NCBI RefSeq assembly: GCF_002354895.1
Contig: NZ_CP023439.1
Coordinates: 3,410,001-3,474,000 of the forward strand
DNA: 64,000 nucleotides
Direction of reading: 5' to 3'
DNA from: Thauera sp. K11
Lineage (GTDB): Bacteria; Pseudomonadota; Gammaproteobacteria; Burkholderiales; Rhodocyclaceae
Shown: piece after piece, positions 1 to 64,000 of the stretch
Layout of the letters: each line of letters begins with the position of its first letter
Numbering within the stretch: position 1 is the first letter of the stretch
Notes under the pieces: model-generated
Databases searched by the model: none
What the model was told of the DNA's origin: nothing
The model's input: only the letters and a program-made list of their open reading frames with translations
Made by a program: the position numbers and the translations under genes

Positions 1-1817
1 CCGGTGTCGGCCGAGGTGGTGAGCGCCGCGTAAGCCTGCAGCGCCGCCGACACCGCGCGTTCGCGCCTGGCCGGCCTCCATGCCGCACGGCCCCTGGCTT
101 CCATCGCAGCGCGCCGGCGGGCGAGTTCTTCCTCGCCGACCTCCAGGTGGATGCGGCGGTTGGGGATGTCGATCTCGATCGTGTCGCCATCCTCGACGAG
201 CGCAATGGCGCCGCCGCAGGCCGCCTCGGGCGAGGCGTGGCCGATCGACAGGCCGGACGTGCCGCCGGAGAAGCGGCCGTCGGTGAGCAGCGCGCACTGC
301 GCGCCCAGGCCGCGGCTCTTCAGGTAGGACGTGGGGTAGAGCATCTCCTGCATGCCGGGGCCGCCCTTCGGGCCCTCGTAGCGGATCACCACCACGTCGC
401 CGGCCTGCACCTGCTCGCCCAGGATGCCGTCGACCGCGTCTTCCTGGCTCTCGTACACCCGCGCCTTGCCGGTGAATGTCCAGATCGACTCGTCCACGCC
501 GGCCGTCTTCACGATGCAGCCCTTCTCGGCGATGTTGCCGTACAGCACCGCGAGGCCGCCGTCGGCGGTGAAGGCGTGTTCCCTGGTGCGGATGACGCCC
601 GCCTCGCGGTCGGCGTCGAGTTCCTTCCAGCGCCGGTCCTGGCTGAAGGCGACCTGGGTCGGCACGCCGCCGGGCGCGGCGCGGAAGAAGGTATGCACGG
701 TCTCGTCGGAGGTGCGCTTGATGTCCCACTTCGCCAGCGCCTCGGCCATCGACGCGCTGTGCACCGTCGGCACGTCGGTGTGCAGCAGGCCGGCGCGGTC
801 GAGTTCGCCGAGGATGGACATGATGCCGCCGGCGCGGTGCACGTCCTCGATGTGCACGTCGGGCACCGCCGGCGCCACCTTGCACAGGCAGGGCACGCGG
901 CGGCTGATGCGGTCGATGTCCTTCATCGTGAAATCGACGCCGGCCTCGCGTGCCGCCGCCAGCAGGTGCAGCACGGTGTTGGTCGAGCCGCCCATCGCCA
1001 CGTCCAGGCTCATCGCGTTCTCGAACGCCTCGAAGCTGGCGATGGAGCGCGGCAGCACCGAGGCGTCGTCCCCTTCGTAGCAGCGACGGGCGAGATCGAC
1101 GATGCGGCGGCCGGCTTCGCGGAACAGGCGCTCGCGGTCGGCATGGGTGGCGAGCGTGGTGCCGTTGCCGGGCAGCGACAGGCCGAGCGCCTCGGTCAGG
1201 CAGTTCATCGAGTTGGCGGTGAACATGCCCGAGCACGAGCCGCAGGTCGGACAGGCGGAGCGCTCGATGGCCTCGACCTCCTCGTCGGAGCAGTGCTTGT
1301 CGGCCGCCTTGACCATCGCGTCGACGAGGTCGAGCGAGATCACCTTGGCTTCCCATTTCACCTTGCCAGCCTCCATCGGCCCGCCGGACACGAAGATCGC
1401 CGGGATGTTGAGGCGCAGCGCCGCCATCAGCATGCCCGGGGTGATCTTGTCGCAGTTCGAGATGCACACCAGCGCGTCGGCGGTGTGGGCGTTGCACATG
1501 TATTCGACGCTGTCGGCGATCAGCTCGCGCGAGGGCAGCGAGTACAGCATGCCGCCGTGGCCCATGGCGATGCCGTCGTCGACGGCGATGGTATTGAATT
1601 CCTTGGCCACGCCGCCGGCCGCCTCGATCTCGCGCGCGACGAGCTGGCCGAGGTCCTTCAGGTGCACGTGGCCCGGCACGAACTGGGTGAAACTGTTGGC
1701 GATCGCGATGATCGGCTTTTCGAAGTCGCCGTCCTTCATGCCGGTGGCGCGCCACAGCGCGCGGGCACCCGCCATGTTGCGGCCGGCGGTGGAAGTGCGG
1801 GAACGGTACTGGGGCAT
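1..1817 (-). CDS. ilvD: Dihydroxy-acid dehydratase IlvD (3' end outside window)
   Basis: Converts 2,3-dihydroxy-3-methylbutanoate or -pentanoate to the 2-keto acid in valine, isoleucine and leucine synthesis; a cytoplasmic Fe-S enzyme. Reading leftward from ATG 1817 (GGAG eight bases upstream), 605 codons stay open to the window edge. Family hallmarks are clear: the N-terminal [17 protein letters not shown], the Fe-S cysteine segments [10 protein letters not shown] and [18 protein letters not shown], and the C-terminal [21 protein letters not shown]. The long-form enzyme is about 615-620 residues, so only about a dozen C-terminal residues should be missing. It is divergent from the next gene with a 163-bp gap. 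Confidence 0.97.
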
Positions 1818-1980
1818 GGGGGCGCTCCGGGAAATCTGTGCGGAAAGGCTTCGGATTCTAACGCCGGCCGGCCGGCCGGTCACGCCGTCCGCGCCTGCCC
1901 CGGCCGCGCCGCGAGGTGGCCGGGACCGCCACACCCTGCGTATCATCCCTCCCCTGCCAGCCATCCCGTCCGGAGCCATC

Positions 1981-2685
1981 ATGGAAGCCCGCAATCCGCT
2001 GCCCGCGCCGACATCGGAAGCCGCCGCCCCGAACGAGGGTTTCGACCTCGATCCGGTAGAGATCCGCGCGCTCGGCGTACTGGTCGAAAAAGCCTTCGTC
2101 ACGCCCGACGCCTATCCGCTGTCGATCAACGCCATCGTCGCCGGCTGCAACCAGCTCACCGCGCGCGAACCGGTGATGTCGGTCGCGGAAGCCGAGGCCC
2201 AGGCCGCGATCGACAGCCTGATGGCGCGCAAGCTGGTGTCGCGGCGCGACCAGGCCGGCGCCCGGGTGGCCAAGTACGAGCATCTGGTGCGGGTGCGCCA
2301 TTCGCTGCCGCCCGCCGAGCAGGCGGTGCTGGCGACGCTGATGCTGCGCGGCGCCCAGACTGCGGGCGAGATCCGCCAGCGCTGCGAGCGGCTGCACCGT
2401 TTCGACGACATCGCGGCGGTCGAGGCGGTGCTCGAACACCTCGCCGAGAAGTTCCCGCCCATGGTCGCGACCCTGCCGCGCGCCCCGGGCACCAAGGAGG
2501 TGCGCCATGCGCATCTGCTCGGCGGCACTGCGCTGCTCGAGGAGATGGCGGAGGCGCAGTCCGTCGGTGGCGGCGCGGCCGGGCGCAGCCGCATCGCCGA
2601 GCTGGAAGACGAGGTCGCGCGCCTGCGCAGCGAAATCGAGGCGCTGCGCCGCGACTTCGACACCTTCCGCCAGCAGTTCGACTGA
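1981..2685 (+). CDS. YceH/DUF480 family protein
   Basis: A 234-residue cytoplasmic protein of the UPF0502 (YceH, DUF480) family, built from two winged-helix-like halves; its function is not established. The family signature is seen in [20 protein letters not shown] followed by [14 protein letters not shown], and again in the second half ([14 protein letters not shown]). The last 35 residues form a predicted coiled coil ([19 protein letters not shown]). The start ATG has GGAG about six bases upstream. It lies 15 bp before lgt and is probably co-transcribed with it. Confidence 0.9.
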
Positions 2686-2700
2686 TCCGCCGCCACGCCC

Positions 2701-3498
2701 ATGCTGATCCATCCGCAGTTCGACCCCGTCGCCTTTGCCATCGGCCCCGTCTCGGTACGCTGGTACGGGCTGATGTACCTCGTCGCCTTCGTGCTCTTCA
2801 TCGTGCTCGGCCGCCTGCATGCCCGGCGCCGTCCCGAACTCGGCTGGAACGCCGCGATGATCGACGACCTGCTGTTCTACGGCGTGATCGGCGTGATCGT
2901 GGGCGGCCGGCTCGGCGAAGTGCTCTTCTTCCAGCCGGGCTACTACCTGAGCCACCCGGCCGAGATCCTCGCCGTCTGGAAGGGCGGCATGAGCTTTCAC
3001 GGCGGCTTTCTCGGCGTGCTGGCGGCGGTGTGGCTGTATGGGCGCAGCCATGGCAAGGGTTTCTGGGAAATCACCGACTTCATCGCGCCGCTGGTGCCCA
3101 CCGGCCTGGCCGCCGGCCGCATCGGCAATTTCATCAACGGCGAGCTGTGGGGCCGGCCGGCACCGGGCGATCTGCCATGGGCGATGATCTTCCCGTGGGT
3201 GGACCAGGTGCCGCGCCACCCTTCGCAGCTCTACCAGGCGGCCGGCGAAGGCATGCTGCTGTTCGTGATCCTGTGGCTCTACGCCGCCCGCCCGCGGCCG
3301 CTGCGCGCGGTGTCGGCGGTGTTCCTCGTCGGCTACGGCAGCCTGCGTTTCGCCGCGGAGTTCTTCCGCACGCCCGATGCGGGCATCTTCGGTACGCTGT
3401 CGCTGGGGCTGTCCACGGCGCAGTGGCTTTGCGTACCCATGGTGATCGTCGGCATCTTCCTGCTGATCCCGGCCGTCCGTCGCCCGCCGGTCGCCTGA
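2701..3498 (+). CDS. lgt: Prolipoprotein diacylglyceryl transferase Lgt
   Basis: Transfers diacylglycerol from phosphatidylglycerol to the lipobox cysteine of prolipoproteins at the inner membrane, the first step of lipoprotein maturation. The 265 residues match the usual length. The Lgt signature [15 protein letters not shown] lies around residue 140, with the conserved SFHGGFLGV segment near residue 100 and about seven hydrophobic helices. The start is ATG 2701, 15 bp after the YceH-type gene, with no strong ribosome site. It is a housekeeping gene with no sign of transfer. Confidence 0.97.
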
Positions 3499-3520
3499 CC
3501 GACCCCTCGCCGCAGCGCGC

Positions 3521-3541
3521 TGGCCCGCCCACGGCGGGCCA
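3521..3541 (+). terminator. GC-rich hairpin after lgt, possible terminator
   Basis: A perfect 9-bp inverted repeat with a 3-base loop lies 23 bp beyond the lgt stop (TGGCCCGCC, loop, GGCGGGCCA). There is no T run after it, so it may act as a processing or pausing hairpin rather than a classical intrinsic terminator. Confidence 0.4.
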
Positions 3542-3646
3542 GGATGCAGGTCGAGCGGGCATTATGCACGGTAGCGAGTCCCCCGTTGCGGCTAACATGG
3601 CTCCCAAAAGGACACCAACGCACACCGCAGGGAAAAAAGAGACGAC

Positions 3647-5029
3647 ATGTCAGCAGGGGATCTGTTCTCGCGCAGCCTCTCGAAGATGCGGGCCCTCATG
3701 TCGGCCCCGCCGGCGCGCACGCGCGCGCCCTCCGAGCGCGACATCGAGCGCATCCGCCAGCAACTGCAGGAATGCGCCGAGGGCCGGGGCGGAGAAGTCT
3801 CCACCCGGCAGCGGGCCGCCCGCCTGGCCGAAACCTACCTGCGGCTGAACGACGAGGGCCGGCAGGCATTCCTGCGCATGATCGCCCTCGAATTCGGCCC
3901 CGAACCGGCCCGCGTGGCCCAGGCCCACCGCGCCTACCAGGCGGCGGTGGGCAGCGACCGGCAGTGGGATGCAGAAGCCGATCTGCGCGCCGCGATGCGA
4001 TCCCGGCGCCTGCGCATCCTGACGCAGTTCAATGCCATCCCGCAGGGTGTCAAGTTCCTGGTGGACCTGCGTGCGGACCTGCTGCGCTACCTCGCCGGCG
4101 ACCCGCTGCTCAAGCCGCTGGACCGCGAACTGGAAGGGCGGCTCTCCGCCTGGTTCGACGTGGGCTTCCTCGAACTGCAGCGCATCACCTGGCAGTCGCC
4201 CGCCGCCCTGCTGGAAAAGCTCGTCGAGTACGAGGCGGTGCACGAGATCCGCTCGTGGGAGGACCTCAAGAACCGCCTCGACTCCGACCGCCGCTGCTAC
4301 GCCTTCTTCCATCCGCGCATGCCGCTCGAGCCGCTGATCTTCGTGCAGGTCGCGCTGGTGGACGAGCTTGCGGACGACGTGCAGAAGCTGCTCGACATCG
4401 AGGCCCCGCTGGCCGACGCCAGCCGGGCCAACACCGCGATCTTCTATTCGATCACGTCCACGCAGGCGGGCCTGCGCGGCGTCTCGTTCGGCAACTTCCT
4501 GCTCAAGCGGGTGGTGGACGACCTGCAGCGCGACTTCCCGCGCCTGAAGACCTTCTCCACCCTGTCGCCGATCCCCGGGCTGGCGCGCTGGGCGGCGCGC
4601 AATCCGGCCGAATGCGCGCAGATCCTCGCCGGCGCCGACTGGAACAAGCTCGCCGCCGCGGGCCTGGAAGGGCCTGAATCGCCGCGCATGCGCGCGCTGC
4701 TCGGCGGCGCGGGCGACTGGGTGGAGGACAAGGCGCTCGCACGCGCCCTGCGCGAACCGCTGATGCGCCTTGCCGCCCATTACCTGCTCGATGCCAAGCG
4801 GGACGACGAGCCGGCCGACCCGGTGGCGCGCTTCCATCTCGGCAACGGCGCGCGCGTCGAGCGCCTGAACTGGCTCGCGGACACCTCCGCGAAGGGGCTG
4901 GCGCAATCCTGGGGCATGATGGTCAATTATCTGTACGACCCGGACCGCATCGAGTCCAACCTCGAGGCTTTCGCCGCGGACGGCCGTATCGACGCCTCTG
5001 CGGCAGTGCGAAGGCAGGCCCGGCGGTGA
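3647..5029 (+). CDS. Malonyl-CoA decarboxylase
   Basis: Decarboxylates malonyl-CoA to acetyl-CoA, used for malonate breakdown or malonyl-CoA control. The 460 residues contain a helical N-terminal half and the GNAT-like catalytic domain. Recognised motifs are FFHPRMPLEPLIFVQVAL, FYSITSTQAGLRGVSFGN, FSTLSPIPGL (residues about 302-311, with the catalytic Ser region) and FHLGNGARVERLNW (His about 397), as in the human and rhizobial enzymes. There is no malonate transporter or ligase beside it, so its metabolic partner is not shown by the context. The stop overlaps an upstream open frame of the next gene, but the better start of that gene is 117 bp downstream. Confidence 0.95.
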   Translation: MSAGDLFSRSLSKMRALMSAPPARTRAPSERDIERIRQQLQECAEGRGGEVSTRQRAARLAETYLRLNDEGRQAFLRMIALEFGPEPARVAQAHRAYQAAVGSDRQWDAEADLRAAMRSRRLRILTQFNAIPQGVKFLVDLRADLLRYLAGDPLLKPLDRELEGRLSAWFDVGFLELQRITWQSPAALLEKLVEYEAVHEIRSWEDLKNRLDSDRRCYAFFHPRMPLEPLIFVQVALVDELADDVQKLLDIEAPLADASRANTAIFYSITSTQAGLRGVSFGNFLLKRVVDDLQRDFPRLKTFSTLSPIPGLARWAARNPAECAQILAGADWNKLAAAGLEGPESPRMRALLGGAGDWVEDKALARALREPLMRLAAHYLLDAKRDDEPADPVARFHLGNGARVERLNWLADTSAKGLAQSWGMMVNYLYDPDRIESNLEAFAADGRIDASAAVRRQARR

Positions 5030-5145
5030 CGTTCCGGCACGACGCCCCGAACGGCGGACATTCCGGCACATACGCGAGCGGGATAGGCTATTCTGCAAGC
5101 GCGTGGCGGGATGCGCCCGCTTCGACGGCCCCCGGAGACAAGCGC

Positions 5146-7590
5146 GTGCGCCTGCCTTTCAGGCATTCATCCATCCGCTTCCGGCTACTGCTCGCCAGTA
5201 CCGCAGTGCAGATCGTGCTGTTGACGCTGCTGCTCGCCAACAGCGTGCGGCTGATGAACAATGCCGCGTCGGCGAGCCTGGATACGCTCGTCAACCAGAA
5301 CGCCAGCATGCTGCATGCAATGTCCGTGTCCTATGGCGACCAGCAGCGCTACGGCGAACTCGAGGACATCCTCGGCGAACTGCTGAACGATTCGACCGAA
5401 GGTCTGGTTTATGTGCGGATCGTCTCCCCCGGCGGACGGCTGGTGCTGAGCGCCGGCAGGCCCGACATGAGGAGCCTGCCGCCGCCGTCCTTCGCGGAAG
5501 AGGGGGCGCTCGAAGGCATCTTCGAAACCAAGGTGGTCCATGTACGCCGCCCGCTGCTGCTGCCGCGCAACGAGATCGGCTTCCTGCAGTTCGGCGTCTC
5601 GGTATCGGTGCTGGCCGCCGCCCGCAAGGCGATCATCGAACAGGGCGCGATCATCTCGCTGGTGGAGATCGCACTGACCTTCGTGCTGCTGTCGGGCATC
5701 GGCTACCTGCTGACGCACAATCTCGGACGCCTGCTCGCGGGCAGCAAGGCCATCGCCGACGGCCACTTCAACCACCGCCTGCCGGCCACCGGCAACGACG
5801 AACTCGCCGTGCTCGCCCGCCACTTCAACATCATGGCGGCGACGCTGCAGCAGCGCATCGGCGAACTCGAGGACACGGCCAGCCGGCTCAAGGCGAGCGA
5901 GGAGCGCTACGCACTGGCGATGCGCGGCGCCAACGACGGCCTGTGGGACTGGGACATCCCGGGCCGCACGATCTACTTCTCGGACCGCTCGTGCGAGCTT
6001 CTCGGCCTGCCGCCCGCCTCCCTGCCCTCCAATCCTGAAGGCATCCTCCCGTACCTGCATCCGGACGAGGTCGAGATCTACAAGGAAAGAGTCCTCGCCC
6101 ACCTGCGGGGACTCACCTCGCAGTTCATGCTGGAGCACCGCGTGCGGCAACCCGACGGCAGCTACCGCTGGGTGCTCACGCGCGGCGTCGCCCGCCGCAC
6201 CGGGAGCGGCCGCGCGGTGCGCATGGCGGGCTCGATCGGCGACATCCACCTGCGCAAGCGCGCCGAGCAGAGGCTGATCCACGACGCGCTGCACGACGGC
6301 CTCACCGGCCTGCCGAACCGGGCCCTGTTCATCGAGCACGTGACGCGGGCGATCGGCCAGCAGCGGCGCGACGAGCGCTACCAGTTCGCCGTGCTGGCGA
6401 TCAACATCGAGCGCTTCAGCCTCGTGAACGACAGCTACGGCCACGCGGTGGGCGATGAACTGCTGCGCCGCGCCAGCGGCCACATCTCCGCGCGGATACG
6501 CGAAGGCGACGTCGCCGCGCGCGTCGGCGGCGACCAGTTCGCCGTGCTGTTGAACGGCGTGTCGGATTCGACCGAAGCGCTTCGCATCGCCGAGGCCCTG
6601 GTCGAACTGCCCGGCTTCGCCACGCCCTCGGGCGAAGGCGAGCTGCACCCCCGCTGCCGCATCGGCATCGCCCTCAGCGACGACGAACGCGACGATGCCG
6701 AGGCCCTGCTGCGCGACGCCGACAATGCGCTGCACAAGGCCCGGCGCAGCGACGGTTCGCCGGTCGAGTTCTTCCACACCTCGATGCACACCCAGGCGAT
6801 CCGCTCGCTGCGGCTCGAGGTCGACCTGCGCGCCGCCCTGCGCGACGGCGGACTGACCGTCCATTACCAGCCCATCGTGTCGCTCGCCGACCGCCGCATC
6901 ACGAGCTTCGAGGCCCTGGTGCGCTGGCCGCATCCCACCCAGGGCCTGCTGCCCCCCTTCGAGTTCATCTCGCTCGCCGAGACGCTGGATCTCATCCACG
7001 ATCTCGGCATGCAGGTCCTGGCCATGGCCTGCCGCGACATCCGCGCATGGCAGCAGCGCGACCCGCTCGCCCCGCCGGCGCGCGTCGCAGTCAATCTGTC
7101 CGCGCGCCAGTTGTCGCGCCCGCAACTGGCGGACGAACTGCTGGCGGTCATCGATGCGCACGGACTGCCGCGCGCCTCGGTGCGCTTCGAGATCACGGAG
7201 AGCGTGCTCGCCCACCCCGGCGGCCCGGCCTCGCGCACCCTGCACCGGCTGCGCGAGGCGGGCGTCCACATCCTGATCGACGACTTCGGCACCGGCTACT
7301 CCACGCTGAGCTACCTGCACACGATCCCCTGCGACCAGGTCAAGCTCGACGGCTCCTTCGTGCGTTCGATCACCGTCGACGAACGCCTGCGCGCCATCGT
7401 CGCACGCAGCATCGAGCTGGCCCACGACTTGGGCATGACCGTGGTCGCCGAGTGCATCGAGACCGAAGACCAGGCGCTCATCCTTCGCGACATGGGCTGC
7501 AACTACGGGCAGGGCTACCTGTTCGCGCGACCGACGGACGCGCAGAGTGCCCAGAACCTGCTGCACAAGAAGATGCCACTGGGGGCATGA
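5146..7590 (+). CDS. Membrane PAS-GGDEF-EAL protein, probable c-di-GMP phosphodiesterase
   Basis: An 814-residue sensor of the cyclic-di-GMP pathway. Order: TM1 (about residues 12-33), a periplasmic domain of about 130 residues, TM2 (about 166-190), HAMP, PAS (about 250-375), GGDEF (about 385-540), EAL (about 555-800). The GGDEF signature is GGDQF (461-465), so cyclase activity is doubtful, although an RxxD inhibitory-site motif (REGD) is kept five residues upstream. The EAL domain keeps EALVRW (589), EITES, DDFGTGYS (712) and AECIET, so it should hydrolyse c-di-GMP. I chose GTG 5146 because GGAGAC precedes it; the frame is open further upstream to 5026. The next two genes follow at 4 bp and with an overlap, suggesting one signalling unit. 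Confidence 0.9.
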   Translation: MRLPFRHSSIRFRLLLASTAVQIVLLTLLLANSVRLMNNAASASLDTLVNQNASMLHAMSVSYGDQQRYGELEDILGELLNDSTEGLVYVRIVSPGGRLVLSAGRPDMRSLPPPSFAEEGALEGIFETKVVHVRRPLLLPRNEIGFLQFGVSVSVLAAARKAIIEQGAIISLVEIALTFVLLSGIGYLLTHNLGRLLAGSKAIADGHFNHRLPATGNDELAVLARHFNIMAATLQQRIGELEDTASRLKASEERYALAMRGANDGLWDWDIPGRTIYFSDRSCELLGLPPASLPSNPEGILPYLHPDEVEIYKERVLAHLRGLTSQFMLEHRVRQPDGSYRWVLTRGVARRTGSGRAVRMAGSIGDIHLRKRAEQRLIHDALHDGLTGLPNRALFIEHVTRAIGQQRRDERYQFAVLAINIERFSLVNDSYGHAVGDELLRRASGHISARIREGDVAARVGGDQFAVLLNGVSDSTEALRIAEALVELPGFATPSGEGELHPRCRIGIALSDDERDDAEALLRDADNALHKARRSDGSPVEFFHTSMHTQAIRSLRLEVDLRAALRDGGLTVHYQPIVSLADRRITSFEALVRWPHPTQGLLPPFEFISLAETLDLIHDLGMQVLAMACRDIRAWQQRDPLAPPARVAVNLSARQLSRPQLADELLAVIDAHGLPRASVRFEITESVLAHPGGPASRTLHRLREAGVHILIDDFGTGYSTLSYLHTIPCDQVKLDGSFVRSITVDERLRAIVARSIELAHDLGMTVVAECIETEDQALILRDMGCNYGQGYLFARPTDAQSAQNLLHKKMPLGA

Positions 7591-7594
7591 ACGA

Positions 7595-8809
7595 ATGAAA
7601 TGGGCAATCATCCCGGCGCTCACGCTGTGGGCGCTGGCGGCATCCGCGGGCGACGACAGGCAGATGCTGAGCCTCTCCGGCTTCGCCACCCTCGGCTTCG
7701 TCGCCACCGACGAAGCCGACATGCGTTTCACCCGCGTCGGCGTGGACCGGCCGGGCAGCGAAAGACCGGACACCGGCCCCGATTCGGTGATCGGCGTGCA
7801 GGGCAATCTGCGCCTGGGGGAGTCGAGCGCCGCCGTGCTGCAGTTCGTCAGCCGCGAGAACACCGATGGCAGCTACCAGCCGCGGCCCACGCTGGCCTTC
7901 CTGAGCCACCAGTTCACCCCGGCGCTCGCGGCGCGCGTCGGCAGGCTGCGCATCCCCTTCTTCATGCAGTCCGACTCGATCAACATCAACTACGCGCATC
8001 CCTGGGTGCGTCCGCCCGAAGAAGTGTACGGCCTGAGCCCGTTTGCCGATCTCGACGGACTCGACCTGCTCTACCGCGTGCGCACCGGCAACACCGACAT
8101 CGAGCTGCACCCCTTCCTCGGCACCAGCCGGATTTCGCTCTACCCGGACACCAAGGCCCGTCTCAGGCGGGTCGCGGGCGTCAACCTGACCATGACGCGC
8201 GGGGACCTCTCGGTGCACGTCGGCCACGCCGAGGCCGAACTCGAGATCAACTGGCACGACCCGTTCTACACCGGGCTGTCGCCGATACTGCGCGCGCTGG
8301 GCCGCAACGACATCGTGTCACGCATGTCGGGCGACGACGGCGTCGTCCGCTTCAGTTCCGCCGGCTTCCAGTGGGACGACGGGCAGTGGCTGCTGATCGG
8401 CGAATACGCCCGCAGGCGCGCCCAGCGCTATGCCAACAGCGCGCACGCCTGGCAGTTCACCGTCGGCCACCGTTTCGGCGCCGTGACCCCCTACGCGGTC
8501 GTCGCACGCCACTCGCAGGACGAGGCGGTGATCGGCGCGGAGCAGTTGAACAGCCTGCCGCCCGGCTTCGACGAACTGCGCGCCGGCCTCGCCGGCTTCA
8601 ACGCCTCGCGCAATCTTGCCCAGCGCAGCATCACCGCGGGCGTGCGCTGGGACGTCCGCGACAACACCGCGGTAAAGGCGGAATTCACCCGCGCCCGCAC
8701 CGATACGAACGCCTGGGGCACCTTCGATCCGGCCGGCGACGCAGCGGCCGGCCGCATGGGGGGGCGCTCGATCAACATGCTGAGCCTGTCCGTCGATGTC
8801 ACATTCTAG
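7595..8809 (+). CDS. Outer-membrane beta-barrel (porin-like) protein
   Basis: A 404-residue secreted protein with a signal peptide (MKWAIIPALTLWALAASA) and alternating amphipathic strands ending in VDVTF, the terminal Phe typical of Bam substrates. It is probably a porin or phosphate-selective-like barrel; the exact family is not recognised. ATG 7595 is four bases after the stop of the EAL gene, and its 3' end overlaps the next gene by 14 bp, so the three genes are very likely co-translated. It may feed a ligand to the periplasmic domain of the neighbour or to the PstS-like protein; this is inference. Confidence 0.75.
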   Translation: MKWAIIPALTLWALAASAGDDRQMLSLSGFATLGFVATDEADMRFTRVGVDRPGSERPDTGPDSVIGVQGNLRLGESSAAVLQFVSRENTDGSYQPRPTLAFLSHQFTPALAARVGRLRIPFFMQSDSININYAHPWVRPPEEVYGLSPFADLDGLDLLYRVRTGNTDIELHPFLGTSRISLYPDTKARLRRVAGVNLTMTRGDLSVHVGHAEAELEINWHDPFYTGLSPILRALGRNDIVSRMSGDDGVVRFSSAGFQWDDGQWLLIGEYARRRAQRYANSAHAWQFTVGHRFGAVTPYAVVARHSQDEAVIGAEQLNSLPPGFDELRAGLAGFNASRNLAQRSITAGVRWDVRDNTAVKAEFTRARTDTNAWGTFDPAGDAAAGRMGGRSINMLSLSVDVTF

Positions 8810-9242
8810 GATCCGCCATCGCCTTCGACGGGCCATGCTGCTGCTCACCGGTGCCATCGTTCTCGCAACCACGGCCCAGGCGGCCGAGGTCGTGCTCGTC
8901 ACGTCGGCCACCGGAAACATCGCCGCCCTGACGGCCGAGGAAGCGAGCCAGCTCTACCTGGGGCGGCGCACGATGCTGAACGACGGCACGCCGGTCGCGC
9001 TGTTCGACCTGCCCAACGGCCTCACGCGCAACCGCTTCTACGAACTGCTGACGGGCAAGAACCCCAACCAGATCCGCGCCTACTGGTCGCGCCAGGTGTT
9101 CACCGGCCGCGCCCTGCCGCCGCGCGAAGCCGGAAGCGCCACCGACCTTCCCGCGCTGCTGTCCGGCGACTCAGCCGCGATCGGCTACCTGCCCGACGGC
9201 CCGATCGATCCCAGGTTGCGCGTGCTGCTGAAGCTGCCCTGA
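8796..9242 (+). CDS. PstS-like periplasmic protein
   Basis: A 148-residue exported protein (signal peptide ending ATTAQAAEV) similar to the short phosphate-ABC substrate-binding-like proteins. Family-like segments are LYLGRRTMLNDGTPVALFDL and RAYWSRQVFTGRALPP, ending with a predicted strand. It is too short to be a full PstS and no permease or ATPase lies nearby, so a sensory or adaptor role for the EAL protein upstream is more likely than transport. The start ATG 8796 lies inside the end of the barrel gene; an alternative start is ATG 8835, just before the hydrophobic core. Confidence 0.75.
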   Translation: MSHSRIRHRLRRAMLLLTGAIVLATTAQAAEVVLVTSATGNIAALTAEEASQLYLGRRTMLNDGTPVALFDLPNGLTRNRFYELLTGKNPNQIRAYWSRQVFTGRALPPREAGSATDLPALLSGDSAAIGYLPDGPIDPRLRVLLKLP

Positions 9243-9248
9243 ATCCGG

Positions 9249-9287
9249 GCGGCATACCGGGCTGCGCGAAATCCCCGGCATCGCCGC
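9249..9287 (+). terminator. Imperfect hairpin after the c-di-GMP unit
   Basis: An imperfect GC-rich inverted repeat of about 13 bp per arm lies 7 bp after the PstS-like gene. There is no T tract, so termination here is only a suggestion. Confidence 0.3.
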
Positions 9288-9318
9288 CGCACGTCGAGGC
9301 ATCCATTGCAATTCCCGT

Positions 9319-9363
9319 TTGACGGCCGGGCGCGCAACTGGTTAAATGCGAATCATTGTTGTT
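9319..9363 (+). promoter_or_regulatory. hemP promoter with overlapping Fur box
   Basis: TTGACG (9319-9324) and TTAAAT (9342-9347) are separated by exactly 17 bp, a good sigma-70 promoter. A Fur-like element, AATGCGAATCATTG, begins at 9345 and covers the -10 and start region to about 9363. The 13-mer AATGCGAATCATT recurs with one change in front of the siderophore receptor at 17604. Iron repression of hemP, and probably of bfd and bfr behind it, is inferred. Confidence 0.7.
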
Positions 9364-9377
9364 TGCAAGAACACGTC

Positions 9378-9575
9378 GTGAATCAGACAACTTGTTCCGC
9401 ACCGCGCACACCCGTCCCCGAATCGCCCGCCGCGCCCGGCACCACCCCCGAGGCGGCGCGGACGCTGTCGAGCGCCGAACTGCTCGGTGGCCGGCAGGCG
9501 GTGGAAATCGAGCATCAGGGTACGCGCTATGTGCTGCGCGCGACGCGCAGCGGCAAGCTGATTCTGACCAAGTAA
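9378..9575 (+). CDS. hemP: Hemin uptake protein HemP
   Basis: A 65-residue protein with the HemP signature in its second half (SSAELLGGRQAVEIEHQGT, YVLRATRSGKLILTK). HemP proteins are short, Fur-controlled and found with heme or siderophore uptake genes; they have been linked to regulation of heme import. GTG 9378 is chosen because it follows the promoter with a short leader; an upstream in-frame ATG at 9306 would precede the promoter. The bfd gene follows after 41 bp. Confidence 0.88.
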   Translation: MNQTTCSAPRTPVPESPAAPGTTPEAARTLSSAELLGGRQAVEIEHQGTRYVLRATRSGKLILTK

Positions 9576-9616
9576 AACTTTCGAGCTTAGGCAAGGCCCT
9601 CCAGCGAGGCTAGACT

Positions 9617-9982
9617 ATGTACGTCTGCGTCTGCAATGCAGTGACCGAAAGGCACATCTTCGAAGCGGCACGAAGCGGCATGACCCGGCTCCGGCAACTG
9701 CGGGAGACGCTGGGCGTGACCGCCGACTGCGGGCGGTGCGCCAAGTGCGCCCACCAATGCCTTCGCGATGCGCTGACCCGGCCCGCGGACGCGGACGACC
9801 AGATCTGCATACGCAGTCCCCATCCCGGTTTTTCCTCGCTACGGAGTCCCCATGAAAGGCGACAAGAAGGTGATCCAGTTGCTGAACAAGCAGCTCACGA
9901 CGGAACTCACTGCCATCAACCAGTACTTTCTGCACGCACGCATGTACAAGAACTGGGGCCTGGTCAAGCTTGGCAAGCATGA
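9617..9982 (+). CDS. bfd: Bacterioferritin-associated ferredoxin Bfd, C-terminally extended
   Basis: A [2Fe-2S] protein that reduces the heme of bacterioferritin and so releases stored iron. The first 50 residues are a normal Bfd, with cluster cysteines C4, C6, C38 and C41 ([14 protein letters not shown]). Bfd proteins are about 65-75 residues, but here the frame stays open for 121 codons and runs 131 bases into bfr in another frame. The extra C-terminal half is not Bfd-like. Either a stop was lost or a base is wrong near 9800-9850. Its neighbours are hemP upstream and bfr downstream. Confidence 0.88.
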
Positions 9983-10331
9983 ATACGAAGAGTCCATCGA
10001 GGAGATGAAGCACGCGGACAAGCTCATCGAGCGCGTGCTGTTCCTGGAGGGCCTTCCCAATCTGCAGAACCTCAACAAGCTGCTGATCGGCGAGAACGTG
10101 CCCGAATGCCTGCAGGGCGACCTGAAACTCGAACAGGGCGGGCGTGCCGACCTGCTCGAGGCCATCGCCTACTGCGAATCCTGTCGCGACTACGTGTCGC
10201 GCGAGCTGTTCGAGCACATCCTGGAAGACACCGAGGAACACATCGACTACCTCGAAACCCAGCTCGGGCTGGTCGACAGCGTCGGCCTGCAGAACTACCT
10301 GCAATCACAGATGGAGCCGGGCGCGTCCTGA
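9852..10331 (+). CDS. bfr: Bacterioferritin
   Basis: A 159-residue subunit of the 24-mer heme-containing iron store. It begins with [15 protein letters not shown] and keeps the heme ligand M52 and most ferroxidase ligands (E18, E51, H54, E94, H130). Position 127, Glu in the E. coli and Azotobacter proteins, is Thr in the segment LEDTEEHID, which may weaken the di-iron centre or shift the ligand to E128. The gene starts inside the extended bfd frame. With bfd it forms a storage and release pair next to hemP and tonB. Confidence 0.96.
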
Positions 10332-10392
10332 TCCTGCCTGCGGCCGGCCGCGCCCGTTGCCGCGCGGACCGGCCGCACCAACCTGACAACCG

Positions 10393-11196
10393 ATGATGAA
10401 CGCTGTTTCCGACGCCCTTCCATTGCCCGCCATGACGCCGGCGCCCTCCCCCGAGCGCCGCGCCCGACCCGCCCGGCAGCGGCGCTCCAGGGAAAACAGC
10501 GGTTTCACGGCCGGACCGGTCGGCCTGAAGAAAACCGGACTGGCCGGCCTCGTGCTGGCCCTGCACGTGGCCGGGCTGGCCGTGCTCGGCTGGCTCGCCC
10601 CGGCCGAGACCACGATGCCGGTCGCCCTGCCCATCCAGGTCTCGCTGATCCAGGAACAGACCGCGCCGCCCGTCTCCGCGCCACCAGAACCGGTGGTGCA
10701 GCCCCCCATCCCCAAGGTCGTGCCATCCCCGCCGAAGCCGCAGCCGCGCCCCCGCCCGCAGGAAAAGCCGGCGCCGCGCAAGCCGGTGGAAGCCGCGCCG
10801 GTCACCGAATCCAGGACGGCCTTGACCTCCGACGCGCCGGCGCCCGAGCCCACCCCCGCGCCCGCTCCGCCGGCCCCGGTCAGCGCGCCGCCGGGGCCGC
10901 CGACGCCCGCGATCACGGCGGCGCGCTTCGACGCCGACTATCTGAACAATCCGCCGCCGGCCTATCCGCCGCTGTCGCGCCGCATGCGCGAGGAAGGCAA
11001 GGTCATGCTGCGGGTGCTGGTATCGCCCGCCGGGCTGCCTGCGCAGGTCGAGGTCTCGCGCAGCTCGGGCTTCGAGCGCCTGGACCGCGCGGCGGAGAAC
11101 GCCGTGCGGCGCTGGCGCTTCGTCCCGGCGCGGCAAGGCGACCACGCCGTCGAATCCTGGACTCTCGTCCCCCTCATTTTCGAACTGAAGGAGTAA
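10393..11196 (+). CDS. tonB: Energy transducer TonB
   Basis: Couples the proton-motive force harvested by ExbBD to outer-membrane receptors. The 267 residues show a long basic cytoplasmic N-terminus (about 45 residues), one membrane helix with a His (LVLALHVAGLAVLGWL), a Pro-rich periplasmic linker (about 90-175) and the C-terminal TonB fold (NPPPAYPPLSRRMREEGKV, then ENAVRRWRFVPA). The start may be ATG 10393 or 10396. exbB follows 6 bp after the stop. The two TonB-dependent receptors in this window are plausible clients. Confidence 0.95.
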   Translation: MMNAVSDALPLPAMTPAPSPERRARPARQRRSRENSGFTAGPVGLKKTGLAGLVLALHVAGLAVLGWLAPAETTMPVALPIQVSLIQEQTAPPVSAPPEPVVQPPIPKVVPSPPKPQPRPRPQEKPAPRKPVEAAPVTESRTALTSDAPAPEPTPAPAPPAPVSAPPGPPTPAITAARFDADYLNNPPPAYPPLSRRMREEGKVMLRVLVSPAGLPAQVEVSRSSGFERLDRAAENAVRRWRFVPARQGDHAVESWTLVPLIFELKE

Positions 11197-11202
11197 TCGA
11201 AC

Positions 11203-11961
11203 ATGGAAACTGCACAGGCATTCGGCCTGGCCCACCTGTGGGCGCAATCCGACCTCATGATCCGTGCGGTGGCCCTGCTGCTGCTGGCGATGTCGGTCAC
11301 GAGCTGGTACCTGATCCTGCTGCGCCTGCTGCGCCAGATCCGCGCGCGCCGCCATGAAGGCGCGATCGAAGCGTTCTGGTCCGCGCCCGACTTCGCCCAG
11401 GGGCTCAGGCGCCTGAGCGAGAGGGCGCCCGACTCGCCGTTCGACGCGCTGGCGCAGCAGGCCGCCGCCGCCGCCGACCACCTGCGCCGCCACACCCGCC
11501 ACGACAGCCTGGGCGGCACGCTCGATGCCGACGAAATGATCACCCGCGCGCTGCGCAAGTCGATCGCGCTGTCCACCGCCGGCCTGGAATCGGGCATGAC
11601 GCTGCTGGCGTCGATCGGCTCCACCGCGCCCTTCGTCGGCCTGTTCGGCACCGTGTGGGGCATCTACCACGCGCTGGTCAACATCAGCGTGTCGGGCGCC
11701 GCGACGCTGGACAAGGTCGCCGGCCCGGTCGGCGAAGCGCTGATCATGACCGCCTTCGGCCTCTTCGTCGCCATTCCCGCGGTGCTGGCGTACAACGCCA
11801 TCAACCGCGCCAACCGCCTCGAGCTGTCCGAACTCGACGCCTTCGCGCATGACCTGCTGGCCTGGTTCTCCACCGGCTCGCGCATCGTGCCGCTGGCCGA
11901 CATCCCGACCGCCAGCTCGCCCGCCGCGCCCGCCATGCGTGCGGCCACCGGAGCCGCATGA
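11203..11961 (+). CDS. exbB: Biopolymer transport protein ExbB
   Basis: Proton-channel subunit of the TonB motor in the inner membrane. The 252 residues have an N-terminal helix, a cytoplasmic loop and two C-terminal helices carrying the MotA/TolQ/ExbB motif (STAPFVGLFGTVWGIYHAL, then GEALIMTAFGLFVAIPAV). It overlaps exbD by four bases (ATGA), indicating translational coupling. Confidence 0.96.
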   Translation: METAQAFGLAHLWAQSDLMIRAVALLLLAMSVTSWYLILLRLLRQIRARRHEGAIEAFWSAPDFAQGLRRLSERAPDSPFDALAQQAAAAADHLRRHTRHDSLGGTLDADEMITRALRKSIALSTAGLESGMTLLASIGSTAPFVGLFGTVWGIYHALVNISVSGAATLDKVAGPVGEALIMTAFGLFVAIPAVLAYNAINRANRLELSELDAFAHDLLAWFSTGSRIVPLADIPTASSPAAPAMRAATGAA

Positions 11962-12377
11962 TGGCCTTCGGCGGATTCAGCCAGGGCGACGTGCGCGCCC
12001 CGCAGAGCGAAATCAACATGGTGCCGCTCATCGACGTCATGCTGGTGCTGCTGATCGTGTTCATGATCACCGCGCCGCTGCTGACGCATTCGGTGAAGAT
12101 CGACCTGCCGCAGGCGGCCAGCCAGCCCACCATCGAAAAGCCCGAAACGGTCACGCTGGCGCTCGACGCCGAAGGCAGGATGTTCTGGAACAACCAGCCG
12201 CTGGACGACTCGGCGCTCTCCGCGCGGCTGGCCGAAGCTGCGGCGAAGACGCCGCAGCCCGAGCTGCACCTGCGCGCGGACCACGACACCCGCTACCAGA
12301 AGCTGGCCGAGGTCATGTCCGCCGCACGCACCGCCGGCATCGAGAAGATGGGCTTCATCACCGTGCCGCAGCAGTAG
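11958..12377 (+). CDS. exbD: Biopolymer transport protein ExbD
   Basis: The partner of ExbB: 139 residues with one N-terminal helix holding the proton-conducting Asp ([20 protein letters not shown]) and a periplasmic domain. It is the last gene of tonB-exbB-exbD; a strong terminator follows 27 bp after the stop. Confidence 0.96.
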
Positions 12378-12403
12378 CCGGCCGCTTCCACCCGCTGCCC
12401 GCC

Positions 12404-12444
12404 ACGGGGCATCGCGCATCGCGCGGTGCCCCGTTCGTCTTTTT
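12404..12444 (+). terminator. Rho-independent terminator of tonB-exbBD
   Basis: A 14-bp stem (ACGGGGCATCGCGC paired with GCGCGGTGCCCCGT, one G-U pair) with a 3-base loop is followed by TCGTCTTTTT. It separates the TonB operon from the exporter genes. Confidence 0.88.
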
Positions 12445-12544
12445 GCGCCGCAGCAGCAATACGATACACAGCGCAGGTGGCCGAGCCTCTATGCTTCACG
12501 CACCGTCGCCCATGCGACTCCATCCGACGCAGACGATCCACGCA

Positions 12545-13930
12545 ATGAACCGAACCGCCGAGCCCGACCGCCCCCCGGAACCGACGCCCCCCCGTGCCGT
12601 CCCCCCGACCCCGCCGCGCCGCCCGCCGTGGCGCCGCGCCGCGCTGCTGCTGGCCGCGACCGCGCTGGCAGGCGGCATCGTGTGGCTGGTGTGGCCCAAG
12701 CTCGTCGGCAAGAACGACGAGCAGTCGAAATACCAGTTCGTCGCGGTGCAGCGCGGCGACATCGAGGATGTCGTCACCGCCACCGGCACGCTGCAGCCGC
12801 GCGACTACGTCGACGTCGGCGCGCAGGTCTCCGGCCAGTTGCGCAAGATCCACGTCGAGGTCGGCTCCGAGGTGAAGGAAGGCGACCTGCTCGCCGAGAT
12901 CGACCCCACCGTGTACCTGGCGCGGGTGGACGCCTCCCGCGCGCAGTTGCGCAACCTGCGCGCGCAACTGAAGGAGAGGGAGGCGCAGGTCGCGCTCGCG
13001 GGCATCCAGTTCCGCCGCCAGACCGCACTGATGGCCGAGGACGCCACCACCCGGGAAACACTGCAGACCGCCGAGACCTCGCTGAAATCGGCCCAGGCGC
13101 AGTTCGAGGCGCTGCGTGCGCAGATCGAGCAGATCGAATCCACGCTGCGCGCCGACGAGGCCAACCTGCAGTACGCCCGCATCCTGTCGCCGATGACCGG
13201 CACCGTGGTGTCCATCACCGCGCGCCAGGGCCAGACGCTGAACGCCAACCAGCAGGCACCGGTGATCCTGCGCGTGGCCGACCTGAGCACGATGACGGTG
13301 CAGACCCAGGTCTCGGAAGCCGACGTCAGCCGCCTGAAGCTCGGCATGGACGCCTACTTCACCACGCTCGGCGGCCAGGGCCAGCGCTGGTACGGCAAGC
13401 TGGAAAAGGTCGAGCCGACGCCGACGGTGACGAACAACGTGGTGCTGTACAACGCCCTGTTCGACGTTCCCAACCCCGACGGCAAGCTGATGACGCAGAT
13501 GACCGCGCAGGTGTTCTTCGTCGTCGCGCAGGCGAAGGACGTGCTGCTGATGCCGATGGCCGCGCTGAGCCAGGGCGCCCGCGCGGCGCGCAGCCCGGCG
13601 GCGGCACGGCCCGCCGCGCAGGCGGCTTCTGCGCCTGCTCCCGGCAGTGCGCCGGCACCGCGCGCCGACGGCACCGCGAACGGCGGCGCCCCGCAAGCCG
13701 GCGCGCCCGAGCGCGGCCCCCGCGCCGGCGGCCGGCCGCCGCGCCACGGCACGGTGAAGGTCGCGCGCGACGACGGCGCACTGGAAGAACGCACCGTGGA
13801 ACTGGGCGTGACGAACCGCGTGCAGGCCGAGATCCGCTCCGGCCTCGCCGAGGGCGAGCGCGTGGTTTCCGGCCTCGTCACCGCCGGCGCCGCCGCGGCC
13901 GGCGCCCCGCGCATGACGCCCCGCCTATGA
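12545..13930 (+). CDS. macA: MacA-like periplasmic adaptor (membrane fusion protein)
   Basis: Periplasmic adaptor of a MacAB-type tripartite exporter, 461 residues. An N-terminal membrane helix is followed by the lipoyl/barrel segment ([40 protein letters not shown]), a helical hairpin (about 110-205) and the second lipoyl half. A low-complexity Ala/Pro/Gly linker of about 60 residues (around 345-405) interrupts the C-terminal domain and is unusual. ATG 12545 gives the usual N-terminus; ATG 12491, with AGGTGG ten bases upstream, would add 18 residues. The stop overlaps macB (ATGA). PvdR of siderophore recycling is the alternative analogue. Confidence 0.88.
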
Positions 13931-15903
13931 AACGCGACACCTTCGGCGTACCGGCCGCCACCGCCTCTGCCGCCGCGCGCACGCCCCTGATCGAGCTGTC
14001 GGGCATCACCCGCAGCTTCGTGAACGGCGAAGTCGTGACCCCCGTGCTGCACGGTATCGATCTCGCCATCTACCCCGGCGAGTTCGTCGCCATCGTGGGC
14101 GCGTCCGGCTCCGGCAAGTCCACGCTGATGAACATCCTCGGCTGCCTCGACCGCCCCTCCGGCGGCACCTACCGCTTCCTGGGCGAGGACGTCGCCGGCT
14201 TCAGCCGCGACGAACTCGCGCGCCTGCGCCGCGAAGCCTTCGGCTTCGTGTTCCAGAGCTACAACCTGATCGGCGGCGCCAGCGCGCGCGAGAACGTGGA
14301 AGTGCCGGCGGTGTATTCCGGCATGCCGCCGGCCGAGCGCCACGCGCGCGCCGACCAGTTGCTCGCCACGCTGGGACTGGCCGAGCGCGGCCACCATCGC
14401 CCCAACCAGCTCTCCGGCGGCCAGCAGCAGCGCGTGTCGATCGCCCGCGCGCTGATGAACGGCGGACGCATCATCCTCGCCGACGAACCCACCGGCGCAC
14501 TCGACAGCAAGAGCGGCCAGGACGTCATGAAGCTGCTGCGCCAGCTCTCGGCCGAGGGCCACACCATCATCCTGATCACGCATGCGCGCGAAGTCGCGGA
14601 ATTGGCCGCGCGCGTGATCGAGATCCGCGACGGCCGCATCGTCGCCGACCCCGGCCCGCACCCGCCGGCCGGCCCGGAACCGGATTTCACCCCGCACGTG
14701 GACCGCACCTCGTCGCTGTCCGACGTCATCGAGGCCACCCGCACCGCCCTGCGCGCGCTGCGCGCCAACCTGTTCCGCGCCATCCTGACGCTGCTGGGCA
14801 TCGTCATCGGCGTGGCCTCGGTGATCGCCATGCTCGCCATCGGCGACGGCGCCAAGCAGAAGGTGATCGACCAGATCAGCGCGATGGGCACCAACCTGCT
14901 CACCGTGCGCCCCGGCGCGCCCAACCAGCGCGGGCGCGACACCACCGCCACCCTGGTGATCGAGGACGTGCGCGCCATCGGCGATCTGCCCAACGTGCTC
15001 GCCTCGGTGCCCGAGCAGAGCGCCAGCATCACGGTGCGCTACGGCAACACCGACCAGCGCACCAGCCTCAACGCCACCTCCGCCGACTACATCGTCGCGC
15101 GCAAGTGGGACGTGGCCAGCGGCACCTTCTTCAGCGCCGACGACGAGGCGCGCTACGCCACCGTCGCGGTGCTGGGCCAGACCACTGCGCAGGCGCTGTT
15201 CGGCGGCGCCGACCCCATCGGGCAGTACGTGCTGGTGAACAACATCCCGTTCCAGGTCGTCGGCGTGATGACGCCCAAGGGCGCCACGCCGTGGGGGCAG
15301 GACCAGGACGACATCGTCTTCGTGCCGTTCACCACCGGCAGCCTGCGCCTGACCGGCCAGCGCTTCCTGCGCAACGTCACCGTCGCGGTGGACGACGTCT
15401 CGCGCATCGACGACACGCAGGCCGAGGTGAGCAACCTGCTGCTGGCGCGCCACGGCATGGAAGACTTCCAGATCCGCAACATGGCCTCGGTGCTCGACAC
15501 CGTGTCGGAAACGCAGAACACGCTCACCGTGCTGCTCGGCACCGTGGCGGCGATCTCGCTGGTGGTGGGCGGCATCGGCGTCATGAACATCATGCTGGTG
15601 TCGGTCACCGAGCGTACGCGCGAGATCGGCATCCGCATGGCCACCGGCGCGCGCACGCGCAACATCCTGCAGCAGTTCCTGATCGAGGCCCTGGTGGTGT
15701 CCGCCGTGGGCGGCGCCATCGGCGTCGCCGCGGGCCTGGGCAGCGCGGCGGTGATCGCCGCCTTCGGCACGCCGATCCAGTACTCGCTGACGCCGGTCGT
15801 GCTCGCCTTCGGCTGCGCCTTCGCCACCGGCCTGATCTTCGGCTACCTGCCCGCGCGCAAGGCCGCGCACCTCGACCCGGTCGTCGCGCTCGCCTCCGAA
15901 TGA
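13927..15903 (+). CDS. macB: MacB-like ABC exporter (ATPase-permease fusion)
   Basis: A 658-residue inner-membrane exporter that drives a MacA-TolC type pump. The N-terminal ATPase has Walker A GASGSGKS (about residues 58-65), signature [15 protein letters not shown] and Walker [13 protein letters not shown]. The FtsX-like half follows: a first helix ([20 protein letters not shown]), a periplasmic MacB domain and three C-terminal helices ending PVVALASE. It overlaps both macA and the next gene by ATGA. MacB exports macrolides, toxins or, in the PvdT case, siderophore; the iron-gene surroundings favour the last, as inference. Confidence 0.93.
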
Positions 15904-17333
15904 ATGCCATGAAACCGATCCGTCCTTCGTACCGCCTTCCTGCCCGCCACGCCCTCCTCGCGCTCGCCGCCGGCCTCGCCCTGCATGGCTGCGCGCCCAC
16001 GGTGCCGCTCGCGCGCCCCGACGTGGCGCTGCCCGCCACCTGGTCCGAGGCCGCCGACCCCGCCGCCGCACCGCTGCAGTCCGACACCTGGTGGCGCCAG
16101 TTCGGCTCGGCGCAGCTCGACGCGCTGGTCGCCGAGGCGCTCGCCGCCAGCCCCGACCTGCGCATCCAGGCCGAACGCGTGGTGCAGGCCGAACTGGCGC
16201 TGCGCAGCGTGGGCGCATCGCTGTTCCCGTCGCTGGGCCTGAGCGCCGACAGCGGCTGGAGCCGAACCCATGCCGACGGCAGCCCGGCCAGCGAACGCAA
16301 GTCCACCTCGCTGGGCCTGTCGGCGAGCTACGAACTGGACCTGTGGGGCCGCATCGGCGCCACCGTCGACAGCGCCAGAGCCTCGCTCTCCGCCACCCGC
16401 TTCGACCGCGATGCCGCGCGCCTGAGCCTGGCCTCCGCGGTGGCGACCACCTGGTTCCAGAGCCTCGCGCTGCAGGAACGGCTGAGCATCGCGCGCGACA
16501 ATCTCGCCATCGCCGAGCGCGTGCTGAAGGTCGTCGAAGCGCGCTTTCGCAACGGCGCGGCCTCGGCGCTGGACGTGAGCCGGCAGCGCACCGCGGTGCT
16601 GACGCAGCGCGCCGCGATCGACCCGCTCGCGGTGCAGGAACGCCAGACGCGCAGCGCGCTCGCGCTGCTGCTCGGCCGCGTGCCGCAGGATCCGCCCGCC
16701 GCCGGGGCACGCCTGGCCGAACTGGCGCTGCCCGCGGTCGCCACCGGCCTGCCGTCCGACCTGCTGCTGCGCCGCCCGGACCTCGCCGCCGCCGAAGCCG
16801 ACCTCGCCGCCGCCGCGGCCAACGTCGCCGCCGCGCGCGCCGAACTGCTGCCGCGCATCAGCCTGTCCGCCTCCGGCGGCGTGGCGAGCGGGCTGCTGCT
16901 GTCGCTGGCCGACCCGTCGCGCAGCGTGTCGCTGTCGGCCGCGCTGGTGCAGACGCTGTTCGACGGCGGCCGCCTGCGCGCGCAGGCCGACATCGCGCGC
17001 TCGCGCCAGCGCGAACTGGTCGAGGGCTACCGCGGCGCCATCCTCACCGCGCTGAAGGAAGTCGAGGACGCGCTCGCCAACACCGAGCGCGACGCCAACC
17101 AGGAAACCGCCCAGCGCGAAATCGTCGCCGAAGCCCAGCGCGCGCTGCGGCTGGCCGAGCTGCGCTACCGCGAGGGCGCCGACGACCTGCTGTCGGTGCT
17201 CGACGCCCAGCGCACGCTGTTCGGCGCGCAGGACCAGTTGGCGCAGTTGCGCCTGGCGCGGCTCGTCGACAGCGTCGACCTGTACCGCGCGCTGGGCGGC
17301 GGCTGGCAGGCCGACGACCCGGCCGCATCCTGA
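15900..17333 (+). CDS. NodT/OprM-type outer-membrane efflux lipoprotein
   Basis: The 477-residue outer-membrane channel of the tripartite exporter. The signal peptide ends in a lipobox (ALHGC), so the mature protein should be lipidated. Two OEP repeats are visible, with family segments [34 protein letters not shown] and [19 protein letters not shown]. The start ATG 15900 overlaps the macB stop, so macA-macB-channel are translationally coupled. A 13-bp GC-rich inverted repeat lies just downstream (about 17338-17381), without a T tract. Confidence 0.92.
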
Positions 17334-17977
17334 ACGCGCGGCGGCACGGCGCCGGCCTTCCCGCCGGGCCGTGCCGCCGCCCCTTCCGGCCGGGGCCGCC
17401 TCCGGCCGCAGCTTCTTCCCGCCGCGCGTCGTCCCCTTACATCCGCCCCGGAGGATGCCGCGCAGCGGCGGGGGAGATGGCCCGCGAGCGCTCCCGCCCG
17501 GCGGCCAGCAGGGAACACGCCCGCTTCCCCGGCACCCTCCGCCTGCCGCCCCGGCTCGCAAGGACACATGCAGTGCAAAAAAACAACGCATCGCGTAATC
17601 AGTAATGCGAATAATTCGTAGTTGCATTGACCTGCCTTGTAGCTTTTTGTAAGAATCGGCCGCATCTGCATACGCAGACGTGCCGAAGCCCGCCTTTCAC
17701 GGCGGGCCCGGCCCGGGCACCCCGGTATCACCAGCCAGCCAGTCCGCCCTCGCGGACCAGCCAGCCAAGCCCAGTTCAGCAACGCTTGCCCTGGAGGTCC
17801 GCCAGGCGGCGAACGGCGTCGCGCATCCGTCGCGGCAGCCCGTTCGGCGCCGGCATTCCATCGTCCGTCCCTCCCTCGCCATCCGCGCACGTCCGCGTGC
17901 GGCGCGGCCGCACGGGAACGGCTTCCAGGCAGGCGGAAGCGACCGACAAACCACGATGGACCAGGAAAACAATGCCA
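17334..17977 (+). other. Intergenic region: hairpin, Fur box and long leader of the receptor gene
   Basis: These 644 bases hold a GC-rich inverted repeat near the channel gene, then an AT-richer stretch (17575-17660) with the Fur box, then about 320 bases of GC-rich leader before the receptor start. No gene or known riboswitch motif is recognisable in the leader. Confidence 0.5.
17604..17622 (+). promoter_or_regulatory. Putative Fur box upstream of the siderophore receptor
   Basis: AATGCGA, five bases, TCGTAGT: a 7-5-7 element matching the palindrome at 45111 (AATGCGA-N5-TCGCATT) in five of seven right-arm positions and sharing AATGCGAAT(A/C)ATT with the hemP promoter. A weak TTGACC (17627) lies beside it. 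Iron repression of the receptor is inferred. Confidence 0.6.
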
Positions 17978-20263
17978 ATGAAGAATCCGAAAGCAAAGCG
18001 CCCCGCCAGCCTGCGAAGCAAGCCCGCCGCCTCCGCCCGCACCATGGCGAAGACCAGCCTCGCGCTGGGCATCTCCACCGCGATGATCATGCCGGCCACC
18101 GCCATGTCGGCCGAGAACGAAACGGTGCTCGAAGCCACCAAGATCGTCGACACCGTCATCGACCCGAACCCGAACGCCGAACCCAACGTTCCGTACAAGG
18201 CCAGGACGTCCGGTGACGACCGCCACGTCAAGCCGCTGGCCGAGACGCCGCAGACCATCACGGTGATCACCTCCAAGCAGCTCGAGGACAGCGGCACCAC
18301 CGACCTGCGCGACATCCTGCAGGCGCAGCCGGGCATCACGCTGGGCACCGGCGAGAACGGCAACGCTTTCGGCGACCGCTACATCATCCGCGGCCAGGAA
18401 GCCCGCAGCGACGTGTTCGTCGACGGCCTGCGCGACCCCGGCATGACGGTGCGCGAGAGCTTCGCCACCGAGCAGGTCGAGATCACCAAGGGCGCCAGCT
18501 CCACCTTCGCCGGCCGCGGCTCCACCGGCGGCGCGGTGAACTCCATCACCAAGCAGGCCACCACCGACCTCGACTTCGCCAAGCTGTCGGCCGGCTTCGG
18601 TACCGACGAGTTCCGCCGCTACACCTTCGACGGCAACCGCGTGATCTCCGACACGATGGCCGTGCGCCTGAACCTGCTCGACGCCTACCGCGAAGTGCCC
18701 GACCGCTCGCCGGCCGACCGCGACCGCGAAGGCGCCGCGCTGTCCTTCCTGTGGAAGCCGGTCGACAAGCTCGACGTGGTCGCCGACTACTATCACCTGA
18801 AGGGGGCGGACAAGCCCGACCTGGGCGACTACATCAACGGCGCTACCGGCAAGATCGTCAAGACGCGGCCCTACCTGCAGGACGAGGATTTCCTGAAGTC
18901 CACGATCGACACCTACACGCTGCGCGTCGGCTACCAGTTCACGCCCGACGTGCGCCTGGAAAACCTGACCCGCTACGGCACCACCCGCAACGGCTACCTC
19001 ATGACCGGCTATCGCGGCACCACCCTCAGCACCCACCAGGGCTGGCAGGACGTGAATTACTTCGCCAACGCGCTGAACCTGCATGTGAAGCAGGACATCG
19101 CCGGCATGAAGCACCAGTTCGTGTTCGGCGCGGAATACTCCGACCACAGCGTGACGAACGGCCTGTACGTCAACACCCTCACCGGCACGACGAGCTTTCC
19201 CACGGCCACTCCGATTGCCAACGGCGTGTGGCGGCCGAACACCGATCGCCTCCTGAACCGCGCCGTCGGCAAGGGCCCGTGGGACTCCGACTGGAACGTC
19301 AAGACCCTGTCGCTGTCGGCCATGGACACCGTTGACCTGACCGACAAGTGGACCGTCTTCGGCGGCCTGCGCTACGACCGCTTCGACTACAGCAACACCG
19401 TCGCCAGCAACGCGGTCAATCCGCTCACCCGTTCCGAAATCACCTACAAGCTCGACGACGGCCTGTGGAACGGCCACCTCGGCGTGACCTACAAGTTCCT
19501 GCCCTACGCCAACGTCTACGCCAACTACAGCACGGCGAGCGACTTCAACGGCGGCGAATCCGACGTCGGCGCGAGTTGCGACTACGGCGGCATCTGCGTG
19601 CCCAGCGTCGGCACCGCCTCGGACCGCGTGCGCATCTTCGCCGGCAGCAAGCCCGAGAAGACGCAGAACTTCGAGCTGGGCACGAAGTGGGATCTGATGG
19701 GCGGCAAGCTGCTGGCCACCGCCGCGCTGTTCCGCACGGAGAAGAGCGACGTGATGGAGACCACCAGCGCCACCAACTACAACGACATCGGCACCATCAA
19801 CACCGGCAAGTACCGCATCCAGGGCCTGGAACTGGGCCTCTCCGGCAAGCTGACCGACAAGCTGATGCTGCAGGCCGGCTACGCGGTGATGAAGGCGAAG
19901 ATCCTCGAATCGCAGAACCGGGCGAACGTCGGCGAAACGCTGAGCAACTTCCCCGAGCAGACCGCCTCGCTGCTGCTGAGCTACGAAGCCACGCCCAGCT
20001 TCACCTTCGGTGGCGGGCTGACCCACTCCAGCAAGAAGTACTCCGGCACGCCGGAAGGTGTCGCGGCAACCAATCTGAAGGTGCCCGAATACACGGTGTT
20101 CGACCTGTTCGCGGCCTACAAGATCACCAAGCAGCTCAACGCGCGCCTGAACGTGATCAACGTGACCGACGAGGACTACTACACCGCGGCGTACCGCTCC
20201 GGCTCCTTCACCTACAAGGGCGACGGCCGCAACGTGCGCCTGACCCTCGACTACAACTTCTGA
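17978..20263 (+). CDS. TonB-dependent catecholate-type siderophore receptor (Fiu/PiuA-like)
   Basis: A 761-residue outer-membrane receptor for ferric siderophores, most like the Fiu/PiuA group. The signal peptide ends near AMSAEN. The plug domain includes PLAETPQTITVITSKQLEDS and VEITKGASSTFAGRGSTGGA. The barrel ends with RNVRLTLDYNF, a terminal Phe. ATG 17978 is preferred over ATG 17972 because AGGAAA lies nine bases before it. The substrate guess rests on the downstream piuC, which is the usual partner of fiu and piuA. A Fur box precedes it and a terminator follows it. Confidence 0.93.
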   Translation: MKNPKAKRPASLRSKPAASARTMAKTSLALGISTAMIMPATAMSAENETVLEATKIVDTVIDPNPNAEPNVPYKARTSGDDRHVKPLAETPQTITVITSKQLEDSGTTDLRDILQAQPGITLGTGENGNAFGDRYIIRGQEARSDVFVDGLRDPGMTVRESFATEQVEITKGASSTFAGRGSTGGAVNSITKQATTDLDFAKLSAGFGTDEFRRYTFDGNRVISDTMAVRLNLLDAYREVPDRSPADRDREGAALSFLWKPVDKLDVVADYYHLKGADKPDLGDYINGATGKIVKTRPYLQDEDFLKSTIDTYTLRVGYQFTPDVRLENLTRYGTTRNGYLMTGYRGTTLSTHQGWQDVNYFANALNLHVKQDIAGMKHQFVFGAEYSDHSVTNGLYVNTLTGTTSFPTATPIANGVWRPNTDRLLNRAVGKGPWDSDWNVKTLSLSAMDTVDLTDKWTVFGGLRYDRFDYSNTVASNAVNPLTRSEITYKLDDGLWNGHLGVTYKFLPYANVYANYSTASDFNGGESDVGASCDYGGICVPSVGTASDRVRIFAGSKPEKTQNFELGTKWDLMGGKLLATAALFRTEKSDVMETTSATNYNDIGTINTGKYRIQGLELGLSGKLTDKLMLQAGYAVMKAKILESQNRANVGETLSNFPEQTASLLLSYEATPSFTFGGGLTHSSKKYSGTPEGVAATNLKVPEYTVFDLFAAYKITKQLNARLNVINVTDEDYYTAAYRSGSFTYKGDGRNVRLTLDYNF

Positions 20264-20276
20264 TCTGACTAGAAGC

Positions 20277-20307
20277 AAAAGGCCGGGCATGATCGCCCGG
20301 CCTTTTT
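20277..20307 (+). terminator. Rho-independent terminator after the siderophore receptor
   Basis: AAAAGGCCGGGC pairs with GCCCGGCCTTTTT around a 6-base loop, 13 bp after the receptor stop. Because the next gene starts only 18 bases later, it is probably expressed by partial readthrough. Confidence 0.92.
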
Positions 20308-20324
20308 GCATTGGACATGCCTAG

Positions 20325-21437
20325 ATGAATGAGCGTCCTTCCGTCATTCCGGCCCTGCACCACATCCCGCCCGGGATCCAGTGCGCGCAGGACTACGAAG
20401 CCCTCGCCGACCGCTTCATCCCCGCCCCCGCGCACGCCTACATCGCCGGCGGCAGCGGGCAGGAAGCGACGCTGCGCGCCAATCTCGCGGCCTTCGACGG
20501 CATCGGCATCGCGCCGCGCCTGCTGCGCGACGTCACCGCCGGCCACACCCGCGTGAAGCTGCTCGGGCGCGAACTGCGCCACCCGGTGCTGCTGGCGCCG
20601 GTCGCCTTCCAGACGCTGGCGCATCCGGGCGGCGAAATCGAGACCGCGCGCGCGGCCGACGCCACCGATTCCTGTCTGGTCGCCAGCACGCTGTCGTCCT
20701 TTCCGCTGGAAGACATCGCCCGCGCCACGCGCGGCGACAAGTGGTTCCAGCTCTATTTCCAGCCGCGCCGCGAAAGCACGCTCGACCTCGTGCGGCGCGC
20801 GGAAGCGGCCGGCTTCGGTGCCCTGGTCGTCACCGTGGATGCGTCGGTGCAAAGCCCCAGCCTGCGCGCGCGCCGCGCGGGCTTTCGCATGCCCGACGAC
20901 GTGCGGCCGGCCAATCTGCAGCACCACGTCCAGCCCGGCCAGGTGACGCTGTCGGGCGGGCAGAGCCTGATCTTCCAGGGCCTGATGAGCGAAGCCCCCA
21001 CCTGGGACGACCTCGCCTGGATCATGGGCCAGACCGCGCTGCCGGTGCTGGTCAAGGGCGTGCTGCATGCGGACGACGCGCACGCGCTGCAGGCCATGGG
21101 TGTGGCCGGCCTGGTGGTGTCCAACCACGGCGGGCGCACGCTGGACGGCATCCCCGCCAGCCTGAAGGCGCTGCCGCGCATCCGCGAAGCGGTCGGCGCA
21201 GGCTATCCGCTGCTGCTCGACAGCGGCATCCGCGGCGGCAGCGACATCTTCAAGGCCCTGGCGCTGGGCGCCGACGCGGTGATGATCGGCCGCCTGCAGG
21301 TCTATGCGCTGGCGGTGGCCGGCGCGCTCGGCGTCGCCCACCTCGTCAAGCTGCTGCGCGAAGAACTGGAACTGTGCATGGCCCTGGCGGGCTGCCCCAC
21401 GCCGGCCGACATCACGCCGGCCTTCATCGAACGTTGA
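20325..21437 (+). CDS. FMN-dependent alpha-hydroxy-acid dehydrogenase (lactate oxidase-like)
   Basis: A 370-residue TIM-barrel flavoenzyme oxidising an L-2-hydroxy acid to the keto acid. Visible active-site segments are KWFQLYFQ, LVKGVLHADDA (catalytic Lys region), VSNHGGRTLDG (His base and Arg) and LLLDSGIRGGSDI with the FMN phosphate-binding GADAVMIGR. Sitting between a siderophore receptor and piuC, it may act on a hydroxy-acid siderophore or its product, but the true substrate is unknown. It starts at ATG 20325, immediately after the terminator. Confidence 0.9.
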   Translation: MNERPSVIPALHHIPPGIQCAQDYEALADRFIPAPAHAYIAGGSGQEATLRANLAAFDGIGIAPRLLRDVTAGHTRVKLLGRELRHPVLLAPVAFQTLAHPGGEIETARAADATDSCLVASTLSSFPLEDIARATRGDKWFQLYFQPRRESTLDLVRRAEAAGFGALVVTVDASVQSPSLRARRAGFRMPDDVRPANLQHHVQPGQVTLSGGQSLIFQGLMSEAPTWDDLAWIMGQTALPVLVKGVLHADDAHALQAMGVAGLVVSNHGGRTLDGIPASLKALPRIREAVGAGYPLLLDSGIRGGSDIFKALALGADAVMIGRLQVYALAVAGALGVAHLVKLLREELELCMALAGCPTPADITPAFIER

Positions 21438-21455
21438 AGCGATTAGGAAACGCGT

Positions 21456-22139
21456 ATGTTGATCTCGATTGAAAACGTCCTCGGCAAGGACGAAGTCGCA
21501 CGGTTCAGGCAAGGGCTGGAGGCGGCCGAATGGCAGGACGGCCTGCAGACCGCCGGCACGCTGGCCAGCGCGGTCAAGCGCAACCTGCAGATCGCCGACG
21601 GCTCGGAGCTGGCCATGAGCCTGGGCAACCACATCCTGCGCAAGCTCGGCAGCATGCCGGAATTCATCTCCGCCGCACTGCCGCTGCGCATCTATCCACC
21701 CAAGTTCAACTGCTACCGCGACGGCGGCACCTATGGTGCGCACGTCGACAGCGCGCTGATGCAGGTGCCCGGCACCAGCCTCACCGTGCGCACCGACCTG
21801 TCGGCGACGCTGTTCCTGTCCGAGCCGGACGAATACGAAGGCGGCGAACTGCAGATCGAAGGGCCGTTCGGCGTGCAGGCGGTCAAGCTCGATGCCGGCG
21901 ACATGGTGTTGTACCCATCGTCCAGCCTGCACCTGGTGAGCCCGGTGACGCGGGGCGCACGCATCGCCTCCTTCTTCTGGATCCAGAGCATGGTGCAGGA
22001 CGAAGGCGAACGCACCCTGCTGTACGACCTGGACCGCTCCATCCAGGGCCTGACCGCCGCAGGCCTGCAGGGCACGCCCGACCTGCTGCAGCTCACCGGC
22101 GTGTATCACAACCTGCTGCGGCGCTGGGCCAGCACCTGA
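21456..22139 (+). CDS. piuC: PiuC/YbiX Fe(II)/2-oxoglutarate-type dioxygenase
   Basis: A 227-residue PKHD-type hydroxylase of the YbiX/PiuC family, commonly encoded beside fiu or piuA receptors. The iron-binding facial triad is visible as HVD (GAHVDSALM) and a distal His ([13 protein letters not shown]), with an Arg for 2-oxoglutarate shortly after (GARIASFFW). The N-terminus ([19 protein letters not shown]) and the length match the family. It follows the dehydrogenase by 18 bp. Its role in iron uptake is not settled for the family. Confidence 0.94.
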
Positions 22140-22268
22140 GCCGGGCGTCTCCCGGCGAAGCGTGCGCCGCGCCCACGGCGCAGATGCGGCGGACCCGGCG
22201 CGCAGCAGCAGGACGGGGCCGAAGCCCCGTTTCCCATCGGCGCGGCGCAACGCGCCGGCCGGCACCGG

Positions 22269-23276
22269 TCACTTCTTGTCGAAAGGCTTGGGACGCGGCG
22301 TCGTGTCCGAGGACGGCGGCAGCACCGGCAGCGTGAAGCTGGGCTGCTCGCCGGTCAGCGTCTTCAGGAAGGCGACGATCCTGGCGTTCTCGTCCTTCGT
22401 GAATTTCTTGCCCAGTTGCAGGCGGCCCATGGTGTCGACGGCCTCGGTCAGCGTGTTGGCGGCGCCGTCGTGGAAGTACGGGTAGGTCATTTCCACGTTG
22501 CGCAGCGTCGGCACCTTGAAGTTGAAGCGGTCGGCGTCCTTGCCCGTCACCGCCGAACGGCCCTCGGCCGGGCTGCTGGCCTTGTACGGCTCGACCAGGC
22601 CCATCTTCTGGAACGAGTTGCCGCCCACCGCCACCCCGTTGTGGCAGGCCACGCAGCCCGACTCCTTGAACAGCCCGTAGCCGGCCATCTCGTCGGCGGT
22701 GAGCGCGTCCTGTCTGCCCAGCAGCCACTGGTCGAAGCGCGAATTGGGCGTCACCAGCGTCTTCTCGAACTCGGCGATGGCCAGCGTCACCTGGTCGATG
22801 TCGATCCTGTCCTTGCCGAAGACCTGCTTGAATTCACGCACGTAGGCCGGGATCGATTCGAGCACGTCCAGCGCCAGCGTGTGGGTGAAGGCCATCTCGC
22901 CCGGGTTGGCGATCGGGCCGCCGGCCTGCGCCTTCAGGTCGGCCGCGCGGCCGTCCCAGAACTGCGCCACGTTCAGGCTGGAGTTGAGCACCGTGGGGGC
23001 GTTGATCGGGCCCTGCTGCCACTTGTCGCCGATCGAGGTCGGGATGTTGTCGGTGCCGCCCATCGACAGGTTGTGACAGGAGTTACAGGAGATGAAGCCC
23101 GACTTCGACAGGCGCGGATCGAAGTACAGCTTCTTGCCCAGTTCCACCATCCCGAGGTTGATGTTCTGCGGCGGGCTGATCGGCTGGATCGGCTCGTCGG
23201 AGGCGGCCCGAGCCAGATCCGCGGAGGCGAGGCCGGCAAGCAGGGCGAGGGCGGAAACCACCGCTTTCGTTTTCAT
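22269..23276 (-). CDS. ccp: Di-heme cytochrome c peroxidase
   Basis: A periplasmic peroxidase that reduces H2O2 with electrons from c-type cytochromes. The 335 residues have a signal peptide ending ARAASDEP and two heme c sites, CNSCH (low-potential half) and CVACH (high-potential half), plus the conserved KVPTLRNVEMTYPYFHDG. The second of two ATGs (23276) has AAGGA six bases upstream. An FNR/ANR box lies 66 bp upstream of the start, which is usual for ccp genes induced at low oxygen. Confidence 0.94.
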   Translation of the reverse strand: MKTKAVVSALALLAGLASADLARAASDEPIQPISPPQNINLGMVELGKKLYFDPRLSKSGFISCNSCHNLSMGGTDNIPTSIGDKWQQGPINAPTVLNSSLNVAQFWDGRAADLKAQAGGPIANPGEMAFTHTLALDVLESIPAYVREFKQVFGKDRIDIDQVTLAIAEFEKTLVTPNSRFDQWLLGRQDALTADEMAGYGLFKESGCVACHNGVAVGGNSFQKMGLVEPYKASSPAEGRSAVTGKDADRFNFKVPTLRNVEMTYPYFHDGAANTLTEAVDTMGRLQLGKKFTKDENARIVAFLKTLTGEQPSFTLPVLPPSSDTTPRPKPFDKK

Positions 23277-23341
23277 CATGCGTCCTTTGAGGCGGAGAAA
23301 AAATATCCGGTAACATTTTCCTCCCGCCCCCTCCGCCGGTC

Positions 23342-23355
23342 TTGATTCAGGTCAA
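23342..23355 (-). promoter_or_regulatory. FNR/ANR box upstream of ccp
   Basis: TTGATTCAGGTCAA fits the TTGAT-N4-ATCAA consensus with one change. The stop codon of nnrS (23352-23354) lies inside the site. Activation of ccp under oxygen limitation is inferred. Confidence 0.78.
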
Positions 23356-24650
23356 GGCGAAAGGACATCCCCGGCAGCGGCGGATGCCTCCTCGCACCCG
23401 CTCCCGCCATCGCTGCGCGCGCGCACGAAGACGCCCGCCAGGCGCGCCGCGGCCAGCCCCCAGGCCAGCGCCCAGGCCGTCCCACCGGCGGCAAGCAAGG
23501 GCAGCGGCCAGCCGGCGGGCAGGCCCGTCATGCCGGCCGCGGCGCGCACGGCGGCGGCAACGCCGATCGCCGCCGCGGCGAGCATCACCCACGGCCGCCC
23601 GTCGAGCGGCAGCCCGGCATGGGTGCGGCCGGCGATGCACAGCACGGCGAGGATGGACAGGCCCATCGCGCCCACCGTCAGCACATGCAGGCCGGCGCCG
23701 GCGGCGACCGGCGCGCCGAGCTGCGCCAGGCCGAGCAGCCCGTAGCCCAGCGCCATCAGCCAATACACCATGTACAGCAGGAAGGCCCAGCGCGACAGCA
23801 GGGCGCGGCCGACGTGCCAGTCGTTGAGCAGGTTCAGCACCGCCGCCGCCGCGGCGAGCGCGAGCCAGCCGGCAACGGCCGGCGGTATCGCCAGCAGGCC
23901 GCCGGCGGTGCATAGCGAAATGGCGAAGATCGCCAGGTTGCGCCGCGGCGGCCGCGCGCGGTAGGCGGGGAGATCGTCGGCCTCCCCGTCCTCCGCGTCG
24001 CGGCGGCGGCGCTGCGCATCCAGCGCGTCGTTGACGATGCGCATCGAGATGCGGCTCATCGCCACGACGATCAGCACCATCATCACGCCCACCGCCGCCA
24101 CCAGCCAGCGCATCGGATACAGGCCGCGCAGCACGTCGGCCTGGAAGCCCGCCACCGTGGCCGCCATCGCCGCCAGCCCCCACAGGAAGCCGCGGTGGCG
24201 CCGCGCGGGGTCGCGCCACAGGCGCCTTGCCACCGCGAGCGGCAACGCGGCGGCAAAACCGGCATCCAGCAGCGCCGCCAGCCACTGCCCCGCCGCGCCC
24301 AGGCTGCCCGACGACCAGAACGCCAGCCGCGCCGCCAGCCACAGCAGCGCCAGGCCGAGCGTCGTGCCACGGCCGAAAGGCGCGGTGGCGGTGAATTCCG
24401 GCACCGCGGTCAACACGAAGCCGGCCACCGCGGCGAGCCCGAAGCCGAACATCAGTTCGTGCGCATGCCACACCACCGGCCCGCCGGGTACCGCGGGCAA
24501 GGCCAGGCCGGCACCGAGATACCCCAGCCAGAGCGGCAGCAGCACCGCGCCATACACGGCCGCGGCGAGGAAGAACGGCCGGAAGCCGCACATGAACAGC
24601 GGCTGCGCCGCCATGCGCGCGAACACGCCGGTGGTCGATCGGCCGTTCAC
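23352..24650 (-). CDS. nnrS: NnrS family multi-heme membrane protein
   Basis: A 432-residue integral membrane protein of the NnrS family, heme and copper proteins that protect against nitrosative stress in denitrifiers. About twelve hydrophobic helices are visible. Family motifs are LFMCGFRPFFLAA, VVWHAHELMFGFG, LNLLNDWHVGRALLSRWAF and GLHVLTVGAMG, which carry the conserved His residues. GTG 24650 is chosen because GAGGAGGG lies eight bases upstream and the family N-terminus starts there. It precedes ccp in the same direction, but ccp has its own FNR box. Confidence 0.93.
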   Translation of the reverse strand: MNGRSTTGVFARMAAQPLFMCGFRPFFLAAAVYGAVLLPLWLGYLGAGLALPAVPGGPVVWHAHELMFGFGLAAVAGFVLTAVPEFTATAPFGRGTTLGLALLWLAARLAFWSSGSLGAAGQWLAALLDAGFAAALPLAVARRLWRDPARRHRGFLWGLAAMAATVAGFQADVLRGLYPMRWLVAAVGVMMVLIVVAMSRISMRIVNDALDAQRRRRDAEDGEADDLPAYRARPPRRNLAIFAISLCTAGGLLAIPPAVAGWLALAAAAAVLNLLNDWHVGRALLSRWAFLLYMVYWLMALGYGLLGLAQLGAPVAAGAGLHVLTVGAMGLSILAVLCIAGRTHAGLPLDGRPWVMLAAAAIGVAAAVRAAAGMTGLPAGWPLPLLAAGGTAWALAWGLAAARLAGVFVRARSDGGSGCEEASAAAGDVLSP

Positions 24651-25023
24651 CGGGCTGCCCTCCTCACCGCGAAGACCACGCCATGGCGATGCCCCGGAGC
24701 CATCCACCGGAAGCGGACGCGGGTAACCCCCTCGCCTTCCGCGCGGCCAGGAAGCGGATGGCCCGCGACGGCGAAGCATCCGCCGGGCAAGGCATGCCCG
24801 ACGGGAAGGCGATGGCGCGCGCGGACATCGGCCGGGAACAGGCGCGGCGCCGGGGATGCAATCCGATTCCCGTCCCCCTGCGGTTGCCGCCCATGGCCAC
24901 GGCCACTCGGCGGCCCGCACGAGACCCGCGACCCGCGGGAAGCCGGCAGATCCAAGCGGGTTGCGGGCGCCGGCGCCAGCGGAAAACGCCCCGGGCACCG
25001 GCCGGCGAACGGCCCGTGCGGAC
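24651..25023 (-). other. Intergenic region between the ABC importer and nnrS
   Basis: These 373 bases are GC-rich with several short inverted repeats. I saw no convincing gene, FNR box or riboswitch motif. Open frames here look like shadows of high GC. Confidence 0.4.
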
Positions 25024-25986
25024 TCATGCGCCACACCTGCCGGTCCGCGCAGCCGGGCCTGCCGGCACGGCCGGCGCCAGTGGCCGCAGATCCGGCGCGG
25101 ATTGCCAGCCGTCGGTGACCGGCCTGCATGCCGGCATCGCCGGCGGCGGCAGTCCGAAGCCGGTGCGCAGCTCGGGCGTCTGCAGCAGTTCGGCGGTGTG
25201 CCGGTACACCCAGGATTCGTCGCGCAGGGCGGCCGGGCGGGCGAGTTCGAAGCGGCCCACGATGCGCCCCGGCGCCGGCGCCATGACGAGGATGGCGTGC
25301 GACAGGCGCACCGCCTCCATCAGATCGTGCGTGATCATCAGCACCGCGGTGCCGCGCGCCGCCTGATGGTCCAGCAGCAGGCGGTACAGCTCTTCCTTCA
25401 ATCCCACGTCCAGCGCCGAGAACGGTTCGTCGAGCAGCAGCAGGTCGGGTTCGAGCACCAGCGCGCGCGCCAGCGCCACGCGGCTTTGCATGCCGCCCGA
25501 AAGCTGGTGCGGGAACTTGTCGAGATCGCGCGCCGCCAGCCCCAGGCGCAGCGCCAGCGCATGCGCGCGCTCGTGCCGCGCGCGCCGCGCCATGCCGGTG
25601 GCCTTGAGGCCGAGCGCGATGTTGTCGAGCGCGGTCTTCCACGGCAGCAGCCGCGCCTGCTGGAACATGAAGGCGGTGGCGGCGAAGCGGTTTTCCACCT
25701 CGCCCGCCTGCACCGCGAGCAGATCCGCGCACAGATGCAGCAGCGTGGTCTTGCCGCAGCCGGACGGCCCCACCAGCGCCACCGATTCGCCGCTGCGCAC
25801 CTCGAAGCCGATGTCCGCCAGCACTTCGTCGCGGCCATAGGCATGGCGCAGGCCCGCCACCCGCAAGCCGGCGGATGGCGGCGGACAGGTCGCGGCGGAC
25901 GGAGAGGCCGCGCCGCCCGTCGCCGCGCCGGAGTGCGTTCCATCCGGCCCGGTCCGCCGCACGTCCAGCGCATCGTCCATGCTCAT
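25024..25986 (-). CDS. ABC importer ATP-binding protein (SsuB/TauB-like)
   Basis: ATPase of an importer of the nitrate/sulfonate/taurine class, 320 residues. Walker A VGPSGCGKTTL, Q-loop AFMFQQARLLPW, signature LSGGMQSRVALARAL and Walker B LLLLDEPFSALD are intact. About 40 low-complexity residues precede the domain and about 70 non-conserved residues follow it. The start ATG 25986 overlaps the permease stop (ATGA). Its substrate is not shown by sequence; the shared Fur/FNR promoter with a TonB receptor points to an iron, metal or cofactor cargo. Confidence 0.88.
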   Translation of the reverse strand: MSMDDALDVRRTGPDGTHSGAATGGAASPSAATCPPPSAGLRVAGLRHAYGRDEVLADIGFEVRSGESVALVGPSGCGKTTLLHLCADLLAVQAGEVENRFAATAFMFQQARLLPWKTALDNIALGLKATGMARRARHERAHALALRLGLAARDLDKFPHQLSGGMQSRVALARALVLEPDLLLLDEPFSALDVGLKEELYRLLLDHQAARGTAVLMITHDLMEAVRLSHAILVMAPAPGRIVGRFELARPAALRDESWVYRHTAELLQTPELRTGFGLPPPAMPACRPVTDGWQSAPDLRPLAPAVPAGPAARTGRCGA

Positions 25987-26774
25987 GCCCCCTGCTCGCG
26001 CCAGCGCTCGATCTCGCGCTTGACCGGCTCCAGCACCAGGTACTCCAGCGCCAGCAGCAAGCCGACCACCGCCACGATCCAGGCCATCGTCGCGGTGGTG
26101 TCCAGGTGCGCGCGCGTCACCGCCAGCGCCGCGCCGACGCCGTCCTGGGTGGCGAGCAACTCGGCCATCACCACCACCTTCCACGCGGTACCGAGCGCGG
26201 CGATCCAGGCCGGAAACAGGTAGGACGCCACGTGCGGCAGATAGACGTCGGCGAACATCATGCGGCGCGGCAGGCGGAAGGCCGCGGCCATGGTGCGCAA
26301 CTGGTTGTCCAGCGTGCGCGCGCCCTGCAGCGCACCGACGAAGATCACCGGAAAGGCCGCGGCGAATACGGTGAATACCGGCGTGCCGTCGCCGGCGCCG
26401 AACCACAGCAGCGCCAGCACCAGCCAGGCGATGGGCGGCGTGCCCATCAGCACGGTGACGAGCGGGCGCGCCATCGTCGAGGCGGTGGCGGAGAGGCCGG
26501 CGGCCAGCCCCAGCGTGCTGCCGGCCGCTACCGACAGCGCATAGCCGGCCAGCGCGCGGCGCGCGGTGGCGGCCAGTTCGGGCCAGGCCGCGCCGCTCCG
26601 CATGAGATCGAACAGCGCGGCGAAGGCCGCGCGCGGGTCCGGCAGCACCAGCGGGCCATGGACGAGGCTCACCGCCTCCCATGCGGCCAGCAGCAGGAAC
26701 AGGCTGGCGAGCGCGCCCCAGCCGCTCCACAGGTAGGCGGGCAGGCCGCCCAGCCAGGCGCGCAGCAGCTTCAT
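25983..26774 (-). CDS. ABC importer permease (SsuC/TauC-like)
   Basis: A 263-residue inner-membrane permease with about six helices and the binding-protein-dependent transport motif in the second half (LPHVASYLFPAWIAALGTAW, KVVVMAEL). The N-terminal helix is SLFLLLAAWEAVSLV. It overlaps the ATPase and the binding-protein genes by four bases on each side, so the three importer subunits are translationally coupled. Confidence 0.9.
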   Translation of the reverse strand: MKLLRAWLGGLPAYLWSGWGALASLFLLLAAWEAVSLVHGPLVLPDPRAAFAALFDLMRSGAAWPELAATARRALAGYALSVAAGSTLGLAAGLSATASTMARPLVTVLMGTPPIAWLVLALLWFGAGDGTPVFTVFAAAFPVIFVGALQGARTLDNQLRTMAAAFRLPRRMMFADVYLPHVASYLFPAWIAALGTAWKVVVMAELLATQDGVGAALAVTRAHLDTTATMAWIVAVVGLLLALEYLVLEPVKREIERWREQGA

Positions 26775-27820
26775 GGGGACGCGGCGGGCCCGACGCCGTA
26801 GAACGCGTCGTCGGGCAGCTTGCCGCCGACCAGTGCCGGGTTCTTGCGCAGCAGTTCGCCGAACAGGAATTCCAGTTCGCCGCGTGCCGCGCGCGCGGGC
26901 ACCGCCTCCATGCGGCTCACCGCGATCGAATCGGCCACCGCCTCGGCGCTCAGCGCATCCACCCGCGCCGCCACGCCGCGGCCGCATTCGGCGGCGTGGT
27001 CGCGGCACCAGGCCAGCGCGCGGGCGTACTCGGCTTCGATGCGCGCGGCCAGATCGGGCCGCTCGCGCAGCGCGCCCATCACCGCGATGCCCGCCTGCGG
27101 AATGCGCGCCTCGCGCTGGAAAACCCGCCCCCATTCGGTCTGCAAGTCGATGCTGCGATGCAGTTCCGGCGCCACCACGCTGAGCGGGAAGGAGCCCGTC
27201 TTGCGCAGCGCCATCGACACCGCCGGCTCGGCCAGCAGCGCATGGTCCACCCGCCGCATCACCAGCAACTGCATCGCATCGACCGGGCTCGCGACGTAGC
27301 GCAGGCGCAGGTCCTTGCGCGGGTCCAGGCCCTGCCGTTCGGCCAGCAGGCCGAACACGATGTCGGGCATGTCGCCGCGGAACGGCAGCGCCAGTTCCTT
27401 GCCGCGCAGGTCGGCGATCGTCTTCAGCGCCGGGTCGCGCGACACCAGCCACAGGATGCCCCAGGTGGAGACGTTGAGCAGGCGCAGCCTGGCGCCGCGG
27501 TTGTAGAGGTTGGCGGCGACGTTGGTGGGCATCGCCAGCACGTCGGCGCCGCCGTCGAGCGCCATCACGCGCAACTGGTCGGGGTCGCGCCACGGCACGA
27601 ATTCGACGCGCTCGGCGACGTCCGCGAGCGCGCCGGAATCGACCATGCGGATCAGCGGGTTCGACACCGCGGCGGCCGGGCCCGCCAGCACCAGCTTCGG
27701 CAGCCTGGCGGCGCCGGCCGCGCCGGAAACGACGGCCAGCGCCAGCACTACGCAGACATGCAGCAGGACGCGCATCCAGGCGAATGCGGGAGCCGGCGCA
27801 TGCATACCGTCCCGGCGCAT
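26771..27820 (-). CDS. ABC importer substrate-binding protein (NMT1/SsuA-like)
   Basis: A 349-residue periplasmic binding protein of the NMT1/SsuA type. The signal peptide core is LLHVCVVLALAVVSGAAGA. The body shows the two-lobe pattern (LVLAGPAAAVSNPLIRM, DVLAMPTNVAANLYNRGA, IADLRGKELALPFRGD). ATG 27820 is preferred because AGGG lies seven bases before it; the frame is open to 27907, next to the receptor stop. Binding proteins of this class bind small anions or cofactors, so pairing with an iron-regulated TonB receptor is noteworthy. Confidence 0.83.
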   Translation of the reverse strand: MRRDGMHAPAPAFAWMRVLLHVCVVLALAVVSGAAGAARLPKLVLAGPAAAVSNPLIRMVDSGALADVAERVEFVPWRDPDQLRVMALDGGADVLAMPTNVAANLYNRGARLRLLNVSTWGILWLVSRDPALKTIADLRGKELALPFRGDMPDIVFGLLAERQGLDPRKDLRLRYVASPVDAMQLLVMRRVDHALLAEPAVSMALRKTGSFPLSVVAPELHRSIDLQTEWGRVFQREARIPQAGIAVMGALRERPDLAARIEAEYARALAWCRDHAAECGRGVAARVDALSAEAVADSIAVSRMEAVPARAARGELEFLFGELLRKNPALVGGKLPDDAFYGVGPAASP

Positions 27821-27908
27821 GGCCGTGCCCTGCGGCGGCAGGCGCGCGGGGGCGGCCAGGCCGGCGCTGGTGCCGGCCGGGAGCAGGCGGCGATGGCAGG
27901 CGCACATG

Positions 27909-29996
27909 TCAGAATCTCCCCGACAGGCTCAGCGCGACGCCGCGCCCGGCCGCGGCCAGCTCCCGGCCCGAGACGCCGTCGGTCAGATGCTCGTGGTAGC
28001 GCTTGTCGGCGAGGTTGGTGAGCTTCACGCCCAGCGTGGCGGCATCGAAGGCGCCGAGCGCGCCGAAGTGCCAGCCGAACTCGCCGTCGGCGGTGACGAA
28101 GCCGGGGGTACGGTCTTCGGTGCCGTTGGAGAATTTCTTCGCGATGCGGTTCTGCGCCGCCACCGCGCGCAACTGCGCACGCCAGTAGAAGCCGCGTTCG
28201 GCCGGCTGGCCGATGCCCAGCGTCAATTCGGGCGCGGGCATCTGGTACAGCGGCTCGTCGTCCTGGTGGTTGGTGCCGCGCAGCCAGGTGAAGCCGGCAT
28301 CGACCACCCAGGCGGCCAGCGGCACGCTGGCACCGCCTTCGACGCCGTAGATGGTGACGTGGTCGAGGTTCTCGGTGCGCTTGAGCGGCAGCCCGGTGCC
28401 GGGGTGGCGCGCGCCGGTGATGCGGCCGGCGATGTAGTCATCGACGCGGGTGTGGAAGGCGGCGAGCTGGTAGCTCAGCGCGCGCTCGCGCCCTTTCAGC
28501 CCGACCTCGAAACTGGTCGACACCTCCGGCGCGAGTTGCGGATTGCCGACGTGGTAGTAGCCGTCGCCGCGCGCCGAATCCTCGAAGCGCTCGCGCATGT
28601 CGGCGGCGCGGTAGGCCCGGCCGACGCTGGCATACACGCTCGTCGCCGCAGTCAGCGGATGGATCGCGCCCAGCGACCACGACAGGTTGCCGTCGGCGTT
28701 GTCCAGCCCGCTGGTCTGGGCCGCCGGCCCCGCGCCCTTCCGCTTGGCATCGCCCGTGACGCGGTCGTAGCGCGCCCCCGCCACCACGCGCGTGGCGCCC
28801 AGTGCGATCTCGTCCTGCACGAACAGGCCGGAGGATTCGATGCGGCCATCGACGAAGGGATCGTTGCGCTGGTTGTTGTTGAAGAAAGGCGCGTTGTTGT
28901 CGATGTAGCGCGCCGGGTCGCCCGTCATGCGCCACGTCTCGGCGCCCACCGTCAGCATCTGGGTCTCGCCCAGCGGCAGCAGGTATTTCGCGCGCGCGCC
29001 GTCGGTGGAGAAGGTGACGTCGTTGCGCACGTAGTCGCGCCCCAGCCTCGATGCGTAGGCGCGGATCTGGCGGAACACCTCCTGGTGATACACCTCCGCC
29101 GCAAGCTGGCCGGGGCCGAGCGCGGCATCGATGCCCAGCTCGTACAGTTCGCGCCGCTGCTCGGGCGAATGGATGGTCGCCACGCCCAGCGGCGCCGGGA
29201 TGCCCGCGCCGCTGCGCGCCGAGCCGGGGTACCACACGTCGTGGTCGGTATGGCGCTGCAGGTTCAGCCGCAGGCTGACGTCGTCGGACAGACGATGGCG
29301 GTATTTCGCCAGCAGCGAATCGGATTCGTAGCCGGTGTTCGCTTCGCGTCCGTCCGGGCTGCGGTAGTCGCCGACCTCGCGGCCGGCGATGCCCAGCACC
29401 AGCGCATGCCCCGGATCGGAATGCGTCAGCAGCACGGCGCCGGCCAGACCGCGGTCCACACTGCTGGCGGCAAGGCCGATGCGCCCGCCCGTCCTGCTCG
29501 TGGCCGAAAAACGCGCATCCGGCGTCATCAGGTTCACCACCCCGCCCAGCGCGCCGCTGCCGTACAGCACCGAGCCCGGCCCCTTCACCACTTCGACGCG
29601 GTCGAGCAGTCCGAGATCGGCGAACGAGGCGATGGCCCCCTGCGGCTGGGCGGAATTCACCCGCAGGCCATCGACCATCACCACCACGCTTTCCTTCTTC
29701 AACCCGCGCAGCACCGGGTTCTGCCCCCATGCGCCATCGGCATGCACCGCCAGGCCGGGACGGCCGCGCAGCAGATCCCCCACCACCGTGGCGGCCGCCT
29801 CGGGCGTTCGCACGACCTCCACCGCCTGCGGCGTCTCCAGCGCATCCGCGGCGTAGCCCTTGGCGGTGACGAACTGCTCGGCAAGCACGGTCGCGGCCGC
29901 CTCGTCCGCCTCGGCGGCATCGGCGCGGGAAGATGACAACGGAAACACGGCCAGGCCCAGCAAGGCCAGAACCAGCGGACGCATACGCAGCACCAT
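27909..29996 (-). CDS. TonB-dependent outer-membrane receptor
   Basis: A 695-residue receptor with a signal peptide ending SRADAAEAD, a plug domain (ETPQAVEVVRTPEAAATVVG, GLKKESVVVMVDGLRVNSAQ, VEVVKGPGSVLYGSGALGG) and a barrel ending VALSLSGRF. The plug is closest in style to heme, cobalamin or copper receptors rather than to the catecholate receptor at 18 kb. ATG 29996 has GGAG six bases upstream, better than ATG 30008. It is the first gene of the receptor-ABC operon under the promoter at 30068-30110. Confidence 0.92.
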   Translation of the reverse strand: MVLRMRPLVLALLGLAVFPLSSSRADAAEADEAAATVLAEQFVTAKGYAADALETPQAVEVVRTPEAAATVVGDLLRGRPGLAVHADGAWGQNPVLRGLKKESVVVMVDGLRVNSAQPQGAIASFADLGLLDRVEVVKGPGSVLYGSGALGGVVNLMTPDARFSATSRTGGRIGLAASSVDRGLAGAVLLTHSDPGHALVLGIAGREVGDYRSPDGREANTGYESDSLLAKYRHRLSDDVSLRLNLQRHTDHDVWYPGSARSGAGIPAPLGVATIHSPEQRRELYELGIDAALGPGQLAAEVYHQEVFRQIRAYASRLGRDYVRNDVTFSTDGARAKYLLPLGETQMLTVGAETWRMTGDPARYIDNNAPFFNNNQRNDPFVDGRIESSGLFVQDEIALGATRVVAGARYDRVTGDAKRKGAGPAAQTSGLDNADGNLSWSLGAIHPLTAATSVYASVGRAYRAADMRERFEDSARGDGYYHVGNPQLAPEVSTSFEVGLKGRERALSYQLAAFHTRVDDYIAGRITGARHPGTGLPLKRTENLDHVTIYGVEGGASVPLAAWVVDAGFTWLRGTNHQDDEPLYQMPAPELTLGIGQPAERGFYWRAQLRAVAAQNRIAKKFSNGTEDRTPGFVTADGEFGWHFGALGAFDAATLGVKLTNLADKRYHEHLTDGVSGRELAAAGRGVALSLSGRF

Positions 29997-30067
29997 GCAG
30001 CACTCCATCGAAAGGATGGGCTGGCTGGCGGCGGCTGGCTTGCCCTGGGTGGAAACGGGATGTGCGG

Positions 30068-30110
30068 ATAATACTGCAAATGAGAATTATTATTATTTGA
30101 TCTTCGTCAA
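30068..30110 (-). promoter_or_regulatory. Fur- and FNR-type promoter of the receptor-ABC operon
   Basis: On the minus strand, TATTAT (30073-30068) is a good -10. A Fur-like 7-5-7 element (AATGAGA, ATTAT, TATTATT) covers 30079-30097, and an FNR box TTGATCTTCGTCAA covers 30097-30110, centred about 42 bases before the predicted start. This geometry predicts activation by FNR at low oxygen and repression by Fur when iron is plentiful. Confidence 0.72.
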
Positions 30111-30261
30111 AAGTGGGACCTTGCTGGCCGGGAACTTGCCGCGGCCGGACGCCTGCGGAAACCGGAAGCGTCCGGAGATCGAAGGTTCAGGTTCCCATGC
30201 GTGCGGATAATCGGATGCCGGCCGGCAGCGGTCCCTCCGGCCAGGCACGCCGGGATACCGT

Positions 30262-30291
30262 AATGCGTTCAGTTCTCATTCGAGCTATAGT
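30262..30291 (+). promoter_or_regulatory. Possible promoter with weak Fur-like box for the HMA-like gene
   Basis: AATGCGT-N5-TCTCATT at 30262-30280 resembles the Fur elements elsewhere in the window (five of seven arm positions pair), and TATAGT at 30286-30291 is a fair -10. No clear -35 is seen. Confidence 0.4.
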
Positions 30292-30381
30292 TGCGCGCTG
30301 CGTCTTGCCCTCCGGTCCGCCGATGCCTCCTCATTCCGCCCGTTCCCTCCCGATCCCCCGGCACACGACCGGAGACGACGC

Positions 30382-30813
30382 GTGAGCCGCATCGTCTCTT
30401 CCCTCCCCGGCCGCATACGCGTGCGCGACAAGACCCTGCGCAACCTCGAGCGCCTGGCCCGGGTCGAGCGCGCGCTCGGCGGCGTGCGCGGAGTGCATAA
30501 CGTGCAGACCAACACCGGCGCGGGCAGCGTCGTGCTGCACTTCGATCCGAAGCAGGTGGACGTGGCCAAACTCGAAGGCGAGGTGGATGCGGTCATCGAC
30601 GCGGTGCTGGCGGCGCCGGCGCGCGCGCCGGGCCAGCGTTCGCTGCGCGTGCAGGTGAACCGCTACGCCAAGATGGGCATGATCGGCAGCCTGGCGACTT
30701 CGCTCGCACTGGCCGCCACCGGACAGAAGCGCGGGCATGCGGTGTCGGGCGCAATCTTCGTGGCCTGCCTGGGCGTGCATCTGGGCGTACACAGGCGGCA
30801 TCTGTTGCGCTGA
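30382..30813 (+). CDS. Cys-less HMA-like protein with C-terminal membrane segment
   Basis: A 143-residue protein. Residues 1-75 look like a heavy-metal-associated fold lacking the CxxC metal site (LPGRIRVRDKTLRN, then VERALGGVRGVHNVQTNTGAG, then VVLHFDP). The C-terminal part is hydrophobic (MGMIGSLATSLALAATG, HAVSGAIFVACLGVHLGV). GTG 30382 has GGAG seven bases upstream. The same GR(I/V)R pattern occurs in the protein at 38822-39163 and in the N-terminus of the P-type ATPase at 34784-36937, so it probably belongs to the same iron-handling set although it faces the other way. Confidence 0.75.
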   Translation: MSRIVSSLPGRIRVRDKTLRNLERLARVERALGGVRGVHNVQTNTGAGSVVLHFDPKQVDVAKLEGEVDAVIDAVLAAPARAPGQRSLRVQVNRYAKMGMIGSLATSLALAATGQKRGHAVSGAIFVACLGVHLGVHRRHLLR

Positions 30814-30860
30814 AACCGGGATCGCGCCTCACGTGCCGCCCCGGAAACCGAGCAGGGCGA

Positions 30861-31015
30861 GCACGACGGTTTTTTCATCCGCCCGGATGGCGCGACACGG
30901 CAGGTCTGGTGGTGGGGGATGCGTTGAGCGGGCGAGGACTGTCCGAGCACCGAGCGCAGCGAGGGCGAGTTCCGCAGCCCGAGGAACGCATCCCCCGCCA
31001 TCAGACCGGATTCCA
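30861..31015. repeat. Palindromic dispersed repeat, copy A
   Basis: About 155 bp that recur, roughly 90% identical, at 49034-49188. The core is bounded by 23-bp inverted arms (30903-30925 and 30985-31007, 21 of 23 pairing) around a centre containing CCGAGCGCAGCGAG. There is no coding capacity of its own; it looks like a REP/MITE-type element between two transcription units. Confidence 0.85.
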
Positions 31016-31091
31016 GGCACTCAACCCCGGTAACCGAGGCGACGGTGGTGGAACGCCGGCACGGCCCCGGGGCGAGCCGCGTGATCCGGCG

Positions 31092-31652
31092 TCAGCCGCC
31101 AGGCGCGTCCTCGTGTTCCACGCAGCCAGCCGCCAGGCCCACCAGCCGCCTTGCCAGCGCGACCGCAGGCGCGCGGCTGCGGGCTTCGTCCGCGAGGTAG
31201 ATCTCCAGCCCGAGATAGCGAAAGGCGCGGTTGTTCCAGATCTGCTCCGGGATCACGGTGCGCGCGTGCAGCGAGAACGGCGGGCCGAGCGGAATCACCC
31301 GCACCCTGCCGGCGTCGGCGCCGTCCTGCTCCAGGGCGGCGAGCAGCCGTTCGCGCAGGGGCGCGTCGGCGCAGATGAAGTCGGCGCACGGGCCGTTCTC
31401 GTCGAAACCGGTGTGCAGGTCGATCAGCAGGCGATGGCGCTTCAGTATGTGGGGCAGCAACTGCAGGTAGAGCGCGCGGTGCAGCGTGTCGTAGCGGAAA
31501 CACTGGTCGGGGCGCGGGCGGCGCCCCGACAGACCTTCCGGGATCTCGAGCACCGCCACCTCCCGCGCCTGCAGGCCGGCGGCCACCTCGCGCCCGAAGT
31601 CGCGTTCCTCGCGGTGGATGCCCAGCACCAGCAGGGTGGCCGCGGGGTTCAT
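31092..31652 (-). CDS. Uncharacterised protein, possible zinc hydrolase-like fold
   Basis: A 186-residue cytoplasmic protein, last in the leftward feo run, 19 bp after feoC. The pattern LLVLGIHREERDFG near the N-terminus and LLIDLHTGFDENGPCAD in the middle recalls carboxypeptidase/succinylglutamate-desuccinylase or formylglutamate-amidohydrolase folds, where His and Glu/Asp bind zinc. I cannot assign the family with confidence. No ribosome site is obvious before ATG 31652, so it may rely on coupling to feoC. Confidence 0.7.
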   Translation of the reverse strand: MNPAATLLVLGIHREERDFGREVAAGLQAREVAVLEIPEGLSGRRPRPDQCFRYDTLHRALYLQLLPHILKRHRLLIDLHTGFDENGPCADFICADAPLRERLLAALEQDGADAGRVRVIPLGPPFSLHARTVIPEQIWNNRAFRYLGLEIYLADEARSRAPAVALARRLVGLAAGCVEHEDAPGG

Positions 31653-31671
31653 GGCACGCGCGCGGCGACGG

Positions 31672-31908
31672 TCACTGCGCCGGGCCGTCGCCCGTCCACT
31701 GGTACAGCGTCTGGGTGGCCGAGTCGCAATTGGAGCAACTGCAGCCGCAGGTCGACCCCGGCGGCAGGCGCTTGACCCGGCCCTTGCGCTCCAGCGTGCC
31801 GAGCATCGCTTCCAGCGCCTCGGGCGTGCTGTCCAGGCCGTTGGCCATGTCGGCCAGGCTCGCGCGGCGATGCTCGCGCAGGTAGTTGCTCAGACGGGAC
31901 AGGATCAT
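31672..31908 (-). CDS. feoC: FeoC-like Fe-S winged-helix protein
   Basis: A 78-residue protein with an N-terminal winged helix (ILSRLSNYLREHRRASLADM) and a Cys cluster CGCSCSNC at about residues 54-61 that can hold an Fe-S cluster. FeoC proteins modulate FeoB stability or feo expression in response to iron and oxygen. The start ATG 31908 has GGAG seven bases upstream, and the gene follows feoB by 12 bp. Confidence 0.9.
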   Translation of the reverse strand: MILSRLSNYLREHRRASLADMANGLDSTPEALEAMLGTLERKGRVKRLPPGSTCGCSCSNCDSATQTLYQWTGDGPAQ

Positions 31909-31920
31909 GCGGATCTCCGT

Positions 31921-34244
<2,324 letters not shown>

Positions 34245-34245
<1 letters not shown>

Positions 34246-34472
34246 CACAGTTTCTCCACCGTCAGCGCATCAGCTTCGTCCTTGCGCAGCGACAGCGCGA
34301 AGCCGCGCACGCGGATCTCGACCGGATCGCCCATCGGCGCGACCCGCGTCACGCTCAGTTCGGCGCCCGGGGTCAGGCCGAGCGCCAGGAGCTTGCGGCG
34401 ATAGGCGCCGCCGCCCTCGGAAAAGCCGAGCACCTTGGCGCGGTCGCCGACGGCGAGTTGCTTGAGCATCAT
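34245..34472 (-). CDS. feoA: FeoA (first copy)
   Basis: A 75-residue SH3-like cytoplasmic protein that assists FeoB. Family pattern: [36 protein letters not shown] and [24 protein letters not shown] 34472 has GGAG eight bases upstream. It is directly coupled to feoB. Confidence 0.94.
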
Positions 34473-34541
34473 TTGGAATTCTCCAGGGTCCGGAAACAGG
34501 CGGCGATGCCGGAGCACCGCCCGGTATAAGGGTTCATCGGA

Positions 34542-34787
34542 TCAGACCTTGCACACCATGATCTTGTGGGCCATGCCGCCGCCGAGCGCGAAGCGCGCCT
34601 CGCCGCGCAACACGACGAGCCCGGCGCCCTGGCGCTGGCGCACGATGATCTCGCTGCCGACGTTCAGGCCCATCTCGGCGACCCGCCGCGCCATGCCGGC
34701 GCCGCCGACGATGGCGGCCACCCGCAGGACGTCGCCCTCGGCGGCCATGGCGAGCGGAAAGGTGGCGGCGGACCGGGGCGCGTTCAT
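34542..34787 (-). CDS. FeoA-like protein (second copy)
   Basis: An 81-residue FeoA-domain protein (GGAGMARRVAEMGLNVGSEI, then FALGGGMAHKIMV), clearly diverged from the feoA copy 69 bp downstream. Two FeoA proteins per FeoB occur in several proteobacteria. ATG 34787 overlaps the stop of the P-type ATPase gene (ATGA), tying ATPase and Feo expression together. Confidence 0.9.
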   Translation of the reverse strand: MNAPRSAATFPLAMAAEGDVLRVAAIVGGAGMARRVAEMGLNVGSEIIVRQRQGAGLVVLRGEARFALGGGMAHKIMVCKV

Positions 34788-36937
34788 CCGGCAAGCTCGC
34801 TGACGGGAAGACGGGCCGGCGCCGCGGCGCGTTGCCGCCGCCGCTGCCGCGGCAGGCCGGCGCCCGCCAGTGCGCGCAGCAGAATCGCGATGGTGCTGCC
34901 GTTGTGCAGCGCCGAGGCGGCCACCGGGCTCAGGAAGCCGAAGGCGGCGGCCGACAGCACCGCGGTGTTCAGGCCCACGGTGAGCTTGAAGTTGCTGTCG
35001 ATCAGGCGCCGCGTGGCCAGGGCCAGCGCCTTCGCGTCGGCGACGCGGCCGATGTCGTCTTCCAGCAGCGCGATGTCCGACGCCAGGCGCGCGACGTCGG
35101 CGCCGTTGTGCATCGAGATGCCGACGTGCGCGCCGGTGAGCGCGGGCGCATCGTTGACGCCGTCGCCCACGAAGGCGATGCGGGCACCCTCGTCAGCGAG
35201 CTGCTTCAGGATGCGCGCCTTGTCTTGCGGCAGCAGGCCGGCGTGGAAGGCGTCCAGCCGCAGTTCCCCGGCCATCGCCTGCGCGCGCTCGGGATGGTCG
35301 CCGGTGAGCATGACGATGCGCCTGGCGCCGAGCCGGCGCAGCCGCGCCACCGTCGCCGCGCTGTTGGGGCGCAGCGTGTCGCTCAACGCCAGGAGTCCGA
35401 GCAGTTCGCCGTCGTAGGCGATGTAGAGCAGCGTCTTGCCTTCGCGGCGCAGGCGGTCGATCACGTCGAGGTGGTCGCGGGTGGAAACGCCTTCGTCGTC
35501 CTCGACGAAGTGGCGCGAGCCGACGACGATGCGCTTGCCGTCGATGACGCTGGCCACGCCGTGGGCGACGATGAACTGCACTTCCTTGTGGTCGAAGTGG
35601 TGCGGATGATCCAGCCGGTGCGACGCCTGCACCACCGCCAGCGCCATGGGGTGGAAATAGTGCTCCTCGACCGACGCGGCGAGGTTGATCAGGTCTTCCG
35701 GCGTGTAGCCGGCCCGCAGGGCGACGGAATCGGTCACCTTCAGCGCGCCGCTGGTCAGCGTGCCGGTCTTGTCGAACACGAAGGTGTCGGCGTCGGCCAG
35801 GCGTTCCAGCGCGCGGGCGCCCTTCACCAGCATGCCGGACCTGCCGGCCTCGTACATCGCCGCCTTGAAGGCGACCGGCGTGGACAGCTTGAGCGCGCAC
35901 GAATAGTCGGCCTGCAGCACCGCGGCCACGCGCTGCCAGTCGCGCGCCACCAGCCAGGTAGCGCCGGCCAGCCCCAGCACCATCGGCACCAGGCGGTCGG
36001 CCAGGCGGGCGGCTTCGAGCTGGGTGTTGCTCTTGGCGGCGAGCGACTGCTCGACGAAATCGGCGATGCGCGCCGCGGCCGCCTGCGCGCCGACCTTTTC
36101 GGCATAGATGCGCAGGCGGCCCTCGTCGACCAGCGTGCCCGACAGCACCGGGTCGCCGCGGCGCCGCGCCACCGGCACGCTCTCGCCGGTCATCGTCGCT
36201 TCGTTGACCAGCGCCTCCCCGCCCAGCACCGTGCCGTCGACCGGGATCACCGTGCCGGTGGCGGCGATCACCGTGTCGCCCACGCGCACCTCGGCGGCAT
36301 CGACCTGCACCTCGGCGCCGCCGCGCTCGACCCACACTTCGCTCACCGCCGGCTTGAGCAGGTGCTTGAGCAGTTCGTCGGAGCGCTGTTCGATCGACTC
36401 TTCGAGATACTCGCCCAGCGCGAGCAGGAAGGACGTGGTGTTAGCGGTCAGGAAGTCGCGGCGGCCAATCGAGATCGCCACCGCCATTGCCTCCAGCACG
36501 TGCGAGGTGACGCCCTTTTCGAGGAAATCGTCCATCGCCTCGCCCAGCAGCGGGATCGCCGTGCCGAACGCGACCGGCGCCTGCAGTTGCGGGCGCAGCG
36601 CGCGGGTGGCCAGCAGCGTGGCGCCGCTCAGCGCCACCGGCGCCATGCTCACCTCGCCGTTGCCCCTGCCCGGCCGTGCCGGGAGCACCGGCGGCGCCAG
36701 GCCGAGGATGGCCGCGCCCAGCGCGCCGGCATCGGTGCGCCCGGGCTCGAAGTCGATCACCAGCGCGCGCGCCGCCGCGTTGATGCGCACCTTCGCCACG
36801 CCGTCCAGCGCCGCCACCGCGCGCTCGATCTGCCTAGGTTCCCGCGGCGCGCCGGCGCGGCAGCCGTAGCGGAAGCGCACCCGGCCGCGGGTGGCATGCA
36901 CCGGCTCCAGCAGCGAGAACCAGCCGCCGCCCATCAT
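34784..36937 (-). CDS. P1B-type ATPase with YSC motif (FezB/P1B-6-like)
   Basis: A 717-residue metal-transporting P-type ATPase. An N-terminal Cys-less HMA-like domain (about 12-80, RGRVRFRYG) is followed by transmembrane helices, the actuator (VNEATMTGESVPV), the membrane motif DYSCALKLSTP (Cys347) in place of the usual CPC, the phosphorylation site DKTGTLTSG (Asp389), the HP motif (EEHYFHPMALAV) and GDGVNDAPAL. Cu/Zn pumps have CPC; loss of the first Cys and the Pro resembles the P1B-6 group that includes FezB of ferrosomes. Position between small membrane proteins and feoAB supports iron as cargo. ATG 36937 overlaps the upstream stop. Confidence 0.88.
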   Translation of the reverse strand: MMGGGWFSLLEPVHATRGRVRFRYGCRAGAPREPRQIERAVAALDGVAKVRINAAARALVIDFEPGRTDAGALGAAILGLAPPVLPARPGRGNGEVSMAPVALSGATLLATRALRPQLQAPVAFGTAIPLLGEAMDDFLEKGVTSHVLEAMAVAISIGRRDFLTANTTSFLLALGEYLEESIEQRSDELLKHLLKPAVSEVWVERGGAEVQVDAAEVRVGDTVIAATGTVIPVDGTVLGGEALVNEATMTGESVPVARRRGDPVLSGTLVDEGRLRIYAEKVGAQAAAARIADFVEQSLAAKSNTQLEAARLADRLVPMVLGLAGATWLVARDWQRVAAVLQADYSCALKLSTPVAFKAAMYEAGRSGMLVKGARALERLADADTFVFDKTGTLTSGALKVTDSVALRAGYTPEDLINLAASVEEHYFHPMALAVVQASHRLDHPHHFDHKEVQFIVAHGVASVIDGKRIVVGSRHFVEDDEGVSTRDHLDVIDRLRREGKTLLYIAYDGELLGLLALSDTLRPNSAATVARLRRLGARRIVMLTGDHPERAQAMAGELRLDAFHAGLLPQDKARILKQLADEGARIAFVGDGVNDAPALTGAHVGISMHNGADVARLASDIALLEDDIGRVADAKALALATRRLIDSNFKLTVGLNTAVLSAAAFGFLSPVAASALHNGSTIAILLRALAGAGLPRQRRRQRAAAPARLPVSELAG

Positions 36938-37425
36938 GCGTCTCCGTGGCGCTCCGCTTCGACTTCGGCCCGGATGTCGGCCATCTGCTCCTTCATTTCC
37001 TCGAAGCCGCCGGCGATGCCGGTGTAGAGCTTCATCGCCGACTTGACAATCTTGCCGCGCAGTTCCTCGTCGCTGAGCACCCAGGCCGCGGCGGCGCCGA
37101 TCAGCGCGCCGATCAGGAACTGCTCGGTGTTGCGCGTGCGCAGGAAGGCCGGCATGCCCTGCAGCAGGCCGGCGTCCATGCCCGCGGCGGCCAGTCCGGC
37201 CTGGATGCCGGCCTGCATCCCGGGACCGGCGCCGAAGCCCTGCCCCTGGCCGAAACCGAAGCCGTTGCCGGCGCCGTAGGCTGCTCCCGCGGCCTCCCCG
37301 CCGTATCCGCCCGCCGCTTCGCCGCCCCAGCCGCCGCCCTGCCAGGCAGCCCCGCCGTATTGCGGGCCGCCCTGCATCGTGCCCGCCGGGCCGGCGCCGT
37401 AGCGCTTCTTGTGCTTCTTAGCCAT
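36934..37425 (-). CDS. Small Gly-rich membrane-associated protein
   Basis: 163 residues: a basic start (MAKKHKKRYGAG), a Gly/Ala/Gln-rich low-complexity region (about 15-90), then one hydrophobic helix (FLIGALIGAAAAWVLSD) and an amphipathic tail (GGFEEMKEQMADIRAEVEAE) like YtxH-type proteins. GGAG lies eight bases before ATG 37425. It overlaps its neighbours on both sides. A structural role at a membrane compartment is possible; no family is firmly recognised. Confidence 0.82.
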   Translation of the reverse strand: MAKKHKKRYGAGPAGTMQGGPQYGGAAWQGGGWGGEAAGGYGGEAAGAAYGAGNGFGFGQGQGFGAGPGMQAGIQAGLAAAGMDAGLLQGMPAFLRTRNTEQFLIGALIGAAAAWVLSDEELRGKIVKSAMKLYTGIAGGFEEMKEQMADIRAEVEAERHGDA

Positions 37426-37759
37426 TGTCCTTCTCCATGTCGGCCTGCGCGGCGTCGCGCAGCATTCGTTCGATGAACAGCACGCCGGCGGCGCCCGCCG
37501 CGGCCGTGAGCAGCGCCGCACCGTAGTCCTGCCGGTGCAGCGCGGCGGCGGCCTGCGCCCCCGCCGTCAGCGCCGTTCCTGCTTGCAGCGCATGGCGCAG
37601 CACCCGCTTCAGGTCGGCGGGCGAGGTCGGCGACGGCCTGTCCTGGAAGGCGGAAAGGCAGCCTCCGGCGACGAAGCCGCGGATGAAATCGCCGCCCGCG
37701 GCCTGCTGCGGCGCAGCGCCTGCCGCATAGGGGTAGTAGGGCCGGATCGGGGCAAGCAC
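37418..37759 (-). CDS. Small hydrophobic protein of the fez-like cluster
   Basis: 113 residues, with Gly- and Ala-rich helices (GGDFIRGFVAGGCLSAF; ALLTAAAGAAGVLFIERMLRD). GTG 37759 is chosen because AGGAG, part of the upstream gene's last codons, sits seven bases before it and the start is then four bases after the upstream stop; ATG 37783 is in frame but has no such site. The 3' end overlaps the next gene by eight bases. No known family is recognised. Confidence 0.75.
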   Translation of the reverse strand: MLAPIRPYYPYAAGAAPQQAAGGDFIRGFVAGGCLSAFQDRPSPTSPADLKRVLRHALQAGTALTAGAQAAAALHRQDYGAALLTAAAGAAGVLFIERMLRDAAQADMEKDNG

Positions 37760-37763
37760 GGCG

Positions 37764-38138
37764 TCACTCCTGGGCAGGTTCATCGCCCGCGGGCCTGGCC
37801 GCGGGTTTCGCCGCGGCCTTGGGCGCACGCGGCGCGGCCTTGCGCGGCGCACGGCGCGCGGGCGCCTTCGCGGCGGGAGTGTCTTCGGCGGCATCCGCCT
37901 TCGCGGCGGGGGCCTCGGGCTCTGCCGCCCCGGGCTCTGCCGCTTCGGCCGCGGCGCCGGCCAGGCGCTGGCGCGCGCGCGCCGAAGCCTGCTCGATCGC
38001 CTCGAGGCTCGACACCGTGGCGTCGCGCAGCCTGTCCTGGGCCTTCTCCAGCCCTGCCTTGGCCTTGTCCGCCTTCATCAGGCGGAGCGCGACCGCGCCG
38101 GCCAGCACGCCGGCGGCGAATGGAAGCAGCGGGAACAT
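37764..38138 (-). CDS. Membrane-anchored protein with Lys/Ala/Pro-rich tail
   Basis: 124 residues: an N-terminal hydrophobic anchor (LLPFAAGVLAGAVALRLM), a helical segment (GLEKAQDRLRDATVSSLEAI) and a histone-H1-like tail (APARRAPRKAAPRAPKAAAK). AAGGAG lies nine bases before ATG 38138. It could link a membrane to DNA, polyphosphate or another polyanion; this is speculation from charge alone. Confidence 0.8.
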   Translation of the reverse strand: MFPLLPFAAGVLAGAVALRLMKADKAKAGLEKAQDRLRDATVSSLEAIEQASARARQRLAGAAAEAAEPGAAEPEAPAAKADAAEDTPAAKAPARRAPRKAAPRAPKAAAKPAARPAGDEPAQE

Positions 38139-38139
38139 G

Positions 38140-38835
38140 TCAATTCTCCTTTCGATGGCGGCCGATCCTGTTCTTCAACAGGTAGCTCCCGGCGCCCCCC
38201 GCGACCATGCCGGCCAGCATGGCGGGGTGTGCTCGACGCAGGAGCGGACTGAAGAGGCCGAGCGGGCCGGCATGCGGCCCCAGCTGGGCCAGCGCCCGCT
38301 CGAGGAAATCCGACACCGGCCCGTGGCGGACGTACGCCTGCTGCGGCGGAATGCCGCGCGCGGCGTGGTAGCTTTCCTGCGCCTGCGCATCGGACACCGC
38401 CTGGCGGAAGGCGGGCAGATGGCGCTCGAAGGCGGTCGCCTGCAGGTCCTGCAGCACGCGCCGCGCCTCGGGCTCGGCGACGTTCGCCAGCAGGTAGCCG
38501 TACAGCCGGATCTTGCCGGCCTCGCCGGCCATCGCACGCTCGCAGTTGGCCAGCCACAGCGGCGCCACCGAGGTCTGCTGCGGGAAGGGGTCCAGCGGGC
38601 GCGGAATGCCGAAGCGCTCGCACAGCGCCGCCAGCGCCGCCACCTGCTGCTCCTGCGAGCGCAGCACGTCGGCGAAGGGCGGGCGCGGGCCGAACGCCTC
38701 CACGACGCGGGCATGGAAACTGCGCGCCGCATACTCTTCGTACATCGCGATCCGCACCGCCTGGTGCAGCACGGGGAAGGGCGCGGCGGAATCGATGCGC
38801 CGGCCGCGCAGGATCAGTTCGTCATAGTTCTGCAT
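38140..38835 (-). CDS. Ferritin-like domain protein with C-terminal membrane anchor
   Basis: 231 residues. The first 155 or so read as a four-helix ferritin-like domain with spaced Glu and His (AMYEEYAARSFHARVVEAF, LRSQEQQVAALAALCERF, FERHLPAFRQAV), similar in style to DUF2202 proteins. The end is hydrophobic (HPAMLAGMVAGGAGSYLL) and basic. GGAG lies seven bases before ATG 38835. It overlaps the upstream gene by 14 bp. Binding or oxidation of iron at a membrane is the natural guess. Confidence 0.8.
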   Translation of the reverse strand: MQNYDELILRGRRIDSAAPFPVLHQAVRIAMYEEYAARSFHARVVEAFGPRPPFADVLRSQEQQVAALAALCERFGIPRPLDPFPQQTSVAPLWLANCERAMAGEAGKIRLYGYLLANVAEPEARRVLQDLQATAFERHLPAFRQAVSDAQAQESYHAARGIPPQQAYVRHGPVSDFLERALAQLGPHAGPLGLFSPLLRRAHPAMLAGMVAGGAGSYLLKNRIGRHRKEN

Positions 38836-39163
38836 TGCGGATCTCCCGCCACGCGTCGTGGAGAATGCGCTCGAGGATCTCCGCCGCGCCGGAATCGACG
38901 CCGGCCATGAAATCGCCCCACGCCTGCATCGGGATCACGTCGGGGTCGTAGCGCACGGTGCATGAGCGTGCGAGCAGGTTGAGCTGCACTGCATGCACGC
39001 CGGGGATGCGGTCGAGGATGTCCTGGAAGGCCCGCACGCGCCTGTCGGGCAGCTCGAAGGCCGCCTCTTGCGGCTCCAGCTTGAGCCTCACGCGGCCGCG
39101 GATGTGATGCGCGATGCGCACGCCCGCGAGGCCGCCACGCAGTTCGTCAAAGCCAGGCGCCAT
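38822..39163 (-). CDS. Cys-less HMA-like protein, first gene of the fez/feo run
   Basis: 113 residues with an HMA-like core lacking CxxC (AHHIRGRVRLKLEPQ, then FQDILDRIPGVHAVQLNLLA, then CTVRYDPD) and a helical tail. GGAG precedes ATG 39163. It resembles the protein at 30382-30813 and the N-terminus of the ATPase. It is the first gene after the FNR-type promoter and overlaps the ferritin-like gene. Confidence 0.8.
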   Translation of the reverse strand: MAPGFDELRGGLAGVRIAHHIRGRVRLKLEPQEAAFELPDRRVRAFQDILDRIPGVHAVQLNLLARSCTVRYDPDVIPMQAWGDFMAGVDSGAAEILERILHDAWREIRNAEL

Positions 39164-39376
39164 CCGCCTCTCCCCACCTACGGAACGGGAGCGACTGCAG
39201 GCCGCCCCGGTGACGACGGCGCCCTTCAGGCGCCCCCATGGCGGGAAACTCCCCGCCCGGTACCTGGCTTGCCGTTCCACGGCTGGCTACGCGAACCGCC
39301 CGAACGAGAAACCGCGCCATCCGCCGCCTGCGGTGCAGGCCGGCGAGAGACATCCGGTTCGTCGGGAATCGTCTGC

Positions 39377-39418
39377 AACATATACCCATACGGCCACCCA
39401 TGCTCTGATATCGATCAA
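39377..39418 (-). promoter_or_regulatory. Class II FNR-type promoter of the fez/feo run
   Basis: On the minus strand an FNR box (TTGAT-N4-ATCAG, one change from consensus) covers 39418-39405 and TATGTT covers 39382-39377. The box centre is 41.5 bases from the predicted start at about 39370, the textbook position for FNR activation. The leader to ATG 39163 is about 205 bases. Confidence 0.7.
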
Positions 39419-39440
39419 CTTCCCGCAGGCTGCCGGCGCA

Positions 39441-40532
39441 TCATCCCCTGCCGGCATCCGCATGGTTGTCGAGCGCGACGCCGAAATGCCAGCGGGCCAG
39501 CGTCGGCGCTCCGCCCCCGGCCGGCGCCACCCGCCACACGTCGCCGCCATCGCCGGTGGCCAGCAGCACATCGCCCTCGGGCAGCAGCGCGCACACCCGC
39601 GGCGTGGGCAGCACCGCGAGGGGCCGGCCGTCCCGCGCCCACAGCGCGGTGACGCCGGCGCGCGTGCAGCTCACCGCGAAACCGCCGCCCACCGCGGCGA
39701 CATCGCCGGCGTAGGTGCCGCAGGCGGCGAGCAGGGCGTCGTCGGCCTCGCCGTAGCGCAGCCGCTCGCCGTCGAGCAGGGCGAACAGCGGTCTCGGCTC
39801 GCGCCCTTCGTTCTGCAGCGCGACGCCGACGGTGCCGTCGGCGGCCTGGGCGACGTGGCGCACGCTCATGAAGGCATCCGGCAGCCGGTGCTGCGACAGC
39901 AGCCGCCCGCCGGCCGGATCGAGCAGCGCCAGCGACGGGTCCATGCTGTCGAGATTGCGCTTGACGCGCCCGGTCTCGGGCAGCGTCAGGATGCCGCCGT
40001 TGGCCACCGCGAGCCGGCCGTCGGCGAGCAGCGCGACCGCATGCGGGCCGATCCCGCCCACCTCCCACAACGCAATCTGTTCCAGCGTGCGTGCGTCATG
40101 GACACCGAGCCGGCCGTCGCCGCTGTCGAGATCGGTGGCGGTGGCGAAGAGCAGGCGAGCGTCGCGGCTGAAGGCGAAATGCCCCTCGAAGCGGATGTCG
40201 TCGTCGGCGTCGAAGCGCGCCAGTTCCCGCCCGCTCGCCACATGCCAGCGGACCAGGAAGCTGCCCGGCCGCCGCGCCGCGACCACCGCGCTGCCGTCGC
40301 TGGCCGGGTGCCAGGCGATGTCGTGGCCGCGCGCGGGCAGCGCCAGGGCAGAACTCGCGGCATGCGGGCGGCCGGCATGGAAGGCGGACGGCCGTTCGGC
40401 CGAATCGCTCCAGCAGGTCAAGAGCCTGGGCGCGGATTGCGCCACGGCCGCACGCAGCGGCGGCGCGGCGAGCAGCAGGCCGGCGGCGGGCACGGCCGCC
40501 AGCAGCCGGCGGCGCAGCGGATCAGTCGCCAT
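39441..40532 (-). CDS. DUF1513 family periplasmic protein
   Basis: A 363-residue protein with a Tat-like leader (DPLRRRLLAAVPAAGLLLAA) and a beta-propeller-like body (SAVVAARRPGSFLVRWHVAS, HFAFSRDARLLFATATD, VGGIGPHAVALLADGRLAVA). DUF1513 proteins are commonly encoded with imelysin-type and di-heme proteins in iron-regulated loci; their function is unknown. It overlaps the imelysin gene by 11 bp and ends the operon. Confidence 0.88.
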   Translation of the reverse strand: MATDPLRRRLLAAVPAAGLLLAAPPLRAAVAQSAPRLLTCWSDSAERPSAFHAGRPHAASSALALPARGHDIAWHPASDGSAVVAARRPGSFLVRWHVASGRELARFDADDDIRFEGHFAFSRDARLLFATATDLDSGDGRLGVHDARTLEQIALWEVGGIGPHAVALLADGRLAVANGGILTLPETGRVKRNLDSMDPSLALLDPAGGRLLSQHRLPDAFMSVRHVAQAADGTVGVALQNEGREPRPLFALLDGERLRYGEADDALLAACGTYAGDVAAVGGGFAVSCTRAGVTALWARDGRPLAVLPTPRVCALLPEGDVLLATGDGGDVWRVAPAGGGAPTLARWHFGVALDNHADAGRG

Positions 40533-41547
40533 CGTTGTCTCCGAAGCCGATCGACACTTTCAGCGCACCGGCGACGTCGTTGCCGAGCACCGCCTGCAGC
40601 CGGCCCAGCGCATCGATGGCGGTGGCCGCTGCCGCACGCCCGCGGGCGGAGGCGAGATCGTCCGGCAGCGCGGCGAGCGCGCCCTCGGCCGCCGCCACGC
40701 GGGCATCGACCCGCCCGGCCAGTTCCAGCAGGCCGCGTCCGCGCAGCACGGCGGTGAGCCCGTACGCCTGCCCGGCACCCTGCAGGCCGGCGCGCACGCC
40801 GGCGAAGTAGGCCGCCAGGTGCGCGCGCGTCCGGCCGCTGCGCCAGGCATCAAGCTCGGGCGCGGCATTCTTGGCGCGCAGCGGCTTTTCCAGGTATTTG
40901 AGGCGCAGGGTGTCGATGCTGCCGATGAGGATGTTCACCCCATCGGTCAGCATGCGCGCCTGCTCTTCGTCTCCGGCATCGGGCACTGCCTGCGCCCACG
41001 CCGGCCACGCTTCGGCCACCGGGCGGACGGTGTCGGCCACGTCGCGCGCCACCCATTCCGCGTAGGCGCAGGCCCTGGCGTCGGTGGCGAGCGCGGCGCG
41101 GCCGCGGTCGAACAACAGGTATTCCAGCGCCGGCAGGCCGCGTGCGGTGGTGCCGACGCGCGCGGCCGCATCCGGGCTGAAGCCGGCGGCGGTGGTTTCG
41201 ATCTGCGCCGGCCGCGTGGGCCAGAAGTCGACGCGGCGCAGCAACCGGCTGTCCATCGCCGGCCCCAGCGGCAGCGCCGCCACGCGGCGCAGCGCCAGCG
41301 CGGCCTCCTCCCATTGCCGGCGCGCCTGGGCGGTGGCGGCCGCGTCGCGCCGTTCGCACGATTCGTGCACCGCGTCGGCGAGCGCCTGCGAGCTTGCGGA
41401 CAGATCGGCATACGCCGGCTGCAGGTAACCGCGGGCGAGACCCTCCATCCACTGCGCGGGCGCCACCACCGGTGCCGGCGGCGCGGCGTAGGCGCAGGCC
41501 GCGCCCAGCGCCAGGACGGGAACGATGCACAGGCAGCGCAGCTTCAT
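40522..41547 (-). CDS. Imelysin family (M75) periplasmic protein
   Basis: A 341-residue exported helical protein with a signal peptide (MKLRCLCIVPVLALGAACAY). The imelysin pattern includes RRVDFWPTRPAQIETTAAG, the conserved GLPALEYLLFDRG (GxxxxE variant of the GxHxxE site) and TLRLKYLEKPLRAKNA. Imelysins bind iron in the periplasm and resemble EfeO. ATG 41547 shares one base with the stop of the di-heme gene. It is the second imelysin of this operon and is diverged from the first. Confidence 0.88.
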   Translation of the reverse strand: MKLRCLCIVPVLALGAACAYAAPPAPVVAPAQWMEGLARGYLQPAYADLSASSQALADAVHESCERRDAAATAQARRQWEEAALALRRVAALPLGPAMDSRLLRRVDFWPTRPAQIETTAAGFSPDAAARVGTTARGLPALEYLLFDRGRAALATDARACAYAEWVARDVADTVRPVAEAWPAWAQAVPDAGDEEQARMLTDGVNILIGSIDTLRLKYLEKPLRAKNAAPELDAWRSGRTRAHLAAYFAGVRAGLQGAGQAYGLTAVLRGRGLLELAGRVDARVAAAEGALAALPDDLASARGRAAAATAIDALGRLQAVLGNDVAGALKVSIGFGDNDGD

Positions 41548-42992
41548 CACAGCGACTCCAGGAAACGGATCAGGGCAGCACGCCCGGCCTTCGGCATGTC
41601 CAGCACGGCCTGCTTCGCCGCCTCCGCCTCGCCGCCGTGCCACAGCACGGCTTCCATCAGGTTGCGCGCGCGGCCGTCGTGCAGGAAGAAGGTATGGCCG
41701 TTGACCGTCTTCACCAGGCCGAGCCCCCACAGCGGCGGCGTGCGCCATTCCCGGCCGTCGGCGGCGAAGTCCGGGCGGTGGTCGGCCAGCCCCTCGCCCA
41801 TGTCGTGCAGCAGCAGGTCGGTGTAGGGGTAGATGGTCTGGCGGGACAGTTCCGGCAGGCCGGGGACGTCGCCGGTGACGTGGCGCGGCACGTGGCAAGC
41901 GGCACAGCCGGCGGCGTGGAACAGCCCCTTGCCCTGCAGTACCTGCGCGTCGCGCGGGTCGCGGCGCGCCGGCACGGCGAGCGTGGTGGTGTAGAAGACG
42001 GTGCGTTCGAAGGCGCGGTCGTCCAGGTCGACGGTGGGTTCCCCGCGCCCGCTGCGCCACGCCGCCTCGCGCTGCTGGCGCTCGCGGCAGTCGGTCTGCG
42101 CGGCGGTGCATTCCTCGTGCGGGAACATCGACGAGGTGATGCCCATGTCGCCGTTGAAGGCACCGCCCGTCTGGTGGGCGACGCTGCCCACGTTGGCCTT
42201 CCAGCCGAAGCGGCCGATCACCCAGTCCTGGCGCGATGCGTCCCACACGCGGTTGGGGCGGCCGGACACGCCCTGCCCGGCCGCGGCCTGGCGCTCGGCG
42301 ATCGCCAGCAGGCCGGCCTCGGGAATCGCTTCGAGCAGTCCGAGCCCGATCACCTGCGGCGCGATGCGCGGCGACATCAGCGTGCCGGGGTGCAGCGGAC
42401 CGTAGGCGAGGTTGCGCAGCCGGTAGGCCGGGCGGCGCAGGCGGTAGCGCGTGCCGTCTGCGAAGCGGCCCGGCTGCTCGGTGTATTCGATGACGACCTC
42501 GGCCTCGGGCTTGATGCCGGCGATGGCGGCGTTGTTCAACTGGCCGCCGTAGGCCGGCTCGGGGATCACGCCGTCCTTGCCGGTGTCCTGGCCCGGCGCC
42601 GCCGGGATGGACAGCCGCAGCAGCAGGCCGACGGGCTGTTCGGTGCTGGCGCCCGCCTTCACCGCGGGCGGCGCGGCGCGCCCGTCCATGGCGTGGCAGC
42701 CGGCACAGGAACGGGTGATGAAATGCGGCCCGAGCCCGTCGCGCCCGGTGGTGGAGGCCGGCGCCTCGACCCAGTTCTTCTTGAAGAAGGAGTTGCCGAT
42801 GAAGAATGCCGTCTGCCGCTCGACCGACAGGTTGGCGGCGGGATAGGAAAAGGCGTTGCGCCCGAAATCGTTGACGGTGGTGTCGCCGCCGGCGAGTTCC
42901 TCGCCGGGCTCGTAGCCGGGCAGCGGCGCGGCGCCGGTCAAACAAAACGCGGCGCCCGCGAGCGCCGCAACCTGAAGCAGTCTGGAACCCAT
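41547..42992 (-). CDS. Di-heme oxidoreductase (DUF1111, thiol oxidoreductase-like)
   Basis: A 481-residue exported cytochrome with two heme c sites, CAGCH (about residue 95) and CAACH (about 350), and a C-terminal segment typical of the family (TPPLWGLGLVKTVNGHTFFL, HDGRARNLMEAVLWHGGEAE). It resembles MauG/CcpA relatives found with imelysin genes. A role in oxidising or reducing iron on the periplasmic imelysins is a reasonable inference. The 100-bp gap upstream contains an inverted repeat that may modulate expression. Confidence 0.92.
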   Translation of the reverse strand: MGSRLLQVAALAGAAFCLTGAAPLPGYEPGEELAGGDTTVNDFGRNAFSYPAANLSVERQTAFFIGNSFFKKNWVEAPASTTGRDGLGPHFITRSCAGCHAMDGRAAPPAVKAGASTEQPVGLLLRLSIPAAPGQDTGKDGVIPEPAYGGQLNNAAIAGIKPEAEVVIEYTEQPGRFADGTRYRLRRPAYRLRNLAYGPLHPGTLMSPRIAPQVIGLGLLEAIPEAGLLAIAERQAAAGQGVSGRPNRVWDASRQDWVIGRFGWKANVGSVAHQTGGAFNGDMGITSSMFPHEECTAAQTDCRERQQREAAWRSGRGEPTVDLDDRAFERTVFYTTTLAVPARRDPRDAQVLQGKGLFHAAGCAACHVPRHVTGDVPGLPELSRQTIYPYTDLLLHDMGEGLADHRPDFAADGREWRTPPLWGLGLVKTVNGHTFFLHDGRARNLMEAVLWHGGEAEAAKQAVLDMPKAGRAALIRFLESL

Positions 42993-43092
42993 GGCGGGTC
43001 GTTCTCCCGATCGATCGAAACGGGCGGCAGCGGGAAGGCCGGAACGGCGAAGCAGAACGCTCCGCCCGCCCGGCCCCGGCAGCCGCCCCGCC

Positions 43093-44241
43093 TTATTCCG
43101 GCAGGGCCGTGTTCAGGCGCTTGATGCCGAGCACGCGCGCCGCCTCGACGAGGCTTTCGGTCTGCGCCTTCAGCGCCACCACGGTCGCCTCGACCTTGAG
43201 CCGGCCCGGATTGCCGGCGAGGATCGCCTGGTCGAAGGGCGCCGGCACCGCCTGCGCGGCCTGCACGCTGACATCCATCTGCGCATCCACCTTGTCCGCC
43301 ACCGCCTTGTCCCTGGCGGCGACCAGGTCGCGCAGCGACGGCCCGGCAAGGCGGCTGCCGTCGGCGCGCAGGAATTCGCCGCGCCACACGTTGCGAATGC
43401 CGGTGGCGTTGGCGACGATGTCGCGGTGGGTGTTGTCCGAGAAGCACGAATGCTCGTCTTCCTGGCTCTGCGAATCGAGCGCCACTTCCATGCGCTCGCC
43501 GGCCAGTTCGGCGCGGCTGAGGATGCCCAGCGCCGAGATCACCTTGGCGAGACTGGCCGGCTGCTTCACGAAGCCGGCGCGGTAGTTCTTCGCCTGCGGC
43601 GCCCACGCCTTCTCCAGCGCGGCGAGATCGGAAACCAGCAGGTCGGTGACGACCTTCAGGTACTGCCGGCGGCGGTCGGCGTTGGGCGCCGAGCCGTCCA
43701 CGAAATCGGTGTAGACACGCTTGCCGGGGCCGTCGGCGCTGAGGTCCTGCCCCCACAGCAGGAATTCGATGGCATGCCAGCCGGTGGCGATGTTCTCTTC
43801 GCCGCCCTTCTCGTTCAGGCCGGACAGCGTACGCGCGTCGAGGCGGATCTTGCGCTTGTTGACGATGCCGGCATCGGCATGGCCCTGCACGGAATCCACG
43901 TAGGCTTCGTCCATCGGCCAGCCGTTGATGCGGCCTTCGGGGCCGTCCTTGCCGTCGATCGGGCCGCCATAGAAGCGGAAGGCCTCGGTCTGGCCATACC
44001 ATTCGCGCGCCGCCAGCCACGCCTTGCGCGCCTCGTCGAGGCCGGCCTCGCCCGGCGCGGCGACGAAGGCGTCCACCGCGGCCTGCAGCCTGCGCGCCGC
44101 GGCCGCACTGTCGGCATAGCTCGCATGCACCAGTTCGCCATAGTGTGCCAGCACGTCGGTGACGGCCGGCCCCTTGTCGGCCCATGCAGGAAAGGCGCAA
44201 GCGGCGGCGAGCGCGCCGGCCGCGATGAACTTCAGACGCAT
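43093..44241 (-). CDS. Imelysin family iron-regulated protein (IrpA-like)
   Basis: 382 residues with a signal peptide (FIAAGALAAACAFPAWADKG). Imelysin landmarks are WYGQTEAFRFYGGPIDGKDG, the GxHxxE motif in GWHAIEFLLWGQD, and DEHSCFSDNTHRDIVANATG. These match the IrpA branch, known to be iron-regulated in cyanobacteria and other bacteria. It follows the OM barrel gene by 66 bp and precedes the di-heme gene. Confidence 0.94.
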   Translation of the reverse strand: MRLKFIAAGALAAACAFPAWADKGPAVTDVLAHYGELVHASYADSAAAARRLQAAVDAFVAAPGEAGLDEARKAWLAAREWYGQTEAFRFYGGPIDGKDGPEGRINGWPMDEAYVDSVQGHADAGIVNKRKIRLDARTLSGLNEKGGEENIATGWHAIEFLLWGQDLSADGPGKRVYTDFVDGSAPNADRRRQYLKVVTDLLVSDLAALEKAWAPQAKNYRAGFVKQPASLAKVISALGILSRAELAGERMEVALDSQSQEDEHSCFSDNTHRDIVANATGIRNVWRGEFLRADGSRLAGPSLRDLVAARDKAVADKVDAQMDVSVQAAQAVPAPFDQAILAGNPGRLKVEATVVALKAQTESLVEAARVLGIKRLNTALPE

Positions 44242-44307
44242 CGATGCTTCTCCCAGATGAATACGCCGGAGCGCCGCCGCGACGCGCGGCCGGCCGCCCC
44301 GGCCAGG

Positions 44308-44997
44308 TCAAAATTCCCAGGCAACGCCCACGTTGGCGATGTTGCGGTCGTTGCCGCGCCCCACCGCGCCGGAGATCTTCAGCCCCTCGGCGATCTCGTA
44401 GCGCAGGCCGATCTGGCGGTCCGGCCGCGCGTGCTGCGCGCCGAAGGTTTCCACCGTGACGTGCAACTGCTCGGTCAGCGGCACGTCCAGGCCGACGCCC
44501 CACACGTTGGCGGCGTCGCCGTCGTCGTCCGCATCCACCCATTCGCGCCCGAGGTTGACGTGCAGCAGCGGGCCCGCTTCGAAGGACCATGTGAACAGGC
44601 CGGTGAGCGCCTGCCCATGCGCCGATGCGTCGCCGAGCACGCGCTCGTTGATGTACTCGTACTTCAACCCCGCAGAGAGGCCGACGTCCGACTTCAGCGG
44701 CACCCACTTGACCACCGCGCCCAGCGCGCGGATGGTCTCGGTGTGCGCGGGCTCGTGGTCGCGCGCCCGGCCGAAGTCGAATTCCAGTTCCAGATCGTCG
44801 ATCGGCGCGTAGCCCACCGCCCCCTCGAAGCCGCGGACCTTGCCGTCCTTGGCCCAGCCGAACTCCACTTTCGCGCCGCCGCGGTCCAGCGTTCCGGCGT
44901 CATCCACCGCCATCGGCCGCTCGGCCCGGGCGAAGCCGGCATATGCCAACAATATCGACACCATCAGCGCGTTGCGCATCATCCCCTTGCAGTACAT
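44308..44997 (-). CDS. Outer-membrane beta-barrel protein, first gene of the imelysin operon
   Basis: 229 residues with a signal peptide (MVSILLAYAGFARAERP), amphipathic strands and a terminal VAWEF. It has no plug domain, so it is a small porin-like barrel, possibly the outer-membrane entry for the iron that the imelysins handle. ATG 44997 has GGGAG six to seven bases upstream. A perfect 7-5-7 palindrome (Fur box) lies 114 bp upstream. Confidence 0.78.
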   Translation of the reverse strand: MYCKGMMRNALMVSILLAYAGFARAERPMAVDDAGTLDRGGAKVEFGWAKDGKVRGFEGAVGYAPIDDLELEFDFGRARDHEPAHTETIRALGAVVKWVPLKSDVGLSAGLKYEYINERVLGDASAHGQALTGLFTWSFEAGPLLHVNLGREWVDADDDGDAANVWGVGLDVPLTEQLHVTVETFGAQHARPDRQIGLRYEIAEGLKISGAVGRGNDRNIANVGVAWEF

Positions 44998-45108
44998 CGT
45001 CAGCTCCCTGAGTCGTTTTGTGCGTTCTGACACCTACAGGCGGGTGCCTCTGCACCAACGACACCGGGCAGCCGGTTGCGCGGCACGGTCTGCTGGGGAA
45101 GGCACCCA

Positions 45109-45408
45109 CTAATGCGACTGACTCGCATTCGCGGTCATCGTAGCGCAGGACAGCAGGGCATACTTTTGCCATTCGTCAACAAGTCTGCTTGCGCAGTCGC
45201 GCAGGCAATCGCCGAACCGGGCATCGCCTTCTATGATCTGCAGATGGTCGACGATGGCGCGCGCCAGCGCCGGCGATTGCCGGGCCGGAAAGCGCGACAG
45301 CAGGTAGAGCACGGCGGCGACGGCCAGCTCGGGCTGGCAGTCGTACTGCGGGCCGTCGGCAGGCCGCGCCGCCGCGGCCTCCGGTTCGTGGCGGGCAGCC
45401 GGGTTCAC
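45109..45408 (-). CDS. Small helical protein, third gene of the S4-paralogue operon
   Basis: 99 residues, mostly helical (AVAAVLYLLSRFPARQSPAL, ARAIVDHLQIIEGDARFGDC). The start GTG 45408 overlaps the S4 stop (GTGA). Its pattern of leading short helices, a Cys, and paired Asp/Arg resembles the 69-residue protein at the head of the operon, as if both belong to one family. No known domain is recognised. Confidence 0.78.
   Translation of the reverse strand: MNPAARHEPEAAAARPADGPQYDCQPELAVAAVLYLLSRFPARQSPALARAIVDHLQIIEGDARFGDCLRDCASRLVDEWQKYALLSCATMTANASQSH
45111..45129 (-). promoter_or_regulatory. Perfect 7-5-7 palindrome, putative Fur box of the imelysin operon
   Basis: AATGCGACTGACTCGCATT is a perfect inverted repeat of AATGCGA around five bases. 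It overlaps the last codons of the small gene at 45109-45408 and lies 114 bp before the barrel gene it probably controls. Confidence 0.68.
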
Positions 45409-46016
45409 AGCCGCACCGCGTAGTATTCGACGACGTGCTGGACCTCGATCGGGAACGGCACTTCGTCCGCCGCCGGCATGCGGGTGACGGTGGCCGCGCA
45501 GCCGGCCTCGTCGAAGTTCAGCCACTCCGGGCGCGCCAGCGCCGGTTCGGCGAGCGACTCGGCGGCCATCGGAATCTTCCGCCCCGTGTCGGTCAGCGCG
45601 ATGCGGTCCCCCGCACGCACGCGGATCGACGGGATGTTCACCGCCCTGCCGTTCAGCAGCACGTGCTTGTGGCGCACCAGTTGGCGGGCGGCCACGGCGG
45701 TGGGCGCGAAGCCCGCCCGGAACACGAAGTTGTCCAGACGTCGCTCGAGCAGTTCGAGCAGCTTCTCGCCGGTCGGCTCCTTGGCCCGCTTGGCTTCGCG
45801 GAACAGGCGCTGGATCTGGCTTTCGGTCAGGCCGTAGTTGAAGCGCAGCTTCTGCTTTTCGATCAGTTGCACGCCGAAGCCCGACTTGCGCTTGGGTTTC
45901 TGGCCGTGCTGGCCGGGCGGATAGTTGCGCTCGCCGAGCGCCTTGCGCGACAGGCCGGGCAGTTCCGTGCCGAGGGCACGCATCACTTTCAGGCGGGGGC
46001 CGGTGTAACGGGACAC
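45405..46016 (-). CDS. rpsD: Ribosomal protein S4 paralogue
   Basis: A 203-residue S4 (uS4) protein. The N-terminus (SRYTGPRLKVMRALGTELPG) and the S4 RNA-binding domain (about 94-155, RRLDNFVFRAGFAPTAVAAR) are intact. It lacks the zinc-binding cysteines of C-plus S4 and is not in an alpha-operon context (no rpsK or rpoA nearby), so it is probably a second, accessory copy. AAGGAGAA precedes GTG 46016. A Fur-like box heads the operon, implying the copy is used under iron limitation. Confidence 0.9.
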   Translation of the reverse strand: MSRYTGPRLKVMRALGTELPGLSRKALGERNYPPGQHGQKPKRKSGFGVQLIEKQKLRFNYGLTESQIQRLFREAKRAKEPTGEKLLELLERRLDNFVFRAGFAPTAVAARQLVRHKHVLLNGRAVNIPSIRVRAGDRIALTDTGRKIPMAAESLAEPALARPEWLNFDEAGCAATVTRMPAADEVPFPIEVQHVVEYYAVRL

Positions 46017-46137
46017 TGGGTTCTCCTTCGATCGGATCGGGTTTGTACGGATGGCGGATGCGGCAACGCAGGCGCGCGGACGGCGCAGCCGGAGCCGGCA
46101 CCGAAGCGCCAGGCCGCCGCGCCGCGGTTTTCTTTCG

Positions 46138-46347
46138 CTACTGGCAATGCCGGTTCGAGATCGCCTGGTCCAGCAGTTCGCATGACGCGGCCAGGTCCCG
46201 GTCCAGTGCGCTGGCATCGAGCCGATGCAGCAGCAGCCGCGCCTGCTGCGCGGCTCGGGGACAACCGGTGTTCAGATAGCTCGACACGTGCGCGAGCACG
46301 CCTGCGAGCATGACGGCGCATTCGGGGCCGGGTTGCGTGGCGGACAC
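46138..46347 (-). CDS. Small helical protein at the head of the S4-paralogue operon
   Basis: 69 residues (ECAVMLAGVLAHVSSYLNTG, then ARLLLHRLDASALDRDLAAS) ending NRHCQ. GTG 46347 has AGGAG seven bases upstream. No known family; the similarity in size and pattern to the protein two genes downstream suggests relation. It lies 24 bp after the Fur-like palindrome. Confidence 0.7.
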   Translation of the reverse strand: MSATQPGPECAVMLAGVLAHVSSYLNTGCPRAAQQARLLLHRLDASALDRDLAASCELLDQAISNRHCQ

Positions 46348-46370
46348 GGCGGGCTCCTGACTTATTTGCG

Positions 46371-46389
46371 AACGATTCTCATAATCGTT
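46371..46389 (-). promoter_or_regulatory. Putative Fur box of the S4-paralogue operon
   Basis: AACGATTCTCATAATCGTT is a perfect 7-bp inverted repeat around five bases, AT-richer than its surroundings, followed by TCTCATCG, which adds a partial third half-site. It lies 24 bp upstream of the first gene. Confidence 0.7.
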
Positions 46390-46437
46390 CTCATCGATCC
46401 CGAAGTCAAGCCCCTGCGCGGCGCAGCGCGCCCTCGC

Positions 46438-46764
46438 CTACCAGCCCAGGCCCTTGCGCAGCGCGATCAGCACGCCCATGCCGAGGATGAACGGCAGCCA
46501 CGGGTTGCGCGTGCGCAGGGCGATCGCCACCACGACCACCGCCGCCAGCAGCTTGGGATTAAAGGGCACGAACCGTTCCCCTTCGAGCAGCACGTCGGGC
46601 ACCACCAGCGCCGCCAGCGCGGCCGCCGGGGCGTAGCGCAGCGCGCGCTGCACCAGGGGCGGCAGGCGCCCGCGCTCGCCGATCAGGATGAAGCTGCCGC
46701 GCGTGAGCATGGTCGTCAGCGACAGCAGTCCGAAGGTGATCCACAGCCACACGTCTTCCATCAT
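46438..46764 (-). CDS. azlD: AzlD, small subunit of branched-chain amino-acid exporter
   Basis: 108 residues with four hydrophobic helices; pairs with AzlC to export branched-chain or related amino acids. Family pattern: TRGSFILIGERGRLPPLVQR and ALRYAPAAALAALVVPD. ATG 46764 overlaps the azlC stop. Confidence 0.9.
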   Translation of the reverse strand: MMEDVWLWITFGLLSLTTMLTRGSFILIGERGRLPPLVQRALRYAPAAALAALVVPDVLLEGERFVPFNPKLLAAVVVVAIALRTRNPWLPFILGMGVLIALRKGLGW

Positions 46765-47465
46765 CTGCGCGCCTTCCTTTCGCCCCAGTGCTCGGCGGCG
46801 AAGCCCGCGCCGATGCCCAGCGCGATCGCCGCGAACAGCCCCAGCCGCAGCGGCAGCCCGCGCAGGAACACCGCGCCCAGCCCGCCCACCAGCGCGGCGA
46901 GCAGCATCGGGCGCGTGCGTACCATCGGCACGACCATCACCATCAGCGCGATCGTCGCCATGAACTCCAGCGACCAGTCACGCGGCACCGCGCCGGCGCC
47001 GAGCACGCCGACCAGCACGCACACCTGCCACAGCACGAAGCCGTACAGCGACGGCGCCAGGTAGCAGCCCCAGCGCCACTGCGGGTCGTCGGACTTGAGC
47101 AGCTTGTCGGACACCACCGCGAACACGCCGTCGGTCAGCAGATAGCTGCTTGCCAGGCGGCGCGCCAGCGAATAGTCATGGAAGGCGGGCGCGATCGCCG
47201 CGCTGAAGATCAGGAAGCGCAGGTTCAGCACCAGCCCGGTCACGAAGATCAGCCACAGCGGTGCGCCGGCGGCGATCAGCGGCAAGGTGCCGAGCTGCGC
47301 GGTGGCGGCGAACACGAGCAGGCTCATGCCCATCGCCTCGAGCCCGGACAGCCCGATCGAGCGCATCGCGATGCCCGTGACCACCGCCCAGGGCATCAGG
47401 CCGACCGAGATCGGCAGGAACGCGCGCATGCCCTCGCGGGCACCGCGGCGAAAGGGGGAATCCAT
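46761..47465 (-). CDS. azlC: AzlC, large subunit of branched-chain amino-acid exporter
   Basis: 234 residues, LIV-E family. AzlC motifs are GMRAFLPISVGLMPWAVVTG, FAATAQLGTLPLIAAGAPLW and LNLRFLIFSAAIAPAF, followed by a hydrophobic C-terminal half. Its neighbours show no amino-acid enzymes, so the cargo is only assumed from the family. Confidence 0.93.
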   Translation of the reverse strand: MDSPFRRGAREGMRAFLPISVGLMPWAVVTGIAMRSIGLSGLEAMGMSLLVFAATAQLGTLPLIAAGAPLWLIFVTGLVLNLRFLIFSAAIAPAFHDYSLARRLASSYLLTDGVFAVVSDKLLKSDDPQWRWGCYLAPSLYGFVLWQVCVLVGVLGAGAVPRDWSLEFMATIALMVMVVPMVRTRPMLLAALVGGLGAVFLRGLPLRLGLFAAIALGIGAGFAAEHWGERKARR

Positions 47466-47519
47466 CGGCAGGGACCGGAAAAGGAACGGAGTATATCGGC
47501 GGCGGCGGCCGGCCCGGCT

Positions 47520-48758
47520 TCAGTCCTTGTTGGCCAGGGCGACGAAGTCCGCCTTCTCCATCAGCCACGACACGACGAAACCGGCGACCAGCCCCCAGAA
47601 CGCGGCGCCGATGTTCAGGATGCCGATGTCGGTGACCGCCACGAGCAGGCTCACGAGCGCGCCCAGCGTGAACCTGCCCGCGCCGAACGAGGCGATGAAG
47701 GCGCCCTGCAGCACGCGCAGCATGGCCAGGCCGCCGAGCACCATGATGAATTCCTTGGGCGCGGCCAGCATCAGGCCGGTGAAGGTCGGCGCCATCAGGC
47801 CGAACAGCAGGCCGAACGCGCCGAAGGTCAAGGCCGCGGTGTATTGGCGCTCCAGCTTGCCCGACGACGTCATCAGCGCGTTGCTGGGGCCGGTGAGGCA
47901 GGTGCTGACCGCGCCGACCGCGGCGCTGAGCGCGGCGCCGATGCCGCAGGCCACCGCGATGGCGTTGACCGGCGGGTCGTGCCTGGCATTCTTCAGCACC
48001 GCGACGCCCTGCCCGTTCTGCACCACCAGCACGGTGATCGCGAGCGGCACCACCAGTTCCACCAGCGCGCCCACCGACCACACCGGCGCCTGCACGACCG
48101 GCGCCACCAGGGCGAAGCTGCCCAGCGCGCCGGTGTCGATCTGTCCCAGCAGGCCGACCGCCAGCGCGCCGACCAGCAGCGTGCCGATCAGCGGCGGCAT
48201 GCGCCTGGCGAGCGCCGGGCTCGCCGACAGGATCAGGAAGACGACGACCATGGGCGCGGCGACCGCGACGTTGCCGTGCAGCGCGCGCACCAGGTCGAGG
48301 CCGAAGCGCAGGAACACGCCGGCCACCATGCCCATGACGATGGGCATGGGCAGCGCCGACATCAGCCGCTTGACCCAGCCGCTGGCACCCATCACCAGGA
48401 TCAGCAGGCTGGTGGCGTAGAACGCCCCGATCACCTCGGCGAAGCTCAGGTGCTGCAGCGCCGGCCCCACCAGCACGGTGCCGGGGATGGTCCAGGCGAA
48501 GCCGAGCGGCGATTTGTAGCGCCAGCTCATCGCGATGGTGACGAGGCCGTTGACGAAGAACACGCCGAACACCCACGACGCCAGCTCGGCCTGCGACAAC
48601 CCGCCGCGGGTGCCGACCGACAGGATGATGGCGAGCGGACCGGTGGCCGAGAAGATGAAGGCGATCAGGCCATTGACGAAGTAGGTCAGGCCGTAGTCGG
48701 AAAGGATCTGGCGCGGGGGCGGCGCCGGCAGGGTGGGGCGTTCGAGTTGGGCGAGCAT
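47520..48758 (-). CDS. benE: BenE family benzoate/H+ symporter
   Basis: A 412-residue inner-membrane permease with about twelve helices. BenE landmarks are WVFGVFFVNGLVTIAMSWRY, ALPMPIVMGMVAGVFLRFGL, VVQNGQGVAVLKNARHDPP and TCLTGPSNALMTSSG. It would import benzoate or a related aromatic acid. ATG 48758 (GAGG six bases upstream) gives the family N-terminus. No catabolic genes lie beside it in this window. Confidence 0.93.
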   Translation of the reverse strand: MLAQLERPTLPAPPPRQILSDYGLTYFVNGLIAFIFSATGPLAIILSVGTRGGLSQAELASWVFGVFFVNGLVTIAMSWRYKSPLGFAWTIPGTVLVGPALQHLSFAEVIGAFYATSLLILVMGASGWVKRLMSALPMPIVMGMVAGVFLRFGLDLVRALHGNVAVAAPMVVVFLILSASPALARRMPPLIGTLLVGALAVGLLGQIDTGALGSFALVAPVVQAPVWSVGALVELVVPLAITVLVVQNGQGVAVLKNARHDPPVNAIAVACGIGAALSAAVGAVSTCLTGPSNALMTSSGKLERQYTAALTFGAFGLLFGLMAPTFTGLMLAAPKEFIMVLGGLAMLRVLQGAFIASFGAGRFTLGALVSLLVAVTDIGILNIGAAFWGLVAGFVVSWLMEKADFVALANKD

Positions 48759-49033
48759 TCGGGGCCTCGATTCTCCGGTCGGGTTGTCTGCAGCCTGCGC
48801 GGCGGTACACGCCGCGCGAGCCGGGGAACACCGTCGCCAGGAGTGCGGAATGCCATCCATTCCGCCTTTACCGCCGCCGATGAAGCCGGCTCTCGCAAGT
48901 TGCATCGCAGCAAATTATCGTTATTCGCCGCTCCGGGATAAACGCTAGTACTACCGCTTCACTATTCATTCACGCAAAACAATCGTAGTGAAACCGGCAG
49001 CATGCCAAGGCACCCGCCTTTGCCAGGGCGATC

Positions 49034-49188
49034 GCACGATGGTTTTCCATCGGCCCGAACGACGCGACACGGCAGGTCTGGTGGCGGGGGATGCGTGGAG
49101 CGGGCGAGGACTGTCCGAGCCCCGAGCGCAGCGAGGGCGAGTTCCGCAGCCCGCGGAACGCCTCCCCCGCCACCAGACCGGATTCAGG
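49034..49188. repeat. Palindromic dispersed repeat, copy B
   Basis: Same orientation as copy A at 30861-31015 and about 90% identical over 155 bp, including the ACGCGACACGG-like left flank (GACGCGACACGGCAGG here) and the inverted terminal arms. Most differences are single-base changes. Confidence 0.85.
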
Positions 49189-49290
49189 AGACACACGGAA
49201 CGAGCGGAGATTGCCCAAGCACCGGACCAAGCGAGCCCGGATTCCACCGCTCGACCGAACGCATCCCCCGCCAGACCAGATTCCACGCAC
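49189..49290. repeat. Degenerate partial copy of the dispersed repeat
   Basis: Directly after copy B, this stretch retains scattered pieces of the right half (GAACGCATCCCCCGCC, then AGACCAGATTCCA) with many changes between, suggesting an older tandem insertion that has decayed. Confidence 0.5.
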
Positions 49291-49342
49291 TCATGCGATC
49301 GCCCCGCCGCCTTTGCCGCGGTGCGAACGCAAGCGCAGATTG

Positions 49343-50065
49343 CTAGCGCGGCGCCTTGCGCAGCATGTGCGGCGGCATCACGCCGCGCGCGCCGCTGTCC
49401 AGCGTCACCCCGTAGGCGAGTTCCGGACCTTGCGGCCCGGCGACCTGGCTGACGTGGGTCACCCGGCCGCGCACCCAGGCCGGGCCCGAGCGCGCATAGA
49501 CCACCTCACCCACCGAGAAACTGCGCGCCATCGCCGCCGCCGGCTGGGGTGCGCGCTGCTGCTGCGGCGCCTGCACCGCCGGCGCAGTGCGCGCCGTGGC
49601 GCGGCCTTCCGGACACAGCACTTCCCATTGCTGCGAGATGCCCAGCCCGCCACTGGCGTTGTCGCGGCCGACGATCTGGCCGCCACGGTCGCGCCAGCGC
49701 GTACGCCCGCCGCCGATGTCGCTGTTGTCCCAGCGTCCGGCCAGCGTGTAGGTCTCGCCATCGACGGCGGTGATGCGGCCGCGGGTGCAGTCGGCCGAAG
49801 CGCGGTAGGTGCGCTTGGCCTCGGGCGAGGACAGTTCGCGCTGCGCGCAGCCGCGGTCGCCCGGCGACCAGTTCTGGCACCAGCCCTCGATCTCCTCGCG
49901 CGTCACGCGCGCCTCGGCCGCCGCCTTGGCGGTCCCGATGCCGGATTTCGAGACCACGGAAGGCGCCCAGTGCTTGCTGCCCAGCGACAGCCACTCGCCG
50001 CCGGCGGCAGCCGCCGCGCCGGACAGGCCGGCGAGCAACGACCCGATGACCACTTCCATTCGCAT
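49343..50065 (-). CDS. Uncharacterised exported protein
   Basis: 240 residues with a signal peptide (VIGSLLAGLSGAAAAAGGEW). The middle has four to five Cys (EGWCQNWSPGDRGCAQREL, ADCTRGRITAVDGETYTLAG), and the C-terminus looks like a small barrel (FSVGEVVYARSGPAWVRGRV). GGAGG lies a few bases before ATG 50065. No family is recognised; co-occurrence with the DUF3025 gene is only positional. Confidence 0.75.
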   Translation of the reverse strand: MRMEVVIGSLLAGLSGAAAAAGGEWLSLGSKHWAPSVVSKSGIGTAKAAAEARVTREEIEGWCQNWSPGDRGCAQRELSSPEAKRTYRASADCTRGRITAVDGETYTLAGRWDNSDIGGGRTRWRDRGGQIVGRDNASGGLGISQQWEVLCPEGRATARTAPAVQAPQQQRAPQPAAAMARSFSVGEVVYARSGPAWVRGRVTHVSQVAGPQGPELAYGVTLDSGARGVMPPHMLRKAPR

Positions 50066-50137
50066 GTCCGCCTCCTCGTTCCGCTGCCCGCACCACTCGC
50101 GGCCGCCCCGTGCGCGCCGCCAGCCCCGATTTTCACA

Positions 50138-50977
50138 CTAGCCGATGGCGGAAGACTGCGCAGCACGCGCCTCGCGCCGCGGCCGGAACTGGCGCGTGTC
50201 GCGGTAGTAGGCGGCGCACTCGCTGGCGGGCGTCACGCCCGGGATGCCCAGCAGCGGCAGCGGCGACAGGTCGCGCGGCGTGGCGATGCAGGCGGGGCCG
50301 GACAGCCGGGCGGCGAGCCAGGCGTCGGTCTCCGCCTGCCGCTCCGCGCGCCCCAGCGCCAGCCACGCCGGCTCGACCACCCGATACACCGCCTTCGCGC
50401 ACAGGCCGGCGAACGGCGCGCGCAGTTGATCCCAACTGCCGTGGCCGAACACCATGAAGCAGGTCGTCCGCATCAGCCGCTCGCGGCGGCGCCAGAAGAC
50501 CTCCTCCCACTCGTGCGCCGCCAGCAGGGACGGGATCTCGCCATCGGCGCAGACGACCACCATGCCGCACTCGTCGAACTGCGTCAGCGCGTCGCGCCGC
50601 CAGCCGCGCCCGGGCAGGCCCGCCCGTTCACGCGCCAGCCGCTCCTCCATGTGCAGCGCATTGCAGGCGGCCTTGCTGCGCGGCCAGACGCACCACGCCA
50701 GCGCGTTGAAGAAGTCGTGCCAGTCGCCGGCGCGGGTGGGCACCTCGCCGGTGGCGTGGATGTGCGCCTCGTAGCCATCCATCCCGGCCCGCGGTTCGGC
50801 GAAGCGGATCGGCCGCCCCGACCCGCTCGCGGCCGCCGGCGCGACGCGGCGCAGCAGTCCGGTGAGTTGCTGCGCATCCGGCACGCCGGAACCGCCGCAG
50901 GCCGCCAGCAGGTGGGCGATGGGCTCGAACAGCGGGCGCGCCGCGTGGGCGGCCGGCCCGGAAGCCCCGTCGCTCAT
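50138..50977 (-). CDS. DUF3025 family protein
   Basis: 279 residues, cytoplasmic. DUF3025 features: YEAHIHATGEVPTRAGDWHD followed by FFNALAWCVWPRSKAACNAL, ALTQFDECGMVVVCADGE and FMVFGHGSWDQL. The function is unknown. ATG 50977 overlaps the stop of the upstream small gene (ATGA). Confidence 0.88.
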   Translation of the reverse strand: MSDGASGPAAHAARPLFEPIAHLLAACGGSGVPDAQQLTGLLRRVAPAAASGSGRPIRFAEPRAGMDGYEAHIHATGEVPTRAGDWHDFFNALAWCVWPRSKAACNALHMEERLARERAGLPGRGWRRDALTQFDECGMVVVCADGEIPSLLAAHEWEEVFWRRRERLMRTTCFMVFGHGSWDQLRAPFAGLCAKAVYRVVEPAWLALGRAERQAETDAWLAARLSGPACIATPRDLSPLPLLGIPGVTPASECAAYYRDTRQFRPRREARAAQSSAIG

Positions 50978-51315
50978 CGCCCCCCGCAGGGATGGCGGTC
51001 GGCGCCGCAGCGGTCGAAATCGCCCAGCGGCCGGTTGAAGGTGTATTCGAAGGGAGCGGCGACCCACTCGCGCGCCGTATCCCCGGCGCTGCCGCTCGGC
51101 ACGGTGAAGGGTAAAGCCAGCACGAAGCCGGCGGTGCCGATCACGGTGGCGATGATGCCCAGCGGCCGCACCACCACCAGATCGACGGCCATGTCGCCGC
51201 CGCGGTCGCCGGTCACGGTGTCGTTCTGCTGGGCGGCAACCGGCGCGACAGGCGACAGCGCCAGTGCGGCGATCAGGGAGAGTGCCTGCACGCGGTTCCG
51301 AAGAAGTCGTTTCAT
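50974..51315 (-). CDS. Small exported membrane protein
   Basis: 113 residues: a signal peptide (VQALSLIAALALSPVAPVAA), then one hydrophobic helix (PLGIIATVIGTAGFVLALPF) and a short tail (REWVAAPFEYTFNRPLGDFD). GGAG lies seven bases before ATG 51315. The pattern occurs widely in proteobacterial hypothetical proteins; no function is known to me. It is coupled to the DUF3025 gene. Confidence 0.78.
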   Translation of the reverse strand: MKRLLRNRVQALSLIAALALSPVAPVAAQQNDTVTGDRGGDMAVDLVVVRPLGIIATVIGTAGFVLALPFTVPSGSAGDTAREWVAAPFEYTFNRPLGDFDRCGADRHPCGGR

Positions 51316-51624
51316 GTGCTGCTCCTGACGATGCGTTCGCCGTTTCCCGGGCGCCATTGTCGCCCATCCCTGCCACGGACGCGCCGCACAGACGCACCTG
51401 CGCTCCTCCGCGGCGGCCCGTCCTGCACTTCCGGCCTTCCGCCGGCTACGTTGTCGACCACGCCTTTCTCCGCCGATTCCGCCCCGGCCGCGCGCGCATC
51501 GCACGCCGCGCCGCGCATTCCCCGAGCGGCGGCGCCTCCACGCGCAGGCATGCCCCGCAGCAGCAGCCGAAAGCGGTCCGCACCACCGGCGCGCGGAGCC
51601 CGCGCGGCGCCTCGCGCCTTCCGC
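51316..51624. other. Intergenic region, nothing recognised
   Basis: 309 GC-rich bases between the small exported protein and the DUF411 gene. Short GC inverted repeats near 51585-51615 could end the DUF411 transcript, but there is no T tract. No gene is supported. Confidence 0.4.
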
Positions 51625-52104
51625 TCAGTGCCGCGCGAAGACCGTGCTGCGGCCTTCGCGGTCGAAGCCGACGACCTCGTAGCGGTCGGCGGGGAACGGT
51701 CCCTCCATGCCGGGCGAGCCCTGCGGCATGCCCGGCGCAGCGATGCCGGCGATCGCCGGCTTTTCGGCGAGCAGGCGCTTGACGTCGGCGGCCGGCACGT
51801 GGCCCTCGATCACGTAGCCGCCCACCTTCGCGGTGTGGCAGGAACCCAGTGCCTGCGGCACGCCCGCGGTGCGCTTGACCTCGCCCATGCCGGGCGTGGC
51901 GATCTCCTTCACCGCGAAACCGCCGGCGCGCATGTGCTCGGCCCACTTGCCGCAGCAGCCGCAGTTCGGGTCCTTGTACATCATCACCTCGTCCGCGGCG
52001 GCGACGGCCGGGGGCAGTGCGAGGACGGCCGCGCAGGCGAGCGCGCCGGGCAGGCCGCGCCACGCGGCGGCCGGCCGGAAGCCGGAATGGAATGGATGCT
52101 TCAT
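51625..52104 (-). CDS. DUF411 metal-binding protein
   Basis: A 159-residue exported protein of the DUF411 family, often found in copper-resistance loci. The conserved start of the domain is MMYKDPNCGCCGKWAEHMRA (CGCC motif), with a later Cys and His in GVPQALGSCHTAKVGGYVIE. A signal peptide precedes it. It follows the sensor kinase by 30 bp, supporting a copper role. Confidence 0.92.
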   Translation of the reverse strand: MKHPFHSGFRPAAAWRGLPGALACAAVLALPPAVAAADEVMMYKDPNCGCCGKWAEHMRAGGFAVKEIATPGMGEVKRTAGVPQALGSCHTAKVGGYVIEGHVPAADVKRLLAEKPAIAGIAAPGMPQGSPGMEGPFPADRYEVVGFDREGRSTVFARH

Positions 52105-52134
52105 GCTGCGTTCTCCACAAGGATGTTCGATGTC

Positions 52135-53556
52135 TCAACCGGCCACGCGCGCCGGCCGGGGACGGGCGAGCGGCAGGTGAAGGATGAAGCGCGTCTCCCC
52201 GGCATCGGACGCCGCCTCCACCCGTCCGCCATGCGCCTCGACGATGGAACGGGTGATCGCCAGCCCCAGCCCGGCGCCCTCTCCGCGGTCGCGGCGCCCG
52301 GGGCCGGCGCGGTGGAAGCGCTCGAAGATGCGCGGCAGTTCCTCCGCGGGAATGGGCTTGCCAGCGTTGCGTACCGCGATCACCGCCTCGTCGCCCCGAT
52401 GCCCGACGTCGATGGCGACCGTGCCGCCGGCCGGCGTGTGGCGCAGCGCGTTCGACAGCAGGTTGGACAGCGCCCGGCGCAGCATCAGGCGGTCGCCCGC
52501 CACCGCGACGCCTTCTCCCGCTTCGTGCACCGAGATGCGCACGCCGCCCTCGTCGGCCAGCGCCTCGTAGAACTCGGCCAGCGCGCGCGCCTCGTCGGCC
52601 AGCGTGACGGTCTCGACCGGCAGCGGCAGACGGCCGTTCTCGGCCTGGGCGAGGAACAGCATGTCGCCCACCATGCGCGCGATGCGCTCGTATTCCTCGA
52701 GGTTGGAGCCCAGCACCTCGCGGTACTCGTCGGCGCTGCGCACCTGCGACAGCGCCACCGCTGTCTGCGTCATCAGGTTGGAGACCGGCGTGCGCAGCTC
52801 GTGGGCGATGTCGGCGGAAAAATCCGACAACCGCCGGAACGAAGACTGCAGGCGGTCGAGCATGCCGTTGAAGGCTTCCACCAGTTCGCGCACTTCGGAC
52901 GGGGCGTTGCGCTCGTCCAGGCGCCGGTCGAGGTGGTCGGCCGACAGGCCGCACGCGGTCGCCGTCACCCGGCGCAGCGGCGCCAGGCCGCGCCGCGCCG
53001 CGACCCAGCCCAGCAGCGCCGCCGCGGCCGCTGCCAGCGAGATGCCCAGCCACAGCCGGCTGCGCACCGTCTCGAGGAAGTGCAGATGGTGGGAGATGTC
53101 CAGCGCCACCAGCACGCGCACCTCGCCTGCCGCAACCGCCGCATCCGGCGCCGGCAGGCGAAAGACGGATTCGCGGCCGATGTAGCGGCGCCCGTCCTGC
53201 GTCCAGGCCGCGCCGGCGGCGGGCAGGGCGGTGCCGGCGCGCTGCGCGGCGTCGAAATTCGACGGCCGGAAGGCGTAGATCTCCGCGCCTTCGGCATCGC
53301 GGATCAGCACTGCGACGGTGTCGAAGCCGACCAGCGCATCGTCCAGCCGCCGCGGCAGCGTCGCCAGCGCCTGCGGGTCGCCGGTGCGCTGCAACTGGTT
53401 GCCGATCAGCGTCATCCTGCCCGCCAGCTCGTGCGCATCGAGTTCGTCGAAGTGCGCCTCCACCGCCCGCCCCAGCACCACCGCGACAACCACCAGCAGG
53501 CCGGCCGTCGCCGCGGCGAACAGCAGCGCCAGGCGCGCGGTCAGCGACAGCCTCAC
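52135..53556 (-). CDS. Copper-type sensor histidine kinase (CusS/CopS-like)
   Basis: 473 residues: TM1 ([20 protein letters not shown]), a periplasmic sensor of about 130 residues, TM2, HAMP, the dimerisation helix with phospho-His ([20 protein letters not shown]) and the ATPase ([35 protein letters not shown]). The layout and DUF411 neighbour match heavy-metal sensor kinases. GTG 53556 overlaps the regulator stop. Confidence 0.92.
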
Positions 53557-54236
53557 CGCGCCGGCTCCGCCGCGTCCAGCACGTAGCCCATGCCGCGCAC
53601 GGTGCGGATCAGCTTGGGCTCGAAGGGTTCGTCCACCTTGGCGCGCAGCCGCCGCACCGCCACCTCGATGACGTTGGTGTCGCTGTCGAAGTTCATGTCC
53701 CACACCTGCGAGGCGATCAGCGAGCGCGGCAGCACCTCGCCCTGGCGGCGCAGCAGCAGTTCCAGCAGCGCGAACTCCTTGGCGGTGAGGTCGATGCGGG
53801 TGCCGCCCCGCGTCACCCGGCGGCGCAGCAGGTCGAGTTCGAGATCGGCCGCGCGCAGCACCTCCGCCTCCCTGGTCTTGCCGCGGCGCAGCAGCGTGCG
53901 CACGCGCGCCAGCAGTTCGGAGAAGGCGAAGGGCTTCACGAGGTAGTCGTCGGCCCCGAGTTCCAGCCCGCGCACCCTGTCCTCCACCTGGTCACGCGCG
54001 GTCAGGAACAGCACCGGCATGTCGTGCCCGCCGCGGCGCACCGTCTGCAGCACGCCCCAGCCATCGAGCGAAGGCAGCATCACGTCGAGCACGACGAGGT
54101 CGTATTCGCCGGTGAGCGCGAGATGCAGGCCGTCGAGGCCGTCGCGCGCGAGGTCGACGACGAAGCCGGCCTCGCTCAGGCCCTGGCGCAGGTAGTCGCC
54201 GGTCTTGGGTTCGTCCTCGACGATCAGGATCTTCAC
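53553..54236 (-). CDS. Copper-type response regulator (CusR/CopR-like)
   Basis: 227 residues: a receiver domain ([20 protein letters not shown]; phospho-Asp in [17 protein letters not shown]) and an OmpR-type winged helix ([38 protein letters not shown]). GTG 54236 gives the usual start of the family; ATG 54278 is in frame upstream. A perfect palindrome 73 bp upstream is a likely autoregulatory box. Confidence 0.94.
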
Positions 54237-54308
54237 CGCGGTCTCGCGTCGGTTCGTGCAGGCAGGTTCCGGGCGCATTGTGCCCGGCGGCGGCGAGGGC
54301 GGCAGCAG

Positions 54309-54326
54309 GATTACAAAGATGTAATC
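54309..54326 (-). promoter_or_regulatory. Copper-box-like palindrome
   Basis: GATTACAAAGATGTAATC is a perfect 7-bp inverted repeat around four bases, close to the ATTACA-N4-TGTAAT boxes bound by CopR/CusR-type regulators. It lies 73 bp upstream of the regulator gene and 331 bp upstream of the secretion gene on the other strand. Confidence 0.72.
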
Positions 54327-54656
54327 GCAACGTCAGCTTGTGGACGCCGCCCCGGCCCCACGTGCGAACCAGCCACCCCGTCGGCGTGGCCGCGCCCTCG
54401 ACCGCCCGGCAAGCCTGGACGCGGCTGCCCGGTGTCCGCACCCGGCGCGCGATATCCACATTTCCTCGGGCTGCGCCCGCTTCGATCTTGACTCTCCCGT
54501 CGGATGGTTCCCGAGATCGACGCCAAATATGCAGCTCACCTGTTTCAGTCCAGATAGATTTTCATTCTGGATTACCGAATGTGATATTCGTCATATTCAT
54601 ACTTTGGTGATCGGCTATTCTCGCGTGATGTTTGTATTCCATGAGAGTTGATCTAC
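54327..54656 (+). other. Intergenic region upstream of the type I secretion genes
   Basis: 330 bases: GC-rich at first, then distinctly AT-rich from about 54535 to the start of the ABC gene (TGTGATATTCGTCATATTCA and similar). Several -10-like hexamers (for example TATTCT at 54616) are present but no confident -35. It is likely the promoter region of the secretion system. Confidence 0.5.
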
Positions 54657-56798
54657 ATGTCGAACATGCGAGCAAGCTCAGGGCTTGCCTGCCTCATCAT
54701 GCTGGCTCGCCTGCACGGCGTGGCGGCGGACGCGGATGCGCTGCGTCACCGCCACGGCACCCCGGCCGGGGGCTTTCCGCTGCCGTCCATCCTGCTCTCC
54801 GCGCGCGAACTCGGCCTCAAGGCCCGGCACGGGCGCTTTCGCGGCGATGCCCTGGCGAACGCACCGCTGCCGGCCATCGCCTGTGACCGCGACGGCGGCT
54901 TCTTCATCCTCGCCCGCATCGAGCACGGCGCCGACCCCGGCGCCGAACGCCGCGTCCTGATCCAGGACCCCGCCACCGGCCGGCCCCAGATCCTGCCGGA
55001 AGCCGACTTCCTGGCCCGCTGGGACGGCACCCTCGTACTGCTGGCCTCGCGTGCCTCGCTCGCCGCCGAACTCGCCCGCTTCGACTTCTCCTGGTTCATC
55101 CCGGCCATCGTCAAGTACCGCAAGCTGCTCGGCGAGGTGCTCGTCGCCTCCTTCTTCCTCCAGCTCTTCGCCTTGGTCACGCCGCTCTTCTTCCAGGTGG
55201 TCATGGACAAGGTGCTGGTGCACAAAGGCTTTTCCACCCTCACCGTGATCGGGGTCGGCCTCGTGGTGGTCAATCTCTTCGAGAGCCTGCTCTCCGCACT
55301 GCGCACCTACCTCTTCGCCCATACCTCAAGCCGCATCGACGTCGAACTGGGCGCACGCCTCTTCCGCCACCTGCTCGACCTGCCGCTGGCCTACTTCGAA
55401 GCCCGCCGCGTCGGCGACTCGGTCGCGCGCGTGCGCGAACTGGAGAACATCCGCCAGTTCCTCACCGGCCAGGCGCTCACGCTGGTGCTCGACCTCTTCT
55501 TCTCCATCGTCTTCATCGCGGTCATGGCCTGGTACTCGGTCTGGCTCACGCTCGTCGTGCTCGCCACCCTGCCGCTCTACGCTGCGCTTTCCATCGGCGT
55601 CACCCCGCTGCTGCGCCGCCGCCTCAACGAAAAATTCCAGCGCGGCGCGGACAACCAGGCATTCCTGGTCGAATCGGTCGCCAACATCCAGACGGTCAAG
55701 GCGATGGCGGTCGAACCGCACTTCACCCGCCATTGGGACAACCAGCTCGCCGGCTACGTCGCGGCCGGCTTTCGCGTCACCCGCCTGGGCGCCTGGGCAT
55801 CCGAAGGCGTGGGCCTCATCGGCAAGCTCACCACGGTCGCCATCCTGTGGCTGGGCGCTTATCAGGTGATCGACGGCGCGCTCACCGTGGGCGGGCTGAT
55901 CGCCTTCAACATGCTCGCCGGGCGCGTCTCGCAGCCCATCATGCGGCTCGCCAACCTGTGGCAGGACTTCCAGCAGACCGGCATTTCGATGGCGCGCCTC
56001 GGCGACATCCTCAACACCCGCACCGAACTGCCCACCAGCCGCACGGCGCTGCCGGCGATGCAGGGACGCATCGAATTCGAACAGGTGCGCTTCCGCTACC
56101 GCCCGGACGGCGCGGAGATCCTCAAGGGCGTGTCCTTCGCCATCGCGCCGGGCGAAATCATCGGCATCGTCGGGCGCTCCGGCTCGGGCAAGAGCACGCT
56201 CACCAAACTGGTCCAGCGCCTCTACGTGCCCGAACGCGGCCGCGTGCTGGTCGACGGCGTCGATCTCGCGCTCGCCGACCCGGTCTGGCTGCGCCGCCAG
56301 ATCGGCGTGGTGCTGCAGGAGAACATGCTCTTCGCCCGCTCCATCCGCGACAACATCGCACTCACCGACCCCGGCGCCCCGCTCGAAGCCGTGATCGCCG
56401 CCGCGAAACTCGCCGGCGCGCACGACTTCATCATGCAGCTCCCGCAAGCCTACGACACCCCGGTGGGCGAGCACGGCGCCACGCTCTCCGGCGGCCAGCG
56501 CCAGCGCATCGCAATTGCCCGTGCCCTCATCACCAACCCGCGCATCCTCATCCTCGACGAGGCTACCAGCGCGCTCGACTACGAATCCGAACGCATCATC
56601 CAGGACAACATGCGCGACATCTGCCGGGGCCGCACCGTCATCGTCATCGCCCACCGCCTCTCGGCGGTGAAGGACGCCCACCGCATCCTGGTCATGGACC
56701 ACGGCGAACTCATCGAGGAAGGCCACCACGGCGAACTCAAGGAACGCCCCAACGGCACCTACGCCAAGCTCTATGCCTTGCAGCAGGGTAAGCCATGA
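54657..56798 (+). CDS. Type I secretion ABC transporter (HlyB-like, degenerate C39 domain)
   Basis: A 713-residue inner-membrane exporter for RTX proteins. The N-terminal C39-like domain reads [15 protein letters not shown] where active peptidases have ECGLACL, so the catalytic Cys is Ser and the domain should only bind substrate. Then follow a six-helix membrane domain (about 145-430) and an ATPase with Walker [10 protein letters not shown], signature [15 protein letters not shown] and Walker [16 protein letters not shown] 54657 follows a weak ribosome site. It overlaps the HlyD-like gene (ATGA). The RTX protein encoded at 59393 is the obvious cargo. No TolC homologue is in the downstream part of the window. 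Confidence 0.96.
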
Positions 56799-58240
56799 TC
56801 GCCAAGCCTACCCTTGAGGCCGCGCTGGACCTGCTGGCCCGCTACAAGCGCGTCTTCGCGGCCGCCTGGAACGTTCGCCACCAGCTCGCCCCCACCCCGC
56901 GCGGCGCGCTCGAAAGGGAATTCCTTCCCGCCGCGCTCGAACTGCAGGACACCCCGCCCAGCCCGCTGCCGCGCGTGCTGATGTGGACGCTGATCATCGC
57001 CTTCGCCATCGCGCTCGCCTGGTCCATCCTCGGCCGCATCGACACCGTCGCCAGCGCCTCCGGCAAGATCATCCCCAGCACCCGCGCCCAGGTCATCCAG
57101 CCGATCGAGACCGCGGCCGTGCGGCGCATCCACGTCGCCGACGGCCAGGCCGTGCACGCGGGCGACCTGCTGGTCGAACTCGACGCCACCGCGGCCGGCG
57201 CCGAGGACGCCCAGGCGCGCGAAGCCTGGGCCACCGCGCGGCTCAAGGCCGAGCGCGCCCGCAGCCTGCTCGCCAGCCTGGAACGGGGCGAGAACGCCGG
57301 TCTGCCAGCCTTGCCCGCCCAACCTGAACTCTCCGACATCCCGGCCAGCCGGCGCCTGGCTGAAACGCAACTGCTCACCCGCCAGTTCGAGGAATACCGC
57401 AGCCGGCTACGCGCCTTCGACGGCGAAATCGCCCGTGCCCAGGCCGAGCAATCCGCCACCCGCGAACTGGTCGCCAAACTCGACGCCACGTTGCCCATCG
57501 CCCGCCGGCGCGAGGCCGACTACAAGAACCTGGTCGAACGCGCCTTCGTCTCCCAGCACGGCTACCTGGAACAGGAACAGGCGCGCATCGAGATCGAACG
57601 CGACCTCGCCTACCAGCGCGCCAAACTCGCCGAACTGGGCCAGACCATCGCCCAAGGCCGCGCCAACCGCAGCGCCTGGCAGGCCGAGTTCCTGCGCGGC
57701 GTCACCGCCGAACTCACGGAGGCCGAACAGCAGGCTGCGAGCCTGCAGGCCGAAGTCACCAAGACCGAGAACAAGTCCCGCCTGATGCGGCTCACCGCCC
57801 CCGTCGACGGCACCGTGCAGCAACTGGCCATCCACACCGAGGGCGGCGTCGTCACGCCGGCCCAGCCGCTGATGGTGGTCGTACCCAACGATTATTCGGC
57901 GGAAGTCGAGGCGGTGCTGGAAAACAAGGACGTCGGCTTCGTCAAGCCCGGCCAGCATGCCGAGATCAAGATCGAAACCTTTCCCTTCACCCGCTACGGC
58001 ACGATTCCGGCCGAAGTCAGTTTCATTTCCAACGATGCAGTGACCGACGAGCAGCGCGGATTGGTGTTTCCGGTGAGGTTGAAGCTGGAGCGTTCGACGC
58101 TGCAGGTCGACGAGCGGACGGTGAATCTGGCCGCAGGCATGGCGGTGACGGCGGAGATCAAGACCGGGCACCGAAGGGTAATCGAGTATTTCCTTAGCCC
58201 GGTGTTGCAGACGATGGATGAAAGTTTGGGGGAACGGTGA
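56795..58240 (+). CDS. Type I secretion membrane fusion protein (HlyD-like)
   Basis: The 481-residue periplasmic adaptor of the RTX exporter. One membrane helix ([18 protein letters not shown]), the first lipoyl half ([20 protein letters not shown]), a long coiled coil (about 145-325) and the second half with HlyD landmarks ([51 protein letters not shown]). A GTG overlapping its stop opens only a 22-codon frame, which I do not call a gene. Base composition falls sharply just after this gene. Confidence 0.96.
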
Positions 58241-58347
58241 AGGGGGTGGTGGATTATTTGATCAGTGGGGTGTATCGAGCGGCAATGTCATTTTTCAAGT
58301 TTTAAACTGTCAAATAAAATTTTATATAGATACCATTTATCATAATT

Positions 58348-58734
58348 ATGATAAAGAGATACTTCATATTTTTGGTTCTGGTGCTTGCGATCACAACATT
58401 ACTCGGATTGTTATATGTATTTTTCTCTTTTCGGTCAGAGTCGATGGTTTTCATTAGGAATGGGTTGGACGACGATGTAATTATCGACGGGTTTGCGATA
58501 AATGGAAATAAGTTGACTAAGCCGTTGGTAAGTATTCCAAGGGGGGCGCACGGGTTCTCCGATGTGCCTGTGGTCGAGGGGCGTAATGTGTATGAAATTG
58601 AGTTTACAGTAAGCAATGGGCAATTACGCAAACGCGCTGGATGTGAGTTCTTCGTGACGGCAAGGTCTTGCGTGCTTGAGGTAAGAATTACGCCTGCTGG
58701 TGAAATGAGTTGTGATGAGTGCGAGCATAATTAA
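58348..58734 (+). CDS. AT-rich membrane-anchored hypothetical protein
   Basis: 128 residues: one N-terminal helix (YFIFLVLVLAITTLLGLLYV) and an extracytoplasmic beta-rich domain with four Cys near the end (CEFFVTARSC, CDECEHN). Codon use is AT-rich, unlike the secretion genes before it. There is no clear ribosome site before ATG 58348. No family is recognised. Lying between exporter and RTX gene, it could be a surface or immunity accessory. Confidence 0.7.
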   Translation: MIKRYFIFLVLVLAITTLLGLLYVFFSFRSESMVFIRNGLDDDVIIDGFAINGNKLTKPLVSIPRGAHGFSDVPVVEGRNVYEIEFTVSNGQLRKRAGCEFFVTARSCVLEVRITPAGEMSCDECEHN

Positions 58735-58746
58735 TGGGAGGCTGTA

Positions 58747-58812
58747 ATGACTAGAATCTATGATCTATACAATGATATCCGGAATGGTTTTGCATTTAAT
58801 GTATTTTGTTAG
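58747..58812 (+). CDS. Possible small ORF with strong ribosome site
   Basis: 21 codons (MTRIYDLYNDIRNGFAFNVF plus Cys) preceded by GGGAGG five bases upstream, by far the best ribosome site of the AT-rich island. It may be a real small peptide or the truncated head of a decayed gene. Confidence 0.4.
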   Translation: MTRIYDLYNDIRNGFAFNVFC

Positions 58813-58869
58813 GTTTTATAGTGATTACCATCAATTTCCTTCCTGTCCGTCTTTGGATAGTTCACATAA

Positions 58870-59391
58870 ATGATATATACCAATTACTGCCGCTCCTTTC
58901 TAACCAAAACAGATGAAACCGCCTCCATATTTTGGATAGCCGCCTCATATTTAATTTATATCGCACTGGAGATAATTCCGAATGATTTAATAAAGAATCT
59001 TGCTGAGATTTTGAGATTTCTTGAATTTATCCCTGCCGTAAAATCAATTGAACATGGAGCCGTCTTTAATGCATTGATGGCAAAAGTACATTTTTGCGTA
59101 CTCATACTATTTTTCCCGATAATTTTAATGTCATACATGTGCATACCAAAGAAGATGTTTTTCCGAAAAGTTACTGGCCGTAACAGATTAATCCTGTTTT
59201 CCTTTGTAATGCCATTAATTTCATTGATTGCTTTTTTAGCACCCGTAAGCAGTGGATCTATTGGTCGTTTTCTCTCATCTTTCTCTATTGGTTTTTCATT
59301 CTTATCGGCATTAATTGTAATTTGCTGGTCTATGACATTTCGCGGGTTTATTGAGGTTGTAATATTTATTAACTCTAACGAAGGGGATTGA
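58870..59391 (+). CDS. AT-rich polytopic membrane protein, possible immunity protein
   Basis: 173 residues with about four hydrophobic helices (FWIAASYLIYIALEII, FCVLILFFPIILMSYM, LILFSFVMPLISLIAFLA, IGFSFLSALIVICWSM). It is strongly AT-rich. Its stop is one base before the ATG of the RTX gene, so expression of the two is likely coupled. A small multi-helix membrane protein next to a putative membrane-active secreted protein is the usual arrangement for an immunity protein, but no homology is recognised. Confidence 0.72.
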   Translation: MIYTNYCRSFLTKTDETASIFWIAASYLIYIALEIIPNDLIKNLAEILRFLEFIPAVKSIEHGAVFNALMAKVHFCVLILFFPIILMSYMCIPKKMFFRKVTGRNRLILFSFVMPLISLIAFLAPVSSGSIGRFLSSFSIGFSFLSALIVICWSMTFRGFIEVVIFINSNEGD

Positions 59392-59392
59392 T

Positions 59393-62300
59393 ATGTTATC
59401 TGCGGGAGCACTGTCTAGCATAGCCAATGCATGGAGAAGCCTGTCTCCGGTGCAAAAAGACATAATTCAGGCAATTCCTGATGTAAAGACAATGAATGAT
59501 GTCTTGGTTCAGAATTACTATCGCGACCAAAATACTGGGCGCGATGCGTTTGGTGCAATTCTCGACGTTGGAATGGGAGCGCTCGCTGGAGCAATTGTGG
59601 TCAGCATGGGTGGTCCTATTGTGGCGGCCATTGCTGCTGGTTATATTGCGGGAAAAGCTGGGGAGTGGCTTGGCGAGCAGGTGTGGGACGCATTGACTAG
59701 CCCTGAAGCCAGTGATAGCTGGGCCTCCGCGTTAGGGAATGAATTTGCCAATGAGTTCCTGAATTTTTTCCTCCCCGAAGGCATGCGCCCCATCGACCGT
59801 GGCACAAACACCTACTTCTCCAGTGCCCGTGCCTGGCGTCTTCCTGTCGACCCACTCGCCCTGGACCTCGACGGCGACGGCATCGAAACCCGCGGGGCCG
59901 ATGGCACAGTCCTCTTCGACCACGACGGCGATGGCATCCGCACCGGCACGGGCTGGGTCAAGGCTGATGATGCATTGCTGGTGCTCGACCGCAACGGCAA
60001 CGGCGCCATCGACGGCGGCGCGGAACTCTTCGGGGTCGATACGGTGCTCGCCAATGGAAAGAAGGCGACGGACGGGTTCGCGGCCCTGCGCGATCTCGAC
60101 AGCAACGGCGACGGCACTTTCGATGCGGCCGACGCACAATTCGGCAACGTCCGCCTTTGGCGTGATCTGGATCAGGACGGCGTTTCCGACGCGGGCGAAC
60201 TGATGTCGCTTGGAGACGCCGGCATTGCCAGCATCTCGCTCCAGGTCAGCCGGACGACCAAGACGCTTGCGGGCGGCAACGCGCAGACGGCCACGGCGAG
60301 CTTTACCCGCACCGACGGCAGCACGGCCAGCGTCGGTACGGCAGCCAACCTGGACCTGGCCAGCAATCCGTTCTACCGCGAATTCACCAATCCGATCCAG
60401 ATCACCGAACAGGCGGCAGCCCTGCCGGACATGGGCGGCTCCGGCCGTGTCCGCGATCTGCGCGAAGCGGCAAGCCAATCCAGTCGGCTGGCCGATCTGC
60501 TGGATCAATTCAGCCGGGCGTCGACGCGCGACGCGCAATTGGCGCTTCTCGACGAATTGCTCGACGCGTGGGCCGACACTTCCGGCATGGCGGAAGACCT
60601 GGATTCGCGGTATCCGGGGAGCTTTGCATTCCTGTACATGGGATTCGGGAACGTCACACGAGATAAGAACCTAACCTCGCAAACCTCCTACCTTGGAGGG
60701 TATGTACCAGATGCCGGGAACGGTATGCTGACCGCGGAGTATCGGAGCCTCGTCGCCGAGTGGAGCAACAAGATCCATATTCTCGAGGCGTTCAACGGGG
60801 AGTATTTCTTCGATCTGCCGACGCAGAATGGGGAACTCAGGCCGGGCGCCGTGGGATTGTCGAATGGGCAATCCGGTGGTGCCGTCATCCTTCTCGGATG
60901 GCCCGAACGGATTCTGAACGTTTCTTATACTCAAGGTCAGTTGGATCTGCTGCAGCAGAGCTATGACGCACTGAAACAGTCGGTGTACGAAGGGCTGCTC
61001 TCGCAGACGAGGCTGAAGCCTTATCTGGATGCGGTGCAATTGACGATCGACGACAGCGGGCTGAAATTCGATTTCGCCGCCATGGAGACGTTGCTCGATC
61101 AGGCTTATGCAACAGATCCCCGTAGCGCGATGTTCGATGTGCTCGAGTTGCGCAAACATCAGGGAGATGCGCTCTTGGCAATGGGATGGGACGGAGCGGA
61201 ACGAATCGTCGGGTGGACCGATGCACTGTCGATCGACGAAGCCATGCGCGTGGATTTTGCTGCACTTGGCTACATCATCGGTTCAGGCAATGTAACGGGC
61301 ACTACCGGCGACGACCTGATCGTGGGACAAGGAAGCAACGACACATTGTCGGGCGACGCCGGAGCTGACCAGTTGTACGGCGGAAATGGCAATGATGTTT
61401 TGTCCGGCGGCGATGGAGATGACATCCTGTCGGGCGGCGCCGGCAACGACGTGCTCGATGGCGGCAAGGGCCGCAACGTGCTCGATGGCGGGGCGGGCAA
61501 TGACCGGCTGCTGGTGGCGGCGACCTCGTCGAACAATGTGCTGGCCGGCGGCGCAGGCAACGACACGATCACGGGCAGCTACTACGCCGACACCTACGTG
61601 TTCAACTTGGGCGACGGCGTCGACACGATCACCGATTACACGCCCTACACGGGTTACACGGACGTGCTGCAGTTCGGCGAAGGCATCGCGGCCTCGGACA
61701 TCCGGACGCTGCGCTCGGGACTGGACTTGGTGTTCACGCATCGCAACGGCACCGACCGGGTGGTGGTCAAGAACTGGTTCGACTACACGGATTCGAGTGC
61801 GTCGGCGGTGACGGACTACCTGATCGAGACGGTCCGCTTTGCCGACGGCACCGCGTGGACGTGGTCGCAGATCGCGGCCAGCGGGCTGGAGCAGATCGGC
61901 ACGGACGGCAGCGACACGCTGACGGGCTGGAGCGGCAACGACATTCTGTCGGGCGGCGCCGGCAACGACGTGCTCGATGGCGGCAAGGGTCGCAACGTGC
62001 TCGATGGCGGGGCGGGCAATGACCGGCTGCTGGTGGCGGCGACCTCGTCGAACAATGTGCTGGCCGGCGGCGCGGGCAACGACACGATCACGGGCAGCTA
62101 CTATGCCGACACCTACGTGTTCAACCTAGGCGACGGCGTCGACACGATCACCGATTACACGCCCTACACGGGTTACACGGACGTGCTGCAGTTCGGCGAA
62201 GGCATCGCGGCCTCGGACATCCGGACGCTGCGCTCGGGACTGGACTTGGTGTTCGCGCACCGCAACGGTACCGACCGGGTGGTGGTCAAGAACTGGTTCG

Positions 62301-64000
62301 ACTACACGGATTCGAGTGCGTCGGCGGTGACGGGCTACCTGATCGAGACGGTCCGCTTTGCCGACGGCACCGCGTGGACGTGGTCGCAGATCGCGGCCAG
62401 CGGGCTGGAGCAGATCGGCACGGACGGCAGCGACACGCTGACGGGCTGGAGCGGCAACGACATCCTGTCGGGCGGCGCCGGCAACGACGTGCTCGATGGC
62501 GGCAAGGGCCGCAACGTGCTCGATGGCGGGGCGGGCAATGACCGCCTGCTGGTGGCGGCGACCTCGTCGAACAATGTGCTGGCCGGCGGCACGGGCAACG
62601 ACACGATCACGGGCAGCTACTACGCCGACACCTACGTGTTCAACCTGGGCGACGGCGTCGACACGATCACCGACTACACGTCCTACACGGGTTACACGGA
62701 CGTGCTGCAGTTCGGCGAAGGCATCGCGGCCTCGGACATCCGGACGCTGCGCTCGGGACTGGACTTGGTGTTCGCGCACCGCAACGGTACCGACCGGGTG
62801 GTGGTCAAGAACTGGTTCGACTACACGGATTCGAGTGCGTCGGCGGTGACGGACTACCTGATCGAGACGGTCCGCTTTGCCGACGGCACCGCGTGGACGT
62901 GGTCGCAGATCGCGGCCAGCGGGCTGGAGCAGGTCGGCACGGACGGCAGCGACACGCTGACGGGCTGGAGCGGCAACGACATCCTGTCGGGCGGCGCCGG
63001 CAACGACGTGCTCGATGGCGGCAAGGGCCGCAACGTGCTCGATGGCGGGGCGGGCAATGACCGCCTGCTGGTGGCGGCGACCTCGTCGAACAATGTGCTG
63101 GCCGGCGGCGCGGGCAACGACACGATCACGGGCAGCTACTATGCCGACACCTACGTGTTCAACCTAGGCGACGGCGTCGACACGATCACCGATTACACGC
63201 CCTACACGGGTTACACGGACGTGCTGCAGTTCGGCGAAGGCATCGCGGCCTCGGACATCCGGACGCTGCGCTCGGGACTGGACTTGGTGTTCGCGCACCG
63301 CAACGGTACCGACCGGGTGGTGGTCAAGAACTGGTTCGACTACACGGATTCGAGTGCGTCGGCGGTGACGGGCTACCTGATCGAGACGGTCCGCTTTGCC
63401 GACGGCACCGCGTGGACGTGGTCGCAGATCGCGGCCAGCGGGCTGGAGCAGATCGGCACGGACGGCAGCGACACGCTGACGGGCTGGAGCGGCAACGACA
63501 TTCTGTCGGGCGGCGCCGGCAACGACGTGCTCGATGGCGGCAAGGGCCGCAACGTGCTCGATGGCGGGGCGGGCAATGACCGCCTGCTGGTGGCGGCGAC
63601 CTCGTCGAACAATGTGCTGGCCGGCGGCGCGGGCAACGACACGATCACGGGTAGTTACTACGCCGACACCTACGTGTTCAACCTCGGCGACGGGGTCGAC
63701 ACGATCACCGATTACACGCCCTACACGGGTTACACGGACGTGCTGCAGTTCGGCGAAGGCATCGCGGCCTCGGACATCCGGACGCTGCGCTCGGGACTGG
63801 ACTTGGTGTTCGCGCACCGCAACGGCACCGACCGGGTGGTGGTCAAGAACTGGTTCGACTACACGGATTCGAGTGCGTCGGCGGTGACGGACTACCTGAT
63901 CGAGACGGTCCGCTTTGCCGACGGCACCGCGTGGACGTGGTCGCAGATCGCGGCCAGCGGGCTGGAGCAGATCGGCACGGACGGCAGCGACACGCTGACG
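59393..64000 (+). CDS. Large RTX calcium-binding secreted protein (3' end outside window)
   Basis: 1,536 codons stay open to the window edge. AAGGGG lies six bases before ATG 59393. Residues about 60-92 form a glycine-zipper hydrophobic segment (ALAGAIVVSMGGPIVAAIAA). EF-hand-like loops follow (about 156-260: LDLDGDGIETRG, FDHDGDGIR, LDRNGNGAIDGGAELFG, LDSNGDGTFD). RTX nonapeptides start near residue 636 (GNGNDVLSGGDGDDILSGGA). From residue 677, a 173-residue unit of RTX plus an HCBP-related domain (DYLIETVRFADGTAWTWSQI) repeats nearly five times. The first 130 or so codons are AT-rich and the rest GC-rich, suggesting a joined N-terminus. Adjacent HlyB/HlyD-like genes should export it. Toxin, bacteriocin or adhesin are all possible. 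Confidence 0.92.
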   Translation, partial: MLSAGALSSIANAWRSLSPVQKDIIQAIPDVKTMNDVLVQNYYRDQNTGRDAFGAILDVGMGALAGAIVVSMGGPIVAAIAAGYIAGKAGEWLGEQVWDALTSPEASDSWASALGNEFANEFLNFFLPEGMRPIDRGTNTYFSSARAWRLPVDPLALDLDGDGIETRGADGTVLFDHDGDGIRTGTGWVKADDALLVLDRNGNGAIDGGAELFGVDTVLANGKKATDGFAALRDLDSNGDGTFDAADAQFGNVRLWRDLDQDGVSDAGELMSLGDAGIASISLQVSRTTKTLAGGNAQTATASFTRTDGSTASVGTAANLDLASNPFYREFTNPIQITEQAAALPDMGGSGRVRDLREAASQSSRLADLLDQFSRASTRDAQLALLDELLDAWADTSGMAEDLDSRYPGSFAFLYMGFGNVTRDKNLTSQTSYLGGYVPDAGNGMLTAEYRSLVAEWSNKIHILEAFNGEYFFDLPTQNGELRPGAVGLSNGQSGGAVILLGWPERILNVSYTQGQLDLLQQSYDALKQSVYEGLLSQTRLKPYLDAVQLTIDDSGLKFDFAAMETLLDQAYATDPRSAMFDVLELRKHQGDALLAMGWDGAERIVGWTDALSIDEAMRVDFAALGYIIGSGNVTGTTGDDLIVGQGSNDTLSGDAGADQLYGGNGNDVLSGGDGDDILSGGAGNDVLDGGKGRNVLDGGAGNDRLLVAATSSNNVLAGGAGNDTITGSYYADTYVFNLGDGVDTITDYTPYTGYTDVLQFGEGIAASDIRTLRSGLDLVFTHRNGTDRVVVKNWFDYTDSSASAVTDYLIETVRFADGTAWTWSQIAASGLEQIGTDGSDTLTGWSGNDILSGGAGNDVLDGGKGRNVLDGGAGNDRLLVAATSSNNVLAGGAGNDTITGSYYADTYVFNLGDGVDTITDYTPYTGYTDVLQFGEGIAASDIRTLRSGLDLVFAHRNGTDRVVVKNWFDYTDSSASAVTGYLIETVRFADGTAWTWSQIAASGLEQIGTDGSDTLTGWSGNDILSGGAGNDVLDGGKGRNVLDGGAGNDRLLVAATSSNNVLAGGTGNDTITGSYYADTYVFNLGDGVDTITDYTSYTGYTDVLQFGEGIAASDIRTLRSGLDLVFAHRNGTDRVVVKNWFDYTDSSASAVTDYLIETVRFADGTAWTWSQIAASGLEQVGTDGSDTLTGWSGNDILSGGAGNDVLDGGKGRNVLDGGAGNDRLLVAATSSNNVLAGGAGNDTITGSYYADTYVFNLGDGVDTITDYTPYTGYTDVLQFGEGIAASDIRTLRSGLDLVFAHRNGTDRVVVKNWFDYTDSSASAVTGYLIETVRFADGTAWTWSQIAASGLEQIGTDGSDTLTGWSGNDILSGGAGNDVLDGGKGRNVLDGGAGNDRLLVAATSSNNVLAGGAGNDTITGSYYADTYVFNLGDGVDTITDYTPYTGYTDVLQFGEGIAASDIRTLRSGLDLVFAHRNGTDRVVVKNWFDYTDSSASAVTDYLIETVRFADGTAWTWSQIAASGLEQIGTDGSDTLT
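61421..64000 (+). repeat. 519-bp tandem repeats inside the RTX gene
   Basis: Units begin at 61421, 61940, 62459, 62978 and 63497, exactly 519 bp apart (173 codons), and the last is cut by the window end after 504 bp. Copies differ only at scattered single bases. Each unit holds three to four RTX nonapeptide runs, a GSYYADTYVFNLGDGVDTI segment and the HCBP-related end. Confidence 0.97.

Follow-up and report, generated by a model that had tools for sequence, protein, structure and literature searches.

A fez-type gene cluster and the only detected FeoB operon of Thauera sp. K11 probably form one transcription unit

Ferrosomes have been described only recently, and the question of how iron gets to them becomes testable in Thauera sp. 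K11, where the only FeoB that could be detected is encoded together with genes of the fez type. The locus lies in a window of 64,000 nucleotides (the whole stretch of contig NZ_CP023439.1 analyzed here), in which a run of minus-strand genes extends nearly without gaps from 39163 to 31092, that is from hma to dn; its neighborhood includes an imelysin, a di-heme protein (DHOR), a protein with DUF1513 and a TonB receptor. The features of the locus are:

39405 to 39418, minus strand: FNR-like box TTGATCGATATCAG, upstream of hma; one mismatch
38822 to 39163, minus strand: hma, first gene of the operon; HMA_2-like, 113 aa
38140 to 38835, minus strand: ferritin-like protein, 231 aa
37764 to 38138, minus strand: g3, 124 aa
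37418 to 37759, minus strand: g4, small membrane protein, 113 aa, GTG start
36934 to 37425, minus strand: ytx, 163 aa
34784 to 36937, minus strand: P1B ATPase, predicted FezB-type, 717 aa
34542 to 34787, minus strand: feoA1, 81 aa; FeoA 53.3 bits
34245 to 34472, minus strand: feoA2, 75 aa; FeoA 76.6 bits
31921 to 34245, minus strand: feoB, 774 aa
31672 to 31908, minus strand: feoC, 78 aa, Cys cluster; FeoC 69.3 bits
31092 to 31652, minus strand: dn, terminal gene, 186 aa
30382 to 30813, plus strand: FezC-like gene, 143 aa, facing the operon
30097 to 30110, plus strand: FNR-like box TTGATCTTCGTCAA, in the intergenic region of the divergent pair TonB receptor/FezC-like gene; one mismatch
30076 to 30094, plus strand: Fur-like site in the same intergenic region; 14/19 to the consensus

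The first-pass annotation had described a nearly gap-free leftward operon in which an ATGA couples the ATPase to FeoA, and both descriptions hold: every gene is in place on the minus strand, overlaps of four bases (ATGA) occur at ytx/ATPase and at ATPase/feoA1, and feoA2 and feoB share one base. The reading that we consider probable is that the six genes from hma to the ATPase are a fez-type ferrosome cluster, joined as one likely transcription unit to the only detected FeoB operon (feoAABC), with the FezC-like gene facing it. At low oxygen an FNR-type regulator would switch the operon on; FeoB, aided by FeoA and FeoC, would import Fe2+ into the cytoplasm, and the P1B-6-type ATPase (FezB) would pump Fe2+ into a membrane vesicle. 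The small membrane proteins hma, g3, g4 and ytx would help to build this vesicle, joined in the lineage of the window by the membrane-anchored ferritin-fold protein. The FezC-like cytochrome might tune the redox state of the iron, and transcription of both halves together would keep the capacities for import and storage in step.

Clusters of the fez (ferrosome) kind, to which we assign these genes by sequence comparison among the relatives of the window and not against a proven cluster, are already known. Shewanella putrefaciens has a fez operon, and that of R. palustris CGA009 is, as in the window, a six-gene unit with a P1B-6-type ATPase, to which the window adds feoAABC with its four-base overlap, dn, a member with a ferritin fold and a FezC-like gene that stands apart and faces the operon. 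The six R. palustris CGA009 genes, RPA2333-2338, make ferrosomes as described in a portion of PMC12016538, and a FezB transporter is described for the fez genes of D. magneticus and C. difficile in passages of PMC10979944. The R. palustris and Shewanella loci were not among the matches listed in our genome-contig scan for relatives (best 80 of 588), and our ATPase tree includes neither C. difficile nor D. magneticus. In that tree the ATPases of a Desulfovibrionaceae MAG (L076) and of many Bacillota fall into the same clade as that of the window but form another subclade, and their loci gave no ytx, g3 or g4 matches. A gene-neighborhood survey found the core genes at 22 of 25 fez loci of the family, and the claimed make-up of a P1B ATPase with small membrane proteins was recovered, with the FezC-like gene in addition. 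The same gene order is met again within the family and, beyond it, in other classes and phyla, including Azospirillum and Arcobacter, and is therefore more than chance. Plasmid clusters of Azospirillum (L044; ATPase identity to the window 61%) and Arcobacter (L045 and L048; 46-50%) have hma, the ferritin-like gene where present, g3, g4, ytx and the ATPase in the same order as the window but no Feo or dn match within 10 kb (for L045, within the only 568 bases downstream); in L044 the FezC-like gene leads the operon and the ferritin-like gene is absent.

The three small membrane or low-complexity proteins claimed earlier, g3, g4 and ytx, are all present. Genes like hma and g4 each occur at 23 of the 25 family fez loci (for hma, window included) and g3-like genes at 24. 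The hma protein, at 25.4 bits below the Pfam HMA_2 cut-off of 30, has a GRxRxK motif; its description as a Cys-less HMA-like protein was right in that CxxC is absent, but one Cys is present in an ARSC stretch that most aligned relatives retain. An N-terminal hydrophobic helix followed by an Ala/Pro/Lys/Arg-rich tail makes up g3. Under a crude definition of this tail, which left L045 without one, its charge is positive in 21 of 27 rows; in the window copy 10 K+R are balanced by 10 D+E, and with a charge of zero the proposed histone-like character had to be given up. The ytx protein combines a Gly-rich N-terminus, a YtxH-like membrane helix (YtxH 20.3 bits, below the cut-off of 37.5) and an EEMKEQMAD tail.

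The membrane-anchored ferritin-like protein retains, in its predicted structure, the four-helix fold of the DUF2202/ferritin-like superfamily, with the bundle lying within residues 22-159. It differs from that superfamily in a predicted C-terminal membrane helix (204-226, less certain) and in the loss of the helix-2 ExxH, E61 and H64 being replaced by Q61 and Q64. The full diiron ligand set (E, ExxH, E, H; positions set by alignment, not from a solved structure) is found in 6 of 13 aligned rows, the window copy not among them, and because its helix-2 ligands are lost an active ferroxidase is unsupported. Nor is this protein a new part, as had been suggested: its gene occurs at 12 of the 25 family loci (window included; the copy of L144 is broken over two frames and was excluded from alignments), in the Arcobacter plasmids and in one gammaproteobacterial MAG.

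The other half of the operon shares the FeoA, FeoB (GTPase, gate and C-terminal domain) and FeoC domains of the FeoAABC ferrous iron transporter; Pfam scores bear out two FeoA proteins, FeoB and FeoC as claimed, and FeoB_N, Gate, FeoB_C and FeoB_Cyto all score above cut-off in FeoB. This FeoB is the sole one detected in the source genome (G000; one match at E<=1e-40 and likewise at E<=1e-30). The Feo linkage as such is neither unique nor a new part, since 15 of 63 loci, the window among them, have FeoB near fez. Organelles of this type are known; what appears to be new is the joined fez-feo layout, in which a four-base overlap ties the only detected FeoB of the genome to fez, and the extra gene dn.

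It is somewhat unlikely that two iron modules have simply become neighbors within an iron island, with the ATGA overlap and the shared promoter functionally meaningless, a reading that is compatible with the fez-type nature of the six genes. The neighbors named above speak for it, as does the separate occurrence of the two modules in relatives: among close relatives, G048 and G174 have fez and no FeoB, G143 and G057 have feo and no fez, and the fetched stretches of G143, G057 and G159 hold FeoAABC without nearby fez genes or dn, unlike the window. At locus L134 a TonB-type receptor fills the slot that feo occupies in the window. Across the family there is no association between fez and FeoB, a FeoB-like match (E<=1e-30, counted by hand) being found in 15 of 25 fez genomes vs. 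123 of 174 without fez, and a general dependence of fez on FeoB is thus unsupported. Against this reading, the joined layout is retained in G000, G169, G108 and G198, with a different order in G187, and in the family sample dn accompanies joined loci only.

The ATPase, which the first-pass annotation had noted for its YSC instead of CPC, scores 483.4 bits with NCBIfam TIGR01525 and has DYSCALK in TM4 and GRVRFRY in place of CxxC in its N-terminal HMA-like domain. We take a TM4 motif of the DxSCxxK type to mark P1B-6, the group to which FezB belongs. In a tree run in quick mode, 54 rows with DxSCxx(K/R) form a clade (SH-aLRT 100) with E. coli CopA and ZntA outside, and the four CPC ATPases of the source genome are also separate from the window ATPase; support for all 55 motif rows jointly is only 56, with L075 standing apart from the other 54. 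Twelve of 128 rows were skipped (non-P1B types, duplicates, the CPC row L100_2 and the degenerate-TM4 rows L074, L081 and L082), and the input lacks several ATPases, among them those of L130, L131, L132 and L160. Motif and clade point to a FezB-type ATPase of the P1B-6 group, in a tree that holds no proven FezB. Table 4 of PMC7558416 gives Fe(II) as the P1B-6 substrate, and iron is the presumed substrate here; a passage of PMC4932525 (2016) states that biochemical studies of P1B-6 ATPases were still lacking at that date.

We regard it as quite unlikely that the operon builds no organelle and that this ATPase is a plasma-membrane Fe2+ exporter, part of an import/efflux valve that protects the cell from too much ferrous iron as oxygen drops. 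Related groups of P-type ATPases do export metals, co-expression with FeoB could serve balance, and in this organism the organelle is only predicted; however, a ytx-like gene accompanies the ATPase at 24 of 25 loci of the family and at 17 of 38 loci from elsewhere (none of them Bacillota), and a simple exporter has no need of such small membrane proteins. A role of the cluster in handling a metal other than iron, such as Cu or Zn, is very improbable: despite a score of 355.9 with the cadmium-family model TIGR01512 (cut-off 313.5), a Cu/Zn ATPase was rejected because TM4 is not CPC and the tree separates the protein from CopA and ZntA as well as from the CPC ATPases of the same genome, and the gene context is one of iron.

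Joint transcription of fez and feo would proceed from the region upstream of hma, where the claimed FNR promoter is represented by the FNR-like box, a candidate site with weaker counterparts (up to three mismatches) upstream in the five nearest clusters, L130-L134. The 64 kb contain five FNR-like boxes with one mismatch vs. 0.19 expected, a number reached by none of 100 shuffles; three of the five fall outside the fez-feo cluster. A conserved leader stretch near 39281-39297 had no Rfam match and showed no surplus in the genome (4 matches at <=2 mismatches vs. 4 for the reversed control).

The terminal gene dn, overlooked in the first-pass annotation, appears to be the most specific new part of the locus. 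Of 199 family genomes five carry it, and these are precisely the ones with a close-type FeoB adjoining fez; this restriction to joined loci among the sampled genomes makes it a candidate new component. H13, E16 and H80 are invariant in 6 of 6 aligned dn sequences; by the motifs of the aspartoacylase/M14 family they may be HxxE...H zinc ligands, and dn is predicted to be a metal-dependent hydrolase with an aspartoacylase/M14-like fold. A dn profile had no match in NCBIfam; its one match among PDB sequences, the NrfG repeat protein (E 0.002), was judged to be chance. An unlikely but more far-reaching possibility is that fez-feo-dn is a dedicated import-to-organelle iron line, in which FeoB, FezB and the membrane proteins would be one physical route and dn a new ferrosome-linked enzyme releasing or remodelling an iron ligand or the membrane or matrix of the organelle.

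The FezC-like gene, a part of the cluster that the earlier annotation did not name, and the ligand-poor ferritin fold are additional testable parts. D. magneticus FezC is DUF4405-like, and heme-b-like spectra are described for a purified FezC (PMC10979944). The window protein (HMA_2 35.1 bits, two hydrophobic stretches) probably belongs to a DUF4405-like family and is a predicted cytochrome that may bind heme. DUF4405 was matched at E<=5 in 19 of 25 aligned FezC-like members (best 9.3e-4; window copy only 0.15, below cut-off), the alignment comprising 25 of 36 rows after omission of the partial L149 and of 10 rows with HMA_2 only. Two histidines 14 residues apart, H119 and H133, are invariant in all 25 rows.

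The almost gap-free leftward run described in the first-pass annotation was recovered in full, with hma, the ferritin-like gene, g3, g4, ytx, the ATPase, feoA1, feoA2, feoB, feoC and dn following one another over 39163-31092, an ATGA overlap common to ytx/ATPase and to ATPase/feoA1, and a one-base overlap between feoA2 and feoB. The ATPase is backed by Pfam and NCBIfam and both FeoA proteins, FeoB and FeoC by Pfam, while hma (25.4 bits against HMA_2, cut-off 30) and ytx (20.3 bits against YtxH, cut-off 37.5) fall under their Pfam cut-offs. Judged by homology among the window's relatives, this run works like a ferrosome cluster of the fez type and most probably is one. Two features look novel, the joining in one operon of fez to the sole detected FeoB and the last gene of the operon:

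31092-31652, minus strand: dn, 186 aa, uncharacterised, predicted aspartoacylase-like fold

The window ATPase carries the TM4 motif DYSCALK; FezB is a P1B-6 ATPase, and a motif of this type marks the P1B-6 group. A maximum-likelihood tree was built in quick mode from 116 rows of P-type ATPases. The motif D-[YF]-[SAC]-C occurred in 55 of them, and 54 of these were united in a single clade (SH-aLRT 100) containing the window, other proteobacteria, Campylobacterota, Bacillota, Methanobrevibacter and a Desulfovibrionaceae MAG. The remaining motif row, L075 from Bacteroidales, falls outside this clade, its position not being settled by the tree. Placement in the Cu or Zn groups, which would have spoken against a ferrosome, was checked in the same tree: neither CopA and ZntA of E. 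coli nor four CPC ATPases from the window's own genome fall inside the clade. Fe(II) is given as the substrate of P1B-6 ATPases in Table 4 of PMC7558416, and a passage of PMC4932525 states that by 2016 none had been biochemically examined.

The ATPase, the window genome counted, had matches in 25 of the 199 genomes of the family sample (E<=1e-120), 2/274 class genomes and 8/398 phylum genomes (E<=1e-95); there were also matches in 4/48 genomes of one small class and in 13 plasmid records (E<=1e-100), one being Rhodococcus at 35%. The gene-neighbourhood survey proposed at first pass showed hma, g3, g4 and ytx all present in 22 of the 25 family loci, window included (singly 23, 24, 23 and 24), the misses including L035 (a short contig) and L152 (the other ATPase subclade). 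The FezC-like gene was present in 22 of these loci and the ferritin-like gene in 12, window included in both counts, the L144 copy of the latter being broken over two frames. Beyond the family, 17 of 38 other fez loci examined had a ytx-like gene and nine an hma-like gene, and the window's fez gene order is also annotated in Azospirillum and on Arcobacter plasmids. At L152 (genome G052), with its other FezB subclade, a distant FeoB lies 481 bases upstream, and a search of the locus for the small fez genes gave no match.

Linkage of fez to Feo is not unique to the window: of the 63 fez loci surveyed, 15, among them the window's, have FeoB no more than 10 kb from the ATPase (the set contains some short loci and two Arcobacter loci that are near copies). 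The window's layout was found again in L130, L132 and L133, and in L141 feo is placed upstream instead. A search of the window genome at E<=1e-40 gave a single FeoB match. FeoB of the close type (>=900 bits) occurred in 21 of 199 family genomes, seven of them with fez and five of these with fez and FeoB adjacent; dn was found in five of the 199, each with joined fez-feo. Across the 199 genomes there was no positive association of fez with any FeoB-like match at E<=1e-30 (15/25 fez genomes vs 123/174 non-fez genomes, counted by hand). Three genomes (G143, G057, G159) have feoAABC without fez, and two (G048, G174) have fez without FeoB. Since the two are found separately and show no positive family-wide association, their joining is a combination of two modules at the level of the lineage, seen in two orders. 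In the portions of the literature reached by a search on ferrosome and feoB, Grant et al. (2022) lying outside them, no fez-feo link was described.

The following features flank the operon:

39405-39418, minus strand: FNR-like box, one mismatch, about 250 bases ahead of hma
30382-30813, plus strand: FezC-like gene, with two hydrophobic stretches after an HMA_2 domain, facing the operon
30097-30110: second FNR-like box, between TonB receptor and FezC-like gene
30076-30094: Fur-like site, between the same two genes
27909-30008, minus strand: TonB-dependent receptor (Pfam), divergent from the FezC-like gene

Scored against the FNR consensus, the expected box ahead of hma was confirmed at one mismatch, and the window holds five such FNR-like boxes against 0.19 expected by chance, two of them at the fez-feo locus. 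TTGA-N6-TCA stands upstream of hma in the five nearest clusters (L130-L134): L133 has the perfect consensus at -298, L131 and L134 have two mismatches, and L130 and L132, whose putative sites align with the window's box, have three. Distant loci are mostly without such a site (<=1 mismatch in 4 of 55 upstream regions of 400 bases, two of the four being the window's own, vs 0.39 expected). The second box and the Fur-like site may serve either the TonB receptor or the FezC-like gene. Between the first box and hma lies a leader stretch (39255-39300, minus strand), GGTTCGCGTAGCCAGCC then a GCCAGCC-like repeat. Among the six clusters aligned, several have a similar stretch here, and it had no match in Rfam.

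The plus-strand gene at 30382-30813 is called FezC-like. H119 and H133 were invariant in all 25 aligned rows, chosen from 36 for the membrane part (10 rows with HMA_2 alone were omitted, as was a partial one). A histidine spacing of 14 suits a bis-histidine heme arrangement, as in cytochromes b. DUF4405 was matched by 19 of the 25 rows at E<=5 (best 9.3e-4, window copy 0.15). PMC10979944 reports sequence homology of D. magneticus FezC to DUF4405, a FezC model in which homodimerisation could form heme sites, and cytochrome behaviour of recombinant Desulfurispirillum indicum FezC. In L134, from the same-genus genome G048, what by eye is a TonB-type receptor (4788-7031, minus strand) lies between the ATPase and the FezC-like gene, the slot taken by feo in the window.

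An island of iron-type genes (39441-44241, minus strand) lies immediately upstream of the operon:

39441-40532, minus strand: DUF1513 protein (Pfam)
40522-41505, minus strand: imelysin (Pfam)
41547-42992, minus strand: DHOR di-heme protein (Pfam)
43093-44241, minus strand: apparent second imelysin (by eye)

The window also contains a Ferritin-family (PF00210) gene at about 9873-10274 on the plus strand; the genome as a whole has three such matches, this one included.
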